DNA of 64,000 nt from Tabrizicola flagellatus. Lineage in GTDB: Bacteria > Pseudomonadota > Alphaproteobacteria > Rhodobacterales > Rhodobacteraceae. The notes beneath the pieces were generated by a model. The model saw only the letters and a program-made list of their open reading frames with translations, was not told the origin of the DNA and did not search any database. The stretch covers positions 248,001 to 312,000 of the forward strand of contig NZ_VMDU01000003.1 in NCBI RefSeq assembly GCF_008271465.1. The letters run 5' to 3'. Positions 1-64,000 of this stretch are shown here, in pieces. Position 1 is the first letter of the stretch. Each line of letters opens with the position of its first letter. The position numbers and the translations under genes were made by a program.

Positions 1-845
1 ATGGCACGCAGATGATGTACCGGACCTGCACGGTGCAGGTGAACCTCGACTACGCCTCCGAAGCCGATTTCGTGAAGAAGCTGCGCGTGGCGCTGGCCCT
101 GCAACCCGTCGCCACCGCGCTCTTCGCCTCGTCGCCCTTCTTCGAGGGCCGGCCCAACGGCCACCGCAGCTGGCGCAGCCGCATCTGGCGCGGCCTCGAC
201 GACAGCCGCACCGGAATGCTGCCCTTCGCCTTCGAGGAGGGGATGGGCTTCCAGCGCTATGTGGACTGGGTGCTGGATGTGCCGATGTATTTCGTCTACC
301 GCGACGGAAGATACATCGACGCCCTGGGGCAAAGCTTCCGCGACTTCCTGGCCGGACGCCTGCCCGCGCTTCCGGGCGAGAAGCCGACGCTGTCGGACTG
401 GGCGGATCACATGACCACCGTCTTCCCCGAGGCGCGGGCGAAGAAGTTCATCGAGATGCGCGGCGCCGACGCCGGCGACCAGGCGCATATCGTGGCCCTG
501 CCGGCCTTCTGGGTCGGGCTGATGTACGACCAGACCGCGCTCGACGCGGCCTGGGATCTGGTCAAGGGGCTGGACACGGAAACGCGCGAGGGCCTGCGGG
601 TCGCGGCCTCGGTCTCGGCGCTCCAGGGCGAGGCGGGGGGCGTGAGGCTTCTGGACCTTGCGCGGGCGGCGGTGGGGCTGTCGCACGCGGGGCTTGTCGC
701 CCGGGGCCTGGGCGAGGAAGCGCAGCTTGCTCCGCTGGTCGAAAGCCTGAAGACCGGCCGGGTCCAGGCGGACCGCTGGCTTGAGCTTTACGAAGGCGCC
801 TGGGGCCGGGACCTGACCCCGATCTACGCGGCCGCCTCTCTCTGA
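1..845 (+). CDS. gshA: Glutamate--cysteine ligase, C-terminal part (5' cut by window)
   Basis: First enzyme of glutathione synthesis: ATP-dependent joining of glutamate and cysteine in the cytoplasm. About 280 residues are present, starting inside the protein. Near the left edge is RTCTVQVNLDY, followed by ASSPFFEGRPNG and a W-R-R-x-x-W-R-x-x-D-x-x-R stretch, all typical of the plant/alphaproteobacterial GCS2-type ligase rather than the E. coli type. Reading frame 3 is open from the window edge, so the true start lies upstream. The stop is four bases before a dispersed 67-base hairpin repeat, and the next gene (plsY) is convergent. Family assignment is firm; only the C-terminal part can be judged. 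Confidence 0.88.
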   Translation, partial: GTQMMYRTCTVQVNLDYASEADFVKKLRVALALQPVATALFASSPFFEGRPNGHRSWRSRIWRGLDDSRTGMLPFAFEEGMGFQRYVDWVLDVPMYFVYRDGRYIDALGQSFRDFLAGRLPALPGEKPTLSDWADHMTTVFPEARAKKFIEMRGADAGDQAHIVALPAFWVGLMYDQTALDAAWDLVKGLDTETREGLRVAASVSALQGEAGGVRLLDLARAAVGLSHAGLVARGLGEEAQLAPLVESLKTGRVQADRWLELYEGAWGRDLTPIYAAASL

Positions 846-848
846 GGC

Positions 849-915
849 GCCTCCTCGTTCGACTGCGTCCCCTCGTCGGACCGCCCCGCGAGGAGTGGCG
901 CAGCCATCGACGAGC
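849..915 (+). repeat. 67-base dispersed hairpin repeat, copy A
   Basis: Lies between the convergent ends of gshA and plsY. It reads GCCTCCTCGTTCGACTGCGT at the left and GAGGAGTGGCGCAGCCATCG near the right end, and folds back on itself through CTCGT..ACGAG, CGACTGCG..GCGCAGCC and CCTCG..CGAGG. Related copies are at 5096-5163, 39727-39795 and 48503-48569. Confidence 0.7.
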
Positions 916-926
916 CGCCAGCAGCG

Positions 927-1538
927 TCAGGCCTTCTTCGCCCCGATCCGCGGCTCGGTCCCCGCCTTGATCCGCTTCAGGTTCTCGGCATGCCGGACAT
1001 AGATCAGGATCGTCAGGGCCAGGGCCAGCAGCAGAAGGCTGCCATCCGTCAGCGCCAGGATCCAGAGGCCCGAACTTGCCGCGGCCACCAGCGCCGCAAT
1101 GGACGAGGTGCGGGTGACGACTGCGGTCAAAAGCCAGGTGCCGCAGACCGCAAGACCGACCGGCCAGTTCAGCGCGAGAAGGACGCCGAGAAAGGTCGCC
1201 ACCCCCTTGCCGCCGCGAAAGCCCAGCCAGACCGGGAACAGATGGCCGAGGAATGCGGCCAGACCCGCTACCTGTGCCGCGTCCTCGGCCAGAAGCCAGC
1301 GCGCGATCAGCACGGCAAGTGCTCCCTTGCCCCCGTCCAGCAGAAGCGTCGCCAGCGCCGCGCCCTTGTTCCCGGTGCGCAGCACGTTGGTCGCGCCGAT
1401 GTTCCCCGACCCGATCTGGCGCAGGTCGCCCAGACCCAGCATCCGCGTCACGACCACGCCGAAGGGGATGGCGCCCAGCAGATAGCTCAGCACCGCGGTC
1501 AGCAGAAGAAGCCCCGGCGAAGTCACAAGTTCAGGCAT
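927..1538 (-). CDS. plsY: Glycerol-3-phosphate acyltransferase PlsY
   Basis: Membrane enzyme that moves an acyl group from acyl-phosphate to glycerol-3-phosphate, making lysophosphatidic acid for phospholipids. At 203 residues it has the usual length, with about five hydrophobic segments. The three conserved motifs are visible: GSGNIGATN (residues 43-51), DGGKG (68-72) and [15 protein letters not shown] (98-112). It is the last gene of a minus-strand run that starts with pyrB, only 3 bases after the pyrC homologue stops, so it is probably cotranscribed. The pyr-plsY linkage is common in Rhodobacteraceae. Confidence 0.95.
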
Positions 1539-1541
1539 GTC

Positions 1542-2816
1542 TCAGGCATCCGCAGCGAAGACCTGTGTCCCCGCGACCCAGGTGCCCAGCACCTTACCTT
1601 CCATCCGCGCGCCGTCAAACGGCGTGTTCTTCGACTTGGACCGCAGGCGGAAGCGGTCCATCAGGAAGGGGGCATCGGGGTCGAACAGGACCAGATCGGC
1701 CGGCGCGCCCTCGGCCAGCCGGCCCTGCGGCAGGCCCAGCCGGCGGGCGGGGTTCAGCGCCATGGCCCGGAACAGCGCGGGCAGGTCGAGATGGCCGGCA
1801 TGGAACAGCCGCATGGCCGCGGGCAGGAAGGTTTCCAACGCTACGGCGCCCGGCGCGGCCTCTTCGAAGGGCAGGCGCTTCGATTCCTCGTCGGCAGGTG
1901 TGTGCATCGAACAGATGATGTCGATCGTCCCGTCCGCCACCGCCGCGACCATCGCCAGCCGGTCCTGTTCCGACCGGAGCGGCGGGGTGAACTTGAAGAA
2001 GGTCCGGTAGTCGCCCACGTCGAATTCGTTCAGCGTCAGGTGGTGAATCGAGGTGCCAGCCGTCACGTCGATCGCTGCCGACTTGGCGCGGCTCAGCGCC
2101 GGCAATGCCTTGGCCGTGGTGATCTGGTCGGCGTGGTAGCGCACGCCCGTCATCTCGACCAGCGCGAGGTCGCGTTCCAGCCCCATGCGTTCCGCCATGG
2201 GCGACACGGCCGGGATGCCGCGCAGCGAGGCGAACTTGCCGGACGTCGCCGAGGCCCCGGCGGACAGGCCGGGGTCCTGCGGATGGCCGACGACCAGCGC
2301 GCCGAGGCTGCGGGCGTAGGTCATCGCCCGGGCAAGGGCCTTGGCATCGGTCGAGACGCGGAAGACATCGGTGAAGGCGATCGCGCCGGCGTCGCGCAGA
2401 AAGCCGATCTCGGTCATCTCGCGCCCCTCGCGGCCCTTGGTCAGCGCGGCCATGTGCCGGATCCGAACCGGGGCTTCGGCGGCGCGGCGGGTGACGAATT
2501 CAAGCGTCTCGGGCGTGTCGATGGCGGGGTGGGTGTCGGGCCGGGCGATGATCGTGGTCACGCCCCCCGCCGCCGCAGCAGCCCCGGCCGAGCCGAAGCT
2601 TTCGCGGTGCCTCTCTCCCGGTTCGCCGATCTTGACGCCCAGATCGACGATGCCGGGGGCAAGGCACTTTCCCCCGCAGTCGATGACGGTTGCGCCTTTC
2701 GGGGCCTTCCCGTCGCGGGCAAGGATCGCGCCGTCCTTCACCGTCAGGCTGCCCGGGGCATCGGTCCCGGCTTCGGGGTCGATCAGGCGGGCGTTGGCGA
2801 AATGCAGCGTGGTCAT
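1542..2816 (-). CDS. pyrC: Dihydroorotase homologue, probably catalytically inactive (PyrC'-like)
   Basis: Amidohydrolase-family protein of 424 residues, like type I dihydroorotase of pyrimidine synthesis. The key residues are missing: where active enzymes have D-x-H-x-H-x-R-x-P-G this one has VDLGVKIGEPG (57-67), losing both metal-binding histidines and the substrate arginine. The usual T-D-H-A-P-H is SMHTPAD (303-309), losing the catalytic aspartate. In Pseudomonas, an inactive PyrC' is needed to assemble the PyrB transcarbamoylase, and pyrB lies upstream in this same run, so a structural role is a reasonable inference. The start at 2816 (MTTLHFANARLIDPEAG) matches the family; an upstream in-frame ATG at 2882 would add 22 residues of no family character. 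Confidence 0.85.
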   Translation of the reverse strand: MTTLHFANARLIDPEAGTDAPGSLTVKDGAILARDGKAPKGATVIDCGGKCLAPGIVDLGVKIGEPGERHRESFGSAGAAAAAGGVTTIIARPDTHPAIDTPETLEFVTRRAAEAPVRIRHMAALTKGREGREMTEIGFLRDAGAIAFTDVFRVSTDAKALARAMTYARSLGALVVGHPQDPGLSAGASATSGKFASLRGIPAVSPMAERMGLERDLALVEMTGVRYHADQITTAKALPALSRAKSAAIDVTAGTSIHHLTLNEFDVGDYRTFFKFTPPLRSEQDRLAMVAAVADGTIDIICSMHTPADEESKRLPFEEAAPGAVALETFLPAAMRLFHAGHLDLPALFRAMALNPARRLGLPQGRLAEGAPADLVLFDPDAPFLMDRFRLRSKSKNTPFDGARMEGKVLGTWVAGTQVFAADA

Positions 2817-2878
2817 GTCCGGTCCGTCCGAAGGTCGCGGAGGGTATGCGACGGCACGGGGCGCTTGTCCACTGGAAC

Positions 2879-3403
2879 TCACCCGAAGGCGAGCCAGAGC
2901 GCGGTGGCCCCGGTCAGGGCCAGCGCGAGGCCGAGGAAGAGGAAGGCGGACTCCGGGCGCTGCGGGGTCGGGTCGGGGGCCATGTCGGGTCCGAGGGTGC
3001 CTTCGGCGGCGGCGGTCGGCAGCGGCTCGAAATGCACCGGCGGGCGGTCCTCGGCATAGGTGGCGACTAGGGTCAGCCGCGGATCCGGGGTCAGGGTGAG
3101 GGCGCGGCCGTGCAGCGCCTTTGACAGAAGGATCAGGACCGGCCCCCGCAATGCCTCCAGCCGCTCGCGATCCGACGCCACGGCGGCGTCGGGGACGCCC
3201 AGCCCTTCGGTCAGATAGGCGGGCAGGCCGAGGCCGGCGAGGTCGGCAAGGTCGAAGATCTCGATGAAGGCGGGGTCGAGGTCGGGATCGCCGAGCAGCT
3301 CTGCCGCCAGCCGCGCCTTGTCGCGGCGGAAGTCGTCCGGGGAAAGCCGCGCCGCGAAGACGCGGATGCCGTGGCGGTCGTGGGCGGGGATCGTCAGGCT
3401 CAT
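2879..3403 (-). CDS. Uncharacterised protein with C-terminal membrane anchor
   Basis: A 174-residue protein of no family I recognise. Residues 1 to about 145 are soluble-looking, with several acidic D/E and P stretches. The end (about 152-172, FLFLGLALALTGATALWLAF) is one hydrophobic segment, so it is probably a tail-anchored or inner-membrane protein facing the cytoplasm. It overlaps the preceding 146-residue gene by 4 bases (ATGA type), so the two are likely translated together. It sits between pyrB and the pyrC homologue with two other small membrane genes, which suggests a conserved accessory module, but function is unknown. Confidence 0.72.
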   Translation of the reverse strand: MSLTIPAHDRHGIRVFAARLSPDDFRRDKARLAAELLGDPDLDPAFIEIFDLADLAGLGLPAYLTEGLGVPDAAVASDRERLEALRGPVLILLSKALHGRALTLTPDPRLTLVATYAEDRPPVHFEPLPTAAAEGTLGPDMAPDPTPQRPESAFLFLGLALALTGATALWLAFG

Positions 3404-3840
3404 CGCCGGGTCATGATGCGGGCGGCGGTGGCGGCGGGGTCGGCCTGATACTTGACCAGATGCCGGTCGCCGGTGGCGGTGGTGATCTGCACCGCGCCGA
3501 GGAAGGGCCGGGCCGATTGCAGCTCGGCCAGCGGGATCGCCCGCCCACCGGGGCCAAGGAGGCGACGGTCGGTCAGCCGCCAGGTCTCGCCCAGGGCCTC
3601 GGAGGCAAGGAAGGCCGCCCGCGCGCCGATGGCGATGGCCGCGCCAAGCGGGCCGGCGACGGGGTAGGGATTGCCCTGCCAGATCAGGAACAGCCCGGCG
3701 GCGGCGCCAAGGACGACGGCCATGACCAGGTGACTGCGCCAGTAGGCGGTGCGGTCGGCGGGAAACTCGGCCAGCACCGTCTCGCCGTCCAGAAGCGGGA
3801 CCGCATGGCCGAGGATCGGGTCGGGTTCGATGCGGGCCAT
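3400..3840 (-). CDS. Uncharacterised membrane protein, PH-like C-terminal part
   Basis: A 146-residue protein. It has two hydrophobic segments at about 38-55 and 61-80, followed by a soluble part with W-R-L-T-D-R-R-L-L (about 87-95) and IPLAELQSARPFLGAVQI. This is the layout of bacterial PH-domain membrane proteins, where T-x-x-R follows two membrane helices. It overlaps the next gene (2879-3403) by 4 bases, and its start codon shares the A of the stop codon of the 39-residue gene before it (TGATG). The PH-like assignment rests on pattern only; no function is claimed. Confidence 0.72.
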   Translation of the reverse strand: MARIEPDPILGHAVPLLDGETVLAEFPADRTAYWRSHLVMAVVLGAAAGLFLIWQGNPYPVAGPLGAAIAIGARAAFLASEALGETWRLTDRRLLGPGGRAIPLAELQSARPFLGAVQITTATGDRHLVKYQADPAATAARIMTRR

Positions 3841-3959
3841 CAGGCGATCCAGACGATGACGATGGTGAAAAGGGCGAGAAAGACCAGCACTGCGGCCGCC
3901 ACCATGCCGCCCTGGCGCATCTCGGCTTTCGTGGGCTTGCGGTCGGGGTCGGGGGTCAT
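3840..3959 (-). CDS. 39-residue single-pass membrane protein
   Basis: A small open frame starting MTPDPDRKPTKAEMRQGG and ending in one strongly hydrophobic segment (residues 19-39, MVAAAVLVFLALFTIVIVWI plus A). The charged N-terminus and the overlap of its TGA with the ATG of the next gene argue that it is translated. It lies about 115 bases downstream of pyrB. No known family; it could be a subunit or anchor for the two following proteins. Confidence 0.6.
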   Translation of the reverse strand: MTPDPDRKPTKAEMRQGGMVAAAVLVFLALFTIVIVWIA

Positions 3960-4074
3960 TCGGTCTTGCCCTGCAGGTCGCGGATCATGGCGAAACCAAG
4001 AGGCTCCGGCGTCAAGGGAGAAGGCAGTCTCCAGCCATCACGTGGTGATGTGCTACTTGCGATCCGGTCCGACC

Positions 4075-5037
<963 letters not shown>

Positions 5038-5095
5038 GATCGTCCCCTTTTCCGGTTTTCCCCTCTATCGCAAAGGGGGCGCATCCCGGCAAGCC

Positions 5096-5163
5096 GCTCG
5101 TCGATGCCTTCGGCACTCCTCGCTGACCTCCCGACGAGAAGCCTAAGGCGCGACGCAGGAGGT
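5096..5163 (-). repeat. 67-base dispersed hairpin repeat, copy B
   Basis: Lies between the stop of moaB and the start of pyrB. Read on the minus strand it ends with GAGGAGTGCCGAAGGCATCG, matching the other copies. Its stem is GCCTTAGGC against GCCGAAGGC, different bases from copies A and D but nearly as well paired. Confidence 0.65.
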
Positions 5164-5175
5164 GCTTAGACGGCG

Positions 5176-5718
5176 TCACTTCCGTTTCAGGTGCTCTTCC
5201 AGGCGCGGCATGATCTCGACGAAGTTGCAGGGCCGGTGGCGGCTGTCGAGCTGGGGTTTCAGGATCTCGTCCCAGGCATCGCGGCAGGCGCCGGGGCTGC
5301 CGGGCAGGGCGAAAAGGTAGGTGCCGCCCGCCACGCCCCCGGTCGCGCGGCTTTGCACCGCCGAGGTGCCGATCTTCTGCATGGAAACGAGGGTGAAGAC
5401 GGTGCCGAAGGCCTCGATCTCCTTCTCGTAGACCTCGCGGTGGGCCTCGACCGTGACATCGCGGCCGGTCAGGCCGGTGCCGCCGGTGGTCAGGATCACG
5501 TCTACCTGCGGGTCGGCGATCCAGCCGCGCAGGCGCGCGACGATGGCGGCGCGGTCGTCGGGCACGATGCCCCGGTCGGCCAGCACATGCCCGGCCCCGG
5601 TCAGCCGCTCCACCAGCGTGTCGCCGGACTTGTCCGTTTCGGGTGTGCGGGTGTCGCTGACGGTCAGCACCGCGATGCGGACCGGGTGGAAGGGCAGGCT
5701 TTCGTCGATGCGGGACAT
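5176..5718 (-). CDS. moaB: Molybdenum cofactor biosynthesis protein MoaB
   Basis: MoaB/Mog-family protein of 180 residues that binds molybdopterin and is thought to adenylylate it during molybdenum cofactor synthesis. The signature TTGGTGLTGRD is at residues 77-87, and ALPGSPGAC is further on. It is preceded by a LysE-type exporter gene only 3 bases away on the same strand, so the two and the glycosylase before them probably form one transcript. The 138-base gap downstream to pyrB carries a dispersed repeat. Confidence 0.93.
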   Translation of the reverse strand: MSRIDESLPFHPVRIAVLTVSDTRTPETDKSGDTLVERLTGAGHVLADRGIVPDDRAAIVARLRGWIADPQVDVILTTGGTGLTGRDVTVEAHREVYEKEIEAFGTVFTLVSMQKIGTSAVQSRATGGVAGGTYLFALPGSPGACRDAWDEILKPQLDSRHRPCNFVEIMPRLEEHLKRK

Positions 5719-5721
5719 GGG

Positions 5722-6351
5722 TCAGTTCCTTGGCATGAGGGCAAGCCGCAGCGCCAGCGCCCCGAAGATCGTGGCGCTGATCCGCGAGAGCCACCGCGCC
5801 AGTCCGGCCGAACGGGCGACGCGCTGGCCGATGGACCCGGCGAAGACACCGACGGCGCCGTTGACCAGAAGGCCACCGAGGGCAAAGACGATGCCGAGCG
5901 TCAGGAATTGCGGCAGGATCGGGCGGGCGGGGGTCACGAACTGCGGCAGGAAGGCCAGGATGAACAGGATCACCTTGGGATTCAGCAGGTTGACCATGAG
6001 TCCCTGCCAGAAGGCCATGGCGGGCGTGGTGGGCACCACCTGCGCTTCGCGGGCGAAGGGCGAAGCGCGCAGGGCCCCGACGGCCAGCCAGAGCAGGTAG
6101 CCCACGCCCAGCCAGCGGATCGCCTCGAAGGCCGCCGGATGCGCCGCGACCAGCGCCCCGAGGCCAAGCGCGGCCAGCAGCGTATGGACCATGCCGCCCG
6201 TGGCTATCCCGAAATTTGCGGCCATCGCCGGGCGCCAGCCGGATTTCAGCCCCTGGCCCAGGCAGAACATCATGTCCGCCCCCGGCGTGAGGTTCAGCGC
6301 CAGCCCGGCGGGGACGAAGGCGAGCAGGGTCAGGGGCTCGACCGGCAGCAT
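5722..6351 (-). CDS. LysE/RhtB-family amino acid exporter
   Basis: Inner-membrane protein of 209 residues with about six hydrophobic segments and the family N-terminal pattern L-x-P-G-A-D-M (LNLTPGADMMFCLGQGLKSG, residues 19-38). LysE-type proteins export amino acids or homoserine lactones; the substrate cannot be read from the sequence. Its start shares a base with the stop of the uracil-DNA glycosylase gene upstream, so translation is probably coupled. Neighbouring moaB follows after 3 bases. Confidence 0.9.
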   Translation of the reverse strand: MLPVEPLTLLAFVPAGLALNLTPGADMMFCLGQGLKSGWRPAMAANFGIATGGMVHTLLAALGLGALVAAHPAAFEAIRWLGVGYLLWLAVGALRASPFAREAQVVPTTPAMAFWQGLMVNLLNPKVILFILAFLPQFVTPARPILPQFLTLGIVFALGGLLVNGAVGVFAGSIGQRVARSAGLARWLSRISATIFGALALRLALMPRN

Positions 6352-7133
6352 CAGCGCAGCCTCGCCTGCAGCGACAGAAGGTCGGCCCAGGCCTCGCGCT
6401 TGGCCGAGGGGTTGCGCAAGAGATAGGCCGGATGGGTCATCGGCAGCATCGGCTTGCCCAGGGCCTGCGTCCAGGTGCCCCGGGCGCGGAGGATGCCCTT
6501 CGCCCCCGTCAGCGCGAAAAGGGGTGTGTTGCCCAGGACCACGATCACCTGCGGATCGACCAGCGCGATATGGCGTTCGACGAAGGGCAGCATCATGGCG
6601 ATCTCGGCCGGTTCCGGGTCGCGGTTGCCGGGGGGGCGCCAGGGCATCACATTGGTGATGTAAAGCGCGCTTTCGGCATCGGGCGATGTGCGCGACAGGC
6701 CGATGGCGGCGAACATCCGGTCCAGAAGCTGCCCGGCCCGGCCGACGAAGGGGCGGCCCTCGCGGTCCTCGTCCGCGCCGGGTGCCTCACCCAGGAGCAG
6801 CACGCGGGCGGCGGGGTTGCCGTCTGCAAAGACCGTGTTCCGTGCGCCCTTCTTCAGGTCGCAATGCGGATAGCGGGCGATCGCGGCGCGGAGGTCCTCC
6901 AGCGTTGTCGCGGCCGATGCCGAGGCCCGTGCTGCGCCCACAGGGTCGTCCGCAGGCACGGGGACATCGGGGGGCGGAGCCGCCGCGACACGGGGGCCGG
7001 AGGGTTCGGGCGCGAGGTCGTACCGATTGAGCGCAGTCTCGGAAATCGCCTCGTCGGCCCCGGCTTCCCCGAGCCAGACCAGCGCCGCCAGGGCGGCCTG
7101 CCAGTCGTCTGCGATCTCGCCAGCGATTCCCAT
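6351..7133 (-). CDS. Uracil-DNA glycosylase, family 4-like
   Basis: Removes uracil from DNA, the first step of base excision repair. The protein has about 260 residues. [20 protein letters not shown] and [11 protein letters not shown] are the active-site motifs of the family 4/5 superfamily, and [13 protein letters not shown] is the conserved middle block. Odd: only one cysteine is visible in the whole protein (YPHCDLK), whereas classic family 4 enzymes use four cysteines for an iron-sulfur cluster. The first 60-70 residues are a family-variable, Pro/Ala-rich leader. I placed the start at 7133 ([12 protein letters not shown]); an upstream alternative at 7169 adds 12 residues. Confidence 0.88.
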
Positions 7134-7202
7134 GGGAGAAAGCCTAGGTTTCCGGTGCAGGAGTGACAACCGGCTCTTGCACGTCCGGCGGCGTCCTCCG
7201 GC

Positions 7203-7994
7203 TCAGGGGGCGGGGCAGCCCCGGACCTCGACCGCGCTGCCGGCGGCCAGGATGGTCATGGTGATCTGGGATCGGTCCAGCGCGAAGGGGGCACCGCTCG
7301 GGGGGACAAGCTCGGTGATCGAGACCAGCTCGCCGCCCCGGCGCTCGGTGACGGCCTCTGCCACCCAGACATCGCGGTCGGCGGTCTCGAAGGCGACCAC
7401 CTCGGGAAGTCCCGGATCGGGCAGCCCCACACGCGCAGTGATGCGCAGGCCGTCCGCGATCGGGTCGATGCTGCAGGCAACGCGGGTCACGCCTGCCTCC
7501 TGAGCCGTCGCCGCGCGTCGGGCAAGGGCCGCCCGGATCGCGTCGTCCGGCGCGCCGGGCGCCGTCAGTTCGGAGCCGAGCTCGACGGTGGCGGGCATGC
7601 AGATTTCGTCGCAGACACCCAGATCCATCCTCACGCGCAGCCGGATCGGACGGGCAGGATCTTCGGGGGTGACCTCGACCGGCAGCACCAGTCGGTCGTG
7701 ATAGCCGATGGTCTGCATCCTGTTGACCTGAAACACATCTGGTGCCGGCCAGTGCAAGCGCACCGACCTTACGTTCTCGGACCCCGACCAGTCGAAGCTG
7801 GGCGGAATCCCGGCATCGCCGGGGCTGCGCCAGTAGGTCTTCCAGCCGGGCGCGAGCCGCAGGTCCAGCCCAGCCATGCGCCCGCCATTTTCTGTCTGCC
7901 ATCCGGGAATCAGCGCGACCGACAACACATCGTCCTGCGTGGTCGCAAGGGCGGGGGCAGCAAGGCAGGTGAGGAGGAGGACAGATCGGATCAT
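7203..7994 (-). CDS. Periplasmic DsbD-alpha-like domain protein
   Basis: A 263-residue protein beginning with a clear signal peptide (MIRSVLLLTCLAAPALA). The mature part is like the N-terminal domain of the disulfide reductase DsbD. It contains the cysteine pair LGVCDEICMPATVEL, with C-x-x-x-C spacing as in the DsbD N-terminal domain, plus C near residue 185 and the C-terminal RGCPAP. It lacks the membrane and thioredoxin parts of full DsbD, so it probably exchanges electrons with a separate CcdA/DsbD-like membrane partner. The start is chosen because the signal peptide begins there; longer frames upstream have no family character. Confidence 0.85.
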   Translation of the reverse strand: MIRSVLLLTCLAAPALATTQDDVLSVALIPGWQTENGGRMAGLDLRLAPGWKTYWRSPGDAGIPPSFDWSGSENVRSVRLHWPAPDVFQVNRMQTIGYHDRLVLPVEVTPEDPARPIRLRVRMDLGVCDEICMPATVELGSELTAPGAPDDAIRAALARRAATAQEAGVTRVACSIDPIADGLRITARVGLPDPGLPEVVAFETADRDVWVAEAVTERRGGELVSITELVPPSGAPFALDRSQITMTILAAGSAVEVRGCPAP

Positions 7995-8133
7995 GCCGCG
8001 AAGATAGGAATAGCGGGGCGCGATGGAAATCACTTTGCGGCGAAGGCGCGTGATCGTGGCCTTCCGGCCATGGTCGGGGCTTGTCCCCCAAGGCTCGCAG
8101 GGCCATGTTCTGATCAGGGGAATGGGGGTGCCG

Positions 8134-8691
8134 ATGGACCTTTCCGGACAGATCCTGATCGCGATGCCAGGCATGGCGGACCCGCGGTTCGAGAAAAGCG
8201 TTGTTCTTATTTGCGCCCATTCGGCCGAGGGGGCGATGGGGTTGATCGTCAACAAGCCCCTGGAAGACCTGAGCTTTTCCGGGCTGCTGGAGCATCTTGG
8301 CATCCCCCTTGCGCCTGCAGGCCGCGACATCCGGGTGCATTTCGGCGGGCCGGTGGAGCGGGGGCGGGGGTTTGTCCTGCACTCCGCCGACTGGCGTCCC
8401 CCGGGCGAGGGCACGATGGCCGTGCCGGGGGGGCTGGAGATGACGGCGACGATCAACGTGCTGGAGGCTTTGGCGAGCGGAGGGGGGCCGGGTAAGGCCT
8501 TGCTGGCGCTGGGGTATTCCGGCTGGGGGCCGGGTCAGCTGGAGGCCGAGATCGCGCGGAACGACTGGCTGACTTGTGAGGCTCCGGACGGGCTGGTGTT
8601 CGCGCCGGATGACGGCGGGAAGTGGTCGGCGGCGCTGCGGGGGATGGGGATTGATCCCTTGACCCTGAGCGCGGCGGCGGGGCGGGCTTAG
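8134..8691 (+). CDS. YqgE/AlgH family protein
   Basis: Widely conserved single-domain protein (185 residues from this start), often annotated as a putative transcriptional regulator, although its biochemical role is unsettled. It begins MDLSGQILIAMPGM, exactly like the E. coli protein, and continues with SAEGAMGLIVNKPLEDL and HFGGPVERGRGFVLH. The start at 8134 is preceded by a GGGGG stretch and fits the family; an in-frame ATG at 8122 would add four residues. It is divergent from the DsbD-alpha-like gene across about 140 bases. Confidence 0.9.
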   Translation: MDLSGQILIAMPGMADPRFEKSVVLICAHSAEGAMGLIVNKPLEDLSFSGLLEHLGIPLAPAGRDIRVHFGGPVERGRGFVLHSADWRPPGEGTMAVPGGLEMTATINVLEALASGGGPGKALLALGYSGWGPGQLEAEIARNDWLTCEAPDGLVFAPDDGGKWSAALRGMGIDPLTLSAAAGRA

Positions 8692-8937
8692 GGCCGCAAG
8701 AGACTCAGCTAAGGGGTTGGGAACGCTGGGTTAATCCGGGGGATTTCAGGGAGGTTAACGGTCTGGCATCCGTCTGGCATGCGTCGGGTTTCCGTCCCGA
8801 CGGTTTGCGGGCGGGTGGGGCGTTAACCTTGGGGGACGAATCGCGTGTGGCTGGCCGGGGCGGTGCGCTGTAGCGCACCCTACGATGCGGGAGATGTTGG
8901 TTACTGGGCGTTAAGGTTTGGCCGCTAGCTTTCGGTC
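8692..8937. other. Intergenic region with one REP unit
   Basis: 246 bases between AlgH and the transposase. No coding potential was seen. It contains a TTAAC-bearing AT-richer patch (about 8729-8830) and a single REP hairpin at 8862-8883 that lies about 55 bases before the transposase start. Confidence 0.6.
8862..8883 (-). repeat. REP unit 1 (single)
   Basis: A perfect hairpin, GGTGCGCT-GT-AGCGCACC, followed by CTAC. Read on the minus strand this is the conserved GTAG tetranucleotide directly 5' of the hairpin, the arrangement recognised by RAYT transposases in other bacteria. It sits upstream of the RAYT gene. Confidence 0.8.
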
Positions 8938-9411
8938 ATGTCCAGCTATCTTCGCCCCAGAGTTCCCGGAGCTTCGGTCTTTCTCACGGTCACCCTTGCA
9001 GAGCGCGGCACCAATCTGCTCGTGCGTGAGATTGAAGCCTTGCGCCATGCGGTTCGTGTCACGCGTCTCAAGCGACCATTCCGGATAGATGCCTGGGTCG
9101 TGCTGCCGGATCACATGCATTGCGTCTGGACCTTGCCGGAGGGTGATGCCGATTACGGTGGGAGGATAGGCCAGATCAAGGCGACGTTCTCAAAGGCGTT
9201 ACCGGAAGGGCGATTGCGGTCAAGCCACATCCTGCGGCGGGAGAAGGGTATCTGGCAGCGGCGTTTCTGGGAGCATCATGTCAGGGGCGAGCAGGATTTC
9301 TCGGCCTGCGTTCACTATTGCTGGACCAATCCGGTGAAGCATGGGTTGGTCCAGGATGTTCGGGATTGGCCCTATTCGTCGTGGCATCGCGATGTCGGTG
9401 CGGCAGCGTAG
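8938..9411 (+). CDS. REP-associated tyrosine transposase (RAYT)
   Basis: HUH-superfamily Y1 nuclease of 157 residues, related to IS200/IS605 transposases but usually single copy and tied to REP sequences. The metal-binding HxH is LPDHMHCVW (H59, H61) and the catalytic tyrosine is Y127 in HYCWTNPVKHGLV. IWQRRFWEHHVRG and WPYSSWH complete the family pattern. REP hairpins flank it (8862-8883 and 9408-9458). The stop codon TAG at 9409-9411 is itself part of the GTAG of the downstream REP. Known RAYTs bind and cut such REPs; that this one acts on these copies is inference from position and GTAG spacing. Confidence 0.92.
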   Translation: MSSYLRPRVPGASVFLTVTLAERGTNLLVREIEALRHAVRVTRLKRPFRIDAWVVLPDHMHCVWTLPEGDADYGGRIGQIKATFSKALPEGRLRSSHILRREKGIWQRRFWEHHVRGEQDFSACVHYCWTNPVKHGLVQDVRDWPYSSWHRDVGAAA

Positions 9412-9458
9412 GGTGCGCTACAGCGCACCATCCGACGGTGCGCTGTAGCGCACCCTAC
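9408..9458 (+). repeat. BIME copy 1: two inverted REP units
   Basis: 51 bases: GTAG, hairpin GGTGCGCT-AC-AGCGCACC, spacer ATCCGAC, hairpin GGTGCGCT-GT-AGCGCACC, CTAC. The TAG stop codons of the RAYT gene (plus strand) and of the convergent orphan gene (minus strand) are both supplied by its outer GTAG/CTAC. It could therefore end both transcripts. Confidence 0.85.
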
Positions 9459-9979
9459 GATTGTTTTGGAAAATGTTCGTGGAGAAACTCACGTACAGTG
9501 ACCCAAAGCATTGCGGATCCGATGTCAGCGGGTGGCGGTAAATTTCTTGCAGCTTCCCGCGCCTTTATCGCGAGTGGGTCCATGCTTGTCGGACTGATAA
9601 GGCCAGCTATCGCAAAGAATACTCCTTCTGCGTGTTCTTTTCCTTTTGCGAAATCACCTGTCTGCGAAGCATTCTCCATTAAAGCCAGCCAATCACGCTG
9701 AGTGAACCCCGGAGTGTTCATGCTGAACTCCTGATTGGCCGCTTCGACGAACTCCCCTTTTTTCGCGTACGACCAACTCTCGCCCTTGAAGACCAACTTC
9801 ATCATCAAACCAATTGAAGTTGTAGAGAATGCAAGAACGTAAGGGTGCCGAAGAAAGGTCAGCGTAGGCCGAAATCCTACGCCAAACTCAAATAGTGACG
9901 ATCCAAGACTGACAGCAGCGAAAGAATTTCGCGTAGCGAGCCCAGCTTCTCGGCCCTGTTTCTTATGGCTTCCAAACAT
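9455..9979 (-). CDS. Uncharacterised 174-residue protein, AT-richer than its surroundings
   Basis: No family recognised. The start at 9979 (MFGSHKKQG) is preceded by a strong GGGAGGA ribosome-binding site 4 bases before the ATG. The protein has mixed, mostly soluble composition with a hydrophobic stretch near residues 45-65 (about FLRHPYVLAFSTTSIGLMM) and a conserved-looking helical end. Base use is visibly less GC-rich than the neighbours, suggesting transfer. It lies between two identical 51-base BIMEs (9408-9458 and 10047-10097), and its stop codon is inside the first. It is convergent with the RAYT gene. Function unknown; cargo of a RAYT/REP mobilisation is possible but unproven. Confidence 0.75.
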   Translation of the reverse strand: MFGSHKKQGREAGLATRNSFAAVSLGSSLFEFGVGFRPTLTFLRHPYVLAFSTTSIGLMMKLVFKGESWSYAKKGEFVEAANQEFSMNTPGFTQRDWLALMENASQTGDFAKGKEHAEGVFFAIAGLISPTSMDPLAIKAREAARNLPPPADIGSAMLWVTVREFLHEHFPKQS

Positions 9980-10046
9980 GCAATCCTCCCGAGTAACGGC
10001 TGAAAGAAGCATTCACGAACTTAAAGAGAAAGGCCATTGCTTTGGC

Positions 10047-10097
10047 GTAGGGTGCGCTACAGCGCACCATCCGACGGTGCGCTGTAGCGCACCCTAC
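10047..10097 (+). repeat. BIME copy 2, identical to copy 1
   Basis: Same 51 bases and same orientation as 9408-9458, including the ATCCGAC spacer. It lies 68 bases upstream of the orphan gene start and 23 bases beyond the stop codon of the ALDH gene, so together with copy 1 it brackets the orphan gene as a direct repeat. Confidence 0.85.
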
Positions 10098-10119
10098 GAT
10101 GATGACGCTGGTGGAGCCT

Positions 10120-12459
10120 TCACTCCCCATAGGGCACCCAGACCGTCTTGACCTCGGTGGCCTGGGACAGGAACGTCCGGCCTTCGCCCTCTGGCCCCAT
10201 CCAGTTCCGCGCGCGGCCGTGGTTGACCCAGGTGCGTTTGAGGTTGCCGGCCGCCTCGCGCTCGATGAGGGCGGAGAGGGGGTGGGAGGAGAAGCTCCAG
10301 ACGGCATCCACGTCCATGTGGCCGGCGAGGCTGCGCGCCAGGTCGGGGACGGGGCCGGTGACGATGTTGACGACCCCGGCGGGCACGTCGGAGGTGTCGA
10401 GGACCTGGTAGAAATCGGTGGCCGACAGGGGGTGCTGGCCGGGGACGAGGACCGTGGTGTTGCCCATTGCGATGGTCGGGGCCATGACGGAGACGAGGCC
10501 GAGGAGGGGGCATTCGTCGGGGAGGAGGGCGCCGATCACACCGACGGGTTCGTTCATCGCAAGCGCGATGCCGCGGATCGGGACGGATTTGGCGGCGCCG
10601 TCGTATTTGTCGGCCCAGGCGGCATAGGTGAAGAGGCGCTGGATGCTCGCGTCAACTTCGGCTGCGCCGGGCTTGCCGGTGAGGTCTTTCAGGCGCTGGG
10701 CGAACTCGGAGTGCCTTGCGGAGAGGTTCTCGGCGATGAAGTAGAGGACCTGGGCGCGGTTGTAGGCGGTGGTTTTGGCCCAGCCCTTGGCGGCGTGGGC
10801 GGCCTCGACGGCGTTCCTGATGTCCTTGCGGTTGCCGATGCCGACATGGCCGAGGAGTTTGCCCTTGGGGCCGTAGACGGGTTGCGAGTAGCCGGAGTCG
10901 GGGCGGGCCTGTTTGCCGCCGATATACAGCTTGGCGGTGCGGTCGAGGGCGTCAACCTGCGGCTCTTGCGGCACGGGGATGGGCGCGGCGGGTTTGAGGG
11001 CCGCGGGTTTGGCGGCGGGTTTGAGGTAGGCCATCAGGCCCTCCCATCCGCCCTCGCGCCCGAAGCCGCTCTCGCGGACGCCGCCGAAGCCCGCGGCGGC
11101 GTCGAAGAGGTTGGTGGCGTTGATCCAGACGACTCCGGCCTTGAGTTTCGGGGCCACGTCGAGGGCGAGGTTGATGTTCTCGGTCCAGACCGTCGCGGCA
11201 AGGCCGTAGCGGGTGTTGTTGGCGAGTTGGACGGCTTCCTCGGGCGTGCGGAAGGTCATCGAGACGAGGACGGGGCCGAAGATTTCCTCCTGCATCAGGG
11301 GCGAGGCGGTGCCGAGGCCGGTGATGAGGGTGGGGGGGTAGAAGCAGCCTTCCGCGGGCAGGGGGGTGGCGGCGACGTAGTGCTCGCCCTCGGGGTTGTC
11401 GCGCACGAGGCGGGTGATGGTGTCGAGCTGGACCGGATCGACCACCGCGCCGATGTCGATGCACTTGTCGAGGGGATCGCCGATGCGCAGCCCGTCCATC
11501 CGGCGTTTCAGCTTTTCATGGAAGCGGGGGGCGACGCCTTCCTGGACGAGAAGGCGGGAGCCGGCGCAGCAGACCTGGCCCTGGTTGAACCAGATCGCGT
11601 CCACGAGGCCCTCGACGGCCGAGTCGAGGTCGGCGTCGTCGAAGACGATGTAGGGGGACTTGCCGCCGAGTTCGAGGGTGAGGGCCATGGCCCTGCCGGC
11701 GGTGGCCTCGCGGATGCGCTTGCCGACGGAGGTAGAGCCGGTGAAGGCGATCTTGTCCACCGGGGCATCGACGAGGGCCGCGCCGGTGGCCCCGTCGCCG
11801 GTGACGATGTTGAGGACGCCTTTGGGCAGCCCCGCCTCGCGGGAGATGTCGGCGAAGAGGAGGGCGGTGAGGGGGGTGTATTCGGCGGGCTTGAGGACGA
11901 TCGTGTTCCCGGCGGCCAGCGCGGGGGCGACCTTCCAGGCGAGCATGAGGAGGGGGAAGTTCCAGGGGATGACCGCGCCGCAGACGCCGAGGGGGCGCAT
12001 GTCGGGGTGTTCGGAGGGGAGGAGCTGGGCGAGGCCGGCGTGGTAGGAGAAATGGCGGGCGACGAGGGGGATGTCGATGTCGCGGCTTTCGCGGATCGGC
12101 TTGCCGTTGTCGAGGGTTTCCAGCGTGGCGAAGAGGCGGGAGTGCTTCTGGACGAGGCGGGCGAGGGCGTAGAGGTATTCCGCGCGGCGGAAGGCCGGGA
12201 GGGCGGCCCATTTCGGTTGGGCGCGTTTTGCGGCGGCGACGGCTTTCGCGACGTCCTCGGCGGTGCCTTGCGTCACTTGCGCCAGGGGCTTGCCGGTGGC
12301 GGGGTTCGCTGTGGTGAAGGTCTCGCCCGGCGCCGTGAATTGGCCGTCGATGTAATGGCCGAAGGTGGCACCGTGTTTCGCGATCCAGGCCAGCGCCTCG
12401 GCGGCGGATTCGGGGGCGGGGCCGTAGGCCATGCTGTCGAAGATTTCCTTGATGGTCAT
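10120..12459 (-). CDS. Two-domain aldehyde dehydrogenase, ALDH16 type
   Basis: A 779-residue protein with two ALDH domains. The first (about 30-500) is complete: FWNFPL-like motif at 165-169 (PWNFP), FTGSTSVGK (239-247), ELGGKSP (263-269) and the catalytic NQGQVCCAGS (292-301, Cys297). The second (about 515-779) is shorter and lacks the ELGGK and cysteine motifs. This is the ALDH16 architecture, known from Rhodobacteraceae as an active NAD-dependent enzyme. It follows deoC on the same strand, which suggests it oxidises the acetaldehyde released by DeoC to acetate. Start at 12459 (MTIKEIFDSMAYGPAP) chosen by family; an in-frame codon 8 residues upstream is less likely. Confidence 0.92.
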   Translation of the reverse strand: MTIKEIFDSMAYGPAPESAAEALAWIAKHGATFGHYIDGQFTAPGETFTTANPATGKPLAQVTQGTAEDVAKAVAAAKRAQPKWAALPAFRRAEYLYALARLVQKHSRLFATLETLDNGKPIRESRDIDIPLVARHFSYHAGLAQLLPSEHPDMRPLGVCGAVIPWNFPLLMLAWKVAPALAAGNTIVLKPAEYTPLTALLFADISREAGLPKGVLNIVTGDGATGAALVDAPVDKIAFTGSTSVGKRIREATAGRAMALTLELGGKSPYIVFDDADLDSAVEGLVDAIWFNQGQVCCAGSRLLVQEGVAPRFHEKLKRRMDGLRIGDPLDKCIDIGAVVDPVQLDTITRLVRDNPEGEHYVAATPLPAEGCFYPPTLITGLGTASPLMQEEIFGPVLVSMTFRTPEEAVQLANNTRYGLAATVWTENINLALDVAPKLKAGVVWINATNLFDAAAGFGGVRESGFGREGGWEGLMAYLKPAAKPAALKPAAPIPVPQEPQVDALDRTAKLYIGGKQARPDSGYSQPVYGPKGKLLGHVGIGNRKDIRNAVEAAHAAKGWAKTTAYNRAQVLYFIAENLSARHSEFAQRLKDLTGKPGAAEVDASIQRLFTYAAWADKYDGAAKSVPIRGIALAMNEPVGVIGALLPDECPLLGLVSVMAPTIAMGNTTVLVPGQHPLSATDFYQVLDTSDVPAGVVNIVTGPVPDLARSLAGHMDVDAVWSFSSHPLSALIEREAAGNLKRTWVNHGRARNWMGPEGEGRTFLSQATEVKTVWVPYGE

Positions 12460-12577
12460 GGGATCAGTCCTTCGCCGCAGCACAGGTGGGGGCGGTTTTC
12501 AGATTGAGCGCCTTGCGGCGCAAGCCTTTTGTCTCGCCTCTGCGCGCGAAGGGCGCGCAACCGGCTCGGGAGGAAGA

Positions 12578-12608
12578 GCCTCCGGCGGGAGTATTTGGAA
12601 AAGAGCAA
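12578..12608 (+). repeat. GGAGTATTT repeat, copy 1
   Basis: The segment GCCTCCGGCGGGAGTATTTG followed by GAAAAGAGCAA, in the 170-base gap between deoC and the ALDH gene. An inverted pair of similar segments is at 19931-20007. Such segments are frequent behind genes in Rhodobacteraceae; role not established. Confidence 0.5.
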
Positions 12609-12629
12609 ATGCCGGGGTCGGGCATCGGA

Positions 12630-13619
12630 TCAGCCCATCGCGTGGCGGTTGGCGGCGGAGTAGTGGCCGGTGAGGTGGTGTTCCAGTTGGCGTTCGATGT
12701 CGCCGAGGAGGCTGGAGGCGCCGAAGCGGAAAAGGTCGGGCTGCAGCCAGGGATGGCCGAGTTCGTCCTTCATCAGCGTGAGATAGACCAGCGCGTCCTT
12801 GGCCTTGGCGATGCCGCCGGCGGGCTTGTAGCCGACCTTGAAGCCGGTCCGCGCCTCGTAGTCGCGGATGGCGCGGATCATGGTCAGGCTGACGGGCAGC
12901 GTGGCGTTCACCGCCTCTTTCCCGGTCGAGGTCTTGATGAAATCGGCGCCCCCCATCATGCAGACGAGGCTGGCGCGGGCGACGTTCCTTAGCGTGCCGA
13001 GCTCGCCGGTGGCGAGGATGGCCTTGACATGGGCATCGCCGCAGGCCTCGCGCATGTCGCGCATCTCGTCGTAAAGCGCCTGCCAGTTCTGGGTCAGGAC
13101 GTGCCGGCGGGAGATGACGATGTCGATTTCCTTCGCGCCTGCACGGACGCTTTCGCCGATCTCGGCGATGCGGAGCCTGTAGGGCGACAGGCCCGCCGGA
13201 AAGCCGGTAGAGACGGCGGCGACGGGGATGTTGGTGCCTTCCAGCGCGCGGACGGCGGTTTCCACCATCTCGTGGTAGACGCAGACCGCGCCGACGGTCA
13301 GGCCGGGCATTCCCAGACGCTCCAGCATCCAGGGGGCGACCGGCTGGCGGGCCTTGGCGCAGAGGCGCTGGACGCGGCCCGGCGTGTCGTCGCCGGACAG
13401 GGTGGTGAGGTCGATGAGGCTGATCGCCTTCAGAAGCCAGGCGGCCTGGTATTCCTTCTTCACCGAGCGCCGGCCGGGCAGGGTGGCGGCGCGGCGCTCG
13501 ATGGCCGAAGTGTTGGCCTGGACCGAGGCCACCCAGTCGAGATCGAGCGCCATTCCCGGATTGCGGGGATGGGTGACCTGGGGCAGGAGGCCGGTCGCCG
13601 TGGTGGAGAGGGTTGTCAT
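12630..13619 (-). CDS. deoC: Deoxyribose-phosphate aldolase
   Basis: Class I aldolase splitting 2-deoxyribose-5-phosphate into glyceraldehyde-3-phosphate and acetaldehyde in nucleoside catabolism. About 329 residues from this start. The Schiff-base lysine motif is ADFIKTSTGKEA, and the second conserved lysine is in KVGYKPAGGI. The first ~70 residues are longer than in short bacterial DeoC and like the long DeoC forms. The start at 13619 (MTTLSTTATGLL) is chosen because the frame further upstream runs through a GC-rich palindrome. ALDH16 follows and would remove the acetaldehyde. Confidence 0.93.
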   Translation of the reverse strand: MTTLSTTATGLLPQVTHPRNPGMALDLDWVASVQANTSAIERRAATLPGRRSVKKEYQAAWLLKAISLIDLTTLSGDDTPGRVQRLCAKARQPVAPWMLERLGMPGLTVGAVCVYHEMVETAVRALEGTNIPVAAVSTGFPAGLSPYRLRIAEIGESVRAGAKEIDIVISRRHVLTQNWQALYDEMRDMREACGDAHVKAILATGELGTLRNVARASLVCMMGGADFIKTSTGKEAVNATLPVSLTMIRAIRDYEARTGFKVGYKPAGGIAKAKDALVYLTLMKDELGHPWLQPDLFRFGASSLLGDIERQLEHHLTGHYSAANRHAMG

Positions 13620-13650
13620 CGTCTCTGGATCCATCGCAGTGCCCGCGCTG

Positions 13651-13697
13651 CCCCCCCTCCCCATCCCTCCCCCACGGAGGGGGGGAGGGAGGCGCGG
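13651..13697. repeat. GC-rich C/G palindrome, single unit
   Basis: C-rich arm (CATCCCTCCCCCACGG centre-left) facing a G-rich arm (GGAGGGGGGGAGGGAGGCGC) across a CACGG turn, 30 bases upstream of deoC. Member of a dispersed family seen at 25033, 30374, 31523, 57990 and 62325. Confidence 0.7.
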
Positions 13698-13790
13698 GGC
13701 GGTGCACGCGGTCCTGTGCGGACGATGACATGCGAAACCCTTGAGTGGCAAGGGCCGGGCTGGCTGATTTCTGACCGGATGGTCAAAAAA

Positions 13791-14168
13791 TTACGGGTCG
13801 GGCCGTTCCTGGCCCAGGGTGGCCCAGGGCTGGCCGGTGCCGCTGTCGGGGATGTCGGGGTCGGCTTCGCCGCGCAGGATCAGGGTCTTGGCGAGGAACA
13901 GGGCCGAGATCGGCGCGGTCAGCAGGAGGAACAGGGTGATGAGCCATTCCTGGATGCTGATCGTGCCGCCCTGCGGCAGGTCGCCGATCGAGGAGGCAAG
14001 GAGCGCCGCGCCCACGCCGATCGTGGTGGCCTTGGTCGGCGCATGCAGGCGCTGCATCGGGCGCGGCAGGCGGATCAGGCCCCAGGAGCCGACCAGCGCG
14101 AAGAAGCCGCCGCCGACGAGGCCCGCGGCGATGACCAGCTCGATGGCGGTTTGCAGGACCGGGGTCAT
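13791..14168 (-). CDS. mnhG: Na+/H+ antiporter subunit G
   Basis: Small membrane subunit (125 residues, three hydrophobic segments) of the Mrp/Mnh multi-subunit cation/proton antiporter in the inner membrane. It shows the typical LVGSWGLIRLPRPMQRLHAPTKATT block of MrpG (quoted in parts: GLIRLPRPMQRLHAP). It is the last gene of the operon and overlaps mnhF by 4 bases. The C-terminal tail is polar. Confidence 0.92.
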   Translation of the reverse strand: MTPVLQTAIELVIAAGLVGGGFFALVGSWGLIRLPRPMQRLHAPTKATTIGVGAALLASSIGDLPQGGTISIQEWLITLFLLLTAPISALFLAKTLILRGEADPDIPDSGTGQPWATLGQERPDP

Positions 14169-14437
14169 TCGATGATGCTCCCCCGCAGGAGGAACTTGCA
14201 GTAGGCGACGGTGCCGAGAAATCCGGTCAGGGCCAGAAGGACCGAGACTTCCAGATAAAGCCCGGTGCCGGCGCGGATGCCGTAGAGCACCACGAGCGCG
14301 AGGGCGTTGATCGCCATGGTGTCCAGCGTCACGATCCGGTCGGTCAGCGTGGGCGCGGTGAAGAGCCGCCAGATGTTCAGCACGAAGGCCAGCGCGATGC
14401 AGGCGAACATGAAGGTCAGGGCGTAACCGAGGATCAT
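14165..14437 (-). CDS. mnhF: Na+/H+ antiporter subunit F
   Basis: 90-residue membrane subunit of the Mrp antiporter with three hydrophobic segments. FTAPTLTDRIVTLDTMAINA is the MrpF signature (residues 26-45). Its ATG at 14437 overlaps the TGA of mnhE by 4 bases and its stop overlaps the start of mnhG, so it is translated within the coupled operon. A much longer open frame runs through this region but is only a shadow of mnhD and mnhE. Confidence 0.93.
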   Translation of the reverse strand: MILGYALTFMFACIALAFVLNIWRLFTAPTLTDRIVTLDTMAINALALVVLYGIRAGTGLYLEVSVLLALTGFLGTVAYCKFLLRGSIIE

Positions 14438-14925
14438 TCGAAAATCCTTTTCAGGCGGGCCTCGTAGCGGGACTTGATCTGGTCGCGGACCGAGTCGGGG
14501 TCGGGGGCGTGCAGGGAATGGATCAGCAGGGCCCGACCGCAGGCCGACATGTCCGAAGTCAGCGTGCCGGGCGTCATGGTGATGGTGCCGGCCAGGAGGC
14601 TGATCGCCTCGGGCGATTTCAGGTCGAGCGGCACGGTGATCCAGCGCGACTGCACCTTGTCGCGCGGGATGAACAGGATGACATAGGCGACCTGGAAGTT
14701 GGCGACGATGATGTCCCAGAACACCAGCATCGTATAGCCGAAGAGCCGCAGCGGATGGTGGACCCGCGCCCGGTTCGGCCACCAGGCCGAGGTGACGAGC
14801 GGCAGGATGGTCGCGAGGATGATCGCCATCACCAGGCTGCCGAGCTTCCACTGGTTGACCAGCATGAACCACAGGACGACCAGCGTCAGCGAGAGGTAGG
14901 GATGCGGGAAGAGGCGCTTCAGCAT
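14434..14925 (-). CDS. mnhE: Na+/H+ antiporter subunit E
   Basis: 163-residue Mrp subunit with two or three N-terminal membrane segments and a soluble C-terminal part (FIPRDKVQSRWITVPLDL, then TMTPGTLT), both conserved in MrpE. Starts 3 bases after mnhD and overlaps mnhF. MrpE has no relative in respiratory complex I, so its presence identifies the complex as an antiporter. Confidence 0.93.
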   Translation of the reverse strand: MLKRLFPHPYLSLTLVVLWFMLVNQWKLGSLVMAIILATILPLVTSAWWPNRARVHHPLRLFGYTMLVFWDIIVANFQVAYVILFIPRDKVQSRWITVPLDLKSPEAISLLAGTITMTPGTLTSDMSACGRALLIHSLHAPDPDSVRDQIKSRYEARLKRIFE

Positions 14926-14928
14926 GGG

Positions 14929-16437
14929 TCAGCCTCCCTCGCCCAGACGGTTGGCGGCGATGTAGTCCTGCGGCGCATACAGGCTGTCCGCGGTGATCCC
15001 GAGCCAGACGGTGACGGGTCCGGCCAGCAGGGTCAGCGCCACGAGGCCCGCGAGAAGGCCGAAGGTGGCAGTGAAGGCCAGGCCCTCGGGTGCGCGCTCG
15101 TCGGGCTGCGCCTCCATCGCCGACGGCTTCCAGAACAGGGACGAGCCGGCGCGGGCATAGCCGAGGATCATCAGGAAGGAGTAGACGAGGATCACCGACC
15201 ACACCAGCGGCGCCTGATCGCGGAAGGCGTCGAGGATCAGGAGCTTGCCGAGGAAGCCCGACAGCGGCGGCATCCCGGCCATGGCGATGGCGGCGGCCAT
15301 GTAGAGCGCCGAGATCAGCCCGGACTGGGCGATGGGCGGCGCGGTCTCGGTCAGCCGGGCATGGGCCCGACGGCGGATGACGAGGTCGGCCACGAGGAAC
15401 ATCGCTGCCGTCGCCAGGGTGGAATGCAGGATGTAGTAGAGCGCGGCACTTGTGGTTGCCGGTGTGAAGGCGCCGATGGCGGTGAAGGCGGTGCCCATCG
15501 AGGCGATGCCGCCGAAGGCCACGAGGCGCGGCAGGGTCGAGGCGCCGAGGACCCCCACGGCTCCGACCACGAGGGTCACGAGGCCCGCGGGCAGGATCAG
15601 GGCGTGCAGGAGTGTGCCGGTCGCGGGCAGGTCGGGCGGAAAGACCATGGCGCCGAAGCGCAGCGTAGCATAGGCGCCGACCTTGGTCATCACCGCGAAC
15701 ATGGCGGCGACCACCCCCGGCGCGTTGGCATAGGTGCCGGGCAGCCAGAATTGCAGCGGCACCAGTGCGCCCTTGATCGCGAAGACGAGGATCAGGAGGA
15801 CCGCCGTCACCCGCAGCAGGGCCGCATCGCCCTCGGGCAGGTCGGGGAGCTTCTGGGCGAGGTCGGCGATGTTCAGCGTGCCGGTGACGCTGTAGGTCAG
15901 CGCGAGCGCGAAAAGGAACAGCGACGAGCCGATCAGGTTGAAGGCCACATATTGCAGCCCCGCCCGGGTGCGTTCGGACCCGCCGCCGTGGATCATCAGG
16001 CCGTAGGAGGCGATGAGCAGGATCTCGAAGAACACGAAGAGGTTGAACGCGTCCCCGGTCAGGAAGGCCCCGCCGATGCCCATCAGCAGGAACTGGAGAA
16101 GCGGGTGGAAATGCGCCCCCTTCGCGTCCCAGCCCGAGCCGATGGCATAAAGCACCACCGCCAGCGCCAGCGCGGCGAGCAGCATGACCATCATCGCCGA
16201 CAGCCGGTCGAGCACCAGCACGATGCCGAAAGGCGCCGGCCAGTCGCCGAGGAAATAGACCTGCGGCCCGTGGGTCGAGGCCGACCAGAGAAGCGCCAGC
16301 GCGATTGCGTTCAGAAGCACGATCGAGGTCACGCCCATGACGCGCTTGAGCAGGAGGTCGTTGCGCATCGCGGTGACCATGAGCCCGGCCATGAAGGCCG
16401 GCAGCACGACCGGCGCGATGATCCAGTGGCCCATCAT
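14929..16437 (-). CDS. mnhD: Na+/H+ antiporter subunit D
   Basis: Proton-channel subunit of the Mrp antiporter, 502 residues with about 14 membrane segments, homologous to NuoN/NuoM of complex I. LPGTYANAPGVVAAMFAVMT contains the conserved W/LPxAyxxAP-type loop before the lysine helix, and MAGMPPLSGFLGKLL is the conserved loop after it. It overlaps mnhC by 4 bases. Confidence 0.94.
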   Translation of the reverse strand: MMGHWIIAPVVLPAFMAGLMVTAMRNDLLLKRVMGVTSIVLLNAIALALLWSASTHGPQVYFLGDWPAPFGIVLVLDRLSAMMVMLLAALALAVVLYAIGSGWDAKGAHFHPLLQFLLMGIGGAFLTGDAFNLFVFFEILLIASYGLMIHGGGSERTRAGLQYVAFNLIGSSLFLFALALTYSVTGTLNIADLAQKLPDLPEGDAALLRVTAVLLILVFAIKGALVPLQFWLPGTYANAPGVVAAMFAVMTKVGAYATLRFGAMVFPPDLPATGTLLHALILPAGLVTLVVGAVGVLGASTLPRLVAFGGIASMGTAFTAIGAFTPATTSAALYYILHSTLATAAMFLVADLVIRRRAHARLTETAPPIAQSGLISALYMAAAIAMAGMPPLSGFLGKLLILDAFRDQAPLVWSVILVYSFLMILGYARAGSSLFWKPSAMEAQPDERAPEGLAFTATFGLLAGLVALTLLAGPVTVWLGITADSLYAPQDYIAANRLGEGG

Positions 16438-16823
16438 GCCCGGCCCTCCCCGGCTGCGTCGCCGTCGGCGGCACCGGCCTCCGGACCGCCGTCGTCCTGG
16501 TCGCGGCCCGACATGTTCACCCGGTCATGGCCGGATTCGAGGAAGCCGCCGATGGCCATGATCATGATGACGGCGGTCATCCCGAAGGAGATCACGATGG
16601 CCGTCAGCACCAGCGCCTGGGGCAGGGGGTCGGTGTAGGTCTCGCCCGTGCCGATGATCGGCGCCCGGTTCTGCACGAGCCGCCCGGAAGAGAAGAGGAA
16701 GACGTTGACCGCGTAGCTGAGCATGGTCAGCCCGAGGATCACCGGAAAGGTGCGCAGGCGCAGGGTCAGATACAGGCCCACGGCGGTCATGACCCCGATG
16801 GCGATGGCGACGAGGGCTTCCAT
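16434..16823 (-). CDS. mnhC: Na+/H+ antiporter subunit C
   Basis: NuoK-like subunit of 129 residues with three membrane segments; PLPQALVLTAIVISFGMTA is the family block. Unusual feature: an acidic, Gly/Ala-rich C-terminal tail of about 28 residues (after SGRDQDDGGPEAGAADGD) that is absent from short MrpC proteins and probably lies in the cytoplasm. Its start shares a base with the stop of the fused mnhA. Confidence 0.92.
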   Translation of the reverse strand: MEALVAIAIGVMTAVGLYLTLRLRTFPVILGLTMLSYAVNVFLFSSGRLVQNRAPIIGTGETYTDPLPQALVLTAIVISFGMTAVIMIMAIGGFLESGHDRVNMSGRDQDDGGPEAGAADGDAAGEGRA

Positions 16824-19660
16824 CAGCGGCTCTCCTGCGGGGCTTCGGTGTCATAGGCGCGGGTGTTGGCGACCTCGCCCGTGCGCTGCGCCAGCCGCGA
16901 CAGCGAGGCGAGCGCCAGAAGCACCGCGCCGAGGACGCAGAGGAACACGCCGAGGTCGAAGATCGCGGCGGTGGCGAGCTCGAATTCCTCCAGCGGCCAG
17001 ACGTGGACGTATTCGTAGCCCGAGGTCAGGAAGGGCAGCCCGAAGGCCCAGGCCCCCGCGCCCGAGAGCGTGGCGATCAGCACGCCCCAGCCGATCAGCA
17101 CATGGTGGTCGTAGCGCTGGCGCGCGTGGCTCCAGACATAGCCCGAGGCCATGTATTGCATCAGGTAGGCAATGGCGAAGACGAGGCCCGCGACGAAGCC
17201 GCCGCCGGGCATGTTGTGGCCGCGCAGGTAGATGTAGACGCCGACCATCATCGCCATGGGCAACAGGAGCCGGGTCGAGACGACCAGCATCATCGGGTGG
17301 CGGTCGCCGGCCTCGCGCTCGGGGCGCGTCCCGGCCAGGCGGCGGGTGACGGCAGGGCTGCGCATCAGGTTTTCCGACAGCGCGTAGATCGCCAACGCGG
17401 CGATGCCGAGCACGATGATCTCGCCGAAGGTATCGTAGCCGCGGAAGTCCACGAGGATGGTGTTGACCACGTTCGTGCCGCCCGCGCCCGGTTTCGACTG
17501 GGCGAGGTGGAAATGCGAGATCGGCTCGAAGGCGGCGTTCCGCGTCATCATCTCCCACGCCAGCCAGCCGATGCCGATGCCGGCGATGCCCGCCACGCCC
17601 GCGTCGAACAGGCGGCGGGGAGCGGGGCTTTCCTCGGGCGTGGTCTTGGGCAGGAAATTCAGCGCCAGAAGCATGAGGAGGATCGTCACCACCTCGACCG
17701 ACAGCTGGGTCAGCGCGAGGTCGGGGGCGGACATCAGGACGAAGAAGGGCACGAGCAGCAGGCCCACGACGCCGACGAAGATCAGCGCCACCACCCGGAT
17801 CCGGTGCAGGAAGGGCACCGAGACTGCGGCGGCCATGGTGACGGCCCAGATCACGGCCACCACAGGCTCGACCGGCATCAGCGCGCGGGAGCCGGGCGCG
17901 TGGCTGCCGCCCGAGAAGGCCCAGAGCGCCGCCGCAGCGATGGCAAGGACCGCAACCGCAATGGCGCGGGAGAGCGAGCTGTTGTGGATCGCGTAGGTCA
18001 GGCTGCGGGCAAGGGCCGCAAGCGGTTCGATGATGCCGTCGAAGATGCGCTTGGCCTCGGGGCGCGGGGTGCCGTCCCACATCGCGCGCAAGGGGGCCCA
18101 GGCGCCGAGCATCATCAGGCCGCCGCCGACGGCCGCGATCGACATCCACAGCGCGGCGGGTTCCAGCCCGTGCCAGTGGGAAATCTTCACCGCGACGGGT
18201 GCGCCGGTGACGGCCCCCGCGGCCACGTCCACCAGCCAGGCGGCCGAGGCCATGGGGAAGAGGCCGATGACGACGACCAGCAGCACCAGGAAGGCCGGCG
18301 CGCCCCAGAGGCCGGGGCCCGGATCATGCGGCGCATGGGGATAGTCGTCGCGCACCGGGCCGAGGAAGCCGTGCGCGAGGAAGCGGAAGGAATAGGCGAC
18401 CGAGAACATCGCCCCGATCGTGGCCAGGACCCCCATCGCCCAGGGGGTGATCCAGGTGGTATGGGCGGCCTCTTCCAGCATCAGCTCCTTCGACAGGAAC
18501 CCGTTCAAGGGCGGGATTCCGGCCATGGAAAGGCTGGCCAGGAGCGCGATGGTGAAGGTGATCGGCATGAGGGTGCGCAGGCCACCAAGGCGGCGCAGGT
18601 CGCGGGTATGGGCCTCGTGGTCCACGATCCCGGCGGTCATGAAGAGCGCGGCCTTGAAGGTGGCGTGGTTGATGATGTGGAAGACGGCGACGGTCGCGGC
18701 GGCCCTTGTCCCGAAGCCGAGAAGCATGGTGATGAGGCCGAGGTGGCTGACGGTCGAGAAGGCGAGAAGTGCCTTCAGGTCGTCCTTGAAGAAGGCGATC
18801 TTGGCGGCCATGACCATGGTGACAAGGCCCGCGGTCGAGACGATCCAGAACCATTCCGGCGTGCCGGCCAGCACCGGCCACATCCGCGCCATCAGGAACA
18901 GCCCCGCCTTCACCATGGTTGCCGAGTGCAGGTAGGCCGAGACCGGGGTCGGCGCGGCCATGGCATGGGGCAGCCAGAAGTGGAAGGGGAACTGCGCCGA
19001 CTTGGTGAAGGCGCCGAGCAGGATTAGGATCAGGGCGGGCAGATACCAGTCCGAGGCCTGGATTGCCTCCTTGTGCTGGAGGATCACCGTCAGGTCGTAG
19101 CTGCCCGCGATGTTGCCGAGGATCAGCATGCCCGCGATCATGGCGAGCCCCCCGCCGCCGGTGACGGCCAGCGCCATCCGCGCGCCCTGCCGGCCCTCGG
19201 GCAGGTGCTTCCAGTAGCCGATGAGGAGGAAGGAGGAGAGCGAGGTCAGCTCCCAGAAGATCAGGAGCAGCAGGATGTTGTCGGACAGGACGATCCCGAC
19301 CATCGCGCCCTGGAACAGCATGAGATAGCTGTAGAACTGCCCCATCGGGTCGGATTTCGCGAGGTAGAAGCGGGCGTAGAGGATGATGAGAAGCCCGATG
19401 CCGAGGATCAGCCCGGCGAAGAGGAGGCCGAGCCCGTCGAGGAAGAAGGTGGCGTTGAGGCCGAGCGCGGGCAGCCAGTCGATGCGGGTCTGCACGATCT
19501 CGCCCCGCAGAACGGCGGGGGCCTGCAGCGCGAGGAGCGCGAGGGCCAGGAGCGTGACCGATCCGGTGGCGGTGGCGCAGGCGGTACGTCCGGCGCGGAT
19601 CATCAGGCCGGGCAGGAGCGCGCCGAGGAAGGGCAACGCCGCTATCAGGGCTAGGGTCAT
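16823..19660 (-). CDS. mnhA: Na+/H+ antiporter subunit A with fused B domain
   Basis: 945-residue membrane protein, the largest Mrp subunit. It combines a NuoL-like MrpA part (about 1-640; FPFHFWLPHAMAAPTPVSAY is the conserved loop) with a DUF4040 segment (SVEVVTILLMLLALNF) and a C-terminal MrpB part (YIYLRGHNMPGGGFVAGL). A/B fusion is the usual form in alphaproteobacteria. Start at 19660 (MTLALIAALPFLGALLPG) chosen by family; the frame extends much further upstream without family character. First gene of the mnhAB-C-D-E-F-G operon, which handles sodium and pH homeostasis. Confidence 0.95.
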   Translation of the reverse strand: MTLALIAALPFLGALLPGLMIRAGRTACATATGSVTLLALALLALQAPAVLRGEIVQTRIDWLPALGLNATFFLDGLGLLFAGLILGIGLLIILYARFYLAKSDPMGQFYSYLMLFQGAMVGIVLSDNILLLLIFWELTSLSSFLLIGYWKHLPEGRQGARMALAVTGGGGLAMIAGMLILGNIAGSYDLTVILQHKEAIQASDWYLPALILILLGAFTKSAQFPFHFWLPHAMAAPTPVSAYLHSATMVKAGLFLMARMWPVLAGTPEWFWIVSTAGLVTMVMAAKIAFFKDDLKALLAFSTVSHLGLITMLLGFGTRAAATVAVFHIINHATFKAALFMTAGIVDHEAHTRDLRRLGGLRTLMPITFTIALLASLSMAGIPPLNGFLSKELMLEEAAHTTWITPWAMGVLATIGAMFSVAYSFRFLAHGFLGPVRDDYPHAPHDPGPGLWGAPAFLVLLVVVIGLFPMASAAWLVDVAAGAVTGAPVAVKISHWHGLEPAALWMSIAAVGGGLMMLGAWAPLRAMWDGTPRPEAKRIFDGIIEPLAALARSLTYAIHNSSLSRAIAVAVLAIAAAALWAFSGGSHAPGSRALMPVEPVVAVIWAVTMAAAVSVPFLHRIRVVALIFVGVVGLLLVPFFVLMSAPDLALTQLSVEVVTILLMLLALNFLPKTTPEESPAPRRLFDAGVAGIAGIGIGWLAWEMMTRNAAFEPISHFHLAQSKPGAGGTNVVNTILVDFRGYDTFGEIIVLGIAALAIYALSENLMRSPAVTRRLAGTRPEREAGDRHPMMLVVSTRLLLPMAMMVGVYIYLRGHNMPGGGFVAGLVFAIAYLMQYMASGYVWSHARQRYDHHVLIGWGVLIATLSGAGAWAFGLPFLTSGYEYVHVWPLEEFELATAAIFDLGVFLCVLGAVLLALASLSRLAQRTGEVANTRAYDTEAPQESR

Positions 19661-19796
19661 TCGGGCGGCGTCCTCGTCGTGGCGGCGGGCTTTTCGTTCT
19701 TGATCGCGTCGCGGCGGGTTTCGGGCGATTTTGGGCCTTGCGTCAGGGGTTTCAAGCCCCCTGCGACAGGATTGCCGGGTTTTTTGCAGGCGGGGG

Positions 19797-19877
19797 CCGG
19801 CCGAGGGGGGTGCAAGGCGGATCAGGAAAGGCGCCAGTGGCGCGTTTCCCCGCCGCAGCGGAGCCCCCCTCGGCCGG
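19797..19877. repeat. Nested 81-base palindromic element
   Basis: Outer arms CCGGCCGAGGGGGG (19797-19810) and CCCCCCTCGGCCGG (19864-19877) are perfectly complementary. Inside is a second hairpin with GGAAA..TTTCC and GCGCCA-G-TGGCGC. A transcript from either strand would fold into a long structured stem. Could be a dispersed element or an upstream regulatory RNA for mnhA; only the structure is seen. Confidence 0.55.
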
Positions 19878-19930
19878 GCTGCCGCGGCGCCGGACCGGAC
19901 GGCGGCGCGGGGTGGAACGTGCGGCCGCTC

Positions 19931-20007
19931 CGCGGGGAGTATTTGGGTAAAGGGCAAGGCGCGGGCGATCCGTGCTTGCCCTTTCCGGAAATACTCCCGC
20001 CGGAGGC
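19931..20007 (-). terminator. Long inverted repeat after the sugar ABC operon (GGAGTATTT repeat pair)
   Basis: GGAGTATTTGGGTAAAGGGC is mirrored by GCCCTTTCCGGAAATACTCC across a loop of about 15 bases, giving a stem over 20 base pairs. It begins 45 bases after the stop codon of the frcA-type ATPase, so it probably ends that transcript or protects its 3' end. No clear T-run, so an intrinsic terminator is plausible rather than certain. Confidence 0.5.
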
Positions 20008-20051
20008 AGCACGGCTGCGACCGCGATGCCCCGGCAGGAGAGGGACGGGCC

Positions 20052-20828
20052 TCAGACCGTTTCGGTCACGCCCTCGGGCAGCTTGGCGCCGGTCATGAAG
20101 GCCACGGCATCCGACATCGAATAGTCCTGCGGCCGGATCACGCAGAGCCTGCGGCCGAGACGGTGGATGTGGATGCGGTCGGCGATCTCGAACACATGCG
20201 GCATGTTGTGGCTGATCAGGATGATCGGGATGCCGCGGTTCTTCACGTCGCGGATCAGCTCCAGCACCCGGCGGCTTTCCTTGACGCCGAGCGCGGCGGT
20301 GGGTTCGTCGAGGATCACCACCTTGGACCCGAAGGCCGCCGCGCGGGCCACCGCCACCCCCTGGCGCTGGCCGCCCGAGAGCGTCTCGACTGCCTGGTTG
20401 ATGTTCTGGATCGTCATCAGCCCGAGTTCGTTCAGCTTTTCCCGCGCGAACTTCTCCATCTTGGGGCGGTCGAGCTTGCGGAAGAGCGAGCCCAGGATCC
20501 CCGGCGCGCGCAGCTCGCGCCCCATGAACATGTTGTCGGCAATGGAGAGCGCGGGGGACATGGCGAGGGTCTGGTACACCGTCTCGATCCCCGCGGCGCG
20601 GGCCTCGATGGGCGTCCTGAAGCTGACCTCCTGGCCCTCGAGCCAGATCTTGCCCTCGTCCGGGACCACGGCGCCGGAGATCGCCTTGATCAGCGTCGAT
20701 TTCCCCGCGCCGTTGTCGCCGATCACGGCGAGGATCTCGCCCGGCATCAGGTCGAAGTCGCAGTCGTTCAGCGCGGTGACCTTGCCGTAGCGCTTGGTCA
20801 GGCCGCGTGCCTTGAGAATCGGTTCCAT
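20052..20828 (-). CDS. frcA: Sugar ABC transporter ATP-binding protein (FrcA-like)
   Basis: 258-residue single-domain ATPase of the CUT2 (ribose/fructose) family. Walker A is GDNGAGKST, the signature is LSGGQRQG and Walker B VVILDEPTAALG. CUT2 ATPases usually have two fused ABC domains (about 500 residues), but the FrcA type has one, as here. Its ATG shares the A of the permease stop codon (TGATG). With the permease and binding protein it forms a complete importer. Confidence 0.92.
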   Translation of the reverse strand: MEPILKARGLTKRYGKVTALNDCDFDLMPGEILAVIGDNGAGKSTLIKAISGAVVPDEGKIWLEGQEVSFRTPIEARAAGIETVYQTLAMSPALSIADNMFMGRELRAPGILGSLFRKLDRPKMEKFAREKLNELGLMTIQNINQAVETLSGGQRQGVAVARAAAFGSKVVILDEPTAALGVKESRRVLELIRDVKNRGIPIILISHNMPHVFEIADRIHIHRLGRRLCVIRPQDYSMSDAVAFMTGAKLPEGVTETV

Positions 20829-21904
20829 CAGCTGGCCACCTTTCTGATCCACTGGTCCACGGTCACGGCGAAGATGATGAGCACGCCGATGAGGAAGAAG
20901 GTCCATTGCGGGTCGGTGCCGACGAGGCGCAGGCCCATCTCGAAGACGCCGACGATCAGCGCGCCGAAGAACATGCCGACGATCGAGCCGCGCCCGCCGA
21001 AGAGCGAGATGCCCCCGATCACCACGGCGGTGATCGACTGGATGTTGCCGAGCTGCCCGGTCGAGGCGGTGGGCGAGACCGAGCCGAAGCGGCCGATCAT
21101 CACCCACCCCGCGATTGCGCAGAAGAGGCCGGCCAGCGCATAGACCTGGATCAGCACCTTCTTCGTGGGCACGCCCGCCAGTTCCGCCGCCGCCGGATCG
21201 TCGCCGGTGGCATAGACGTGCCGTCCCCAGGCCGTATGGCGCAGCACATAGGCCATGATCGCCACCAGCGCGATCATCAGGAAGACGGCGTAGAGCACCT
21301 TCACTCCGCCCGGTTCGATCGAATAGCCCCAGAACTGAAGGGCGGGGGCCTTTTCGGCAATGTCGGAGGACCGGATCGTCTCGTTCGCGGAATAGATGAA
21401 GTTCGAGGCCAGGAGGATCTGCCAGGTCCCGAGCGTGACGATGAAGGGCGGCAGTTTCAGCCGGGCGATCAGGAAACCGTTCAGTGCCCCCATGGCGGTG
21501 CCGAGCGCAAGGCCGATGGCGATGGCGGCGGGTGCGGGGATGCCGTAGCGGAAGGTCATCTGGCCCATGAGGACCGAGGAGAAGACGGCGATGGCGCCCA
21601 CCGAAAGGTCGATGCCCGCAGTCAGGATCACGATGGTCTGGGCGCAGCCGAGGATGCCGACGATGGCGATCTGTTGCAGGATCGTGGACAGAGTGGCCGC
21701 CTTGAAGAAATTGTCGGCCAGGAGCCCGAAGACGATGACCGAGACGACCAGCACGATCATCGGCACGGCCGAGGGCGTCTGGTGCAGCCAGTGCTGCAGT
21801 TTCTTCAGCGCATTCTGTTCTTCGTGAAACTCGGCAACGGTTTCCGCGGCCCCCTTCAGGCCTGCCTCATAGGCGCCGGAGACCGACTTGGCATCATTGG
21901 TCAT
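20828..21904 (-). CDS. frcC: Sugar ABC transporter permease (FrcC-like)
   Basis: 358-residue inner-membrane permease of the BPD_transp_2 (ribose-type) family with eight to ten hydrophobic segments. ILTAGIDLSVGAIAVFSSVL and VVIGGISLFGGRGSIVG are the conserved motifs. A polar N-terminus of about 45 residues precedes the first helix. It lies 135 bases after the binding-protein gene, with a stable hairpin in between, and is coupled to the ATPase gene. Confidence 0.93.
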   Translation of the reverse strand: MTNDAKSVSGAYEAGLKGAAETVAEFHEEQNALKKLQHWLHQTPSAVPMIVLVVSVIVFGLLADNFFKAATLSTILQQIAIVGILGCAQTIVILTAGIDLSVGAIAVFSSVLMGQMTFRYGIPAPAAIAIGLALGTAMGALNGFLIARLKLPPFIVTLGTWQILLASNFIYSANETIRSSDIAEKAPALQFWGYSIEPGGVKVLYAVFLMIALVAIMAYVLRHTAWGRHVYATGDDPAAAELAGVPTKKVLIQVYALAGLFCAIAGWVMIGRFGSVSPTASTGQLGNIQSITAVVIGGISLFGGRGSIVGMFFGALIVGVFEMGLRLVGTDPQWTFFLIGVLIIFAVTVDQWIRKVAS

Positions 21905-21950
21905 GCGTTCCCTCCCCTGGGTCCGGCTGCATCGGCCGGCCGGTTATGCG

Positions 21951-21974
21951 AAGGGCGGCGCGATGGCCGCCCTT
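21951..21974 (-). promoter_or_regulatory. Intercistronic hairpin between frcB and frcC
   Basis: AAGGGCGGC and GCCGCCCTT are perfectly complementary around a six-base loop. No T-run follows. Such hairpins between binding-protein and permease genes commonly stabilise the upstream mRNA part, so more binding protein is made; that role is inference here. Confidence 0.5.
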
Positions 21975-22039
21975 GCACATCAGCATGGGGTCAAGCGGTG
22001 CCGCAAATCAACTGCGGCCTGCACCTTGACGGTCGGGGA

Positions 22040-23056
22040 TCAGCCCCAGCAGAGCTCCATCCCCTTGGCGGTGTCGATCGACTCCACCCCCTCGACCGGC
22101 TTGTCGGTGACCAGGGCCACGCCGGTGTCGAAGAAGTTCTTGCCCTCGGTCGGCTGGGGCTTGGTGCCGTCGGCGGCGAACTTGGCGATGGCTTCGACCC
22201 CGAGCGAGGCCATCAGCAGCGGATACTGCTGCGAGGTGGCGCCGATCACGCCGTCCTTCACGTCCTGCACGCCGGGGCAGCCGCCATCGACCGAGACGAT
22301 CAGCACGCCTTCCTTGCCGGCGGCCTTCAGCGCCTCGTAGGCGCCGGCGGCCGAAGGTTCGTTGATGGTGTAGACTACGTTGATGTCGGGATCCTTGGCG
22401 AGGAGGGCTTCCATCGCCTTCAGGCCGCCTTCCTCGTTGCCGGCGGTGACTTCGTTGCCGACGATGCGCGGGTCGGTCTCGTCGCCCCACTTGTTGATGT
22501 CCACGGTGTCGATGCCGAAGCCGGTCAGGAAGCCCTGGTCGCGCAGCACGTCCACCGAGGGCTGCGAGATGGCGAGGTCGAGCATCGCGATCTTGGCGTT
22601 CGCCGCTGCGTCGCCGAGCGTCGCCTTGGCCCACTGGCCGATCAGGAGGCCGGCCTGGAAGTTGTCGGTGGCGAAGGTCGCGTCAGCCGCGTCGATCGGG
22701 TCGAGCGGGGTGTCGAGCGCGATCACGAGGACGCCGGCGTCGCGGGCGGCCTTGACCGAGTCGACGATGGCCTTGGTGTCCGAGGCGGTGATCAGGATCC
22801 CCTTGGCGCCGTCGGCCACGCAGGCCTCGATGGCGGCCACCTGGGATTCATGGTCGCCGTCGATCTTGCCGGCATAGGACTTCAGCGTCACGCCCAGCTC
22901 GGCCGCCTTGGCCTCGGCGCCTTCCTTCATCTTCACGAAGAAGGGATTGGTGTCGGTCTTGGTGATCAGGCAGGCCGAGACGCCTTCGGCCGAGGCGAAG
23001 CCTGCCGACAGCGCAAGCGCGCCCGCGCCCAGAAGGGCTTTGGTGATGACTTTCAT
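22040..23056 (-). CDS. frcB: Periplasmic sugar-binding protein (FrcB-like)
   Basis: 338-residue periplasmic binding protein of the ribose/fructose (peripla_BP_4) type with a signal peptide ([20 protein letters not shown], cleavage near ASA-EG). The mature protein begins [20 protein letters not shown] and ends KGMELCWG; these and [12 protein letters not shown] closely resemble Sinorhizobium FrcB, which takes fructose, mannose and ribose. First gene of frcBCA. An ATAAATCAC palindrome at 23170-23190 lies about 115 bases upstream. No sugar kinase gene follows, unlike in Sinorhizobium frcBCAK. Confidence 0.93.
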
Positions 23057-23073
23057 GGTCTTCCTCCCAAGGT

Positions 23074-23091
23074 GGGGGCCTTCGGGCCCCC
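23074..23091 (-). promoter_or_regulatory. Hairpin in the frcB leader
   Basis: GGGGGCC and GGCCCCC pair around a TTCG/CGAA tetraloop, 18 bases upstream of the frcB start on the minus strand. Likely part of the 5' untranslated region; role unknown. Confidence 0.4.
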
Positions 23092-23169
23092 GTTACGAAA
23101 TTCGTGCGCCGACCCGGAGGCCCTGCGCCAAGGCCAAGAAAAGCCGATTCCCTCCCTTGCGTCAAGATA

Positions 23170-23190
23170 AATAAATCACTGTGATTTATT
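23170..23190. promoter_or_regulatory. Palindromic operator between frcB and the mutarotase gene
   Basis: AATAAATCAC-T-GTGATTTATT: perfect 10-base arms around one base, in an AT-rich patch unlike its surroundings. A TTGACA at 23192-23197 (plus strand) abuts it and a TTGACG (23165-23160, minus strand) lies on the other side, so a bound protein would touch both divergent promoters. The neighbouring ROK repressor is the natural candidate. Confidence 0.72.
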
Positions 23191-23280
23191 ATTGACAGGA
23201 TGCCGTTCCGACCGCAGTCTGCGAGGCAGGGACCGGACCGCCTTTGTCCGGACCGCCACACCCGGGAGGAGGGGGAGGCC

Positions 23281-23715
23281 ATGCTGATCGGTATTCCGCC
23301 CCTGTTGGGGCCGGACTTCCTGGCGACGCTGCGCGCCATGGGGCACGGGGACGAGATTGCCATCGTGGACGGCAACTATCCAGCGGCCGAGCATGCCCGT
23401 CGGCTGGTCCGTGCCGATGGTCACGGGGTGCTGGCGGTGGTCGAGGCGGTGCTGACGGTGATGCCGCTGGACCGGGCGGTCCCGGCGGCGCTGTTCCGGG
23501 CCAGCCTGAACAACGATCCGGCGCAGGCGGGTGAAATCCATCGGCAGATCGACGCCCTCTTCGCGCGGATGGCCCCCGGCATGGCAGCGGTGCCGCTGGC
23601 GGGAGAGGCGCTTTATCCGCGCATCCGGGCCGCGCATGCGGTGGTGGCGACCAGCGAGACGGCGCTGTTTGCCAATGTCATCCTGCGCAAGGGCGTGATC
23701 GGGCCGGCGGGCTGA
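23281..23715 (+). CDS. RbsD/FucU-family sugar mutarotase
   Basis: 144-residue protein of the RbsD/FucU fold, which interconverts sugar anomers (ribose pyranose/furanose or fucose alpha/beta). MLIGIPPLLGPDFLATLRAM begins the protein, with the catalytic-type GHGDEIAIVDGNYPA at about residues 20-34. A strong GGAGGGGGAGG ribosome site precedes the ATG at 23281. It is divergent from frcBCA and 13 bases ahead of the ROK regulator, so it probably prepares the sugar brought in by FrcBCA. Closer to FucU than RbsD by its length and ending, but the sugar is not determined. Confidence 0.88.
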   Translation: MLIGIPPLLGPDFLATLRAMGHGDEIAIVDGNYPAAEHARRLVRADGHGVLAVVEAVLTVMPLDRAVPAALFRASLNNDPAQAGEIHRQIDALFARMAPGMAAVPLAGEALYPRIRAAHAVVATSETALFANVILRKGVIGPAG

Positions 23716-23728
23716 GGGGGCGGGACGG

Positions 23729-24946
23729 ATGCCGGAAACCTCCCTCGACCGCGGCCTCGCCGATGCCGACGCCCCGCGGGGGACGAACCAATCCGGCATG
23801 CGCGACCACAACGAGCGGCTGGTGCTGTCGCTGGTGCGCCGTCACGTCGCGCTGGCCAAGTCCGACATCGCACGGATGACGGGACTTTCGGCACAGACGG
23901 TGAGCGTCATCATGCGCGGGCTGGAGGAGGAGGGGCTTCTCGAACGCGGCGAGCCGGTGCGGGGGCGGGTGGGCCAGCCCTCGATCCCGATGTCGCTGGC
24001 GGCGGAGGGGGCGTTCTTCTTCGGGCTGAAGCTGGGGCGGCGGTCGGCGGACCTGGTGCTGACCGACTTCCGCGGCCGGATGCGGGCCGCGCGGCGGAAG
24101 GTCTATCGCTATCCCACGCCGGATGCGGTGGTGGGCTTCGTCAGGGAGGCAGTCCCGGCGCTGGCGGGGGAACTCCCGGCGGCGCTGCGCGGGCGGATCA
24201 TGGGGATGGGCGTGGCGATGCCCTTCCAGTTGTGGAACTGGGTCTCGGTCCTGGGAGTGCCGCAGGCGGAGATGGACGCCTGGCGGTCGCGCGACCTGGG
24301 GGCGGAGCTGGGGGCGATCACCGGGCTGCCGGTCTATGTCCAGAACGACGCGACCTCGGCCTGCGGGGCGGAACTGATCTTCGGGACGGGGGAGCGGCCG
24401 AAGGATTTCCTCTACTTTTACTTCGGGACCTTCATCGGCGGCGGGCTGGTGATGAACGGCCAGCTTTACCTGGGGCGGACGGGGAACGCGGCGGCGGTGG
24501 GGTCGATCCAGGTGCCCGCGCCGGGCGGGGGCACGCGGCGGCTGATCGACCTGGCCTCGATGTCTGTCCTTGCCGAGGCGATGGAGGCAGCGGGGGAGCC
24601 GTCGGACCATCTGTGGAGCCAGCATGACCGCTGGGAGGTCTCGGACCGCGTGCTGGGACCGTGGCTCGACCAAGCGGCGGGGGCGCTGGCCCATGCGACG
24701 CTGGCGGCGGCGGCTCTCCTCGAGATCGAGGCGGTACTGATCGACGGGTGGATGCCGGTCTCGGTCCGGGCCGAGGTGGTGCGGCGGACGAGGGCGGCCT
24801 TGCTGGGCCTCGACCTCGCCGGGATCGAGCCGCCGGTGATCCGGGAGGGGACGGTGGGGGCGGATGCCCGGGCCCTGGGGGCCGCGGCGATCCCGCTGTC
24901 TCAGAGGTATCTGATCGACCAGAACGTGGGCCAGCGCGAGGGGTAG
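23729..24946 (+). CDS. ROK-family transcriptional regulator
   Basis: 405-residue repressor with an N-terminal winged helix-turn-helix (about 30-85; LAKSDIARMTGLSAQTVSVI) and a C-terminal ROK sugar-kinase-like domain (GMGVAMPFQLW, YFGTFIGGGLVMNG). The zinc motif C-x-C-G-x2-G-C of many ROK proteins is not visible, so it has lost or never had that site. It probably binds the 23170-23190 palindrome and is released by the imported sugar. It is cotranscribed with the mutarotase gene. Confidence 0.92.
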   Translation: MPETSLDRGLADADAPRGTNQSGMRDHNERLVLSLVRRHVALAKSDIARMTGLSAQTVSVIMRGLEEEGLLERGEPVRGRVGQPSIPMSLAAEGAFFFGLKLGRRSADLVLTDFRGRMRAARRKVYRYPTPDAVVGFVREAVPALAGELPAALRGRIMGMGVAMPFQLWNWVSVLGVPQAEMDAWRSRDLGAELGAITGLPVYVQNDATSACGAELIFGTGERPKDFLYFYFGTFIGGGLVMNGQLYLGRTGNAAAVGSIQVPAPGGGTRRLIDLASMSVLAEAMEAAGEPSDHLWSQHDRWEVSDRVLGPWLDQAAGALAHATLAAAALLEIEAVLIDGWMPVSVRAEVVRRTRAALLGLDLAGIEPPVIREGTVGADARALGAAAIPLSQRYLIDQNVGQREG

Positions 24947-24986
24947 TGTCCACGGTGGACATTTTCTGATTCCGGTTTGGAATCAG
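24947..24986 (+). terminator. Two adjacent palindromes after the ROK gene
   Basis: TGTCCAC-G-GTGGACA (24947-24961) starts one base after the ROK stop codon. It is followed by CTGATTCC-ggttt-GGAATCAG (24966-24986), with TTTT between. They could end transcription, but there is no T-run after the second stem, and they might also be a remnant of a mobile-element end. Confidence 0.4.
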
Positions 24987-25032
24987 CGGGATGGGCGTGG
25001 GCGTTTACCGGGTGTCAACCTGCTTTCGGCGG

Positions 25033-25080
25033 CCCCCCCCCCACCCCATCCCTCCCCCACGGAGGGGGGGGAGGCGCCTG
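25033..25080. repeat. GC-rich C/G palindrome, single unit
   Basis: CCACCCCATCCCTCCCCCAC facing GGAGGGGGGGGAGGCGCC. Same family as 13651-13697, lying in the gap between convergent genes. Confidence 0.7.
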
Positions 25081-25328
25081 GGGCCGGGGCCCGGTCCCGG
25101 GGGCGTGACGGCTGCGCCTTGGGCTGGCGGCCGGGGGGGGGGCACACCCCAGCGCAGCATTGGTTGCTTGAACCGATGGCACAACCAAGGCTGCACCCGT
25201 GGGATATTCGCGGACAGATGAATGGGATTGTCGGTCCTGTCCTGGAGCAGGGGACAAGCCGGCCTTCCTGCTGTTCCTTCGGTCGGAGAGTGCCGGGCGG
25301 ATCTGTGAGACGGGTGGCAAGAGCTGCG

Positions 25329-25350
25329 GTGCGCTGTAGCGCACCCTACG
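25329..25350 (-). repeat. REP unit, distant single copy
   Basis: GGTGCGCT-GT-AGCGCACC followed by CTAC, identical to the units around the RAYT gene 16 kb away. It shows that the REP family is dispersed beyond the RAYT locus. Confidence 0.8.
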
Positions 25351-25411
25351 CTGGCGCGGCGTCGGTCGCTTTGGATCCCCGCGTGCGCGGGGATGACGGG
25401 TGGGGCGGGGA

Positions 25412-27034
25412 TCAGCCCCTGGCGAGGTCCTCGAACAGGCGCGCCACGCCTTCGGCCCCCGGGTCGTTGTGCCCTTTGAGCTTGTCGGCGGCGAGGTAGC
25501 TCGCGCGGCCTGCCTTGGCGCGGGTCATCTGGGCGGTGGCGTTGGCACCTTCGCGGGCGGCTTTCGCGGCTGCTGCAACTCCCTGCGGGAGGGCGGCGAG
25601 GGCGGGGGCCAGGGCGTCGATCATGGTGCGGTGGCCGGGGGCGGCGCCGCCGACCTGCATCACGCGGTCGAGGCCGGCGGTGAGGGCGCCGATCCAGGTC
25701 TTGCCGGAGGCGGAGGCGTCGCCGGCGGCGGCGAAGAAGATGGCGAGGAGGACGCCGGAGGAGCCGCCCATGGTCTGCGAAAGCTCCATGCCGATGGCGC
25801 GGTAAAGCTGCGTCGGATCGGCGAGGGGGAGGCGGTCGAGGGCGGCGAGGAGCGCCTTGGCGGCCCCGGCGAGGGTGGAGCCGGTGTCGCCGTCTCCCGA
25901 CTTGGCGTCGAGCTGGTTCAGGTCGGATTCGACGGCGATCAGGGCCTTGCAGCACCGCTCGATCAGGGCGCGGCGGGCGGGGTGGGCGCTTGGCACCGGC
26001 TGGATCGGCGCAAGGCCGTCAGGGAGCGGTTTGACGACGACCTGCCCGAACGGGGAGAGGCCGGGCCAGGCGTGGGGGGCCACGGGGGCGGCGAGGCTGG
26101 TCACCTGCGCGTGGTCCACCGGCAGGAGAGAGACCGAGAAGCCGTGCATGTCGAGCGAGGTCATCAGCGGCGCGGGGCCGATCATCCACTTGACCTTGGC
26201 GCCCAAGGGGGAGCGGGCGAGTTCTTCGGCCAGCACCGACATCTCCAACGGCGTGGTGGAGCCGAGGTTGTTGAGGAGCGCGACGTGGTCGCCGGGGCCG
26301 GTGTGGGGCAGGAGTTTCTCGGCAACCATCTGCATGGCCGAGCGCGCGCCGGAGAAATCGACCTGTTCGATCCCGGCCTCGCCATGGATGCCGAGACCGA
26401 GCTCGGCCTTGCCGGGGCCGATGCGGTCTTCCTTGGGCGAGCCGGGGACGGTGCAGGTGTCCAGCGACATGCCGATGGAGATGGCGCCCCTGATGACGCC
26501 CTGTGCGGCGGCGGTGATGGTGTCGAGGTCGGCGCCGGATTCGGCCATGGCGCCGGCGATCTTGTGGACGAAGAGGGTTCCGGCGACGCCGCGCGCCTGT
26601 GGCAGGTCGGGCAGCGCCACGTCGTCATCGACGATGACCATGGCGACCTTGAGGCCGAAGGCGCGGGCGCGTTCCGCCGCGAGGCCGAAGTTCAGCCGGT
26701 CGCCGGTGTAGTTCTTGACGATGAGGAGGCAGCCGGCCTTGCCGGTGACGGCGAGGATGCCGGCGAGGACGGCATCCACCGAAGGCGAGGCGAAGACATC
26801 GCCGCAGACGGCCGCCGTCAGCATGCCCTGGCCGACGAAACCGGCGTGGCTGGGCTCGTGCCCCGAGCCGCCGCCCGAGACCAGCGCCACCTTGGAGCGG
26901 TCCCAGTCGGTGCGGATCACGACGCGGATATGGGGGTATCCGTCCAGCCGGGCAAGCTTTCCGCCCGAGGTTCTCAGGAGGCCGTCGATCGCTTCGGTGA
27001 CGAGGCTTTCGCGGGAGTTCATGAACTGTTTCAT
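25412..27034 (-). CDS. Dihydroxyacetone kinase (DhaK-DhaL fusion)
   Basis: 540-residue ATP-dependent kinase. Residues 1 to about 325 form the DhaK substrate domain (VSGGGSGHEPSHAGFVGQGM, FVHKIAGAMAE) and about 345-540 the DhaL nucleotide domain (KSGDGDTGSTLAGAAKA, TMGGSSGVLLAIFF). It phosphorylates dihydroxyacetone to DHAP in the cytoplasm. It is the last gene, 12 bases behind two sugar ABC ATPases, so the imported compound is probably broken down to dihydroxyacetone or a related triose or ketose. A MTxxK-type N-terminus (MKQFMNSRES) gives two possible start codons four residues apart. Confidence 0.93.
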   Translation of the reverse strand: MKQFMNSRESLVTEAIDGLLRTSGGKLARLDGYPHIRVVIRTDWDRSKVALVSGGGSGHEPSHAGFVGQGMLTAAVCGDVFASPSVDAVLAGILAVTGKAGCLLIVKNYTGDRLNFGLAAERARAFGLKVAMVIVDDDVALPDLPQARGVAGTLFVHKIAGAMAESGADLDTITAAAQGVIRGAISIGMSLDTCTVPGSPKEDRIGPGKAELGLGIHGEAGIEQVDFSGARSAMQMVAEKLLPHTGPGDHVALLNNLGSTTPLEMSVLAEELARSPLGAKVKWMIGPAPLMTSLDMHGFSVSLLPVDHAQVTSLAAPVAPHAWPGLSPFGQVVVKPLPDGLAPIQPVPSAHPARRALIERCCKALIAVESDLNQLDAKSGDGDTGSTLAGAAKALLAALDRLPLADPTQLYRAIGMELSQTMGGSSGVLLAIFFAAAGDASASGKTWIGALTAGLDRVMQVGGAAPGHRTMIDALAPALAALPQGVAAAAKAAREGANATAQMTRAKAGRASYLAADKLKGHNDPGAEGVARLFEDLARG

Positions 27035-27046
27035 GGGCTTGGCCTT

Positions 27047-28039
27047 TCAGATGCGGTTGCCGGCGGCGTCGAACCAGAGGGGATTGTGCGGGCGGATCCT
27101 GACGGTCTGCCCCGGTTGGAGAGGCGTGTGCGGGTCCGTGAGCGTGACCAGCGCATGCGGCCCGAAGGTCAGGTGCAGGCGGGTCTGGTCGCCCAGATGC
27201 TCGATGCGGGAGATCGCGGCCTCGACGCCCTCCCCGATATGGATGTGTTCCGGGCGCAGACCGATCTGCGCGGCGTTCGGGGGCGGGGCGCCGAAGGCGT
27301 CGGCGGGCAGGAGGTTGATGTGCGGCTGGCCGAGGCGCGAGGCGACATAGGCCGAGACGGGGGTCTCGTATATCTCGCGCGGGGTGCCGAACTGGACGAG
27401 GCGGCCGTGGTCGAGCACACCGACATGGGTGGCCATGGTCATCGCCTCGATCTGGTCGTGGGTGACGTAAAGGAAGGTCGCGCCGAGGTCCTGATGGATG
27501 CGCTTGAGTTCTACGCGCAGGTCGGCGCGGAGTTTCGCGTCGAGCGAGGAGAGCGGTTCGTCCATCAGGTAGATGCGGGGGTTGCGGACGAGCGCCCGGC
27601 CGATCGAGACGCGCTGCATCTCGCCGCCCGAAAGGGCCGTGGCCTTGTTGTCGAGCTTGTGCGGGATGCGCAGGACCTCGGCCACCTCCTGCACCCGGCG
27701 GGCGATCTGGTCCTCGGGCATCGCGATCATCGGGGACCGCAGCGGGAAGGCGAGGTTGTCGCGGACGCTGAGGTGGGGATAGAGCGAGTATTGCTGGAAC
27801 ACCATCGCCACGTCGCGCTGGGCAGGGGTGTCGCGGAGGACCGACTGGCCGGAGATGCGGACGTCGCCCGCGTCGGGCCGGTCGAGGCCGGCGATCAGGC
27901 GCAGGGTGGTGGTCTTGCCGGCTCCGGTGGGGCCGAGCAGCACGACGAAGGCGCCGTCGGGGATGGTCATGGTGACATCCTTCAACGCCCGGGTCGCGCC
28001 GTAGGACTTGGACAGGTTCGAGAGCGTGACCTCAGCCAT
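27047..28039 (-). CDS. CUT1 sugar ABC transporter ATP-binding protein, second
   Basis: 330-residue ATPase of the MalK/UgpC family. Walker A is GPTGAGKT, signature LSGGEMQR, Walker B IYLMDEPLSSLDAK, followed by a C-terminal TOBE-type regulatory domain with GLRPEHIHIGEG. Its start overlaps the preceding ATPase gene by 8 bases. Two different ATPases in one CUT1 operon point to a heterodimeric ATPase pair, as in the rhizobial glycerol importer GlpST. Confidence 0.93.
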   Translation of the reverse strand: MAEVTLSNLSKSYGATRALKDVTMTIPDGAFVVLLGPTGAGKTTTLRLIAGLDRPDAGDVRISGQSVLRDTPAQRDVAMVFQQYSLYPHLSVRDNLAFPLRSPMIAMPEDQIARRVQEVAEVLRIPHKLDNKATALSGGEMQRVSIGRALVRNPRIYLMDEPLSSLDAKLRADLRVELKRIHQDLGATFLYVTHDQIEAMTMATHVGVLDHGRLVQFGTPREIYETPVSAYVASRLGQPHINLLPADAFGAPPPNAAQIGLRPEHIHIGEGVEAAISRIEHLGDQTRLHLTFGPHALVTLTDPHTPLQPGQTVRIRPHNPLWFDAAGNRI

Positions 28040-29126
28040 GGTTGACCCCGGCATTTGCGGCGGTGCGGAAGGCGCGGCCGGTGGTGGCGTCAAAGAGCGA
28101 CAGGCGGGAGGCGTTCAGCACAAGGCCCGTCAGGTCGCCGGGTCGCGCGGGCAGGGTGGAGGGCGTGCGGGCCTTGATCGTTCCCTGGGGAGTGGAGAGG
28201 GTCACGATCTGGGTGGTGCCGAGATATTCCACCGCCTCGATGCGGGCCCGCAGCGGGGCGCTGTCGGAGAGCGCGACATGTTCGGGCCGGACGCCGAGGA
28301 CGAGGCTGCCGCTGGCGGCCTCCCGGAGTTCGGGAAGGGCGATGGGCGTGTCGCCGAGGGTCACGGTCGCGGCACCCGCCGGGGCGCTGCCCTCGAACCT
28401 CAGGAAGTTCATCGCGGGACTGCCGATGAAGTCGGCGACGAACAGGGTGGCGGGGTGGTCGTAGATGTCCTGCGGGGTGCCGAACTGTTCGACGACGCCG
28501 TGATTCATCACCACGATCTTGTCGCCCATCTGCATGGCTTCAAGCTGGTCGTGGGTGACATAGACGGTGGTGGCGTGCATCCGGTCGTGCAGCGCGCGCA
28601 GTTCCTCGGCCATGATCTCGCGGAATTCGGCGTCGAGCGCGCCGAGCGGTTCGTCCATCATGAAGGCCTTGGGGTTGCGCACGATGGCACGGCCGAGGGC
28701 TACGCGCTGGCGGTCGCCGCCCGAGAGGCCGCCGACGCCCTTGTCGAGCAGGTGATCGATGCGCAGGATGCGCGCGACCTCGGCCACCTTCCTTTGCACC
28801 TCGGCCCGCGGAACGCCTTGCGACACAAGCGGATAGGCGATGTTCTTGCGTACGTTCATGTGCGGGTAGAGCGCGAACATCTGGAAGACCATGGCGATGT
28901 CGCGTTGCGAGGCGGGCTTCTGGCTCACGTCCTCGCCGTCGATCAGGATCTGGCCGGAGGTCGGCAGTTCGAGGCCCGCGATCATGCGCAGCGTTGTGGT
29001 CTTGCCGCAGCCCGAGGGGCCGAGCAGCATGAAGAACTCGCCGTCCCGGATGGTGAAGGTCGAACCCTGCACGGCGGTGAAGGCGCCGAATTCCTTGCGG
29101 AGGTTGCGGATGACGATCTCGGCCAT
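28032..29126 (-). CDS. CUT1 sugar ABC transporter ATP-binding protein, first
   Basis: 364-residue MalK-like ATPase. Walker A is GPSGCGKT, signature LSGGDRQR, Walker B AFMMDEPLGALDAE, then a TOBE domain with GVRPEHVALSD. Note the D-R in LSGGDRQR in place of the usual Q-Q. It follows the small DUF2160 gene by 3 bases and overlaps the second ATPase gene. Works with the permease pair and binding protein upstream. Confidence 0.93.
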   Translation of the reverse strand: MAEIVIRNLRKEFGAFTAVQGSTFTIRDGEFFMLLGPSGCGKTTTLRMIAGLELPTSGQILIDGEDVSQKPASQRDIAMVFQMFALYPHMNVRKNIAYPLVSQGVPRAEVQRKVAEVARILRIDHLLDKGVGGLSGGDRQRVALGRAIVRNPKAFMMDEPLGALDAEFREIMAEELRALHDRMHATTVYVTHDQLEAMQMGDKIVVMNHGVVEQFGTPQDIYDHPATLFVADFIGSPAMNFLRFEGSAPAGAATVTLGDTPIALPELREAASGSLVLGVRPEHVALSDSAPLRARIEAVEYLGTTQIVTLSTPQGTIKARTPSTLPARPGDLTGLVLNASRLSLFDATTGRAFRTAANAGVNHG

Positions 29127-29128
29127 GT

Positions 29129-29326
29129 CTATTCCGGGAAATGCGAGACGATGATGAACATGACCGTCCCGACCAGGGTCACGAGGAAGGACCAGGTATA
29201 GGCCCAGAGGAAGAAGGGTTGCATCAGCATCACCACGCCGAGGGCGATCAGGAATGTCGCCAGCATCTCCCACGGGCCGCGACGCAGGCGGAGGAGACCG
29301 GATGCGAAGGAGGCGAGGAAGGTCAT
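29129..29326 (-). CDS. DUF2160-family small membrane protein
   Basis: 65-residue protein with two hydrophobic segments (about 20-36, 40-60) and RRGPWEMLATFLIALGVVM, the pattern of DUF2160 proteins. These are found only beside ABC importers of the glycerol type (GlpU-like in Rhizobium). It lies between permease and ATPase genes, 82 bases after the permease, and touches the ATPase gene. Function unknown; the position suggests an accessory membrane subunit. Confidence 0.82.
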   Translation of the reverse strand: MTFLASFASGLLRLRRGPWEMLATFLIALGVVMLMQPFFLWAYTWSFLVTLVGTVMFIIVSHFPE

Positions 29327-29352
29327 GCGGCGCCTCCGGCACTGTCGGGGGA

Positions 29353-29379
29353 CCAGGATTTTTCGACGAAAAATCCTGG
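29353..29379. promoter_or_regulatory. Perfect 27-base palindrome within the transporter operon
   Basis: CCAGGATTTTTCG-A-CGAAAAATCCTGG, 13-base arms, between the permease gene and the DUF2160 gene. A similar palindrome is at 43091-43119. In mRNA it forms a stable stem and may slow or stabilise the operon transcript. Confidence 0.5.
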
Positions 29380-29408
29380 GGTTGCGCAAGGGGGGTGCGT
29401 CGGGTTGG

Positions 29409-30350
29409 TCATTTGCGGACGGCTCCGAAGGTGATCCCGCGCAGCAGGTGCTTGCGCAACAGGATGGTGAAGATCATCACCGGGAGGAGGAAGAGCGTGG
29501 CGCCAGCCGCCACGGCGGGCCAGTCCTGGCCGCCGACGCCGATGATCGTCGGGATGAAGGGCGGCGCGGTCTGGGCGTTGCCCGAGGTCAGAAGCACGGC
29601 AAAGGCATATTCGTTCCAGGCGAAGATCAGGCAGAAGATCGCGGTCGAGGCGATGCCGGTCGCGGCCTGCGGCAGCACCACTTTGCGGAAGGCCTGAAAG
29701 CGGGTGTAGCCGTCGATCAGCGCGGCTTCTTCGTATTCGCGCGGGATCTCGTCGATGAAGCCTTTCAGGAGCCAGACGGCGAGGGAGATGTTCACGGCCG
29801 TGTAGAGGAGGATCATGCCGAGATGCGTGTCGGACAGACCAAGCTCGCGGTACATCAGGTAGATCGGGATCGCGACGGCGATGGGTGGCATCATCCTGGT
29901 GGAGAGGATGAAGAACAGGAGGTCGTCCTTGAGCGGCACCCTGAACCGGCTGAAGGCATAGGCCGCCAGCGTGCCGAGGAAGATCGACAGGAAGGTCGAG
30001 CCGAAGCCGATGATGACCGAGTTCATGAACCTTTCGCCGAACCGCGACTGCCCGGCGATCACCATGCCCTGATCGCGCACGATCCTGTCATACCAGGTCT
30101 CGGGCGGGGGCAGCGCCGCGAAATCCTCGGCCGCGATCCGGGTGCGGGTGGTGAAGAGGTTGACGTAGCCTTCGAGCGAGGGTTCGAAGACAACCTTCGG
30201 TGGGTATGAAATGCTGTCCGGCCCGGTCTTGAAGCTGGTGGAAATGATCCAGACCAGCGGCAGGAGCGTGATGATCGTATAGAGCGCGACCAGCAGGCCC
30301 GCAGCCCATTTCGAGGCTTTCGAGGGTTCGGTGACGGAATAGGCGCTCAT
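29409..30350 (-). CDS. CUT1 sugar ABC transporter permease (MalG-like)
   Basis: 313-residue inner-membrane permease with about six helices. The conserved cytoplasmic EAA loop is YEEAALIDGYTRFQAFRKVV. A long loop between helix 1 and 2 (about residues 45-115) is typical of the glycerol-type permeases. The start at 30350 (MSAYSVTEPSKASKW) was chosen because the frame further upstream runs through a GC-rich palindrome. It is paired with the upstream permease gene. Confidence 0.93.
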   Translation of the reverse strand: MSAYSVTEPSKASKWAAGLLVALYTIITLLPLVWIISTSFKTGPDSISYPPKVVFEPSLEGYVNLFTTRTRIAAEDFAALPPPETWYDRIVRDQGMVIAGQSRFGERFMNSVIIGFGSTFLSIFLGTLAAYAFSRFRVPLKDDLLFFILSTRMMPPIAVAIPIYLMYRELGLSDTHLGMILLYTAVNISLAVWLLKGFIDEIPREYEEAALIDGYTRFQAFRKVVLPQAATGIASTAIFCLIFAWNEYAFAVLLTSGNAQTAPPFIPTIIGVGGQDWPAVAAGATLFLLPVMIFTILLRKHLLRGITFGAVRK

Positions 30351-30373
30351 GGATGCGCTCCTGATCTGGCGGG

Positions 30374-30490
30374 GTGCCCCCCCACCCCATCCCTCCCCCA
30401 CGAGGGGGGGAGGGAGGCGCGGGAAGGATGCGCTGGCGCGAAACGGACGGGCCGGGCGGCGCCCCTCCCCCAGGTGAGGAGGGGATGGGC
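30374..30490. repeat. GC-rich C/G palindrome, composite pair
   Basis: Left unit (CCCACCCCATCCCTCCCCCA, then GAGGGGGGGAGGGAGGCGC) and right unit (GCGCCCCTCCCCCAG, then GAGGAGGGGATGGGC) in opposite orientation, about 120 bases in total, between the two permease genes. Same composite layout as at 57990 and 62325. Confidence 0.65.
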
Positions 30491-30531
30491 ATGGCGGGCC
30501 CCGGCCTGGTGGTGGGCTGGACGCGGGGACA

Positions 30532-31476
30532 TCACCGTTCCTTCACCTTGTTCAGCGCCTTGACGTAGATCGAGGCGAGGCCGAAGACGGTCACGAACAG
30601 GATGATCGCATAGGCCGAGGAATAGCCGGTGCGCCATTTCTCGAAGGCTTCGCGCTTGAGGTCGATCGAGGTGAGAAGGGTCTCGTTCCCCGGACCGCCG
30701 CCGGTCAGGAGATTGACCATATCGAACATCTTGAAGTTCTCGATGCCGCGGAAAAGGACTGCCAACATGAGAAAAGGCAACACCATGGGCACGGTGATGG
30801 TCCAGAACTGCCGCCATTTCGAGGCGCGGTCCACTTCGGCCGCCTCATAGATGTAGTCGGGGATCGACCGCAGGCCCGCCAGGCAGATCAGCATGACGAA
30901 GGGGGTCCACATCCAGGTGTCGACGATGATGATCGACCATTTCGCAAGGCCCCCGGGGCCGAGCATGGAGAAGGAAGAGGCTGGGGTGCCGGTGACCAGT
31001 TCGACCATGTAGTTCACCAGGCCGATCTGCGGCTGGTAGAGGAATGTCCAGACGTTGCCCACCACGGCCGGCGACAGCATCATCGGCAGCACGATCAGCG
31101 TGGTCAGCAGGTCGTTGCCCTTGAATTTCCGGTTGATGAGCCAGGCGAGGGTGAAGCCGATCAGCACTTGCAGGGCGATGGTCCAGACCAGGAAATGTGC
31201 CGTGGTCTGCATCGTCTCCCAGGTACCGGCGTCGGTCAGGATGCGGGTGTAGTTGCGCAGGCCGACCCATTCCACCTCGCGGTTCGGCCGGTTGGCGGCG
31301 AAGTTGGTGAAGGACAGCCGCACCGTCCAGATCAGCGGGAAGATGTTGATCGCAAGCAGCAGGAAGATCGTGGGGGCCACGAAGATCCAGGCTATGGCGC
31401 GGTCGCTGAGGCCCCGGACGCGGCGGGCGAGGGCGGCGGGCGTGGCCCGGGCGGCGGCTTCGATGGGGTTGGTCAT
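30532..31476 (-). CDS. CUT1 sugar ABC transporter permease (MalF-like)
   Basis: 314-residue permease with about six membrane segments and the EAA loop YEAAEVDRASKWRQFWTITV. The N-terminus has a polar stretch of about 27 residues before the first helix. It follows the binding-protein gene by 107 bases that hold a GC-rich palindrome. The start at 31476 (MTNPIEAAARATPAA) fits the family; longer frames upstream are unrelated. Confidence 0.92.
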   Translation of the reverse strand: MTNPIEAAARATPAALARRVRGLSDRAIAWIFVAPTIFLLLAINIFPLIWTVRLSFTNFAANRPNREVEWVGLRNYTRILTDAGTWETMQTTAHFLVWTIALQVLIGFTLAWLINRKFKGNDLLTTLIVLPMMLSPAVVGNVWTFLYQPQIGLVNYMVELVTGTPASSFSMLGPGGLAKWSIIIVDTWMWTPFVMLICLAGLRSIPDYIYEAAEVDRASKWRQFWTITVPMVLPFLMLAVLFRGIENFKMFDMVNLLTGGGPGNETLLTSIDLKREAFEKWRTGYSSAYAIILFVTVFGLASIYVKALNKVKER

Positions 31477-31522
31477 CGGCTGATCCGGCGAAGAAGCTTT
31501 GGCGCAACGAGGCGACTGTGCG

Positions 31523-31556
31523 CGTCCTTCCCCCTGCATGGGGGAGGGGAGGCGCC
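31523..31556. repeat. GC-rich C/G palindrome, single unit
   Basis: CCTTCCCCCTGCATGGGGGA followed by GGGGAGGCGCC, between the binding-protein gene and the first permease gene. CCCCCTGCATGGGGG-type core forms the hairpin. Confidence 0.6.
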
Positions 31557-31583
31557 GGGCGGGGAGCGTCGCGCTACGGGAGA

Positions 31584-32900
31584 CTAGAGCTTGCCCTCGT
31601 CCTGGAAGATTTCGGTCCAGTCGGCGATCAGGCCGTCCAGTGCCTCTTTCGCGGTGCCCTGGTCGGCCACGATGTAGTTGTGCAGCCGTTCCTGCATCGC
31701 CAGCAGAAGCTGGGCATAGGCCGGTTCCTGCCAGAAGTCCTGCACCCCGGCCATCGCCTCCAGGAAGTCTCCGGCGAAGGGCGCGGTGTTCACGAAGTTC
31801 GGGTCCTCCAGCACCGCCTTGTGGCAGGAATAGCCACCGGCGGCCCACCATTTCTTCTGCACCTCGGGATTGGCGAACCATTTGATGTAGGCCAGCGCGC
31901 CATCCATGTTGTCGGTGTTGGCCACCACGCTGATCCCCTGTCCGCCGAGGGTGGAGGCGGCCACGTTCTGCGGCGGGTTCACGAAGAAGTCGATCTTGTC
32001 GCCCCCGGTGTTCGGATCGGCATAGAGGCCGGGGAAGAAGGCGAACCAGTTCATCGCCATCGCCACCTGACCCGACTTGAAGGCGTCGAGCGACTGTTCC
32101 ATGTAGGCGTTGTCATAGCCCGGAGGCGTCGCGGTCTTGTAAAGTTCCTTGTAGAATTCAAGGGCTTCCACCGCCTCGGGCGAGTTCACCGCGCCTTCCA
32201 TGTCATACTTGCCGGGGGTGTTCTCATACTTGAACCCCCAGGCATAGAGCGCCCCGGTCGCGCCCATGGTGATGCCCTCCGAGCCCCGCTCGGTGAAGAT
32301 CGAGGCGCCGTAGACCGTCTTGCCGTCGATCTCGCGGCCCTGGAAGAACTGGGCGATTTCCAGCAGTTCCTTCTGGGTCTTGGGCTCGGCCAGGTCGCGG
32401 CCGTATTTCTCCTTGAACTCGGCCTGGATCTCGGGGCGGGCGAACCAGTCCTTGCGGTAGAACCAGCCGTTCGCGTCGCCCATGGCAGGCAGCGCGTAAT
32501 AGTTAGGCGTGCCCTTGGGCCAGGTCGAATAGGCATAGACGGTCGCAGGCGCGAAGTCGTCCATGCTGATGCCTTCCTTGTCGAAGAAGTCGTTCAGCTT
32601 GACATACCAGCCGTTCTCGGCGGCACCCCCGATCCACTGGCTGTCGCCGATCAGGAGGTCGCAGAGCTGACCGCCCGAGTTCAGCTCGTTCAGGATGCGG
32701 TCGGCGAAGTTCGGCCAGGGCACGAACTCGAACTTCATCTTCGTGCCGGTCTGCGCCTCGAAATCCTTCGACAGTTCGACCAGCGCGTTCGCCGGATCCC
32801 AGGCGGCCCAGCACAGGGTGAGTTCGTTGGCTTGCGCATTGGCCTGGCTCGCCCAGACCAGCGCGATGGCCGCCGAGGCGGCAAGTGTCGTGCGCTTCAT
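31584..32900 (-). CDS. Sugar ABC transporter periplasmic binding protein, CUT1 type
   Basis: 438-residue binding protein of the bacterial extracellular solute-binding family 1. It has a signal peptide (MKRTTLAASAAIALVWASQA, cleavage near NAQA) and a mature part starting ELTLCWAAWDPANALVELSK. MAMNWFAFFPGLYAD and IYMADGPV-like loops of the family are present. The ligand is unknown. It is smaller than the 570-residue GlpV of rhizobial glycerol importers, so the neighbouring DUF2160 and dual ATPases suggest a related but different substrate, with dihydroxyacetone kinase as the entry point. A LacI-type operator lies about 100 bases upstream. Confidence 0.9.
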   Translation of the reverse strand: MKRTTLAASAAIALVWASQANAQANELTLCWAAWDPANALVELSKDFEAQTGTKMKFEFVPWPNFADRILNELNSGGQLCDLLIGDSQWIGGAAENGWYVKLNDFFDKEGISMDDFAPATVYAYSTWPKGTPNYYALPAMGDANGWFYRKDWFARPEIQAEFKEKYGRDLAEPKTQKELLEIAQFFQGREIDGKTVYGASIFTERGSEGITMGATGALYAWGFKYENTPGKYDMEGAVNSPEAVEALEFYKELYKTATPPGYDNAYMEQSLDAFKSGQVAMAMNWFAFFPGLYADPNTGGDKIDFFVNPPQNVAASTLGGQGISVVANTDNMDGALAYIKWFANPEVQKKWWAAGGYSCHKAVLEDPNFVNTAPFAGDFLEAMAGVQDFWQEPAYAQLLLAMQERLHNYIVADQGTAKEALDGLIADWTEIFQDEGKL

Positions 32901-32997
32901 GTAGTCCTCCCGGTGGTTGGTTGGGACCCGTGCGGATGCCGGGCCTTCTTCGGATTGGAGGGACGATAGGCAAAAGCGGACGGGCCTGTAAAGCGTT

Positions 32998-33017
32998 TTT
33001 GAGGTGCGTACCTCAAA
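32998..33017. promoter_or_regulatory. LacI-type operator upstream of the CUT1 operon
   Basis: TTTGAGGT-GCGT-ACCTCAAA, 8-base perfect arms, about 100 bases ahead of the binding-protein start and just behind the LacI gene end. Its half-site ACCTCA recurs next to the LacI gene start at 34163-34174 (TGAGGTACGTCA), which would allow self-control. Confidence 0.6.
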
Positions 33018-33056
33018 TTTGGTTGGCGCGTTTGGTCAAAGCGGTTTGAGGCGGGC

Positions 33057-34163
33057 TCAGGCGACCCGGTCGATCCTTGCGGCAGATGCCGGGGCGGGCA
33101 GGTCGGGCAGGTTTTCGCGCAGGACGATCTCGATTCGGATCTGTTCCTGGCTTTCGTCGAGCGGCTGGTTGTCGGCCTTGGCGCGCAGGACGCGCAGGGT
33201 CGAACGGGCGAGGTGGCCGAGGTTCTGGGTGATGACGGCGGTGATCTCTCCGGTCAGCAGGGCCTGCCGGACATGCGGGGTCAATTCGTGGCAGACCACG
33301 GTGAGCTTGCCGGAAAGTCCCATCTCGCCAAGCACTTGCGTCAGGGTCCGGTTGCCCCCGCCCATCGCGTAGATCCCCCGCACCCGGGGCGCGTTGGCCA
33401 GCATCTCGGTCACGACCTGGCGCAGGGTCGTGGGCGAGCCGTGCGTTTCCAGCGATTGCAGGACCTCGAGCCCCGGAAAGTCGCGCTGCATCACCTCGTC
33501 GAATCCGCGACGGCGTTCGATCATGTCGCGGGCGAGAAGCGACTGCCCCAACACCATGACCTGCCCCGGCCCCCCGCCGAGGAAGCGGCCGAGCAGCACC
33601 CCGGCCGTCCGGCCCGCGGCGCGGTTGTCGATGCCGATGAAATGGTCGGCGTTGGGCAGGTCCGAGACCAGCGCGACCACGGGCAAGCCGCGGGCGCGCA
33701 GCGCGCGGACCGCATCGCGCAGCACCGGCGTCTCCGGCGCCATCAGCGCGACCCCGGCAAGGTCGCGGCTGGACAGGCTGCCCAGAAGGGCGGCCAGCGC
33801 GTGCGGGTCCTCGGCCGGAAAGCGGATCAGGCGAAGTTCGGTGCGGCTGGGGGCGGCGGCCTGGCCCGCCTCGACCAGTGCGGCCGCAAGGGATTGAATG
33901 AATTGGCTTTCCGTATCGGGAAGCAGGACGGCCATCCGGTAGTTCCGGCTGCGCGCCAGGTTCGCGGCGGTCAGGTCGCGGACGTAGCCCAGCCGCGCAA
34001 TTGCGTCGTTCACCGCCTTGACGGTCTTTGCCCGCACCCCGGGCCGCGCGTTCAGGACGCGATCGACCGTGGCAAGGCTGACACCGGCCTCGCGGGCGAT
34101 ATCGTTCACAGTTGGCCGCAAGATGGGCTCCAGGTTTCCGGTGGCGAGTATCGGCCGGGCCAT
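33057..34163 (-). CDS. LacI-family transcriptional regulator
   Basis: 368-residue repressor. An N-terminal LacI helix-turn-helix (TVNDIAREAGVSLATVDRVL, about 18-37) is followed by a periplasmic-binding-protein-like ligand domain. It lies directly upstream of the CUT1/dihydroxyacetone kinase operon in the same direction and very likely controls it through the 32998-33017 palindrome. The start at 34163 (MARPILATGNLEP) is an ATG overlapping a similar half-site; an upstream TTG would add four residues. Confidence 0.92.
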   Translation of the reverse strand: MARPILATGNLEPILRPTVNDIAREAGVSLATVDRVLNARPGVRAKTVKAVNDAIARLGYVRDLTAANLARSRNYRMAVLLPDTESQFIQSLAAALVEAGQAAAPSRTELRLIRFPAEDPHALAALLGSLSSRDLAGVALMAPETPVLRDAVRALRARGLPVVALVSDLPNADHFIGIDNRAAGRTAGVLLGRFLGGGPGQVMVLGQSLLARDMIERRRGFDEVMQRDFPGLEVLQSLETHGSPTTLRQVVTEMLANAPRVRGIYAMGGGNRTLTQVLGEMGLSGKLTVVCHELTPHVRQALLTGEITAVITQNLGHLARSTLRVLRAKADNQPLDESQEQIRIEIVLRENLPDLPAPASAARIDRVA

Positions 34164-34259
34164 GAGGTACGTCAATCAGATACGCGGGCCGGCGGTGCCG
34201 GACGGGGTGGATTTGTCGCGGCCCGGACGCTAGCCTGCGCCGGCAACAAGGAGGCGCAG

Positions 34260-34904
34260 ATGACGCGGACGGTCCTGCTTTTCGGCGACAGCAACACGCA
34301 TGGCACGATGCCGATGCCGGACCTGGGCGCGGGCGGGCGCTTTTCCCGCGAAGAGCGCTGGGCGGGACGGCTGGCCAGGCTGCTTCCCGACTGGGAGGTT
34401 ATCGCCGAGGGCCATCCGGGCCGCACGACCGTGCATGACGACCCGGTGGAAGGCGCGCACCGCAACGGGCTGACGGTGCTGCCCGCGCTTCTGGAAAGCC
34501 ACAGGCCGATCGACGTCGTGCTGGTCATGCTGGGCACAAATGACCTGAAGGAGCGGTTCTCGGTCAATGCCAGCGACATCGCGCTCTCGCTGGAGAGGCT
34601 GGTGCGGCTGATCCGGGCCTCGGACTGCGGGCCCGGAGGCAAGGCCCCGGGCGTGCTGCTGGTCGCGCCGCCGCCGATCGTCGAGGTCGGGTGCCTTGCG
34701 GGGATGTTCGCCGGCGGGGCGGCGAAGTCGCAGGCGCTGGCGTCCGAGGTGGCGGCAGCGGCACGGCGCGCCGGCGTGCCGTTCCTGGATGCGGGGCAGG
34801 TGGTCAGGGTCTCGCCCATCGACGGGATCCACTACGACGCCGAGGCGAACCCGGCGCTGGCCGAGGCCTTCGCTGCGGCGATCCGGGCGCATTTCCCCGC
34901 CTGA
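34260..34904 (+). CDS. SGNH/GDSL-family hydrolase
   Basis: 214-residue esterase-like protein with no signal peptide. Catalytic serine in FGDSNTHG (residue 11), GTND (about 99-102) and D-G-I-H-Y at the end as the Asp-His pair. It resembles the arylesterase/7-ACA acetylesterase branch of SGNH hydrolases. A clear AAGGAGGCGCAG ribosome site precedes the ATG at 34260. Followed closely by a Rieske oxygenase gene, which may use or release the same compound; the substrate is not known. Confidence 0.9.
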   Translation: MTRTVLLFGDSNTHGTMPMPDLGAGGRFSREERWAGRLARLLPDWEVIAEGHPGRTTVHDDPVEGAHRNGLTVLPALLESHRPIDVVLVMLGTNDLKERFSVNASDIALSLERLVRLIRASDCGPGGKAPGVLLVAPPPIVEVGCLAGMFAGGAAKSQALASEVAAAARRAGVPFLDAGQVVRVSPIDGIHYDAEANPALAEAFAAAIRAHFPA

Positions 34905-34969
34905 GGGGCGCATTTCCGCTGGAAGTCGCGGCCCCGGGGCGGCAGAGAGGGGGGCAGGAGGCCAGACCG

Positions 34970-36100
34970 ATGACCCAGCACGATCCCTCGCTTGCCATTG
35001 CCGAATTGCGCGCCAATGTCGCGGTCCCGTTCGAGCGCGCGCGGGCGATGCCGAAATCCGTTTATACTTCGGAGGCCTTCGCCAAGGCCGAAGAGACGCA
35101 TATCTTCGCGAAGGAATGGCTCTGTGCGGGGCGGGCGGATGCGTTGCCGAACCCCGGCGACTACCTGACCATGGTGATCGCGGGCGAGCCGGTCATCATC
35201 CTGCGCGACCGCGAGGGGGTCTTGCGGGGGATGTCCAACGTCTGCCGCCACCGGATGAGCACTCTGCTGGAGGGCCGGGGGAACGTGCGGTCGATCGTCT
35301 GCCCCTATCATGCCTGGACCTACAACCTGGACGGATCCTTGCGCGGGGCGCCGGCGATGGCGCGGAACGAGGGGTTCTGCAAGGAGGACGTGAGGCTGCC
35401 CGCCATAAGGGTCGAGGACTGGCAGGGCTGGATCATGGTGACGCTGAACCCCGATGCGCCGCCGGTGGCCGAGCAGCTGAGCGGCGTGGACCGGCTGGTG
35501 GGCCATCTGCGGATGCAGGATTACCGCGAGGCCTTCCGCGAGGAATTCCGCTGGAACACCAACTGGAAGGTGCTGGCCGAGAATTTCATGGAAAGCTATC
35601 ACCTGCCGGTCTGCCATGCCGGCACCATCGGCGGGTCCTGCGACCTTAACCTGATGGAATGCCCGCCGGGGGAAGAGGCGTTCAACTACCACTGGATCGT
35701 GAAGAACGACGCGGTGCCGCTGGCGCTGGCGCATCCGTCGAACACGGTCTTGCAGGGCGATGACCGGCGGATCACCTGGCTTCTGGCGATCTATCCGGCG
35801 CTGCTGATCACGCTGACGCCGGGGTATTTCTGGTATCTGTCCCTGACCCCGGATGGTCCGGGCGCGGTCCGGGTGCTGTTCGGCGGCGGGATGAGCGCGG
35901 AGTGGGTGGCCGACCCCGAAGCCCCGGCGCATCTGGCGGCGGTGAAGGCGCTGCTCGATGACGTCAATGTCGAGGACAAGGGCTGCGTCGAGCGGGTCTG
36001 GAAGGGGCTGTGCGCGGGCCTGTCGGAACCCGGCGCGCTGAGCCATCTGGAGCGGCCGAACTACGATTTCGCCCGTTACATCGCCAGCCGGATGCCCTGA
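34970..36100 (+). CDS. Rieske non-heme iron oxygenase, alpha subunit
   Basis: 376-residue oxygenase. Rieske cluster ligands are C92-x-H94 and C111-x2-H114 (VCRHRMSTLL; VCPYHAWTYN). The mononuclear iron ligands are H211 and H216 in ENFMESYHLPVCHAG, with E208 beside them. It resembles the betaine/stachydrine/carnitine demethylase branch (GbcA, Stc2, CntA) more than aromatic dioxygenases. No reductase gene is adjacent, so electrons must come from elsewhere. It follows the SGNH hydrolase by 65 bases and precedes the CbiX-like gene. Confidence 0.92.
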   Translation: MTQHDPSLAIAELRANVAVPFERARAMPKSVYTSEAFAKAEETHIFAKEWLCAGRADALPNPGDYLTMVIAGEPVIILRDREGVLRGMSNVCRHRMSTLLEGRGNVRSIVCPYHAWTYNLDGSLRGAPAMARNEGFCKEDVRLPAIRVEDWQGWIMVTLNPDAPPVAEQLSGVDRLVGHLRMQDYREAFREEFRWNTNWKVLAENFMESYHLPVCHAGTIGGSCDLNLMECPPGEEAFNYHWIVKNDAVPLALAHPSNTVLQGDDRRITWLLAIYPALLITLTPGYFWYLSLTPDGPGAVRVLFGGGMSAEWVADPEAPAHLAAVKALLDDVNVEDKGCVERVWKGLCAGLSEPGALSHLERPNYDFARYIASRMP

Positions 36101-36147
36101 CCGCCCGAGGGGTTGACCTTCGCCTGCCAGGCGTCACCTTTCCGCGC

Positions 36148-36855
36148 ATGACCCGGCATGCTGTCATAGTGGCCCATGGCCAGCCGTCCGACCCTCGTCC
36201 CGCGGGGGCGGCGCTGGAGGCGCTGGCGGCGCGTGTCGAGGCGCTTAGCCCCGGGTGGAGTGTCGGCGCGGCGACGCTGGCCGAGGAGGGGGCGATCGCG
36301 CGGGCGGTGGCCGGCCGGCCGGGTGGAGTGGTCTTCCCGATGTTCATGGCCGGGGGCTGGTTCACGCGGGTGCAGATCCCGCAGCGGCTGTCCGCAGCGG
36401 GGGCAGGAGACTGGACGGTGCTGGAGCCCTTCGGCTGCGATCCCCTGGTGCATGATCTCTGCGTGACCCTGGTGCGCGAGGCAGGGGCGGATCAGGTGAT
36501 CCTTGCGGCGCATGGGTCGTTCAAGTCCTCGGCGCCGTCGGACATTGCGCTTCATGTCGCCGGGCGGATCGCGGCGGAAACCGGGGCCGATGTCGCGGCT
36601 GGGTTCATCGACCAGGAGCCGCAGCTCGCCTCGCTCATCGGGCGCGGGGGCGTGTGCCTGCCGTTCTTTGCCGCCGAGGGCGGGCATGTGAGCGAGGATA
36701 TCCCGGCGGCGCTGGCCGAGGCGCGGTTCACGGGCCGCATCCTGCCGCCGGTGGGCCTTGATGCGCGGGTGCCGGGGATCATCGCGGCGGCGATCGTGCG
36801 GGGCGAGCCGGTCTGCAAGGGCGCCTGCCGGTGGGCCAGGGACCGGATCCTTTGA
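36148..36855 (+). CDS. CbiX/sirohydrochlorin-chelatase-like protein
   Basis: 235-residue protein with the chelatase-like start MTRHAVIVAHGQPSDPRPAG and the second block VILAAHGSFKSSAPSDIA, each with a His that would bind metal. The family inserts metal (Co or Fe) into sirohydrochlorin. It is long enough for two small CbiX domains. No tetrapyrrole genes lie nearby, so its specific metal or substrate is uncertain. Its stop codon is inside a hairpin (36843-36864). Confidence 0.82.
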   Translation: MTRHAVIVAHGQPSDPRPAGAALEALAARVEALSPGWSVGAATLAEEGAIARAVAGRPGGVVFPMFMAGGWFTRVQIPQRLSAAGAGDWTVLEPFGCDPLVHDLCVTLVREAGADQVILAAHGSFKSSAPSDIALHVAGRIAAETGADVAAGFIDQEPQLASLIGRGGVCLPFFAAEGGHVSEDIPAALAEARFTGRILPPVGLDARVPGIIAAAIVRGEPVCKGACRWARDRIL

Positions 36856-36887
36856 AGGATCCGGACCGATTTCTTTGAAGAAATCGG
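36843..36887 (+). terminator. Tandem hairpins at a convergent gene end
   Basis: CCGGATCC-TTTGAA-GGATCCGG (36843-36864) followed by CCGATTTCTT-TG-AAGAAATCGG (36866-36887). The first spans the CbiX-like stop codon, the second ends 11 bases before the stop codon of the convergent ligase gene. Likely a two-way terminator. Confidence 0.65.
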
Positions 36888-36897
36888 CTCCCGGCCG

Positions 36898-38286
36898 TCA
36901 GACCGTGTGCAGGTAGAGGTCGAAGTCCACCTCGCTGACAGTCCGCATCACGCGGGCATATTCGGCGGCCATGATCGCGGTGAAGGTGCGGTGCATGTCC
37001 TCGCCCAGGGCGTCCTTCAGGAAGGCCGACCGTTTCGCGGCGTCGATGGCCGCCTTCCAGTCGGTCGGGATGCCGGAGGCATCCTCGTCGGCATAGCCGT
37101 TGCCGGTGGTTTCCGGGCCGGGGTCGATCCGTTCATTCAATCCCTTGCGGATACCGGCCAGGACCGTTGCGGCCACGAGATAGGGGTTCGCGTCCACGCC
37201 GGCGGGGCGGTGTTCGATCCTCCGGGCCTTGATGTCGCCGGCCGGGATCCGCAGCGCAACCGAGCGGTTGTTGACGCCCCAGGTGGGGCTGACCGGCGCG
37301 TAGGACTGGCTGGCGAACCGCCGCCAGGAGTTCGCGTGCGGGGCAAAGACCAGCATGCTTTCGCCCATCGTCGCCTTCAGCCCGCCAAGCGCATGCAGGA
37401 TGGTCGGGTTCCACTTGCCCTCTTCCTTCTCGACGAACACGTTGCGGCCCGTGTCGTCCAGCAGCGAGACGTGGAAGTGCATGCCGGAGCCGGCGTAGTT
37501 CTCGTTCGGCTTTGCCATGAAGCAGGCGACGACGCCGTGCGCCCGGGCCTGCGCCCGGACGATGCGCTTCAGCCGCATCAGGTCGTCGGCGGCCTGCATC
37601 ACATCGGTGCGGTAGTGCAGCGTCAGTTCATACTGGCCGGGGGCGTATTCGGAAATGAGCGTCTCGGCCTTGATCCCTGCCTTCTCTGCGCCTGCGTAGA
37701 TGTCGGAGAAGAGGGGCAGCATCCCGTGCAGGTGATCGACCGAATAGACCTCGGTCTTGGTCGACTTGCGGCGGTCGAGCACGTCGCGGGCGGGTTGCAT
37801 CTTGCCGTCCGGGCCGCGCTCGGGGTCGAGGAGGAAGAATTCCAGCTCGAAGGCGCCCGCGGGATGGAGGCCGTCCTGCGCAAGGAGATCCACCTGGCGT
37901 TGCAGGGCGTGGCGGGGGTCCGAGGTCATCGGCGCGCCGTCGAGCGTGTACATCGACATGAACACCTCGCCGCGCGGGGGCTGGGTGTTGTGCAGGGCCT
38001 TCAGCGTGCCGGGGATCGGCCAGGCGCGCAGGTCGCCGTCGCCCTGATCCCAGATCAGCCCGGTCTCGTGCACGTCCTCGCCGCAGATGTCGAGGCCGAG
38101 GATCGAGATGGGGAGATGGCGGCCGTTGTTGTAAAAAGACAAAAGCTCATGCCGGCGGATGATCTTTCCCCGGCCGATTCCGTTGGTGTCGTGCAGGATA
38201 ATGTCAAAGGCCTCGATTTCCGGATGAGCGGAAAGGAAGGCTTCGGCCTCGGCCGCGGTGGACCCGGAGGGGCTGGTGGAGGTCAT
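36898..38286 (-). CDS. Glutamine synthetase-family ligase (PuuA-like)
   Basis: 462-residue member of the glutamine synthetase superfamily. The beta-grasp start (about 20-110) and catalytic part with GAFELEFFLL (about 143-152), PGQYELTLHY, NYAGSGMHFHVSLL and NRSVALRIPAGD are visible. Proteins of this branch (PuuA, IpuC, GlnT) join glutamate to polyamines or other amines. The adjacent class III aminotransferase (2 bases away) supports amine catabolism. It could not be told from sequence alone whether ammonia or an amine is used. Confidence 0.9.
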   Translation of the reverse strand: MTSTSPSGSTAAEAEAFLSAHPEIEAFDIILHDTNGIGRGKIIRRHELLSFYNNGRHLPISILGLDICGEDVHETGLIWDQGDGDLRAWPIPGTLKALHNTQPPRGEVFMSMYTLDGAPMTSDPRHALQRQVDLLAQDGLHPAGAFELEFFLLDPERGPDGKMQPARDVLDRRKSTKTEVYSVDHLHGMLPLFSDIYAGAEKAGIKAETLISEYAPGQYELTLHYRTDVMQAADDLMRLKRIVRAQARAHGVVACFMAKPNENYAGSGMHFHVSLLDDTGRNVFVEKEEGKWNPTILHALGGLKATMGESMLVFAPHANSWRRFASQSYAPVSPTWGVNNRSVALRIPAGDIKARRIEHRPAGVDANPYLVAATVLAGIRKGLNERIDPGPETTGNGYADEDASGIPTDWKAAIDAAKRSAFLKDALGEDMHRTFTAIMAAEYARVMRTVSEVDFDLYLHTV

Positions 38287-38288
38287 TT

Positions 38289-39662
38289 TCAGGCTGCTTT
38301 GAAAAGATCGGTCAGGATGGTGTCGAAGTTTGCGATCAGCCTGTCAACCTGGCGTTTCCGGGTCGCGGGGCTGATGAGCATCATGTTGTGGAAGGGGGCG
38401 ATCAGCGTACCGCGGTTGATGAGGGCGGTGTGGATCGCGGCCTCGACCCGGGGCTGGTGGGCATATCCGGCCTCGGTCCCGTTGCGGAGAGGGCCGGGGG
38501 CGCAGATGAATTCCACCCGCGCGCCGACGCGGACGACGTGCCAGGGGGCCTTGTGCCGCTCGATCGCCTTGCGCAGACCGGCGGAGAGGCGTTCGGCCAG
38601 TTTCTCCATATGGGCATAGTTTTCGGGGGTCATCACCTCGGACAGGGTGGCGACGAGGCAGGCGAACTGCATCGGGTTCGCGGAGAGCGTCGTGCCCATG
38701 CCGGTGCGGCCGGGCTCGCGTTTCGCATCCGCCTCCTCGTACCGCTTCGCGGTCTCGTCGGTCAGGCCCCAGACGGCGGTCGGCATCCCGCCCGCCACGC
38801 ATTTGCCGACGACGAAGATGTCGGGGCGCAGCGAATGGACGCGGGTATAGCCGCCGAGACCGGACGAGATGGTATGCGTCTCGTCCATGATGAGGAGCGC
38901 GCCGTATTTGCGGGAAAGCTGGCGGAGGCCGTCGTGGAAGCCGGCTTGCGGCAGGACCATGCAGGAGTTGGTCATCACCGGCTCGGTCAGGATCGCGGCG
39001 ACATCGCCCTTGGCAAGCGCGGCCTCGACCCCGGCGAGGTCGTTGAACTCGCAGGCGACGGCGGTCTGCGACAGGTCGTTGACCTGGCCGAGGAGCCCCG
39101 GCGCGTTCACCGTGCGGCCGTTCTCGAGGACGACGAAGGTGTCGTCCACCGTGCCGTGGTAGCAGCCGTTGAACACCAGCACCTTCGGCCGCCCGGTGAT
39201 CGCCCTGGCGACGCGCAGGGCAAAGCGGTTGGCATCGGTCGCGGTGGTGGCGATCTGCCAGCGGAAGGGGCCGAAGCGTTCGGTGAGGAGGCGCCCGGCC
39301 TCGAGCGCGGTTTCGGTCGGCAGCATATAGGTCAGGCCGCGGCGGGCCTGGTGGCGGATGGCGCGGGCCACCGGCGGCGGGGAATGGCCGAACATGGACC
39401 CGGTGTCGCCGAGACAGAAGTCGTCGAGCGCGACGCCGTCGATGTCCTCGATCCGCGCGCCATGGGCCTTTGCGACCAGCGGCAGGTGCGGCATCGGCCA
39501 GTCGGACATCCAGTGCATCGGCACGCCGCCGAGAAAGACCCCGGCGCCCTTCTCCAGCGCCTTCGCGGCCTTCGGGCGGGCCTTGGCGTAGGTTTCGGCC
39601 TCGCGCGCGGCGAAGGCGGCCAGGCGGTCAGAGGAAATTCCGGCGATGGTTTCGGCAGACAT
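38289..39662 (-). CDS. Class III PLP-dependent aminotransferase
   Basis: 457-residue fold-type I aminotransferase, related to glutamate-1-semialdehyde aminomutase and omega-amino acid transaminases. The PLP lysine is in FVVGKCVAGG, and ILTEPVMTN and LLIMDETHT form the cofactor pocket (Asp-Glu). FNGCYHGTVDDTFV is the ring-facing motif. It is followed after 2 bases by the PuuA-like ligase, so the two work in one pathway, probably breakdown of an amine. Start at 39662 (MSAETIAGISSD) is chosen on family grounds. Confidence 0.88.
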   Translation of the reverse strand: MSAETIAGISSDRLAAFAAREAETYAKARPKAAKALEKGAGVFLGGVPMHWMSDWPMPHLPLVAKAHGARIEDIDGVALDDFCLGDTGSMFGHSPPPVARAIRHQARRGLTYMLPTETALEAGRLLTERFGPFRWQIATTATDANRFALRVARAITGRPKVLVFNGCYHGTVDDTFVVLENGRTVNAPGLLGQVNDLSQTAVACEFNDLAGVEAALAKGDVAAILTEPVMTNSCMVLPQAGFHDGLRQLSRKYGALLIMDETHTISSGLGGYTRVHSLRPDIFVVGKCVAGGMPTAVWGLTDETAKRYEEADAKREPGRTGMGTTLSANPMQFACLVATLSEVMTPENYAHMEKLAERLSAGLRKAIERHKAPWHVVRVGARVEFICAPGPLRNGTEAGYAHQPRVEAAIHTALINRGTLIAPFHNMMLISPATRKRQVDRLIANFDTILTDLFKAA

Positions 39663-39726
39663 GACAGGCGGGCCCCGGGACAGATTGCGCTGTTTATGCC
39701 GGAATTTGATCAAATAGCAAGCAGCT

Positions 39727-39795
39727 GCTCCTCGTGCGCCTTCGGCTTCTCGTCGTGGCATGGGCAGGCGAGGAGTGGCGAAGCCATCGACGAGC
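39727..39795 (+). repeat. 67-base dispersed hairpin repeat, copy C
   Basis: GCTCCTCGTGCGCCTTCGGC .. GAGGAGTGGCGAAGCCATCG, between the LldD-like gene end and the aminotransferase gene start. Same layout as copies A, B and D, with a differing stem. Confidence 0.65.
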
Positions 39796-39802
39796 GGCGC
39801 GA

Positions 39803-40966
39803 TCAGGCCCAGCGGCCCTCGAAATCCTCGGGCACGAGGAGGTTGTGGCGGCCCATCGCCTTGACGTCCTTCTCGCCGCACAGCGCCATGGTGATGTCCA
39901 TCTCCTTCTGGATCACTTCCAGCGCCTTGGTCACCCCTGCCTCGCCCATGGCGCCGAGGCCGTGGATGTAGGCCCGGCCGATCATCGTGCCCTTCGCCCC
40001 CAGTGCCAGCGCCTTCAGCACGTCCTGGCCCGAGCGGATGCCGCTGTCGAGCCAGACCTCGGTCCGGTCGCCGATGGCGCGGACGATGGAGGGCAGCATG
40101 CGGATCGAGGAGAGCGCGCCGTCCAGTTGCCGCCCGCCGTGGTTCGAGACGATCACGGCGTCGGCGCCGAGATCGGCGGCCAGCCGCGCGTCGTCGGGGT
40201 CGAGCACGCCCTTGAGGATGAACTTGCCCTTCCACTGGTCGCGGATGCGGGCGACCTTCTGCCAGTCGAGCTGCGGATCGAACTGTTCGTTGGCCCAGGC
40301 GGTCAGATCGGCCAGCTTGGTGACACCCTTCACATGGCCGACGATGTTGCGGAACTGGCGGCGCGGGGTTTTCAGCATCCCCAGCGACCAGCGCGGTTTC
40401 ATCGCCATGTTGACGAGGTTCGGGATCGTGGGTCTGGGCGGGCTGGTCAGGCCGTTCTTCAGGTCCTTGTGGCGCTGGCCGAGGATCTGCAGGTCCAGCG
40501 TCAGCACCAGCGCCGAGCATTTCGCCGCCCGCGCGCGTTCGATGATCGCATCGACGAAATCCTCGTCCTTCATGACGTAAAGCTGGAACCAGAAGGGCTC
40601 CGGGCTATGGGCCGCCACGTCCTCGATCGAACAGATCGACATGGTGGACAGCGTGAAGGGCACGCCGAACTTCGCCGCGGCGCGGGCGGCGTGGATTTCC
40701 CCGTCGGGGTGCTGCATGCCGGTCGAGCCGACCGGTGCAAGGGCAACCGGCATCGTGACCTTCTGCCCGGCCATGGTGCTTTCCAGCACGCGGTTGGTCA
40801 GGTCGCGCGCGACGCGCTGGCGAAAGCGCAGGCGCGCGAAGTCCGAGGTGTTCTCGCGGAAGGTCTGTTCGGTGTAGCTGCCGCTTTCGCAGTAATCCCA
40901 GAACATCTTCGGCGTGCGCTTGCGGTGCAGCCGCTTGAGATCCTCGATGCAGGTGATGACGGGCAT
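39803..40966 (-). CDS. lldD: FMN-dependent alpha-hydroxy acid dehydrogenase (LldD-like)
   Basis: 387-residue flavoenzyme of the L-lactate dehydrogenase/glycolate oxidase family, which turns 2-hydroxy acids to 2-oxo acids. VSNHGGRQLDG carries the catalytic histidine-arginine block, and FILKGVLDPDDARLAADLGA and WLDSGIRSGQDVLKALALGA bind FMN. A GGGAGGCGCCC ribosome-site stretch precedes the ATG at 40966 (MPVITCIEDLK). Substrate is lactate-like but unproved. A dispersed repeat follows. Confidence 0.92.
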   Translation of the reverse strand: MPVITCIEDLKRLHRKRTPKMFWDYCESGSYTEQTFRENTSDFARLRFRQRVARDLTNRVLESTMAGQKVTMPVALAPVGSTGMQHPDGEIHAARAAAKFGVPFTLSTMSICSIEDVAAHSPEPFWFQLYVMKDEDFVDAIIERARAAKCSALVLTLDLQILGQRHKDLKNGLTSPPRPTIPNLVNMAMKPRWSLGMLKTPRRQFRNIVGHVKGVTKLADLTAWANEQFDPQLDWQKVARIRDQWKGKFILKGVLDPDDARLAADLGADAVIVSNHGGRQLDGALSSIRMLPSIVRAIGDRTEVWLDSGIRSGQDVLKALALGAKGTMIGRAYIHGLGAMGEAGVTKALEVIQKEMDITMALCGEKDVKAMGRHNLLVPEDFEGRWA

Positions 40967-41029
40967 GGGCGCCTCCCGGGATTGGTCAGATCGTGTTACC
41001 AATCTCCGGGGGGTGCGGCAAGTCCCGGC

Positions 41030-41821
41030 TCAGGCGGAATGGGCGCCGTCGGACAGGGCCTTGACCTTGGCCAGCACCTCGGCCACCGGGACGCCCGCGC
41101 CGATGTCCTTGACGATGGCCGAGCCGACCACGCAGCCGTCGGCCACGCCGGCAATGGCGCGGGCGGCCTCGGGCGAGGTGATGCCGAAGCCGACGATCAC
41201 CGGCAGGTCGGTGGAGCGCTTGATCCGCGCCACCTCGGGTCCCACCTCGCCGGCCTGGGCGGCGGCGGCGCCGGTGATCCCGGTGATCGAGACGTAATAG
41301 ACGAATCCGCTGGTGTTCTGCAGCACCTTGGGCAGGCGCTTGTCGTCGGTGGTGGGGGTCGCCAGCCGGATGAAGTTGAGGCCCGCCTTCTGGGCGGGGA
41401 TGCAGAGCTCGTCATCCTCTTCGGGCGGAAGATCGACGACGATGAGGCCGTCGATTCCGGCCTCGGTCGCGTCCTTCAGGAAGCGGTCCACGCCGCGGGA
41501 GTAGATCGGGTTGTAGTAGCCCATGAGGACGATGGGCGTGGTCTGGTCCTTGGCGCGGAAGGCGCGGACCATGGCGAGGACCTTGTCCATCGTCATGCCG
41601 CCTTCCAGCGCGCGCTGGCCAGCGGCCTGAATGGTGGGGCCGTCGGCCATGGGATCGGTGAAGGGCATGCCGAGTTCGATGATGTCCACCCCTGCGGCGG
41701 GCAGACCCTGCATCACGGCAAGGCTGGTCGCCTCGTCCGGGTCGCCGCCCATGATGTAGGCGACGAAGGCCTTCTTCCCCTGCGACCGCAGCCGCGCGAA
41801 GGTATCGTCGATCCGTGTCAT
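41030..41821 (-). CDS. trpA: Tryptophan synthase alpha chain
   Basis: 263-residue TIM-barrel subunit that splits indole-3-glycerol phosphate into indole and glyceraldehyde-3-phosphate and passes indole to Trp[21 protein letters not shown] (about 49-68, catalytic Glu49 and Asp60), VDLPPEEDD and [10 protein letters not shown] are standard. It starts [20 protein letters not shown]. No trpB gene adjoins; the divergent neighbour ychF is about 120 bases away. Confidence 0.96.
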
Positions 41822-41939
41822 GCTGGTCCCCCCTGTGATCCGTTCCATCTGCCATGGGCCGCGCGGGGAAATCAATGGGGCCGCTTGATCCTTGGGACCC
41901 GCGCCCGTAGAAGCGGCGCGGTCGCCAATGGAGGGTCGC

Positions 41940-43037
41940 ATGGGTTTCAGGATGGGCATCGTCGGGCTGCCGAACGTGGGCAAGTCCACGCTCTTCAACG
42001 CGCTGACCCGGACGGCGGCGGCGCAGGCGGCGAATTTCCCGTTCTGCACCATCGAGCCGAACGTGGGCGAGGTCTCGGTCCCCGACGCGCGGCTGGAAAA
42101 GCTGGCGGCCATCGCCGGGTCGAAGCAGATCATCCCGGCGCGGATGACCTTCGTCGATATCGCGGGCCTGGTGCGGGGCGCATCGAAGGGCGAGGGGCTG
42201 GGCAACCAGTTCCTGGCCAACATCCGGGAATGTGACGCCATCGCCCATGTCCTGCGCTGTTTCGAGGACGGGGACATCACCCATGTCGAGGGCCGGGTGG
42301 ACCCGGTGGCGGATGCCGAGACCATCGAGACGGAACTGATGCTGGCCGACCTGGAGTCGATCGAGCGGCGCCGGGCGAACCTGGCGCGCAAGCTGAAGGG
42401 CGGCGACAAGGAGGCCGCGGATCAGGACCGGCTGCTGGCCCTGGCCCAGAAGGCGCTGGAGGAGGGCAAGCCCGCCCGCAGCGTGACGGTGGCCGAGGAC
42501 GACCGCAAGGCGTGGCGGATGCTGCAACTTTTGACGGCAAAGCCGGTGCTTTACGTCTGCAACGTCGAGGAGGCCTCGGCGGCCTCGGGCAACGCGCAGT
42601 CGGCGCGGGTGGCGGAGATGGCGGCGCAGCAGGGTGCGGCGTCGGTGGTGATCTCGGCCCGGATCGAGGAGGAGCTGGCGCAGCTGCCCGAGGACGAGGC
42701 GGCGCTGTTCCTGGAAGAGATGGGGCTGGCCGAGGCGGGGCTGGACCGGCTGATCAGGGCGGGCTACGCGCTGCTGGGTTTGCAGACCTATTTCACCGTT
42801 GGGCCGAAAGAGGCGCGGGCCTGGACGATCCCGAAGGGGACGCTTGCGCCACAGGCGGCGGGGGTCATTCACGGGGACTTCGAGAAGGGCTTCATCCGGG
42901 CCGAGACCATCGCCTATGACGACTACATCGCCGGGAACGGCGAGGCGGGGGCCAAGGAAGCGGGCAAGTTCCGGGTCGAGGGCAAGACCTATGAAGTGAA
43001 GGACGGAGATGTCCTGCACTTCCTGTTCAATGCCTGA
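41940..43037 (+). CDS. ychF: Redox-regulated ATPase YchF
   Basis: 365-residue P-loop NTPase of the Obg class, binding ATP more than GTP and associated with ribosomes and oxidative stress control. [17 protein letters not shown] (about 9-25), [20 protein letters not shown] and the C-terminal TGS domain ending in [11 protein letters not shown]. The start [15 protein letters not shown] at 41940 is the family start; an in-frame ATG four residues upstream is possible. A perfect palindrome follows at 43091-43119. Confidence 0.95.
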
Positions 43038-43090
43038 GCCAGGGACGCCGGGTTCATCCGGGGCGCAGGCGCCCTTTCGCACCGGGTGAG

Positions 43091-43119
43091 CCCAAGAATT
43101 TTCGGCGAAAATTCTTGGG
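43091..43119. terminator. Perfect 29-base palindrome between convergent genes
   Basis: CCCAAGAATTTTCG-G-CGAAAATTCTTGGG with 14-base arms, between the end of ychF and the end of the AA_synth gene. Likely two-way terminator. Confidence 0.6.
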
Positions 43120-43135
43120 GCTTCGGCGTGGCGCG

Positions 43136-43741
43136 CTAGACGCCGGCGGGGTTGTCCACCTCGCCGCCCATTTCCTTCAGGTCCTGGTAGCGGTCGCCGA
43201 TCCGGTGGTGCGGGCGGCCTCCGAGGCTTGCGCCGAGGGCGATGACGAGTTCGTCAGGACCCGGCGCATCGGGGACGGAGAACTGGATGGTCAGGTAATG
43301 CGAGCGGCGGCCCGCGTCGTGCTTGTCCATCAGCGGGATCTGGATCTGCGTATTGGCCGGCCCCCGCGTGTTGGTGAAGCCGAGGTAGGTCTTGGCCCCC
43401 ACCGCCTCGCGGTAGAAATTGCCGAAGCGGAGGGTGTGGATCAGGGCCGAGCAGTGTTCCAGCTCGCAGGACGTACCGCAGAGCGCGGCCTTGCCGTAGG
43501 CCTCGATCCTGTCGCCCCCGCCCGCGAGGCGGACCAGGCGGTCGGTCAGGAGTTGGCCGAGGGCGGGGCCCATGCGCCTGATCTCGGGCGAGAGGTCTTC
43601 CACGAAGCCGCGCCCATGCCACGGGTTCGTCACCACGGCGGCGACGGCGATCATCCGCAGGGGGGGCGTGCAGGCGCGGCCGCCGTCGGTGATGGTGTCC
43701 TCGTCATAGGTGACAAGCTTGCGGAGTTCGGGAAGCGACAT
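43136..43741 (-). CDS. Amino acid synthesis family protein (AA_synth/DUF1185)
   Basis: 201-residue protein starting MSLPELRKLVTYDEDTITDG, the typical opening of the AA_synth family, with AYGKAALCGTSCELEHCSAL in the middle (three cysteines close together) and GGRPHHRIGDRYQDLKEMGG near the end. Despite the family name its function is unproven. It lies last in a run of RidA-like, alpha/beta hydrolase and flavin reductase genes, 13 bases after the reductase, so it probably serves that pathway. Confidence 0.82.
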   Translation of the reverse strand: MSLPELRKLVTYDEDTITDGGRACTPPLRMIAVAAVVTNPWHGRGFVEDLSPEIRRMGPALGQLLTDRLVRLAGGGDRIEAYGKAALCGTSCELEHCSALIHTLRFGNFYREAVGAKTYLGFTNTRGPANTQIQIPLMDKHDAGRRSHYLTIQFSVPDAPGPDELVIALGASLGGRPHHRIGDRYQDLKEMGGEVDNPAGV

Positions 43742-43754
43742 CGGGGGTCCTTTC

Positions 43755-44675
43755 TTACAGCGCGCCGATCTGGCGGGTTTGGCCCGTGGTTTCGGTGCCG
43801 TGATAGATCGAGAAGCTGCCGTTGCGGTAGTCCTGCGCATAGCGGGCCAGCATGGCGGCTTCGGCGGGGTTGGTGATCTGCGCCTGGGCGAGGTCGGCCA
43901 GCGGCAGGATGCGGTAGCCTTGCGGAAGGGCGCCGGTGACGGTGCCGTGGTAATAGACCGCGTGGCCGCCGGTGGAGCGGTCGTCGAAGGTGGCGTAGAC
44001 AAAGTCGATCTGCGGTTGCAGGCCGAGGGCCGTGAGTTTGGCCGTCAGGCTGTCGAGGGTGGGTTGCGGGGCGAGGGGGAGGCGGAGCTGGTCGCCTTCG
44101 GCTTTCAGAAGCACCCCGCCGTCGCAGGCAAGGACGGCCCCGAGGCGGCTGCCTTTCGCGGCGGCGGCGGCTTCGGCGAGGTCCTTCTCGATCCCGATGG
44201 AGAAGTAGTTTCCCCGGAAATAGCCGAGCGGTTGGCCTTCTGAGGCCGAGAAGGCCTCGATCCGGCCGATCAGGATCAGGTGGTCGCCCGCATCGACAAG
44301 CTGGTGGCGCGCTGCGGTGAAGCTGGCCAGCGCGCCGTCGATCAGGGGCATGTCGGCGGGGCCGGGCGTCCAGGCGCATTGGGCGAACTTGTCGGGCGCG
44401 CGGGAGGCGAAGAGGCCGGAGACGGCTTTCTGGTCCTCGGCCAGGATGTTGACGGCGAAATGGGGGGCGTTTGCGAAGGTGTCGGCGGAATGCGCGGTCT
44501 TGGCGAGGCAGACGAGGAGGAGCGGTGGGTCGAGCGAGACGGAGGTGAAGCTGTTGGCGGTGAAGCCGCGGGGCGTGCCGTCGGGTTGGCGGGTGGTGAC
44601 GACGGTGACGCCGGTCGCAAAGGCACCGAAGGCGTTGCGCAAGGCTTTCGGGTCGAGGGTCTGGGGGTCGGTCAC
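43755..44675 (-). CDS. Flavin reductase, RutF-like with C-terminal extension
   Basis: 306-residue protein. Residues 1 to about 165 are a flavin reductase domain (TGVTVVTTRQPDGTPRGFTA, NSFTSVSLDPPLLLVCL, FAVNILAEDQ) that supplies reduced FMN to a partner monooxygenase. About 140 more residues (after IGRIEAFSASEGQPLGYF) form a separate domain of unknown type. Overlaps the hydrolase gene by 4 bases. The partner is very likely the luciferase-type monooxygenase at 47462. Confidence 0.88.
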   Translation of the reverse strand: MTDPQTLDPKALRNAFGAFATGVTVVTTRQPDGTPRGFTANSFTSVSLDPPLLLVCLAKTAHSADTFANAPHFAVNILAEDQKAVSGLFASRAPDKFAQCAWTPGPADMPLIDGALASFTAARHQLVDAGDHLILIGRIEAFSASEGQPLGYFRGNYFSIGIEKDLAEAAAAAKGSRLGAVLACDGGVLLKAEGDQLRLPLAPQPTLDSLTAKLTALGLQPQIDFVYATFDDRSTGGHAVYYHGTVTGALPQGYRILPLADLAQAQITNPAEAAMLARYAQDYRNGSFSIYHGTETTGQTRQIGAL

Positions 44676-45457
44676 AGCAGCACCTCGGTCAGGAAATCGG
44701 CGACGGGGCGGTTGACGGCCGCCGGCGCCTCGGCCAGGGCCATGTGGCGGAGGCCCTTCAGGATCACCAGCCGCGCGCGGGGGATCTCCTCGGCGATGGC
44801 CATGCTCATCTCGGGGCCGTTGCCGGTATCCTCGTCGCCGGTCAGGACGAGGGTCGGGACGGTGAGGGGGGGCTGGGGGGCGACGATCTCGTCCACCCCA
44901 TGCGCGAGGATGCGGTAGAGCTTGACATAGACCTCGCGCTTGTTGGCGAGGACCCAGTGGCGTGTGAGGTCCATCAGGTCGGGACGGGTGGCTTGCGCGG
45001 CCTCGGTATACCAGCGTTGGAGGGCAAGCTCGACTGTGGCCTCGGGGCCTTCGGCTTCGGCCTGGGCGACGCGGTAAAGGATGGCGCCCTGCTGTTTCTC
45101 GGTCCGTTTGTGGGCGGAGTGGAGGACGACGAGCGCCGTGGTGCGGTCGCGGTGATCCTGGGCAAAGCGGCGCGCGACCATGCCGCCGAGCGAGAAGCCG
45201 ACGATGGCGGCCTTTTCGATGCCGAGGTGGTCGAGGAGGGCGGCCAGTTGGTCGGACAGGTCCCTGAGGGTCGGGTCGCCGTCCGGCGGGGCGGTTTCGC
45301 CATGGCCGATCAGGTCATAGGTCAGGACGCGGAATTTCCCGAGGTCGGGGAGCATCCACTGCCAGACGGCGCGGGTGAGGCCGAGGCCGTGGATCAGGAC
45401 GACGACGGGCGCGTCCTCGGGGCCGGTCAGGTCGTAGGCGGTGCCGTTGTGGATCAT
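44672..45457 (-). CDS. Alpha/beta-hydrolase (RutD-like position)
   Basis: 261-residue alpha/beta-hydrolase. Nucleophile motif GFSLGGM, oxyanion HGLGLTRAVW, acid around TGDEDTGNG and histidine LRHMALAEAP, which is a complete triad. It resembles the 3-oxoadipate enol-lactonase branch and is placed like RutD. Substrate unknown. It overlaps the RidA gene by 4 bases and the flavin reductase gene by 4 bases. Confidence 0.9.
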   Translation of the reverse strand: MIHNGTAYDLTGPEDAPVVVLIHGLGLTRAVWQWMLPDLGKFRVLTYDLIGHGETAPPDGDPTLRDLSDQLAALLDHLGIEKAAIVGFSLGGMVARRFAQDHRDRTTALVVLHSAHKRTEKQQGAILYRVAQAEAEGPEATVELALQRWYTEAAQATRPDLMDLTRHWVLANKREVYVKLYRILAHGVDEIVAPQPPLTVPTLVLTGDEDTGNGPEMSMAIAEEIPRARLVILKGLRHMALAEAPAAVNRPVADFLTEVLL

Positions 45458-45834
45458 TGCGGTTTCCAGGCGATGACCTCGACCTCGACCCGGATGTCGA
45501 CGAGGAAGTCGGAGACGAGGGCCGAGCGGGCGGGGGGATGGGTGGGGAAGTAGTCGGCATAGACGGCGTTGAAGCCGGGGAAATCGGCGCGGTCCTTCAG
45601 CCAGACCATCGTCTTCACCACGTCGTCGCGCGTGCAGCCGGCCAGGGCCAGGGTCTCGGTGATCCGGTCGAGGCAGGCGCGGGTCTGGTCCTCGATCGTG
45701 CCGGTGGTGAGGACCTCGCCGCCGACCATCGGGACCTGGCCCGTCAGGAAGACGAAATCGCCCGCGCGGACAGCTTTCGACAGCGAAAGCGTCCGTCCGT
45801 TGATGACCAGGGGTCCGCCGATGATCTCTTTCAT
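45454..45834 (-). CDS. RidA/RutC-family deaminase
   Basis: 126-residue Rid-family protein, which hydrolyses enamine/imine intermediates. It has the RidA signature in ARSALVSDFLVDIRVEVEVI (catalytic Arg) and AGDFVFLTGQVPMVGG. Start at 45834 (MKEIIGGPLV) with GGAGG five bases upstream is preferred to two in-frame codons further upstream. First gene of the minus-strand arm of the divergent cluster. Confidence 0.88.
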   Translation of the reverse strand: MKEIIGGPLVINGRTLSLSKAVRAGDFVFLTGQVPMVGGEVLTTGTIEDQTRACLDRITETLALAGCTRDDVVKTMVWLKDRADFPGFNAVYADYFPTHPPARSALVSDFLVDIRVEVEVIAWKPQ

Positions 45835-45888
45835 GCCGTCCTCCATGGTCCTTGGGTTTGCCATCGGGGCGCGGGGCCGGATTGCGGA

Positions 45889-45911
45889 TTTTCGTCAGAA
45901 AATGACGAAAA
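45889..45911. promoter_or_regulatory. Palindrome in the divergent control region
   Basis: TTTTCGTCA-GAAAA-TGACGAAAA, 9-base arms, in the 135 bases between the RidA gene and the aldehyde dehydrogenase gene. GACGAAAAA recurs about 15-25 bases upstream of the GlxA-type regulator start (around 49665-49673). Candidate operator shared by the cluster and its regulator. Confidence 0.55.
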
Positions 45912-45969
45912 AGCGGAAACATGCGGCATTTGCGCGCGGCATGAACGGGGAAAGGCCACGGAGGACGCG

Positions 45970-47442
45970 ATGGGCGAGATCAAGCGCTGCCGGATGCTGA
46001 TCGACGGGGAATGGGTGGGCGCCTCGGACGGGGGGGTGTTTCCGTCGGTCTCGCCGGTGACGGGGAAGGTCTGGGCCGAGGTGCCGGAGGCGACGGCTGC
46101 GGATGTGGACCGGGCGGTCCGGGCGGCGGACCGGGCTCTGACGGGGCCGTGGGGGGCGATGACGCCCTCGGCGCGCGGCAAGTGCTTGCGGAAGCTGGGG
46201 GATCTCCTGGCCGAGGCGTCGGAGGAGCTGGGGCGGGCCGAGACGCTGGACACCGGCAAGATGCTGAAGGAGACGCGCTGGCAGGCGAAATACATCGCGG
46301 AGTTCTTCCATTTCTATGCCGGGGCGGCGGACAAGATTTCGGGCGAGGTGCTGCCGATCGACAAGCCGGACCTGCTGGTCTTCACCAACCGCGAGCCCCT
46401 GGGGGTGGTGGCGGCGGTGGTGCCCTGGAACTCGCAACTGTTCCTGTCGGCGGTGAAGCTGGGGCCGGCGCTGGCGGCGGGGAATACGGTGGTGCTGAAG
46501 GTCAGCGAACACGCCTCGGTGCCGATGCTGGAGTTCGGGCGGCTGATCGAGGCGGCGGGGTTTCCGGCGGGGGTGGTCAACATCATCAGCGGGCATGGCG
46601 AGGTGGGGCGGGTCCTGACCTCGCATCCGCTGGTCGCGCGCGTTTCGTTCACCGGGGGGCCGGAGACGGCGCGGCATGTGGTGCGGAACTCGGCCGAGAA
46701 TTTCGCGGAGGTGTCGCTGGAGCTGGGGGGCAAGTCGCCCTTCGTGGTCTTCGAGGATGCGGACCTGGAAAGCGCGGTCAACGGCTGCATGGCGGGGATT
46801 TTCGGCGCGACGGGGCAAAGCTGCGTCGCCGGGTCGCGGCTGATCGTGCAGGAGAGCATCTCGGAGGAGTTCCTCAAGCGGCTGGTGGCGGCGGCGAAGG
46901 AGATTCGCATCGGCGATCCCCTGGCGGACGAGACGCAGATGGGGCCGCTGTGCACCGAAGCGCAGGTGCGGCTGATCGAGGCGCAGGTGGCGCAGGCGGT
47001 GACGGAAGGGGCGAAGGTCCTGACCGGGGGGAAGCAGCCCGCGCTGGGGGGGACCTATTACGAGCCGACCATCATCGACTGCCCCTCGCCGGACCTGACC
47101 ATCGTGGATACGGAGCTCTTCGGGCCGGTCCTGTCGGTGCTGCGCTTCAGGGACGAGGCCGAGGCCGTGGCGCTGGCGAACAGGTCGCAGCACGGCCTTG
47201 CGGCGGGGGTCTTCACACGGGACGGGGCGCGGCAGATGCGGGTAGCGAAGGCCATTCGCGCCGGGATCGTCTGGGTCAACACCTACCGCGCGGTGTCGCC
47301 CATCGCGGCCTTCGGCGGCGTCAAGGGATCGGGCTACGGCCGCGAAAGCGGGTTCCAGGCGCTTTACGACTACACGCGGCCCAAGACGATCTGGGTCAAC
47401 ACCTCATCCGAGCCCATCGCCAACCCCTTCGTGATGCGCTGA
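45970..47442 (+). CDS. NAD(P)-dependent aldehyde dehydrogenase
   Basis: 490-residue single-domain ALDH. VVPWNSQLFL, FTGGPETARHVV, SLELGGKSPFVVFEDAD and catalytic FGATGQSCVAGSRL (Cys) are all present. The closest named groups are betaine/gamma-aminobutyraldehyde type. A GGAGG site precedes the ATG at 45970. It is the first gene of the plus-strand arm and 19 bases ahead of the monooxygenase gene. Oxidises an aldehyde intermediate of the pathway. Confidence 0.92.
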   Translation: MGEIKRCRMLIDGEWVGASDGGVFPSVSPVTGKVWAEVPEATAADVDRAVRAADRALTGPWGAMTPSARGKCLRKLGDLLAEASEELGRAETLDTGKMLKETRWQAKYIAEFFHFYAGAADKISGEVLPIDKPDLLVFTNREPLGVVAAVVPWNSQLFLSAVKLGPALAAGNTVVLKVSEHASVPMLEFGRLIEAAGFPAGVVNIISGHGEVGRVLTSHPLVARVSFTGGPETARHVVRNSAENFAEVSLELGGKSPFVVFEDADLESAVNGCMAGIFGATGQSCVAGSRLIVQESISEEFLKRLVAAAKEIRIGDPLADETQMGPLCTEAQVRLIEAQVAQAVTEGAKVLTGGKQPALGGTYYEPTIIDCPSPDLTIVDTELFGPVLSVLRFRDEAEAVALANRSQHGLAAGVFTRDGARQMRVAKAIRAGIVWVNTYRAVSPIAAFGGVKGSGYGRESGFQALYDYTRPKTIWVNTSSEPIANPFVMR

Positions 47443-47461
47443 AATTTCAGGGAGATAGAAG

Positions 47462-48496
47462 ATGAAATTCCACCTCGCCATCAACATGGAGCGGATAGAC
47501 GACACGCTCGACATGAAGGATGTGGCGCGGCACACGCTGGAGATGGTGCAGATGGCCGACGCGGGCGGGTTCCGCATCGCCTGGGCGGCGGAGCATCACG
47601 CGCTGGAGATGACCATCGCGCCGAACCCGTTTTCCATCCTGACCTGGTGGGCCGAGCATACCAATGACATCCGTCTGGGCACGGCGGTGATCGCGGCGCC
47701 TTACTGGCACCCGATCAAGGCGGCGGGGGAGGCGGCGTTCGTCGACCTCATCTCCGGCGGGCGGTTGGAGTTCGGCATCGGCTCCGGCGCCTATCAGCGC
47801 GAGTTCGACCGGATGCGGCCGGGCCTGAAGCAGACCGACGCCTGGCGCTACATGCAGGAGATGCTGCCGGTGATCCGGGAGCTCTGGAAGGGCGACTACG
47901 CGCATGAGGGCGAGCACTGGTCGTTCCCGGCCTCGACCTCCTGCCCGAAGCCCTTGCAGAAGGAGGTCCCGGTCTGGGTCGCGGCCCGCGCGCCGATCAC
48001 CTATGACTATGCGGTCAAGCAGGGCTGCAACATCCAGTCCTGGCCGCTGACCCGCGACATGGGCGAGGCGCGGCTTTACATGGACCGGATGGCCGAGGCG
48101 CTGGCGAACAACCCGGGGAAGAAGCGCCCGATCATGGCGATGATGCGGCACACGGCGCTGTACGACCGGAAGGAGGACTGGATGGTCCCGGTCCGGGCGG
48201 CGCAGCGGCAGCTGTCGCAGTTCGAGAACCTGTTCAAGAACCTGGGCGATGTGGAGAACGGCTTTCCGAAGGCGATCCCCTTCGACCAGCTGGGCAACCG
48301 CGCGGAATATGACCCGGAGATGCTGTCGCGGAACCTGATGTTCGGCACGCCCGACGAGGTGATCGCCAAGCTGAAGGAATACGAGGCGATCGGGGTGGAC
48401 GAGTTCATCTATTATGCCTCCCTCGGCCTGGGGCACAAGGAACAGAAGCGGTCGCTGGAACTGTTCTGCCAGGAGGTCATCCCGGCCTTCGCGTGA
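47462..48496 (+). CDS. Luciferase-like flavin-dependent monooxygenase
   Basis: 344-residue LLM-class oxygenase using reduced FMN from a separate reductase. MADAGGFRIAWAAEHHALEM, IRLGTAVIAAPYWHPI and GRLEFGIGSGAYQREFDRM are typical. Members of this class (RutA, NtaA, DszA) break heterocycles, amines or sulfur compounds. Together with the RidA, hydrolase and reductase genes it makes a Rut-like set, but no RutB-type amidohydrolase is present. The end overlaps the convergent regulator gene by 20 bases. Confidence 0.92.
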   Translation: MKFHLAINMERIDDTLDMKDVARHTLEMVQMADAGGFRIAWAAEHHALEMTIAPNPFSILTWWAEHTNDIRLGTAVIAAPYWHPIKAAGEAAFVDLISGGRLEFGIGSGAYQREFDRMRPGLKQTDAWRYMQEMLPVIRELWKGDYAHEGEHWSFPASTSCPKPLQKEVPVWVAARAPITYDYAVKQGCNIQSWPLTRDMGEARLYMDRMAEALANNPGKKRPIMAMMRHTALYDRKEDWMVPVRAAQRQLSQFENLFKNLGDVENGFPKAIPFDQLGNRAEYDPEMLSRNLMFGTPDEVIAKLKEYEAIGVDEFIYYASLGLGHKEQKRSLELFCQEVIPAFA

Positions 48497-49652
48497 CGGT
48501 CGGCTCGTCGATGACTTCGTCACTCCTCGCGCGGGTTTCCGACGAGGAGACGAAGTCGAACGAGGAGGCCCCGCCCCGGACCGCGCGGGTGGTGCGCTGG
48601 CGCAGCGCCTCGAGATAGGCGGTCAGCGTGCCGGGCCAGGAGGGAGCGGCTTCCGAGGGTGCCCAGCCCTGGCGGTAGTCGCTGGGCCGGCGGTCGAAGC
48701 ATTTGCGGAAGGCGCTGGTGAAGTGCGACAGCGCGTTGAAGCCGGTCGCGGTGGCGATCTCGCGCACCGAAAGCCGGGTCGCGATCAAGAGGACGCGGGC
48801 GTGCTGCAGGCGGACGAGCGTGCCGAACTGCACCACCGAACAGCCGAGCCCGCGCCGGAACTGGCGTTCCAGCTGGCGCTGCGACAGGCCGAGACGGTCG
48901 GCGATCTCGGGCACGGGCAGGGGGTCGGCGATGTTCTTCTCGATCAGCGCGATGGCCCGGCGCAGGATCGGGGCGAAGGCCTCGGTGCCCTCGCCGGGCG
49001 TGCGGCGCTGCGGCCCGGTGGCGGGCCTGATCGGCTGGTGCAGCATCTGGTCGGCGACCTCGCCCGCCATGCCTTCGCCGTGGCGGTCGGCGATCAGGCG
49101 CAGCATCAGGTCGATCCCGGCCGTGCCGCCGGCGCAGGTCAGGATGCCGTCGCCTATGGTGTAGAGCTGTTCCACCACGGCGATCTCCGGGTGGCGTTCC
49201 TGGAACCCCGGCGCCCAGGACCAGTGCGTCGCCACCTGCCGCCCGTTCAGCAACCCTGCCCGCGCCATGGGGTAGGAGCCGAGCTCCACCGCGCAGAGCC
49301 GCGCCCCCTCGCGCGACTGGCGGCGGAGCCAGGCCAGAAGCTCGCGCGCGCCGTAGTCCTCGGCCCCCCACGAGCCGAGCAGGAACACCGTCTCGCCCCG
49401 CCGGTTGCGGTCGTCGAGCGGTGCGGCGGTGATCGACAAGCCGTTCGAGGCCGGCACCTCGGGGCAGTCGGGCGAGAGGATCTCCCACCGGTAGAGGGGG
49501 CGGGAGGCGAGGTAGTTTGCAATGCGCAGCGGCTCGATCAGGGTGATGAGCGTGGCAAGGTTGAAGCGCGGCAGCAGGACGAAGGTCATGCGGTCCGCCC
49601 CGGTGTCCTCGGGCAAGGGGGCAGGGGGCACCAGTATGCGGTTTTTCGCCAT
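48477..49652 (-). CDS. GlxA-type AraC-family regulator
   Basis: 391-residue regulator with an N-terminal DJ-1/PfpI-like domain (about 20-190) and an AraC helix-turn-helix (about 240-345; IADRLGLSQRQLERQFRRGL, FKRKCFDRRPSDY-like second helix). No nitrogen/carbon ligand is evident. Residues about 362-383 (ASSFDFVSSSETRARSDEVI) are read from copy D of a dispersed 67-base repeat, which appears to have replaced or extended the natural C-terminus. It lies next to the divergent catabolic cluster and probably activates it. Confidence 0.88.
   Translation of the reverse strand: MAKNRILVPPAPLPEDTGADRMTFVLLPRFNLATLITLIEPLRIANYLASRPLYRWEILSPDCPEVPASNGLSITAAPLDDRNRRGETVFLLGSWGAEDYGARELLAWLRRQSREGARLCAVELGSYPMARAGLLNGRQVATHWSWAPGFQERHPEIAVVEQLYTIGDGILTCAGGTAGIDLMLRLIADRHGEGMAGEVADQMLHQPIRPATGPQRRTPGEGTEAFAPILRRAIALIEKNIADPLPVPEIADRLGLSQRQLERQFRRGLGCSVVQFGTLVRLQHARVLLIATRLSVREIATATGFNALSHFTSAFRKCFDRRPSDYRQGWAPSEAAPSWPGTLTAYLEALRQRTTRAVRGGASSFDFVSSSETRARSDEVIDEPTVTRRPG
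48503..48569 (-). repeat. 67-base dispersed hairpin repeat, copy D (inside a coding end)
   Basis: On the minus strand: GCCTCCTCGTTCGACTTCGT .. GAGGAGTGACGAAGTCATCG. Stem GACTTCGTC against GACGAAGTC is perfect. It lies inside the regulator reading frame and beside the end of the monooxygenase gene. Confidence 0.7.
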
Positions 49653-49724
49653 GGGCGAAGGCTAGCCGACGAAAAACCGTGAGGGAAGGCGCAGGGGGGC
49701 GCGGCGGGCGGTTCTGTTGCAGGA

Positions 49725-49764
49725 CTGTGATCTTCGCGTCGCGCGACTGTCACCGGGACTTGCT
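49725..49764 (+). promoter_or_regulatory. Pho-box-like repeats before the first phosphonate transporter
   Basis: CTGTGAT (49725-49731) and CTGTCAC (49747-49753) are 22 bases apart, two turns of the 11-base PhoB repeat (CTGTCAT-type consensus), with GCGTCGC in between. About 50 bases upstream of the binding-protein start. Predicts PhoB control. Confidence 0.45.
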
Positions 49765-49801
49765 AGGCGGGGTCGAAAGCAACCTCCGACAGGACCATGC
49801 C

Positions 49802-50668
49802 ATGAACCGCTTCCTTGCCTCGGGCCTTCTGGCCGCCAGCCTTGCCGTCGCCGCCCCGGTCGCCGCGCAGGACACGATCCGCTTCGCCGTCACCGACATC
49901 GACGGGCTGGAGGCGCTGCAGCGCGAGATGGGGCCGTTCAAGGAGGCCTTCGAAGCCGCCTCGGGGCTGAAGGTCGAGTTCTTCCCGGTCTCGGGCCGCA
50001 CCGTCGCGGTCGAGGCGATGGCCGCCGACCAGGTGGATTTCGTGCTGACCGGCCCGGCGGAGTATGTGGTGTTCAACGCGCGGCTGGACGCCCAGCCGGT
50101 CGTCACCTTCAGCCGGCCGGACTATTATTCGACCGTGGTCGTGCTGGATGACAGCCCGGTCAAGGCGCCGGCCGACCTGAGGGGCGCCAAGATCTCGTTC
50201 GGCGAGATCGGATCCACCTCGCAGCACCTGGGGCCGGTGGATCTGCTGGCCAAGGCGGGGCTGACCTATGCGGTGGATTACGAGCCCGTGTTCCTCAAGC
50301 GCAACGTGGCCATGGAGGCGCTGATCTCGGGCGAGATCGCGGCGATCGGGCTGAACCGGACGCATATCGAACAGCTGACCGAGAAGTTCCCCGACCAGAA
50401 GCTGCGCGTGGTGGTGAAGGGCGAGCAACTGCCGGACGACATCCTGCTGGCCTCGCCTAAAGTCTCGCCGGAAGTCATCGAGACGGTCCGCAAGACCTTC
50501 GCCGAACAGGGCGAGGCGCTGCTGGCTGCCGTCACCTCGACCGAAGAGAATGCGAAATACATCGGCGGCAGCTTCAACGCGACCGTGACCGACGCGGACT
50601 ACGACGTGGTCCGGAAGATGTACGAGAACATCGGCATCAAGGAATTCACCGAATTCGTCGGCCAGTGA
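49802..50668 (+). CDS. PhnD-family phosphonate/phosphite binding protein
   Basis: 288-residue periplasmic binding protein with a signal peptide (MNRFLASGLLAASLAVAAPV, cleavage near AAQ-DT). FAVTDIDGLEALQREMGPF, EAMAADQVDFVLTGPAEYVV and FGEIGSTSQHLGP are in the PhnD/PtxB/HtxB family. Its ligand could be a phosphonate, phosphite or hypophosphite. First gene of a PhnD-C-E set with a methyltransferase, phnM and an acyltransferase behind it. Confidence 0.88.
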   Translation: MNRFLASGLLAASLAVAAPVAAQDTIRFAVTDIDGLEALQREMGPFKEAFEAASGLKVEFFPVSGRTVAVEAMAADQVDFVLTGPAEYVVFNARLDAQPVVTFSRPDYYSTVVVLDDSPVKAPADLRGAKISFGEIGSTSQHLGPVDLLAKAGLTYAVDYEPVFLKRNVAMEALISGEIAAIGLNRTHIEQLTEKFPDQKLRVVVKGEQLPDDILLASPKVSPEVIETVRKTFAEQGEALLAAVTSTEENAKYIGGSFNATVTDADYDVVRKMYENIGIKEFTEFVGQ

Positions 50669-50675
50669 GGCCCCG

Positions 50676-51479
50676 GTGAACGCGCCCGTTTCCCCTGTTC
50701 GGGCCGAGGCCGGTTCCACCCTGGTGGAGCCGGTCCTTACCGTTTCCGGCCTGACGAAATCCTTCGGCACGGCCGAAGTGCTGCGTGGCCTCGACTTCGC
50801 CCTGGCGCCCGGCCAGTCCACCGCGCTGATCGGGGCGAACGGGTCGGGCAAGTCCACGCTTCTGCGCTGCCTCGTGCGGCTGGTGGAGCCGACCTCGGGC
50901 CGGGTGCGGATGCTGGGGCAGGAGGTGGGGGCGCTGTCGCCGCGCGCCTTGCGGCGGTTCCGGGCGCGGGTCGGAATCGTCTGGCAGAAGCACAACCTGG
51001 TGCCGCGCATGTCGGCATTGTCGAACGTGATCCACGGCGCGCAGGCGCGCATGGCGGGGCCGCAGGTCTGGGGGCAGGCGCTGGCCCCGGCCCCGGTGCG
51101 GGCCGAGGCCATGGCCTGCCTGGCCCGCGTGGGCCTGGCCGACCGGGCGCTGGCCCGGGTGGACAGCCTGTCGGGCGGGCAGAGCCAGCGCGTCGCCATC
51201 GCGCGGATGCTGATGCAGCGGCCCGAGTTCATCCTGGCCGACGAACCCGACGCGAGCCTCGACCCCCAGACCGGGCAGGAGGTGATGGAGCTGCTGCTGG
51301 GCCTCGTCCGGCAGGACGGGCTGTCGCTTCTGGTGATCTCGCACCGGCTGGAACATACGCTGGCCTTTTCCGACCGGATCCTCGGTCTGGCGCAGGGCCG
51401 GATCGCGCTGGACCAGCCCACGCGCGAGGCGAGCGTCCCGGCGCTGCGGCGCTTTTTCGACCATGAGGCCGCGGCATGA
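50676..51479 (+). CDS. PhnC-type ABC transporter ATP-binding protein (first set)
   Basis: 267-residue ATPase for phosphonate-type uptake. GANGSGKSTLL Walker A, LSGGQSQRVAIARML signature, FILADEPDASLDP Walker B. Starts with GTG at 50676, seven bases after the binding-protein gene, and overlaps the permease start by 4 bases. Odd: about 20 extra residues before the ABC core. Confidence 0.92.
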   Translation: MNAPVSPVRAEAGSTLVEPVLTVSGLTKSFGTAEVLRGLDFALAPGQSTALIGANGSGKSTLLRCLVRLVEPTSGRVRMLGQEVGALSPRALRRFRARVGIVWQKHNLVPRMSALSNVIHGAQARMAGPQVWGQALAPAPVRAEAMACLARVGLADRALARVDSLSGGQSQRVAIARMLMQRPEFILADEPDASLDPQTGQEVMELLLGLVRQDGLSLLVISHRLEHTLAFSDRILGLAQGRIALDQPTREASVPALRRFFDHEAAA

Positions 51480-52282
51480 GCGAGTCGGCGACCCTTCCCG
51501 CCCCGCCGCGGTTCCGTCACCTGGGACTGACGGGCTATGCCGGGTTCCTGGTGGTGGCGGCGCTCGTGGTCTCGTCGCTGGCCGCGACCGCGCCGGCGCC
51601 GGACAAGCTCGTCAACGGTCTGGCGCGGCTGTTCGCGCCCTCGGGCCTGTTCACCCAGATGTTCCCGCCGGATTTCAGCCGGATCGGGCCGATTTCCTGG
51701 AAGCTGCTGGAAACGCTGCAGATGGCGGTGGCGGGCTGTTTCCTGGGGCTGATCTTCGCGCTGCCCTTCGCGATCCTCGCCACCGACCGGCTGTCGCCGC
51801 ATCCGGTGGTCCGCACGGCCGCCCGTGCCGTCATCGCGCTGTTCCGCACGGTGCCGGACCTGGTCTGGGCGATCATCTTCATCATCATCGTGGGCCTGGG
51901 CCCGGCGGCGGGCGTCCTCGCGATCATGGTGGACAAGATCGGATTCGCCGGCCGCTTCTTCGCCGAAGCGATGGAGGAGACCGACCCCGGGCCCCAGGAC
52001 GCGCTGCGCGCGATCGGGGCAAGCCGGCTGGGCATCATCGGCTCCGCCGTCCTGCCCGCCTGTCTGCCGTCCTTCACCGCCACCTCGCTTTTCGCGCTGG
52101 AGAAATCGGTGCGCGGGTCCGCCGCGCTGGGCCTGGTGGGCGCGGGCGGTATCGGGGTGGACCTGAAGGTCGCCTTCGACCTTTTCAACTATGACGAGGC
52201 CTTCGCGATCATCCTTCTGATGCTCGCGCTGGTCGTCGCGGTGGAACAGGGATCCGGCTGGATCCGCAGGAAGCTGATATGA
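51476..52282 (+). CDS. PhnE-type ABC transporter permease (first set)
   Basis: 268-residue inner-membrane permease with about six helices; the coupling motif is ALRAIGASRLGIIGSAVLPA and ALEKSVRGSAALGLVGAGGI is the C-terminal block. It overlaps both the ATPase gene and the methyltransferase gene by 4 bases. Only one permease, unlike the second set, which has two. Confidence 0.91.
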   Translation: MSESATLPAPPRFRHLGLTGYAGFLVVAALVVSSLAATAPAPDKLVNGLARLFAPSGLFTQMFPPDFSRIGPISWKLLETLQMAVAGCFLGLIFALPFAILATDRLSPHPVVRTAARAVIALFRTVPDLVWAIIFIIIVGLGPAAGVLAIMVDKIGFAGRFFAEAMEETDPGPQDALRAIGASRLGIIGSAVLPACLPSFTATSLFALEKSVRGSAALGLVGAGGIGVDLKVAFDLFNYDEAFAIILLMLALVVAVEQGSGWIRRKLI

Positions 52283-52947
52283 ACGAGATGACGACCGATA
52301 CCGCCCATCGCTACTGGAACGCGCGCTGGCAGAAGTCAGAGGCCGGCTCGCCCTGGGCGATCCCCGAGCCCTGGGTGATGGACCATGCCGCCAGCCTGGC
52401 GCCGGGCGCGCGGATCCTCGACCTTGGCGCGGGCATCGGCCGGCATGCGCTGGCGCTGGCCGAGATGGGCCATCAGGTCACCGCGCTGGACGCGGCCGAG
52501 GCTTCGGTCGCGGCCATCGCGGCGGCGGCCTTTGCCAGGGGCCTGGCGATCGAGACGGTCGAGGCCTCGATGACCGATCTGCCTTTCGAGGATGCCACTT
52601 TCGATCATGTCCTTGCCTGGAACGTGATCTATCACGGCGACGAGGGCGTGGTGCGCCGCACACTTTGCGAGGTGGCCCGCGTGACCCGGCCGGGGGGCAC
52701 GTTCCTGGCCACCATGCTGTCGGCCCGCCGCCTGCCGGTGGAGCGCGCCCGCGCGAAGGGCCGCGAGATCAGCCGCAACACCTGGGTCTTCGAGGGCGAG
52801 GGCGACAAGGTGCATCCGCACTACTTCTGCAATGCTCCCGACCTGCTGTCGCTGCTATGGGGCTTCGAGGTCTTCACGCTGTTCGACCGGCCGCATGAAA
52901 AGCCCGGCTCCTGGCACTGGCACCTTCTGGCGGAGCGTCTGGGATGA
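52279..52947 (+). CDS. Class I SAM-dependent methyltransferase in the phosphonate operon
   Basis: 222-residue methyltransferase. ARILDLGAGIGRHALALAEM (about 44-63) is the SAM-binding motif I, VTALDAAEASVAAI motif II and HVLAWNVIYHGDEGVV motif IV. The N-terminal W-N-A-R-W-Q and late GFEVFTLFDRPHEKPGSWHW resemble small-molecule methyltransferases. It overlaps the permease and phnM genes by 4 bases each, so is firmly in the operon. Its substrate is unknown: a phosphonate, phospholipid head group or transported compound are options. Confidence 0.88.
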   Translation: MNEMTTDTAHRYWNARWQKSEAGSPWAIPEPWVMDHAASLAPGARILDLGAGIGRHALALAEMGHQVTALDAAEASVAAIAAAAFARGLAIETVEASMTDLPFEDATFDHVLAWNVIYHGDEGVVRRTLCEVARVTRPGGTFLATMLSARRLPVERARAKGREISRNTWVFEGEGDKVHPHYFCNAPDLLSLLWGFEVFTLFDRPHEKPGSWHWHLLAERLG

Positions 52948-54185
52948 GCGCGGAGCTGATCGAGGGCGCGCGCGTCATCTTCGGGGACCGGGTGGATACG
53001 GCCTCGGTCCGCATCGAGGGCGGGCGGATCACCGGAATCGACGTGGCGCGCGACGGGGCGGCGGTGATCCCGGCGCAGGGGCGGCTTCTGGCGCCGGCCT
53101 TCGTCGATGTGCATGGCGACGCCTTCGAGCGGCAGATCATGCCGCGCCCGGGTGTCATGGTCGATGTCGAGACCGCGCTTCTGGAGACCGACCGGCAACT
53201 GGCCGCGAACGGGATCGCCACGGCCTATCATGCGCTGACGCTGAGCTGGGAGCCGGGCCTGCGCAGCGTGGATACCGGCTGGCAGGTCGTCCGCGCGCTG
53301 GAGGCGCTGCGGGGGCGGCTGACGGCCGACAACCGCCTGCAACTGCGCTGGGAGACCTTCTGCGCCGAGGCCGAACCGCTGATCGCGCATGTCCTTTCCG
53401 GCCCGGACCGCCCGGCGCTGGCCTTCAACGATCACACCACCTCGGCGCTGCTGCACCCCGAGATCGCGGTGCACGACCGGCCCTTCGACCATGTCGAGGA
53501 CTATCCGGTGACGGACATCACCACCGAGGCCTTCCTGCACAAGATGGGGGAACGGGCCAAGCGGTCGCAGATGACCACGGGCGATTTCGTGGGGCTGATC
53601 GCCCGGGTCTGGGCGCGGCGGGCCGAGGTGCCGGCGGACATCGCGCGGCTGGCGGCGCTGGCGAAAAGGCACGGCGCGCCGATGCTGAGCCATGACGACA
53701 GCCAGGTGGAAACCCGCGACTGGTATCGCGCGCTGGGTGCGAAGGTGGCCGAGTTCCCGATGCACGAACGGGTGTTCCATGCCGCGCGGGCGGCGGGCGA
53801 CCCGATCGTCCTCGGCGCGCCGAACGCGATGCGCGGGGGCAGCCACCTGGGCAGCCCCGGCGCGGCCGAGATGATCGCGCGGGGGCTCTGCGACATCCTG
53901 GCCTCGGACTACTATTACCCGGCCATGCTGGGCGCGGTCGCGCGGCTTCATGCCGACCGCGTGGCGCCGCTGCCGGCGCTCTGGCGGCTGGTCTCGACCA
54001 ACCCCGCCGCCGCGATGGGCCTTGCCGATCGGGGGCGCATCGCACCCGGTCTGCGCGCCGACCTCGTGCTGATCGACTGGCCCGAGGGGCATGCGCCCGC
54101 CCCCCTGCGCACCTGGGTGGCTGGGCGGGCAGGCTATTCCGCGCTTGCCCCCCAATCCGTCCGCCATCCCGAACCTGCCTTCTGA
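52944..54185 (+). CDS. phnM: Phosphonate metabolism protein PhnM
   Basis: 413-residue amidohydrolase, alpha-D-ribose 1-methylphosphonate 5-triphosphate diphosphatase of the C-P lyase pathway. Metal ligands in FVDVHGDAFE (H-G-D type), HDDSQVET and VLGAPNAMRGGSHLG; ALCDILASDYYYPAMLGAV-like end present. It is separated from the other phn genes by an acyltransferase and is placed behind the first transporter. Overlaps the methyltransferase gene by 4 bases. Confidence 0.92.
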   Translation: MSAELIEGARVIFGDRVDTASVRIEGGRITGIDVARDGAAVIPAQGRLLAPAFVDVHGDAFERQIMPRPGVMVDVETALLETDRQLAANGIATAYHALTLSWEPGLRSVDTGWQVVRALEALRGRLTADNRLQLRWETFCAEAEPLIAHVLSGPDRPALAFNDHTTSALLHPEIAVHDRPFDHVEDYPVTDITTEAFLHKMGERAKRSQMTTGDFVGLIARVWARRAEVPADIARLAALAKRHGAPMLSHDDSQVETRDWYRALGAKVAEFPMHERVFHAARAAGDPIVLGAPNAMRGGSHLGSPGAAEMIARGLCDILASDYYYPAMLGAVARLHADRVAPLPALWRLVSTNPAAAMGLADRGRIAPGLRADLVLIDWPEGHAPAPLRTWVAGRAGYSALAPQSVRHPEPAF

Positions 54186-54216
54186 CCCGACAAGACCGCT
54201 GCCCGGAGATGACCCG

Positions 54217-55146
54217 ATGCTGACAGACCTCCTGCCCGTGACAGCCGAACCCGCCCCGTTCTTCGCCGAGACCCCGGCCGACACGGTGCGGTTCACCTAT
54301 TCGCATCCCGGCCAGTCGGCCTTTCGCCGCGGGCTGATCCGAACGGTCGAGCGGGTTTCCGGCCAGCCGAAGCTGGAGCGGCTCTATCTGGACTGGGCGC
54401 GGTCGGGCAAGCGGCCGGGGGAAAGCGTGTTCGACGCGGCGCTGCGCCAGCTGCGCGTCGCGGTGCGAGTCCATGCCGACGAGGCCGAGCAGGAACGCAT
54501 CCGCCCCGAGGGCGGGCTGCTTCTGGTGGCGAACCACCCGTTCGGGGTGCTGGACGGGCTGGCGCTGGGCTGGCTGGGGATGCGGCTGCGCGGCAATGTG
54601 CGGATCCTGACCAACAGCCTCTTGTGCCGGGTGCCGGAAGTGGACCCGCACCTGTTGCCGGTGGACTTCTCGGGCACGCCCGAGGCGCGGCGGCTGACGG
54701 CCGAGACCCGGCGCAAGGCGGCGCAACTCTTGTCCGAGGGCAAGGTCGTCGCGGTCTTTCCCGGCGGCGGAGTCGCGACGGCGAACCGGCCGCTGCGCGG
54801 GCATGCGGTCGATTCGCCCTGGCATCCCTTCGTCGGGCGCCTGGCGACCCTGCCGGGGGTTACCACCCTGCCGGTTCATGTCGCCGGGCAGAACTCGCGC
54901 CTGTTCCAGATCGCCAGCCACACCTCCTATCCCCTGCGCGTGGCGCTGATCTTCCACGAGACCCGCCGCCGCATGGGCCGCCCGGTCGATCTGACGCTCG
55001 GCGCGCCGATCACGCCCGAGATGCTGGCGCAGATCCCGCGCGACGAGGTCGCGGCCACCCTGCGCCGGCGCTGCATGGCGCTGGCCGGCCCCGCCATCCC
55101 CGACCCGGACGAGACCTTCGTCTGGCCCGCGCATGTCCGCTGGTAG
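54217..55146 (+). CDS. Lysophospholipid acyltransferase family protein
   Basis: 309-residue acyltransferase of the PlsC/OlsA/hemolysin class. Catalytic block VANHPFGVLDGLALGWLG (H-x4-D) and FPGGGVATANRP are visible. It lies 31 bases behind phnM, with a GGAG ribosome site before the ATG at 54217. In Rhodobacteraceae, phosphate shortage changes membrane lipids, so a role in phosphorus-saving lipid synthesis (for example ornithine-type lipids) is an inference. The position inside the phosphonate region argues for joint control. Confidence 0.88.
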   Translation: MLTDLLPVTAEPAPFFAETPADTVRFTYSHPGQSAFRRGLIRTVERVSGQPKLERLYLDWARSGKRPGESVFDAALRQLRVAVRVHADEAEQERIRPEGGLLLVANHPFGVLDGLALGWLGMRLRGNVRILTNSLLCRVPEVDPHLLPVDFSGTPEARRLTAETRRKAAQLLSEGKVVAVFPGGGVATANRPLRGHAVDSPWHPFVGRLATLPGVTTLPVHVAGQNSRLFQIASHTSYPLRVALIFHETRRRMGRPVDLTLGAPITPEMLAQIPRDEVAATLRRRCMALAGPAIPDPDETFVWPAHVRW

Positions 55147-55166
55147 GCCAGCCGACCCTAGGGGAT

Positions 55167-55206
55167 CCGTTACAGAAGCTTCATCCCGGCTTTCGCCATC
55201 TGTCAC
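55167..55206 (+). promoter_or_regulatory. Pho-box-like repeats before phnC
   Basis: CCGTTAC, GCTTCAT, GCTTTCG and CTGTCAC begin exactly 11 bases apart (55167, 55178, 55189, 55200), the period of PhoB repeats. Only the last is a strong match to CTGTCAT. About 45 bases ahead of phnC. Confidence 0.4.
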
Positions 55207-55250
55207 ATTCGCCCGTTAGGACCCGGATCGTAACGAACGGGGGATGACCG

Positions 55251-56069
<819 letters not shown>

Positions 56070-56106
56070 CCACCGGCCCGCAGGGCCACAACCCCATGGA
56101 GCCCCC

Positions 56107-57003
56107 ATGCAAAAGCTGCTGACTGCAACCGCTCTGACTGCCGTGCTGGCCTCTTCGGCCTTCGCGCAGGAGATCAAGGAATTCAACATCGGCATCCTCG
56201 GCGGCGAGAACGCCCAGGACCGCCTGGCCTCGACCGAGTGCCTGCGCGTCAAGACCGAGGAACTGCTCGGCGTTCCGGTGAAGCTGTTCACCCCGGCCGA
56301 CTATGACGGCGTGATCCAGGGCCTCCTGGGCGGCACGCTGGACTTCGCCTGGCTCGGGCCGTCAGCCTACGCCAAGGTCTATCTGACCAACCCCGAAGCC
56401 GTGGACGTCATCCTGACCAAGCAGAACACCGACGGCTCGATCGGATACTACTCGATCGGCTTCGCGCGCGTGGACAGCGGCATCAAGTCGATGGACGACG
56501 CCAAGGGCAAGATCTTCGCCTTCGCCGACCCGAACTCGGCCTCGGGCTATCTGATCCCCGGCGCGGAGCTGACCGAGAAATACGGCAAGCTCGAAGACTA
56601 CTTCGGCGAGGTGAAGATGTCGGGCGGCCATGAGCAGACCATCGTCGGCGTGGCCAACGGCGACTTCGACGCCGGCGTGACCTGGGCCGACGGTCTGGGC
56701 AACTGGGAAGACGGCTACAACTCGGGCGCGCTGCGCAAGGCCTCTGATGCGGGTCTGGTGGACATGTCCACGATCCAGGAGATCTGGCGCTCGAAGCTGA
56801 TCCCGGAAGGCCCGATGGTCGTGCGCAAGGCGCTGCCGCAGGACGTGAAGGACAAGGTCTATGCCATGCTGGACACGATGTGGCAGGACGACCCCGAGTG
56901 CGCCTACAACGTCGCTGCGGGCGAGGCCAAGGACTTCGTGCCGGTGAAGCACGAGGACTATCTGGGCATCATCGCCGCCCGCAAGATGCAGGAAGGCATG
57001 TAA
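56107..57003 (+). CDS. phnD: Phosphonate-binding periplasmic protein
   Basis: 298-residue binding protein with a signal peptide (MQKLLTATALTAVLASSAFA, cleavage before QEIKE). FNIGILGGENAQDRLASTEC, YDGVIQGLLGGTLDFAWLGP and FADPNSASGYLIPG are PhnD signatures. It has the usual phosphonate-type binding fold. A strong hairpin and T-rich tail follow the gene (57016-57056). Confidence 0.95.
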   Translation: MQKLLTATALTAVLASSAFAQEIKEFNIGILGGENAQDRLASTECLRVKTEELLGVPVKLFTPADYDGVIQGLLGGTLDFAWLGPSAYAKVYLTNPEAVDVILTKQNTDGSIGYYSIGFARVDSGIKSMDDAKGKIFAFADPNSASGYLIPGAELTEKYGKLEDYFGEVKMSGGHEQTIVGVANGDFDAGVTWADGLGNWEDGYNSGALRKASDAGLVDMSTIQEIWRSKLIPEGPMVVRKALPQDVKDKVYAMLDTMWQDDPECAYNVAAGEAKDFVPVKHEDYLGIIAARKMQEGM

Positions 57004-57015
57004 GCCACACCCTCG

Positions 57016-57056
57016 CCGGACCCCGCCGCTCCCCGGGGTCCGGCTTTTCCTTTTCC
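57016..57056 (+). terminator. Hairpin with T-rich tail between phnD and phnE
   Basis: CCGGACCCCG and CGGGGTCCGG pair perfectly around eight bases, followed by CTTTTCCTTTTCC. Looks like a partial intrinsic terminator that would give less permease than binding protein. Confidence 0.65.
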
Positions 57057-57066
57057 GGATGATCCC

Positions 57067-57945
57067 ATGGTCGATGTCGCCTTCGGTCCCGAGCCGGGCC
57101 AACGCCCGAACCTTGCCAACCCGCGCGAGGCCTATCTGGACATGGTCCGCCGCAAGCGGATGTATGGCGGCATCCTGCTGGTCATCTTCGTGGCGCTCAT
57201 GGCCTCGGGCTGGATGCTGGCCGACCACCGCAACGCGGGCGGGTTCTGGAACGGGCTGCACCAGGTGCTGGACTTTCCGTCCGAGGTCCTGTCCGAAGCC
57301 TGGGAAAAGCGCGCGAACCTGCCGGGCATCTTCTGGGATCACATCCCTGCGCTGATCGAGACGGTGAACATCGCCGCCGTCGCCACTCTGGTCGGCGCGC
57401 TGGCGGCCATGGGCCTGTCCTTGCTGGCGACGCGGGGCCTTGCGCGCTGGCCGCGGCTGATCCCGGTCTTTCGCCGCACCATGGACGCGCTGCGCGCGAT
57501 CCCCGAGATCGTCATCGCGCTGGTCCTGATCTTCATTCTCGGCGGCGGCCCGGTGCCGGCCGTCATCGCCATCGCGCTGCACACGGGCGGCGCGCTGGGC
57601 AAGCTGTTCTCGGAAGTCGCCGAAAACGCCGACTTGAAACCGGTCGAGGGCCTGGCCTCGGTCGGGGCCAACTGGTCGCAGCGGATGTGGCTGGGCGTGA
57701 TCCCGCAGGTCGCGCCGAACTGGCTGAGCTATGCGCTTCTCCGCTTCGAGATCAACGTGCGCGCCTCGGCGATCCTCGGCTTCGTGGGCGAGGGCGGCAT
57801 CGGCCATGACCTGAAGCTGGCGATGCAGTGGGGCCAGGGCCGCTATGACGAGGTCGTGGCGATATTCCTGCTGTTGTTCCTGACCATTGTGGTGATCGAC
57901 CAGCTGTCCGACCACTACCGGCACAAGCTGGTGAAGGGGCATTGA
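57067..57945 (+). CDS. phnE: Phosphonate ABC transporter permease PhnE1
   Basis: 292-residue permease with about six helices (RMYGGILLVIFVALMASGWM is the first) and the coupling block ALRAIPEIVIALVLIFILGG, then ASAILGFVGEGGIGHDL. Starts 63 bases after phnD. It works with the second permease PhnE2. Strong family match. Confidence 0.94.
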   Translation: MVDVAFGPEPGQRPNLANPREAYLDMVRRKRMYGGILLVIFVALMASGWMLADHRNAGGFWNGLHQVLDFPSEVLSEAWEKRANLPGIFWDHIPALIETVNIAAVATLVGALAAMGLSLLATRGLARWPRLIPVFRRTMDALRAIPEIVIALVLIFILGGGPVPAVIAIALHTGGALGKLFSEVAENADLKPVEGLASVGANWSQRMWLGVIPQVAPNWLSYALLRFEINVRASAILGFVGEGGIGHDLKLAMQWGQGRYDEVVAIFLLLFLTIVVIDQLSDHYRHKLVKGH

Positions 57946-57989
57946 CCGATGCAGTCCTGCCCCTCCAGAGCCCGCCATCCGGCAGGCGC

Positions 57990-58108
57990 TCCCCACCCCC
58001 ATCCCCTCCCCACGCGGGGGGAGGGGCGCCGCCCGGCCCATCCCCGGCCCTTCCTTCGCCATCCCGCGCCTCCCTCCCCCTGCTTTGGGGAGGGATGGGG
58101 TGGGGGGG
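57990..58108. repeat. GC-rich C/G palindrome, composite pair between phnE1 and phnE2
   Basis: Left unit CCCCACCCCCATCCCCTCCC then GCGGGGGGAGGGGCG; right unit CCTCCCTCCCCCTGC then GGGGAGGGATGGGGTGGG. Outer arms are complementary, so the whole is one long hairpin of about 119 bases. It fills most of the 185-base gap and includes no gene. Confidence 0.72.
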
Positions 58109-58130
58109 CCGCCAGCCCGGAGCATGACGC

Positions 58131-59459
58131 ATGACCGATGCCACCCTTGCCGGCCCCGCGCTGGCCGAGACCGTGACCCGCGCCTTCGACCGCAAGCGGC
58201 GGCTCGCATTTGCCATTCCGGCCGCGATCCTTGCCTACCTGATCTATGCCGCGATCAGCTTCGACATTGCGAGCCTGATGGCCCGCGCGCGCTTCGACAA
58301 TGCGGCGATCCTTCTGTCGGACTTCTGGTCGCACAAGACCCATGTCACCCGCGACAACCGCACCGGCAAGCTGACCGTCGCCATAGAGGGCGAGGCCAAG
58401 GGCACCTATCCCGAGGGCCGTCTGCCCGACTGGATCAGCACCAGCGGCGACACGACGACGATCGACCTGGGTCAGGGCAACATCGTCACCTATGACGCCG
58501 ACGGCGCGCGCTTTGTGGTGCCCGGCTATGGCACCATCGACATCCGCGAGGAGGGGGGCCGACCCGTCCTCACCGCGCCCGAGCCGATCCCCGACTGGAT
58601 CAGCGTCGGCGAGAACCGCATCGGCGTCACCACGCCGGCGGGCCGGTTCAACTATACCCGCTCCAAGGTCGAGACCTTCAAGTACGAGCCGGGCTGGGAG
58701 CTGTGGTTCTTCACCCTCGACAGCCCGCTTTACGGCAAGTCCTTCGGCGAGCTGGCGGCCTTGGCCGTGTCGGGCGAAAGGCTGGACCCTGCGCGGTCGA
58801 ACCTGGCGCTGATGGCGTCGGAGTTCTGGACCAACAAGATGTGGCGCCACGGCGATGTGGCTTGGGCGATCTTCGAGACGATCCTGATGGCATTCCTCGG
58901 CACGATTACGGCCGCGCTCATCGCCCTGCCGCTGTCCTTCCTGGCCGCGCGCAACTTCATGTCCCTCGGCCCCCTGCGCTTTGCCGCGCGCCGGGTGTTC
59001 GACTTCGTGCGCGGGGTGGACGGGCTGATCTGGACCATCGTGTTGAGCCGCGCCTTCGGCCCGGGGCCGATGACCGGGGCCATCGCCATCGCGCTGACCG
59101 ACTCGGGCAGTTTCGGCAAGATGTTCTCGGAGGCGCTGGAAAACATCGACGAGAAGCAGGTCGAGGGCGTGCGTTCGACCGGGGCGAACGCGGTCCAGCG
59201 GGCGCGGTTCGGGGTGATCCCGCAGATCATGCCGGTGTTCCTGGCGCAGGTGCTGTACTACCTGGAATCGAACACCCGCAGCGCCACCGTGATCGGCGCC
59301 ATCGTCGGCGGCGGGATCGGGCTTCTGCTGACCCAGGCGATCGTCACCCAGAAGGACTGGGAGGAAGTCGCCTATTACATGGTCCTGATCGTGCTGATGG
59401 TCATGCTGATGGACAGCCTGTCGGGCTGGCTGCGGCGCAAGCTGATCAAGGGCGAATAG
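58131..59459 (+). CDS. Phosphonate ABC transporter permease PhnE2
   Basis: 442-residue permease, much longer than PhnE1. After the first helix (about 22-42) there is a soluble part of about 190 residues (about 50-240, with three similar blocks containing D-W-I-S) facing the periplasm, then about five helices with the coupling block VRSTGANAVQRARFGVIP and TRSATVIGAIVGGGIG. Long PhnE forms occur in rhizobia and Rhodobacteraceae. Starts 23 bases after the composite palindrome. Confidence 0.92.
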   Translation: MTDATLAGPALAETVTRAFDRKRRLAFAIPAAILAYLIYAAISFDIASLMARARFDNAAILLSDFWSHKTHVTRDNRTGKLTVAIEGEAKGTYPEGRLPDWISTSGDTTTIDLGQGNIVTYDADGARFVVPGYGTIDIREEGGRPVLTAPEPIPDWISVGENRIGVTTPAGRFNYTRSKVETFKYEPGWELWFFTLDSPLYGKSFGELAALAVSGERLDPARSNLALMASEFWTNKMWRHGDVAWAIFETILMAFLGTITAALIALPLSFLAARNFMSLGPLRFAARRVFDFVRGVDGLIWTIVLSRAFGPGPMTGAIAIALTDSGSFGKMFSEALENIDEKQVEGVRSTGANAVQRARFGVIPQIMPVFLAQVLYYLESNTRSATVIGAIVGGGIGLLLTQAIVTQKDWEEVAYYMVLIVLMVMLMDSLSGWLRRKLIKGE

Positions 59460-59466
59460 GCCGGTC

Positions 59467-60084
59467 ATGCCGAAACTCTCGGCCGAGAGGCCCTTCGTCC
59501 ATCCCGGCTGCCAGATCGTCAACTCGACCTTCGGCGCCTTCTGTGAGGTCGGCGAAGGAAGCCGCGTGCTCAACTCGGACTTCGGCGATTACGCCTATTG
59601 CGACCGGATGGCGGACATCGCCAACACCACGGTCGGCCGCTTTGCCAACATCGCCGCGATGACGCGGATCGGGCCGACCGACCATCCTTACACTCACGCT
59701 GCGCAGCATCATTTCCTCTACCGCTCCAGCTATTACTGGGACGATGCCGAGGACGATGCGGCGTTCTTTGCCGCCCGCGCCGCGCGGCGCATCGTGCTGG
59801 GGGCGGATTGCTGGATCGGCCATGGCGCGATCGTCAAGCCCGAGGTGACGCTGGGCATCGGGGCCGTGGTAGCAGCCGGAGCCGTGGTGACGAAGGACGT
59901 GGACCCCTTCATGATCGTCGCGGGCTGCCCGGCCCGGCCGCTCCGTAGCCGATTCCCGCAAGCCGTGATCGACCGGCTTCTGGCGCTGGCCTGGTGGGAC
60001 TGGAGCCACGACCGCCTGCGCGCCGCGCTGATGGATTTCCGAGCGCTGAAGGCCGAGGCGTTCCTGGAGAAGTATCAGGGCTGA
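59467..60084 (+). CDS. Phosphonate-cluster hexapeptide-repeat acetyltransferase
   Basis: 205-residue left-handed beta-helix acyltransferase of the phosphonate-metabolism group (TIGR03308 type). FVHPGCQIVNSTFGAFCEVG begins the hexapeptide coils; HGAIVKPEVTLGIGAVVAAG and VTKDVDPFMIVAGCPA are late coils. It probably acylates a phosphonate to allow uptake or breakdown, as PhnO does, but its substrate is unproved. Ends 10 bases inside the convergent phnF. Confidence 0.9.
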   Translation: MPKLSAERPFVHPGCQIVNSTFGAFCEVGEGSRVLNSDFGDYAYCDRMADIANTTVGRFANIAAMTRIGPTDHPYTHAAQHHFLYRSSYYWDDAEDDAAFFAARAARRIVLGADCWIGHGAIVKPEVTLGIGAVVAAGAVVTKDVDPFMIVAGCPARPLRSRFPQAVIDRLLALAWWDWSHDRLRAALMDFRALKAEAFLEKYQG

Positions 60085-60785
60085 TCGGCCACCGTTAGCG
60101 TCACCCGTTCGCCCGCGAACCAGGTCGTCCCGTGTTCCACCGGCCGCCCGGAGGGATCGACGTTGAGCGCGACCGTCCGCAGGACCGGCGCGCCGGGCCG
60201 CACCGAGAGCGCGACCGCCAGCACCGGATCGGCCAGTTGTGCGGTGATCCGCGTCTCGGAACGGGTGTAGTCGGTCAGCCCGAGCGCAGCCAGCGCGCGG
60301 GTGATTGACTGCGTCTCGCGCAGGGCGGCGGGCAGGCCGGGGAAGGGTGCGGCGGGAAAGATCGAGCGGAAGGCCGCGACCGGCTGGCCATCGGCCAGCG
60401 AGACACCCTCGACCACATGCACCGGCTCGCCCGGTTTCAGGCGCAGCGCCCGCGCTTCCCCGGCGTCGGAGGGGCGGGTCTCGACCCGACTGATCCGGCG
60501 CGAGGGCGTCTGGCCGGCGGCCAGCACGTTCTGGTGAAACCGCACGCGACGGCCCAGCGGATAGTCGGTCGGGCGCTGTGCGACGAAGACCCCGGCCCCG
60601 CGGCGGGAGTGGACCAGCCCGGCCTCGGCCAGCGATGACAAGGCATGGCGGACCGTGTGGCGGTTTACGCCGAAGCGAGTGGAAAGGGCCGCCTCGGTTG
60701 GCAGCCGGTCGCCGGGCCGGTAGTGACCCGCGCCGATCTCGTCCCGCAGGGTGGCGGCAATGGCCGACCAGATCGCGTCTTTCAT
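60075..60785 (-). CDS. phnF: Phosphonate operon repressor PhnF
   Basis: 236-residue GntR-family (HutC subfamily) regulator. N-terminal winged helix (PTEAALSTRFGVNRHTVRHA, about 28-47), then a UTRA ligand domain. Divergent from phnG across 116 bases that hold its likely operator (60858-60877). It probably represses phnGHIJ... and is itself next to its target. Confidence 0.93.
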   Translation of the reverse strand: MKDAIWSAIAATLRDEIGAGHYRPGDRLPTEAALSTRFGVNRHTVRHALSSLAEAGLVHSRRGAGVFVAQRPTDYPLGRRVRFHQNVLAAGQTPSRRISRVETRPSDAGEARALRLKPGEPVHVVEGVSLADGQPVAAFRSIFPAAPFPGLPAALRETQSITRALAALGLTDYTRSETRITAQLADPVLAVALSVRPGAPVLRTVALNVDPSGRPVEHGTTWFAGERVTLTVADQP

Positions 60786-60792
60786 CGGGGCC

Positions 60793-60810
60793 CCGTCACG
60801 AAAACTTCAC
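60793..60810 (+). promoter_or_regulatory. Pho-box-like pair before phnG
   Basis: CCGTCAC (60793-60799) and ACTTCAC (60804-60810) are 11 bases apart, matching PhoB repeat spacing. They lie just upstream of TTGGCC (60821-60826) and TAAGAT (60844-60849), a 17-base-spaced promoter for phnG. Confidence 0.5.
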
Positions 60811-60820
60811 AACTCTCCGG

Positions 60821-60849
60821 TTGGCCTTGGCGCCCCGGTGGTGTAAGAT
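60821..60849 (+). promoter_or_regulatory. phnG promoter
   Basis: TTGGCC, 17 bases, TAAGAT: the normal spacing of a sigma-70-type promoter, with start expected near 60856. The operator follows immediately. Confidence 0.55.
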
Positions 60850-60857
60850 TTGTATAG

Positions 60858-60892
60858 TTGTCTAGACGGATAGACAAGTCAATTCAGTTGTC
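60858..60892. promoter_or_regulatory. PhnF operator with repeated half-sites
   Basis: TTGTCTA-GACGGA-TAGACAA (60858-60877) and a further TTGTC (60888-60892). The three half-sites TTGTC, GACAA, TTGTC begin 15 bases apart in alternating orientation. It contains the 8-base palindrome GTCTAGAC and matches the GT-x-TA-x-AC pattern of HutC-type regulators. Confidence 0.68.
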
Positions 60893-60901
60893 GAGGTTGC
60901 C

Positions 60902-61345
60902 ATGCCCGCACCGGATGCCGAGGCCCGCAAGGCCTGGATCGCCACGCTTGCCAAGGCTCCGCCCGCGCGGCTGGCCGACCTGATGCCGGAGCTTCCGCCG
61001 CATGATCTTCTGCGCGCGCCCGAGGTCGGCGCGGTGATGGTGCGCGGGCGGACCGGGGGCACGGGGGCGGCCTTCAATCTTGGCGAGATGACGGTGACGC
61101 GCTGTTCGGTGCGGCTTGCCGACGGGCCGGTGGGCCATGCCTGGGTGCAGGGCCGCGACAAGGCCCATGCCCGCCGCGCCGCGGTGATCGACGCGCTGAT
61201 GCAGACCGAGGCCGCGCCGGACCTGTCGGCCCGCATCCTCGCCCCCCTCCGGGCCGAGGCCGAGGCCCACCGCGCCGCCCGCGCCGCGAAGGCCGCCGGG
61301 ACGAAGGTCGAATTCTTCACCATGGTCAGGGGAGAGGATCAATGA
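60902..61345 (+). CDS. phnG: C-P lyase subunit PhnG
   Basis: 147-residue subunit of the core C-P lyase complex PhnGHIJ, needed to attach the phosphonate to ATP-derived ribose. RKAWIATLAKAPPARLADLM and FNLGEMTVTRCSVRLADG (with a conserved metal- or nucleotide-binding block) are typical. Overlaps phnH by 4 bases. First gene of the phnGHIJ run. Confidence 0.95.
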   Translation: MPAPDAEARKAWIATLAKAPPARLADLMPELPPHDLLRAPEVGAVMVRGRTGGTGAAFNLGEMTVTRCSVRLADGPVGHAWVQGRDKAHARRAAVIDALMQTEAAPDLSARILAPLRAEAEAHRAARAAKAAGTKVEFFTMVRGEDQ

Positions 61346-61911
61346 CGGCCCATGCGCTGCAAGGCGGCTTTGCCGAAGCCCCGGTGCAATCCGCCCGCGC
61401 CTTCCGCGAGATCCTCGAGGCCATGGCGCGCCCCGGCACGATCCGCCGGGTCGCGGGGGCGGAACCGCCGGCGCCCCTGTCGGTCGCGGCGGGAGTGGCG
61501 CTCCTGACGCTCTGTGATCCGACAACCGGGCTGCATCTGGCGGGCGGCGCAGACTGCCCCATGGTGCGCGACTGGGTGGCCTTCCACATCGGCGCGCCGC
61601 TGGTCGCGGCCGACGTGGCGGATTTCGCCGTCGGCTCCTGGGAGGCCTTGCAGCCCGTCAGCCGCTTTCGCATCGGCCAGCCCGATTATCCTGACCGTTC
61701 GGCCACGCTGATCGTCGAGAGCGAGCGGCTGGTCAACCACGGCCCGGCGCTGACCGGCCCGGGGATCGAGACCGCGACCTGGCTGAACCTGCCCGAGACG
61801 GCGGCCTTCCGCGCCAACCGGGCGCTGTTTCCCCTGGGCTTCGACTGCCTGTTCACCGCCGGCGACCGGATCGCCGGCCTGCCCCGGTCCACCCGCGTGG
61901 AGAAGATCTGA
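61342..61911 (+). CDS. phnH: C-P lyase subunit PhnH
   Basis: 189-residue subunit of the C-P lyase core complex, structurally like an inactive PLP-dependent enzyme. MTAHALQGGFAEAPVQSARA, FREILEAMARPGTIRRVA and the later FRANRALFPLGFDCLF are family features. Its stop shares a base with the start of phnI. Confidence 0.95.
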   Translation: MTAHALQGGFAEAPVQSARAFREILEAMARPGTIRRVAGAEPPAPLSVAAGVALLTLCDPTTGLHLAGGADCPMVRDWVAFHIGAPLVAADVADFAVGSWEALQPVSRFRIGQPDYPDRSATLIVESERLVNHGPALTGPGIETATWLNLPETAAFRANRALFPLGFDCLFTAGDRIAGLPRSTRVEKI

Positions 61912-63071
61912 TGTATGTCGCCGTCAAGGGTGGCGAACGCGCCATCGACAATGCGCACCAGTGGCTGGCCGAGGAGCGCCGGGGCGACCGCTCGGTGCCC
62001 GAACTGACCATCCCCCAGATCCGCGAGCAGATGAAGCTCGCCGTCAACCGGGTCATGGCCGAGGGCTCGCTCTACGACCCCGACCTTGCGGCGCTGGCGA
62101 TCAAGCAGGCGCGCGGCGACCTGATCGAGGCGGTGTTCCTGATCCGCGCCTACCGCACCACGCTGCCGCGCCTTGCCGGGTCGCGGCCGGTGGACACGGG
62201 CGCGATGGCGGTGGACCGGCGGATCAGCGCCACGTTCAAGGACCTGCCGGGCGGGCAGGTGCTGGGGCCGACCTTCGACTATACGCATCGCCTGCTGGAC
62301 TTCGCGCTGATGGCCGAGGGCGAGCCCCCCACCCCCATCCCCTCCCCACGAGGGGGAGGGGAGGTTCCCGGCGCGGCGGCCGGGCAAGAGGCGCCTCCCT
62401 CCCCCCTGGTGGGGGAGGGATGGGGTGGGGGGTCACCCCGCGTGCCCCATGTCACCGGATTCCTGAACCGCGACGGGCTGATCGAGGCGGCACCGCCGTC
62501 CGACGCCACGCCCCCCGACCTCACGCGAGAGCCGATGGAACTGCCTGCCGACCGCGCCCTGCGCCTGCAGGCGCTGGCGCGGGGGGACGAGGGGTTCGTC
62601 CTCGGCCTCGCCTATTCCACCCAGCGCGGCTATGGCCGCACGCACGCCTTTGTCGGCGAATTGCGCATCGGCCGGGTGGCGGTGGAGGTGGAGATCCCGG
62701 AACTGGGTTTCGCCGTCGAGATCGGCGAGATCGAGCTGACCGAATGCGAGACGGTGAACCAGTTCAAGGGCTCGAAATCCGAGCCGCCGCAGTTCACCCG
62801 GGGTTATGGGCTGGTCATGGGCCAGTCGGAACGCAAGGCCATCGCGATGAGCCTCGTGGACCGCAGCTTGCGCTGGCAGGAACTGGGCGAGGATTTCACC
62901 GGCGCCCCGGCGCAGGACGCGGAATTCGTCCTGATGCACTGCGACAACATCCAGGCGACCGGGTTCCTCGAACACATCAAGCTGCCGCACTACGTCGATT
63001 TCCAGGCGGAGCTGGAACTGGTCCGCCGCCTGCGGGCCGAGGCGCAGACCCTTCAGGAGGCTGCGGAATGA
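61911..63071 (+). CDS. phnI: C-P lyase subunit PhnI, with in-frame repeat insertion
   Basis: 386-residue nucleosidase subunit of the C-P lyase core. MYVAVKGGERAIDNAHQWL starts it; RRISATFKDLPGGQ-type and YGLVMGQSERKAIAMSLVDR blocks are conserved. Residues 139-174 (36 residues, PPTPIPSPRGGGEVPG then AAAGQEAPPSPLVGEGWGGG) come from a 108-base GC-rich palindromic repeat at 62325-62432. It is a multiple of three and leaves no stop, so the protein is likely still functional. The natural linker there is normally short and variable. Confidence 0.95.
   Translation: MYVAVKGGERAIDNAHQWLAEERRGDRSVPELTIPQIREQMKLAVNRVMAEGSLYDPDLAALAIKQARGDLIEAVFLIRAYRTTLPRLAGSRPVDTGAMAVDRRISATFKDLPGGQVLGPTFDYTHRLLDFALMAEGEPPTPIPSPRGGGEVPGAAAGQEAPPSPLVGEGWGGGSPRVPHVTGFLNRDGLIEAAPPSDATPPDLTREPMELPADRALRLQALARGDEGFVLGLAYSTQRGYGRTHAFVGELRIGRVAVEVEIPELGFAVEIGEIELTECETVNQFKGSKSEPPQFTRGYGLVMGQSERKAIAMSLVDRSLRWQELGEDFTGAPAQDAEFVLMHCDNIQATGFLEHIKLPHYVDFQAELELVRRLRAEAQTLQEAAE
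62325..62432 (+). repeat. GC-rich C/G palindrome, composite, inside phnI
   Basis: CCCCCCACCCCCATCCCCTC .. and .. GAGGGATGGGGTGGGGGG are complementary outer arms, with an inner hairpin at each side. 108 bases, exactly 36 codons in frame with phnI. Same structure as 57990-58108. Confidence 0.85.
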
Positions 63072-63073
63072 GC

Positions 63074-63295
63074 CTAGTCACCGCCCCCGCCGTCGCCTCC
63101 GCCGTCGCCTCCGTCGCAGCTGTCGCCTGTGCCACAGGCCGCGCCATCGTCCGGCCCGGCCAGTGTCGCTCCCCCTTCGCCCCCATTGCCGGACCTGCTG
63201 CGGTGCCGATGCCTGCCGGGTTCAGCAGGCTGACGCATGGTGATTGCACCGATGAGCACGGTGCCGACCACCGCGGCAAGTGCGAGCCAGAGCAT
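63074..63295 (-). CDS. Small antisense membrane protein with Gly/Asp-rich tail
   Basis: 73-residue frame lying opposite the phn operon between phnI and phnJ. MLWLALAAVVGTVLIGAITM (1-20) is one membrane segment; the end is CGTGDSCDGGDGGGDGGGGD. An AAAGGAGG ribosome site lies six bases before its ATG, which favours it as real. The opposite strand has an overlapping 89-residue frame (63068-63337), which also has AGGAGG upstream. No function known; I favour the minus-strand gene. Confidence 0.5.
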   Translation of the reverse strand: MLWLALAAVVGTVLIGAITMRQPAEPGRHRHRSRSGNGGEGGATLAGPDDGAACGTGDSCDGGDGGGDGGGGD

Positions 63296-63339
63296 CCCTG
63301 TCCTCCTTTCATGGCCTTGCCCCCCTGCAGGAGCTAATC

Positions 63340-64000
63340 GTGACCGATCAGGCCTACAATTTCGCCTATCTCGACGAACAGACCAAGCGGATGATCCGCC
63401 GCGCGATCCTGAAGGGGATCGCGGTGCCCGGCTACCAGGTCCCCTTCGCCAGCCGCGAGATGCCGATGCCCTATGGCTGGGGCACGGGCGGGGTGCAGGT
63501 GACGGCGGCCTGCCTGGTGCCCGAGGACCGGCTGAAGGTCATCGACCAGGGTGCGGACGATACGACGAATGCGGTGTCCATCCGCCGCTTCTTCCAGCGC
63601 ACCGCCGGGGTGGCCACGACCGAGGCCACCGCCGAGGCGACCGTGATCCAGACCCGCCACCGCATCCCGGAAACCCCGCTGAAGGCCGGCCAGATCCTGG
63701 TCTATCAGGTGCCGATCCCCGAGCCCTTGCGCTTCCTGGAACCGCGCGAGACCGAGACGCGGAAGATGCACGAGCTTGAGGAATATGGGCTGATGCATGT
63801 GAAGCTTTACGAGGATATCGCGCGGCACGGGCAGATCGCGACCTCCTACGCCTATCCGGTCAAGGTCGAGGGGCGCTATGTGATGGACCCCTCGCCGATC
63901 CCAAAGTTCGACAACCCCAAGCTGGGCAACAACCCGGCGATCCAGCTGTTCGGCGCGGGGCGCGAGCAGCGGATCTATGCCCTGCCACCATGGAGCCGGG
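63340..64000 (+). CDS. phnJ: C-P lyase subunit PhnJ (3' cut by window)
   Basis: Radical-SAM-type C-P lyase that breaks the C-P bond of ribose methylphosphonate. About 220 residues are visible from a GTG start at 63340 (VTDQAYNFAYLDEQTKRMIR), preceded by AGGAG. VPGYQVPFASREMPMPYGWG, DDTTNAVSIRRFFQRTAG and LPPWSR at the edge match PhnJ. The iron-sulfur cysteines lie beyond the window. It is 268 bases after phnI, a wider gap than normal because of the small gene between. Confidence 0.95.
   Translation, partial: MTDQAYNFAYLDEQTKRMIRRAILKGIAVPGYQVPFASREMPMPYGWGTGGVQVTAACLVPEDRLKVIDQGADDTTNAVSIRRFFQRTAGVATTEATAEATVIQTRHRIPETPLKAGQILVYQVPIPEPLRFLEPRETETRKMHELEEYGLMHVKLYEDIARHGQIATSYAYPVKVEGRYVMDPSPIPKFDNPKLGNNPAIQLFGAGREQRIYALPPWSR

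Follow-up and report, generated by a model that had tools for sequence, protein, structure and literature searches.

A trigonelline-pathway-like gene cluster around a separate clade of LLM-class flavin-dependent oxygenases in Tabrizicola flagellatus, with a betaine-type compound as candidate substrate

Betaines play an important part in the exchange of nitrogen and carbon between algae and bacteria. The closest described system to the locus considered here is the degradation of trigonelline (N-methylnicotinate), which in Acinetobacter baylyi is reportedly carried out by TgnABCDEF, as Perchat and colleagues are said to have described in 2018. In this pathway a two-component flavin oxygenase is said to open N-methylnicotinate, followed by an aldehyde dehydrogenase (ALDH), a hydrolase and a succinate semialdehyde dehydrogenase. 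According to passages of PMC7913881, TgnF of A. baylyi stimulates the TgnE-dependent oxidation of succinate semialdehyde and is homologous to a DUF1185-family protein of coumarin degradation, for which those authors observed no such stimulation. A second N-methylated compound, homarine, is broken down with the involvement of Mgd, as stated in part of PMC13390433, which cites Ferrer-Gonzalez et al. 2026 for homarine catabolism.

The window, that is, the whole 64,000 nucleotide stretch of contig NZ_VMDU01000003.1 that was analysed, contains seven neighbouring genes which look like a single conserved pathway with common regulation. All seven had been named in an initial annotation; each was found, its family was confirmed with Pfam, and start positions were corrected for the DUF1185 gene (43741), the hydrolase gene (45457) and the ALDH gene (45970). 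The features are as follows.

43136-43741, minus strand: AA_synth (DUF1185) protein, 201 amino acids, PF06684, the TgnF family (Pfam AA_synth 224.1 bits, cut-off 27)
43755-44675, minus strand: flavin reductase, 306 amino acids (Flavin_Reduct, PF01613, 141.1 bits, residues 17-160)
44672-45457, minus strand: alpha/beta-hydrolase (Abhydrolase_1, 97 bits; best models of the 3-oxoadipate enol-lactonase type, below cut-off)
45454-45864, minus strand: RidA-family protein, 136 amino acids (Ribonuc_L-PSP, PF01042, 88.2 bits; PPARS motif with Arg113)
45889-45911, no strand: palindromic operator-like site TTTTCGTCA-N5-TGACGAAAA, 23 bases, perfect, between the divergent arms
45970-47442, plus strand: ALDH, betaine-aldehyde-dehydrogenase-like, 490 amino acids (Aldedh, PF00171, 544.1 bits)
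47462-48496, plus strand: LLM-class flavin-dependent oxygenase, 344 amino acids (Bac_luciferase, PF00296, 178.5 bits)
48477-49652, minus strand: GlxA/GbdR-like AraC-family regulator, 391 amino acids (HTH_18, PF12833, 83.8 bits)

The DUF1185 protein has structural relatives in 2qtp and 3byq. The flavin reductase carries a C-terminal extension of about 140 amino acids (the RutF model has 156 positions against its 306 residues), and PDB 3rh7, which we take to be the S. meliloti protein SMa0793, aligned to its residues 5-302. Against NCBIfam, the ALDH scored 484.2 with the betaine aldehyde dehydrogenase model (cut-off 668.6) and the regulator 232.5 with the GbdR model (cut-off 480); the LLM protein exceeded no NCBIfam cut-off among the matches listed (25 of 31 families). 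Two neighbours were not adopted as members. A PhnDCE-like transporter adjoining the GlxA gene, a candidate uptake system, was left out because it leads into a PhnM-like protein (at 52944, outside the seven-gene set) and because, among the ten closest loci (L026-L035), only that of Rhodobacter calidifons (L035) keeps it. A Rieske gene at 34.7-36.1 kb lies 7 kb off, with other genes intervening. The R. calidifons locus has a ychF and Phn-like flank in common with the window, and PhnDCE-like genes occur about 7 kb from the LLM gene in Alsobacter (L066), with a weakly similar set in L074.

Within the window's family, 103 of 394 genomes have a match to the LLM protein at an E-value of 1e-60 or better; the 112 places in these 394 genomes comprised 44 at 58% identity or above (39 genomes), four at 46-49% and 64 at 37-44%. 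A phylum-wide sample gave a match in 16 of 299 genomes, none above 49% except in the own genome. A tree of 95 LLM rows was built quickly, with one distant outgroup row and no bootstrap, leaving out rows more than 88% identical to a kept row as well as eight distant or own-genome LLM rows. The window clade accounted for 71 rows (SH-aLRT 100) and also includes members from Hyphomicrobiales, gammaproteobacteria and Acidimicrobiales. A tgn-type clade of 15 rows (SH-aLRT 99) stands apart from it; an Agrobacterium/Mesorhizobium clade holds six (SH-aLRT 100), and L194 and L196, which are of this latter type, group beside the 71-row clade. Of the alignment columns, 127 are constant to at least 95% across the 71 rows; 51 of these are identical in both other clades. 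On this tree the window oxygenase is in a separate, well-supported sister clade, a description of which was not found in the open PMC papers searched, a coverage outside which most subscription papers lie.

The gene context was counted in the best 80 of 214 relatives (LLM 70-95% identical, partners within about 10 kb), with at least 6.5 kb on both sides in 40 of the 80 loci. The partners recur around the LLM gene, which upholds the earlier claim of a co-conserved catabolic unit: ALDH in 51 loci, hydrolase in 48, RidA in 39, DUF1185 and GlxA in 37 each and flavin reductase in 34, with all five non-regulator partners together in 23 and these plus GlxA in 20. Several loci, mostly from Acidimicrobiales (L075, L077, L079, L084), had no partner at all. 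Judged by these counts, the gene arrangement is beyond chance. The same 80 loci contained ECH and HAD together in 39 cases, BKACE in 31, ACAD and ACS in 27 each and a CoA-transferase in 20, the last always in one open frame with the reductase (20/20). In Parasedimentitalea (L020) this fusion is 707 amino acids long, and its residues 401-702 share 54% identity with the reductase of the window.

Three arrangements can be distinguished. In type I, DUF1185-reductase-hydrolase-RidA is set against ALDH-LLM-ECH-HAD, followed by GlxA and then by BKACE-ABC transporter-ACAD-ACS; type I', which comprises the window and Tabrizicola-like relatives, is type I minus ECH to ACS; and type II is a single ALDH-LLM-DUF1185-hydrolase operon without RidA. 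The LLM gene was present in 34 of 35 regions (ten of type I, two of type I', 17 of type II, two of the tgn type and three of the Agrobacterium type). For the tree, the types of some loci (e.g. L074, L139, L190, L191 and L156) were set by hand. Among the 17 type II loci, 16 have the ALDH; a short reductase adjoins it in nine, another locus has a reductase at a greater distance, and the other seven have none. Since the type II LLMs of L046, L061, L076 and L133 sit among type I LLMs in the tree, the reaction of the LLM is probably the same in both types, the partners having been exchanged. The LLM with the joined carnitine-like set extends from Rhodobacterales to a Thioglobus MAG, which is without the fusion, and Acidimicrobiales have the same LLM with most of the joined-set partners missing. 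Pseudohalocynthiibacter aestuariivivens (L081) is one carrier of the joined cluster, and the isolate Rhodobacter sp. SY28-1 (L027) has the cluster of the window. Searches with tblastn (E 1e-3) revealed neither reductase nor RidA in R. calidifons (L035) and L065, no RidA in L028, L032 and L033, no reductase in L030, and only a weak match to the C-terminal part of the reductase in L048; all seven of these loci keep DUF1185, hydrolase, ALDH, LLM and GlxA. These absences of RidA or the reductase from some close relatives count against a seven-gene unit of fixed composition.

The 105 bp gap between the RidA and ALDH genes holds the palindrome. With at most four mismatches in 16 fixed bases, it was discovered in 48 of 51 divergent-arm loci (including two same-genome pairs, L035/L206 and L081/L202) as against 14 of 2,550 shuffled-base gaps, which suggests that both arms are probably under shared control. 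Forty-one loci have a GlxA gene in view together with the site, none the gene without the site, seven the site without the gene, and three (L176, L178 and L201) neither. A pairing in which the GlxA regulator would bind the palindrome fits this co-occurrence. Four of the seven loci with a site and no gene are on contigs ending within 2 kb; the other three (L043, L045 and L183) have at least 9 kb of sequence in which no GlxA gene appears although the palindrome is retained, which counts against GlxA control. When 42 loci were scanned whole (at most three mismatches; two for the window), 28 of the 31 sites were in the arm gap, one was elsewhere intergenic and two were inside genes; no site preceded BKACE in these 42 loci, and none was seen in the 13 scanned loci without an arm gap in view. 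The own genome contains 16 places with at most two mismatches in 14 fixed bases, versus six for a reversed control pattern; only that of the window is perfect, and two have one mismatch. One of the own-genome sites lies between genes reading like tmm and amtB.

On pSymA of S. meliloti 1021, a co-directional operon consists of DUF1185-hydrolase-reductase-LLM-ALDH-NIPSNAP-ABC transporter-second ALDH and lies a few kb from open reading frames whose sequences read as nifB, nifA, fixCBA and nifHDK. Since a strain of S. meliloti without pSymA does not grow on trigonelline, as reported in PMC4207669, and since the pSymA record has a single LLM place at an E-value of 1e-40 or better, this five-family operon is probably the trigonelline operon. 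The same five-gene order is found on plasmids of Acinetobacter venetianus and Leisingera caerulea. The window locus contains the five tgn families of LLM, flavin reductase, ALDH, hydrolase and DUF1185 protein, and its LLM falls in a clade separate from that of the pSymA operon. Window-type and tgn-type proteins are 54-60% (ALDH), 59-72% (DUF1185), 37-44% (LLM) and 26-34% (hydrolase) identical. The gene set was compared with those of the S. meliloti and A. venetianus operons. In terms of gene content the cluster is a putative catabolic unit of the tgn-like kind, and no characterised member was found for its LLM clade. The undescribed pathway of the initial annotation stands as far as the LLM clade is concerned, and does not stand for the gene set, which is of the tgn kind. 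The refuting result named there, a grouping of the LLM and reductase with a characterised pathway, applies to their kinship and not to the clade. The DUF1185 protein, there regarded as an addition, is of the TgnF family and a pointer to trigonelline degradation.

Other neighbours bear upon the substrate class. The best models for the ECH and HAD proteins of L020 are crotonobetainyl-CoA hydratase (305.2, cut-off 500) and L-carnitine dehydrogenase (305.5, cut-off 414), both below cut-off. Carnitine dehydrogenase and BKACE are not present in the window cluster, and their own-genome matches are on other contigs: contig 4 has a carnitine dehydrogenase (747.7, cut-off 592) in a module with BKACE, ACAD, ACS and ECH relatives, 38-53% identical to the L020 proteins. 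Near the LLM gene, a lax search (about 30% identity) gave MttB-family genes in six, sarcosine/dimethylglycine-dehydrogenase-like genes in three and Rieske genes in seven of the 80 loci; in L183, L197 and L208 the ALDH and LLM genes are separated by a Rieske gene. These neighbours, together with the carnitine-like ones, point to a putative substrate class of quaternary or methylated amines. A betaine context is also suggested by the GbdR-like regulator, below cut-off as it is, by an OpuAC-type (glycine betaine) binding protein in L061 and by ProXWV genes next to more distant LLM relatives. The own genome also encodes a type III glutamine synthetase (660.3, cut-off 469.6) beside glutamate-synthase-like genes. 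Such genes serve methylamine assimilation and would be expected if methylamine were released; they are common in the family.

We propose, with a probability of roughly 0.55, that the cluster is one catabolic unit working like the Tgn pathway, in which the LLM opens a zwitterionic betaine and GlxA controls both arms. The LLM oxygenase would receive its reduced flavin from the reductase and oxidatively open the betaine-type substrate to give an aldehyde; the ALDH would convert this to the acid, with the DUF1185 protein aiding in a TgnF-like manner, and the hydrolase would cleave the product, a formamide or lactone. RidA, where present, would accelerate hydrolysis of a leftover imine or enamine, and the GlxA regulator would act at the intervening palindrome to govern both arms. 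What the data show directly is the gene content, its co-conservation, the conserved site, the clade of the LLM and the kinship to the tgn-type operon; each chemical step, the link of regulator to site and the substrate are inferred. The substrate is probably a betaine-type compound and perhaps an N-methylpyridinium carboxylate; the likeliest candidate would be homarine or a related N-alkylated heteroaromatic carboxylate. Homarine is a first guess: on chemical grounds, C5-C6 cleavage, oxidation and deformylation would lead to the N-methyl imine of 2-oxoglutarate, on which RidA could plausibly act. A pyridinium substrate is not required, given how low the LLM and hydrolase identities to the tgn type are. 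The absence of RidA or the reductase from some close relatives counts against the tgn-like reading, as does the occurrence of the LLM gene near carnitine-like ECH and HAD genes in 39 of the 80 relatives, because pyridinium ring opening calls for neither enzyme.

The initial annotation had viewed the cluster as Rut-like and lacking RutB, a frame under which it would serve to break down a pyrimidine or a lactam. Rut does have the LLM, RidA, alpha/beta-hydrolase and flavin reductase families in common with it, and the Pfam and NCBIfam scan of the seven proteins bore out that no RutB, isochorismatase or amidohydrolase is among them. All Rut models are nonetheless far from their cut-offs (RutC 50.8 versus 169.1, RutD 74.4 versus 238.5, RutF 88.4 versus 254.75, and RutA 21 bits versus 498.3), no RutA-family oxygenase exceeded its cut-off in 21 genomes searched, and close relatives which lose RidA still keep DUF1185 and ALDH. 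The Rut reading is already contradicted at the family level and we regard it as highly improbable. The enamine step assigned to RidA is weakened by the same losses, since a protein missing from several close relatives is no fixed part of the pathway. That the cluster is a second trigonelline pathway with the same function as tgn would agree with the five shared families and with the ALDH and DUF1185 identities. It is made unlikely by the differing hydrolases, the supported branches (SH-aLRT 100 and 99) which split the LLM clades, and 17 of the 127 constant LLM columns, at which the tgn-type clade has a different fixed residue. Single genomes, moreover, carry two or more of these cluster kinds, namely type I with a tgn-type operon (L177 with L200), type II with a tgn-type operon (L185 with L199), and type I with type II and a further 40% place (L197 and L198), which suggests different substrates. 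L184 with L202 is another case of more than one kind in a genome.

A carnitine-related role is somewhat easier to entertain, and still doubtful. Here the LLM would belong to a gamma-butyrobetaine/carnitine-type pathway and oxidise a trimethylammonium or similar compound, the four-carbon chain being degraded through ACS, ACAD, ECH, HAD and BKACE, with a separate module in the window genome. The frequent ECH and HAD neighbours, the carnitine-type models that best fit those of L020 even if below cut-off, the contig 4 module, and the MttB-, sarcosine/dimethylglycine-dehydrogenase- or Rieske-type genes by some LLM loci all favour it. ALDH-LLM-DUF1185-hydrolase operons carry the same LLM clade without any such genes, however, some of their LLMs branch from within the rest of the clade, and 28 of 31 palindromes lie between the arms with none before BKACE. 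We know of no carnitine step that requires the set of ALDH, hydrolase and DUF1185 protein. It is also conceivable, and we put it forward only tentatively, that the substrate opened by the clade is a betaine of a new kind and that in many relatives this step is joined to carnitine-like beta-oxidation: the side chain would be shortened via ACS, ACAD, ECH, HAD and BKACE, CoA passed on by the reductase-fused CoA-transferase, and the LLM would finally open the resulting betaine acid. Were this joined pathway real, a quaternary-nitrogen metabolite would be catabolised by a route not described so far.

The occurrence of the LLM clade in 39 of 394 genomes of the own family, in gammaproteobacteria and in Acidimicrobiales suggests that a sink for a betaine-type compound may have gone unrecognised, with this clade as its marker. 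The clade, the regulator with its predicted operator, and the reductase/CoA-transferase fusion, which ties together the two pathway halves, offer a testable set.

As with the tgn-type operons of S. meliloti and A. venetianus, the cluster has an LLM, a flavin reductase, a betaine-aldehyde-dehydrogenase-like ALDH, an alpha/beta-hydrolase and a DUF1185 protein; it differs in an LLM of its own clade (37-44% identical) and a divergent hydrolase (26-34%), in its divergent arms, GlxA regulator, palindrome and added RidA, and in being without the second ALDH. With uracil degradation by Rut it shares the LLM, RidA, hydrolase and flavin reductase superfamilies, but it reaches the cut-off of no Rut model and has no RutB. 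The conversion of gamma-butyrobetaine and carnitine to glycine betaine (Cdh/BKACE) resembles it insofar as the LLM of many relatives lies near such ECH, HAD, BKACE, ACAD and ACS genes, whereas in the window these genes are absent and the own-genome module is on another contig. Homarine (N-methylpicolinate) catabolism represents a plausible substrate class.

The neighbourhood of the LLM oxygenase cluster, in the window and in loci of relatives, carries the following features:

Window 34691-36100, + strand: Rieske oxygenase, within an open frame
Window 36898-41002, - strand: glutamine-synthetase-like protein, PRK07046 transaminase and L-lactate-dehydrogenase-like FMN enzyme, consecutive
Window 49802-54185, + strand: PhnD/PhnC/PhnE-like ABC transporter, methyltransferase and PhnM-like protein
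L020 7028-9151, - strand: single 707-aa protein, CoA-transferase and flavin reductase fused
L048 1495-1713, - strand: stretch of 73 aa that weakly matches (30%) the flavin reductase C-terminal extension

The genes directly following the GlxA regulator form a cluster of the phosphonate type. In the row on the opposite strand, the transaminase and the FMN enzyme exceeded the cut-offs for PRK07046 and PRK11197, respectively. In the Tabrizicola-like relatives L026 and L031, an MttB-family, trimethylamine methyltransferase-like gene adjoins the LLM cluster just after GlxA; the L026 protein scored 261.8, below the cut-off of 525.

The fusion seen in L020 recurs in 20 of the 80 genome_contigs loci, which are the best 80 of 214 relatives. 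At the place of the reductase in L048, nothing is left but the weak C-terminal match.

A copy of the core of the predicted operator, the palindrome between the divergent arms, was located with one mismatch between two genes elsewhere in the window's own genome (L220, approximately 7228-7248). From their translations alone, the flanking genes read like those for a trimethylamine monooxygenase and an ammonium transporter.

In three loci, two of type I/I' (divergent arms) and one of type II (single operon), a Rieske oxygenase gene sits between ALDH and LLM, at the identical position in each (L183, L197 and L208). The Rieske protein of the window scored far under the cut-off of the GbcA model; among solved structures, carnitine monooxygenase comes closest to it (E 8.6e-40), as it does to the inserted protein of L197, the one compared.
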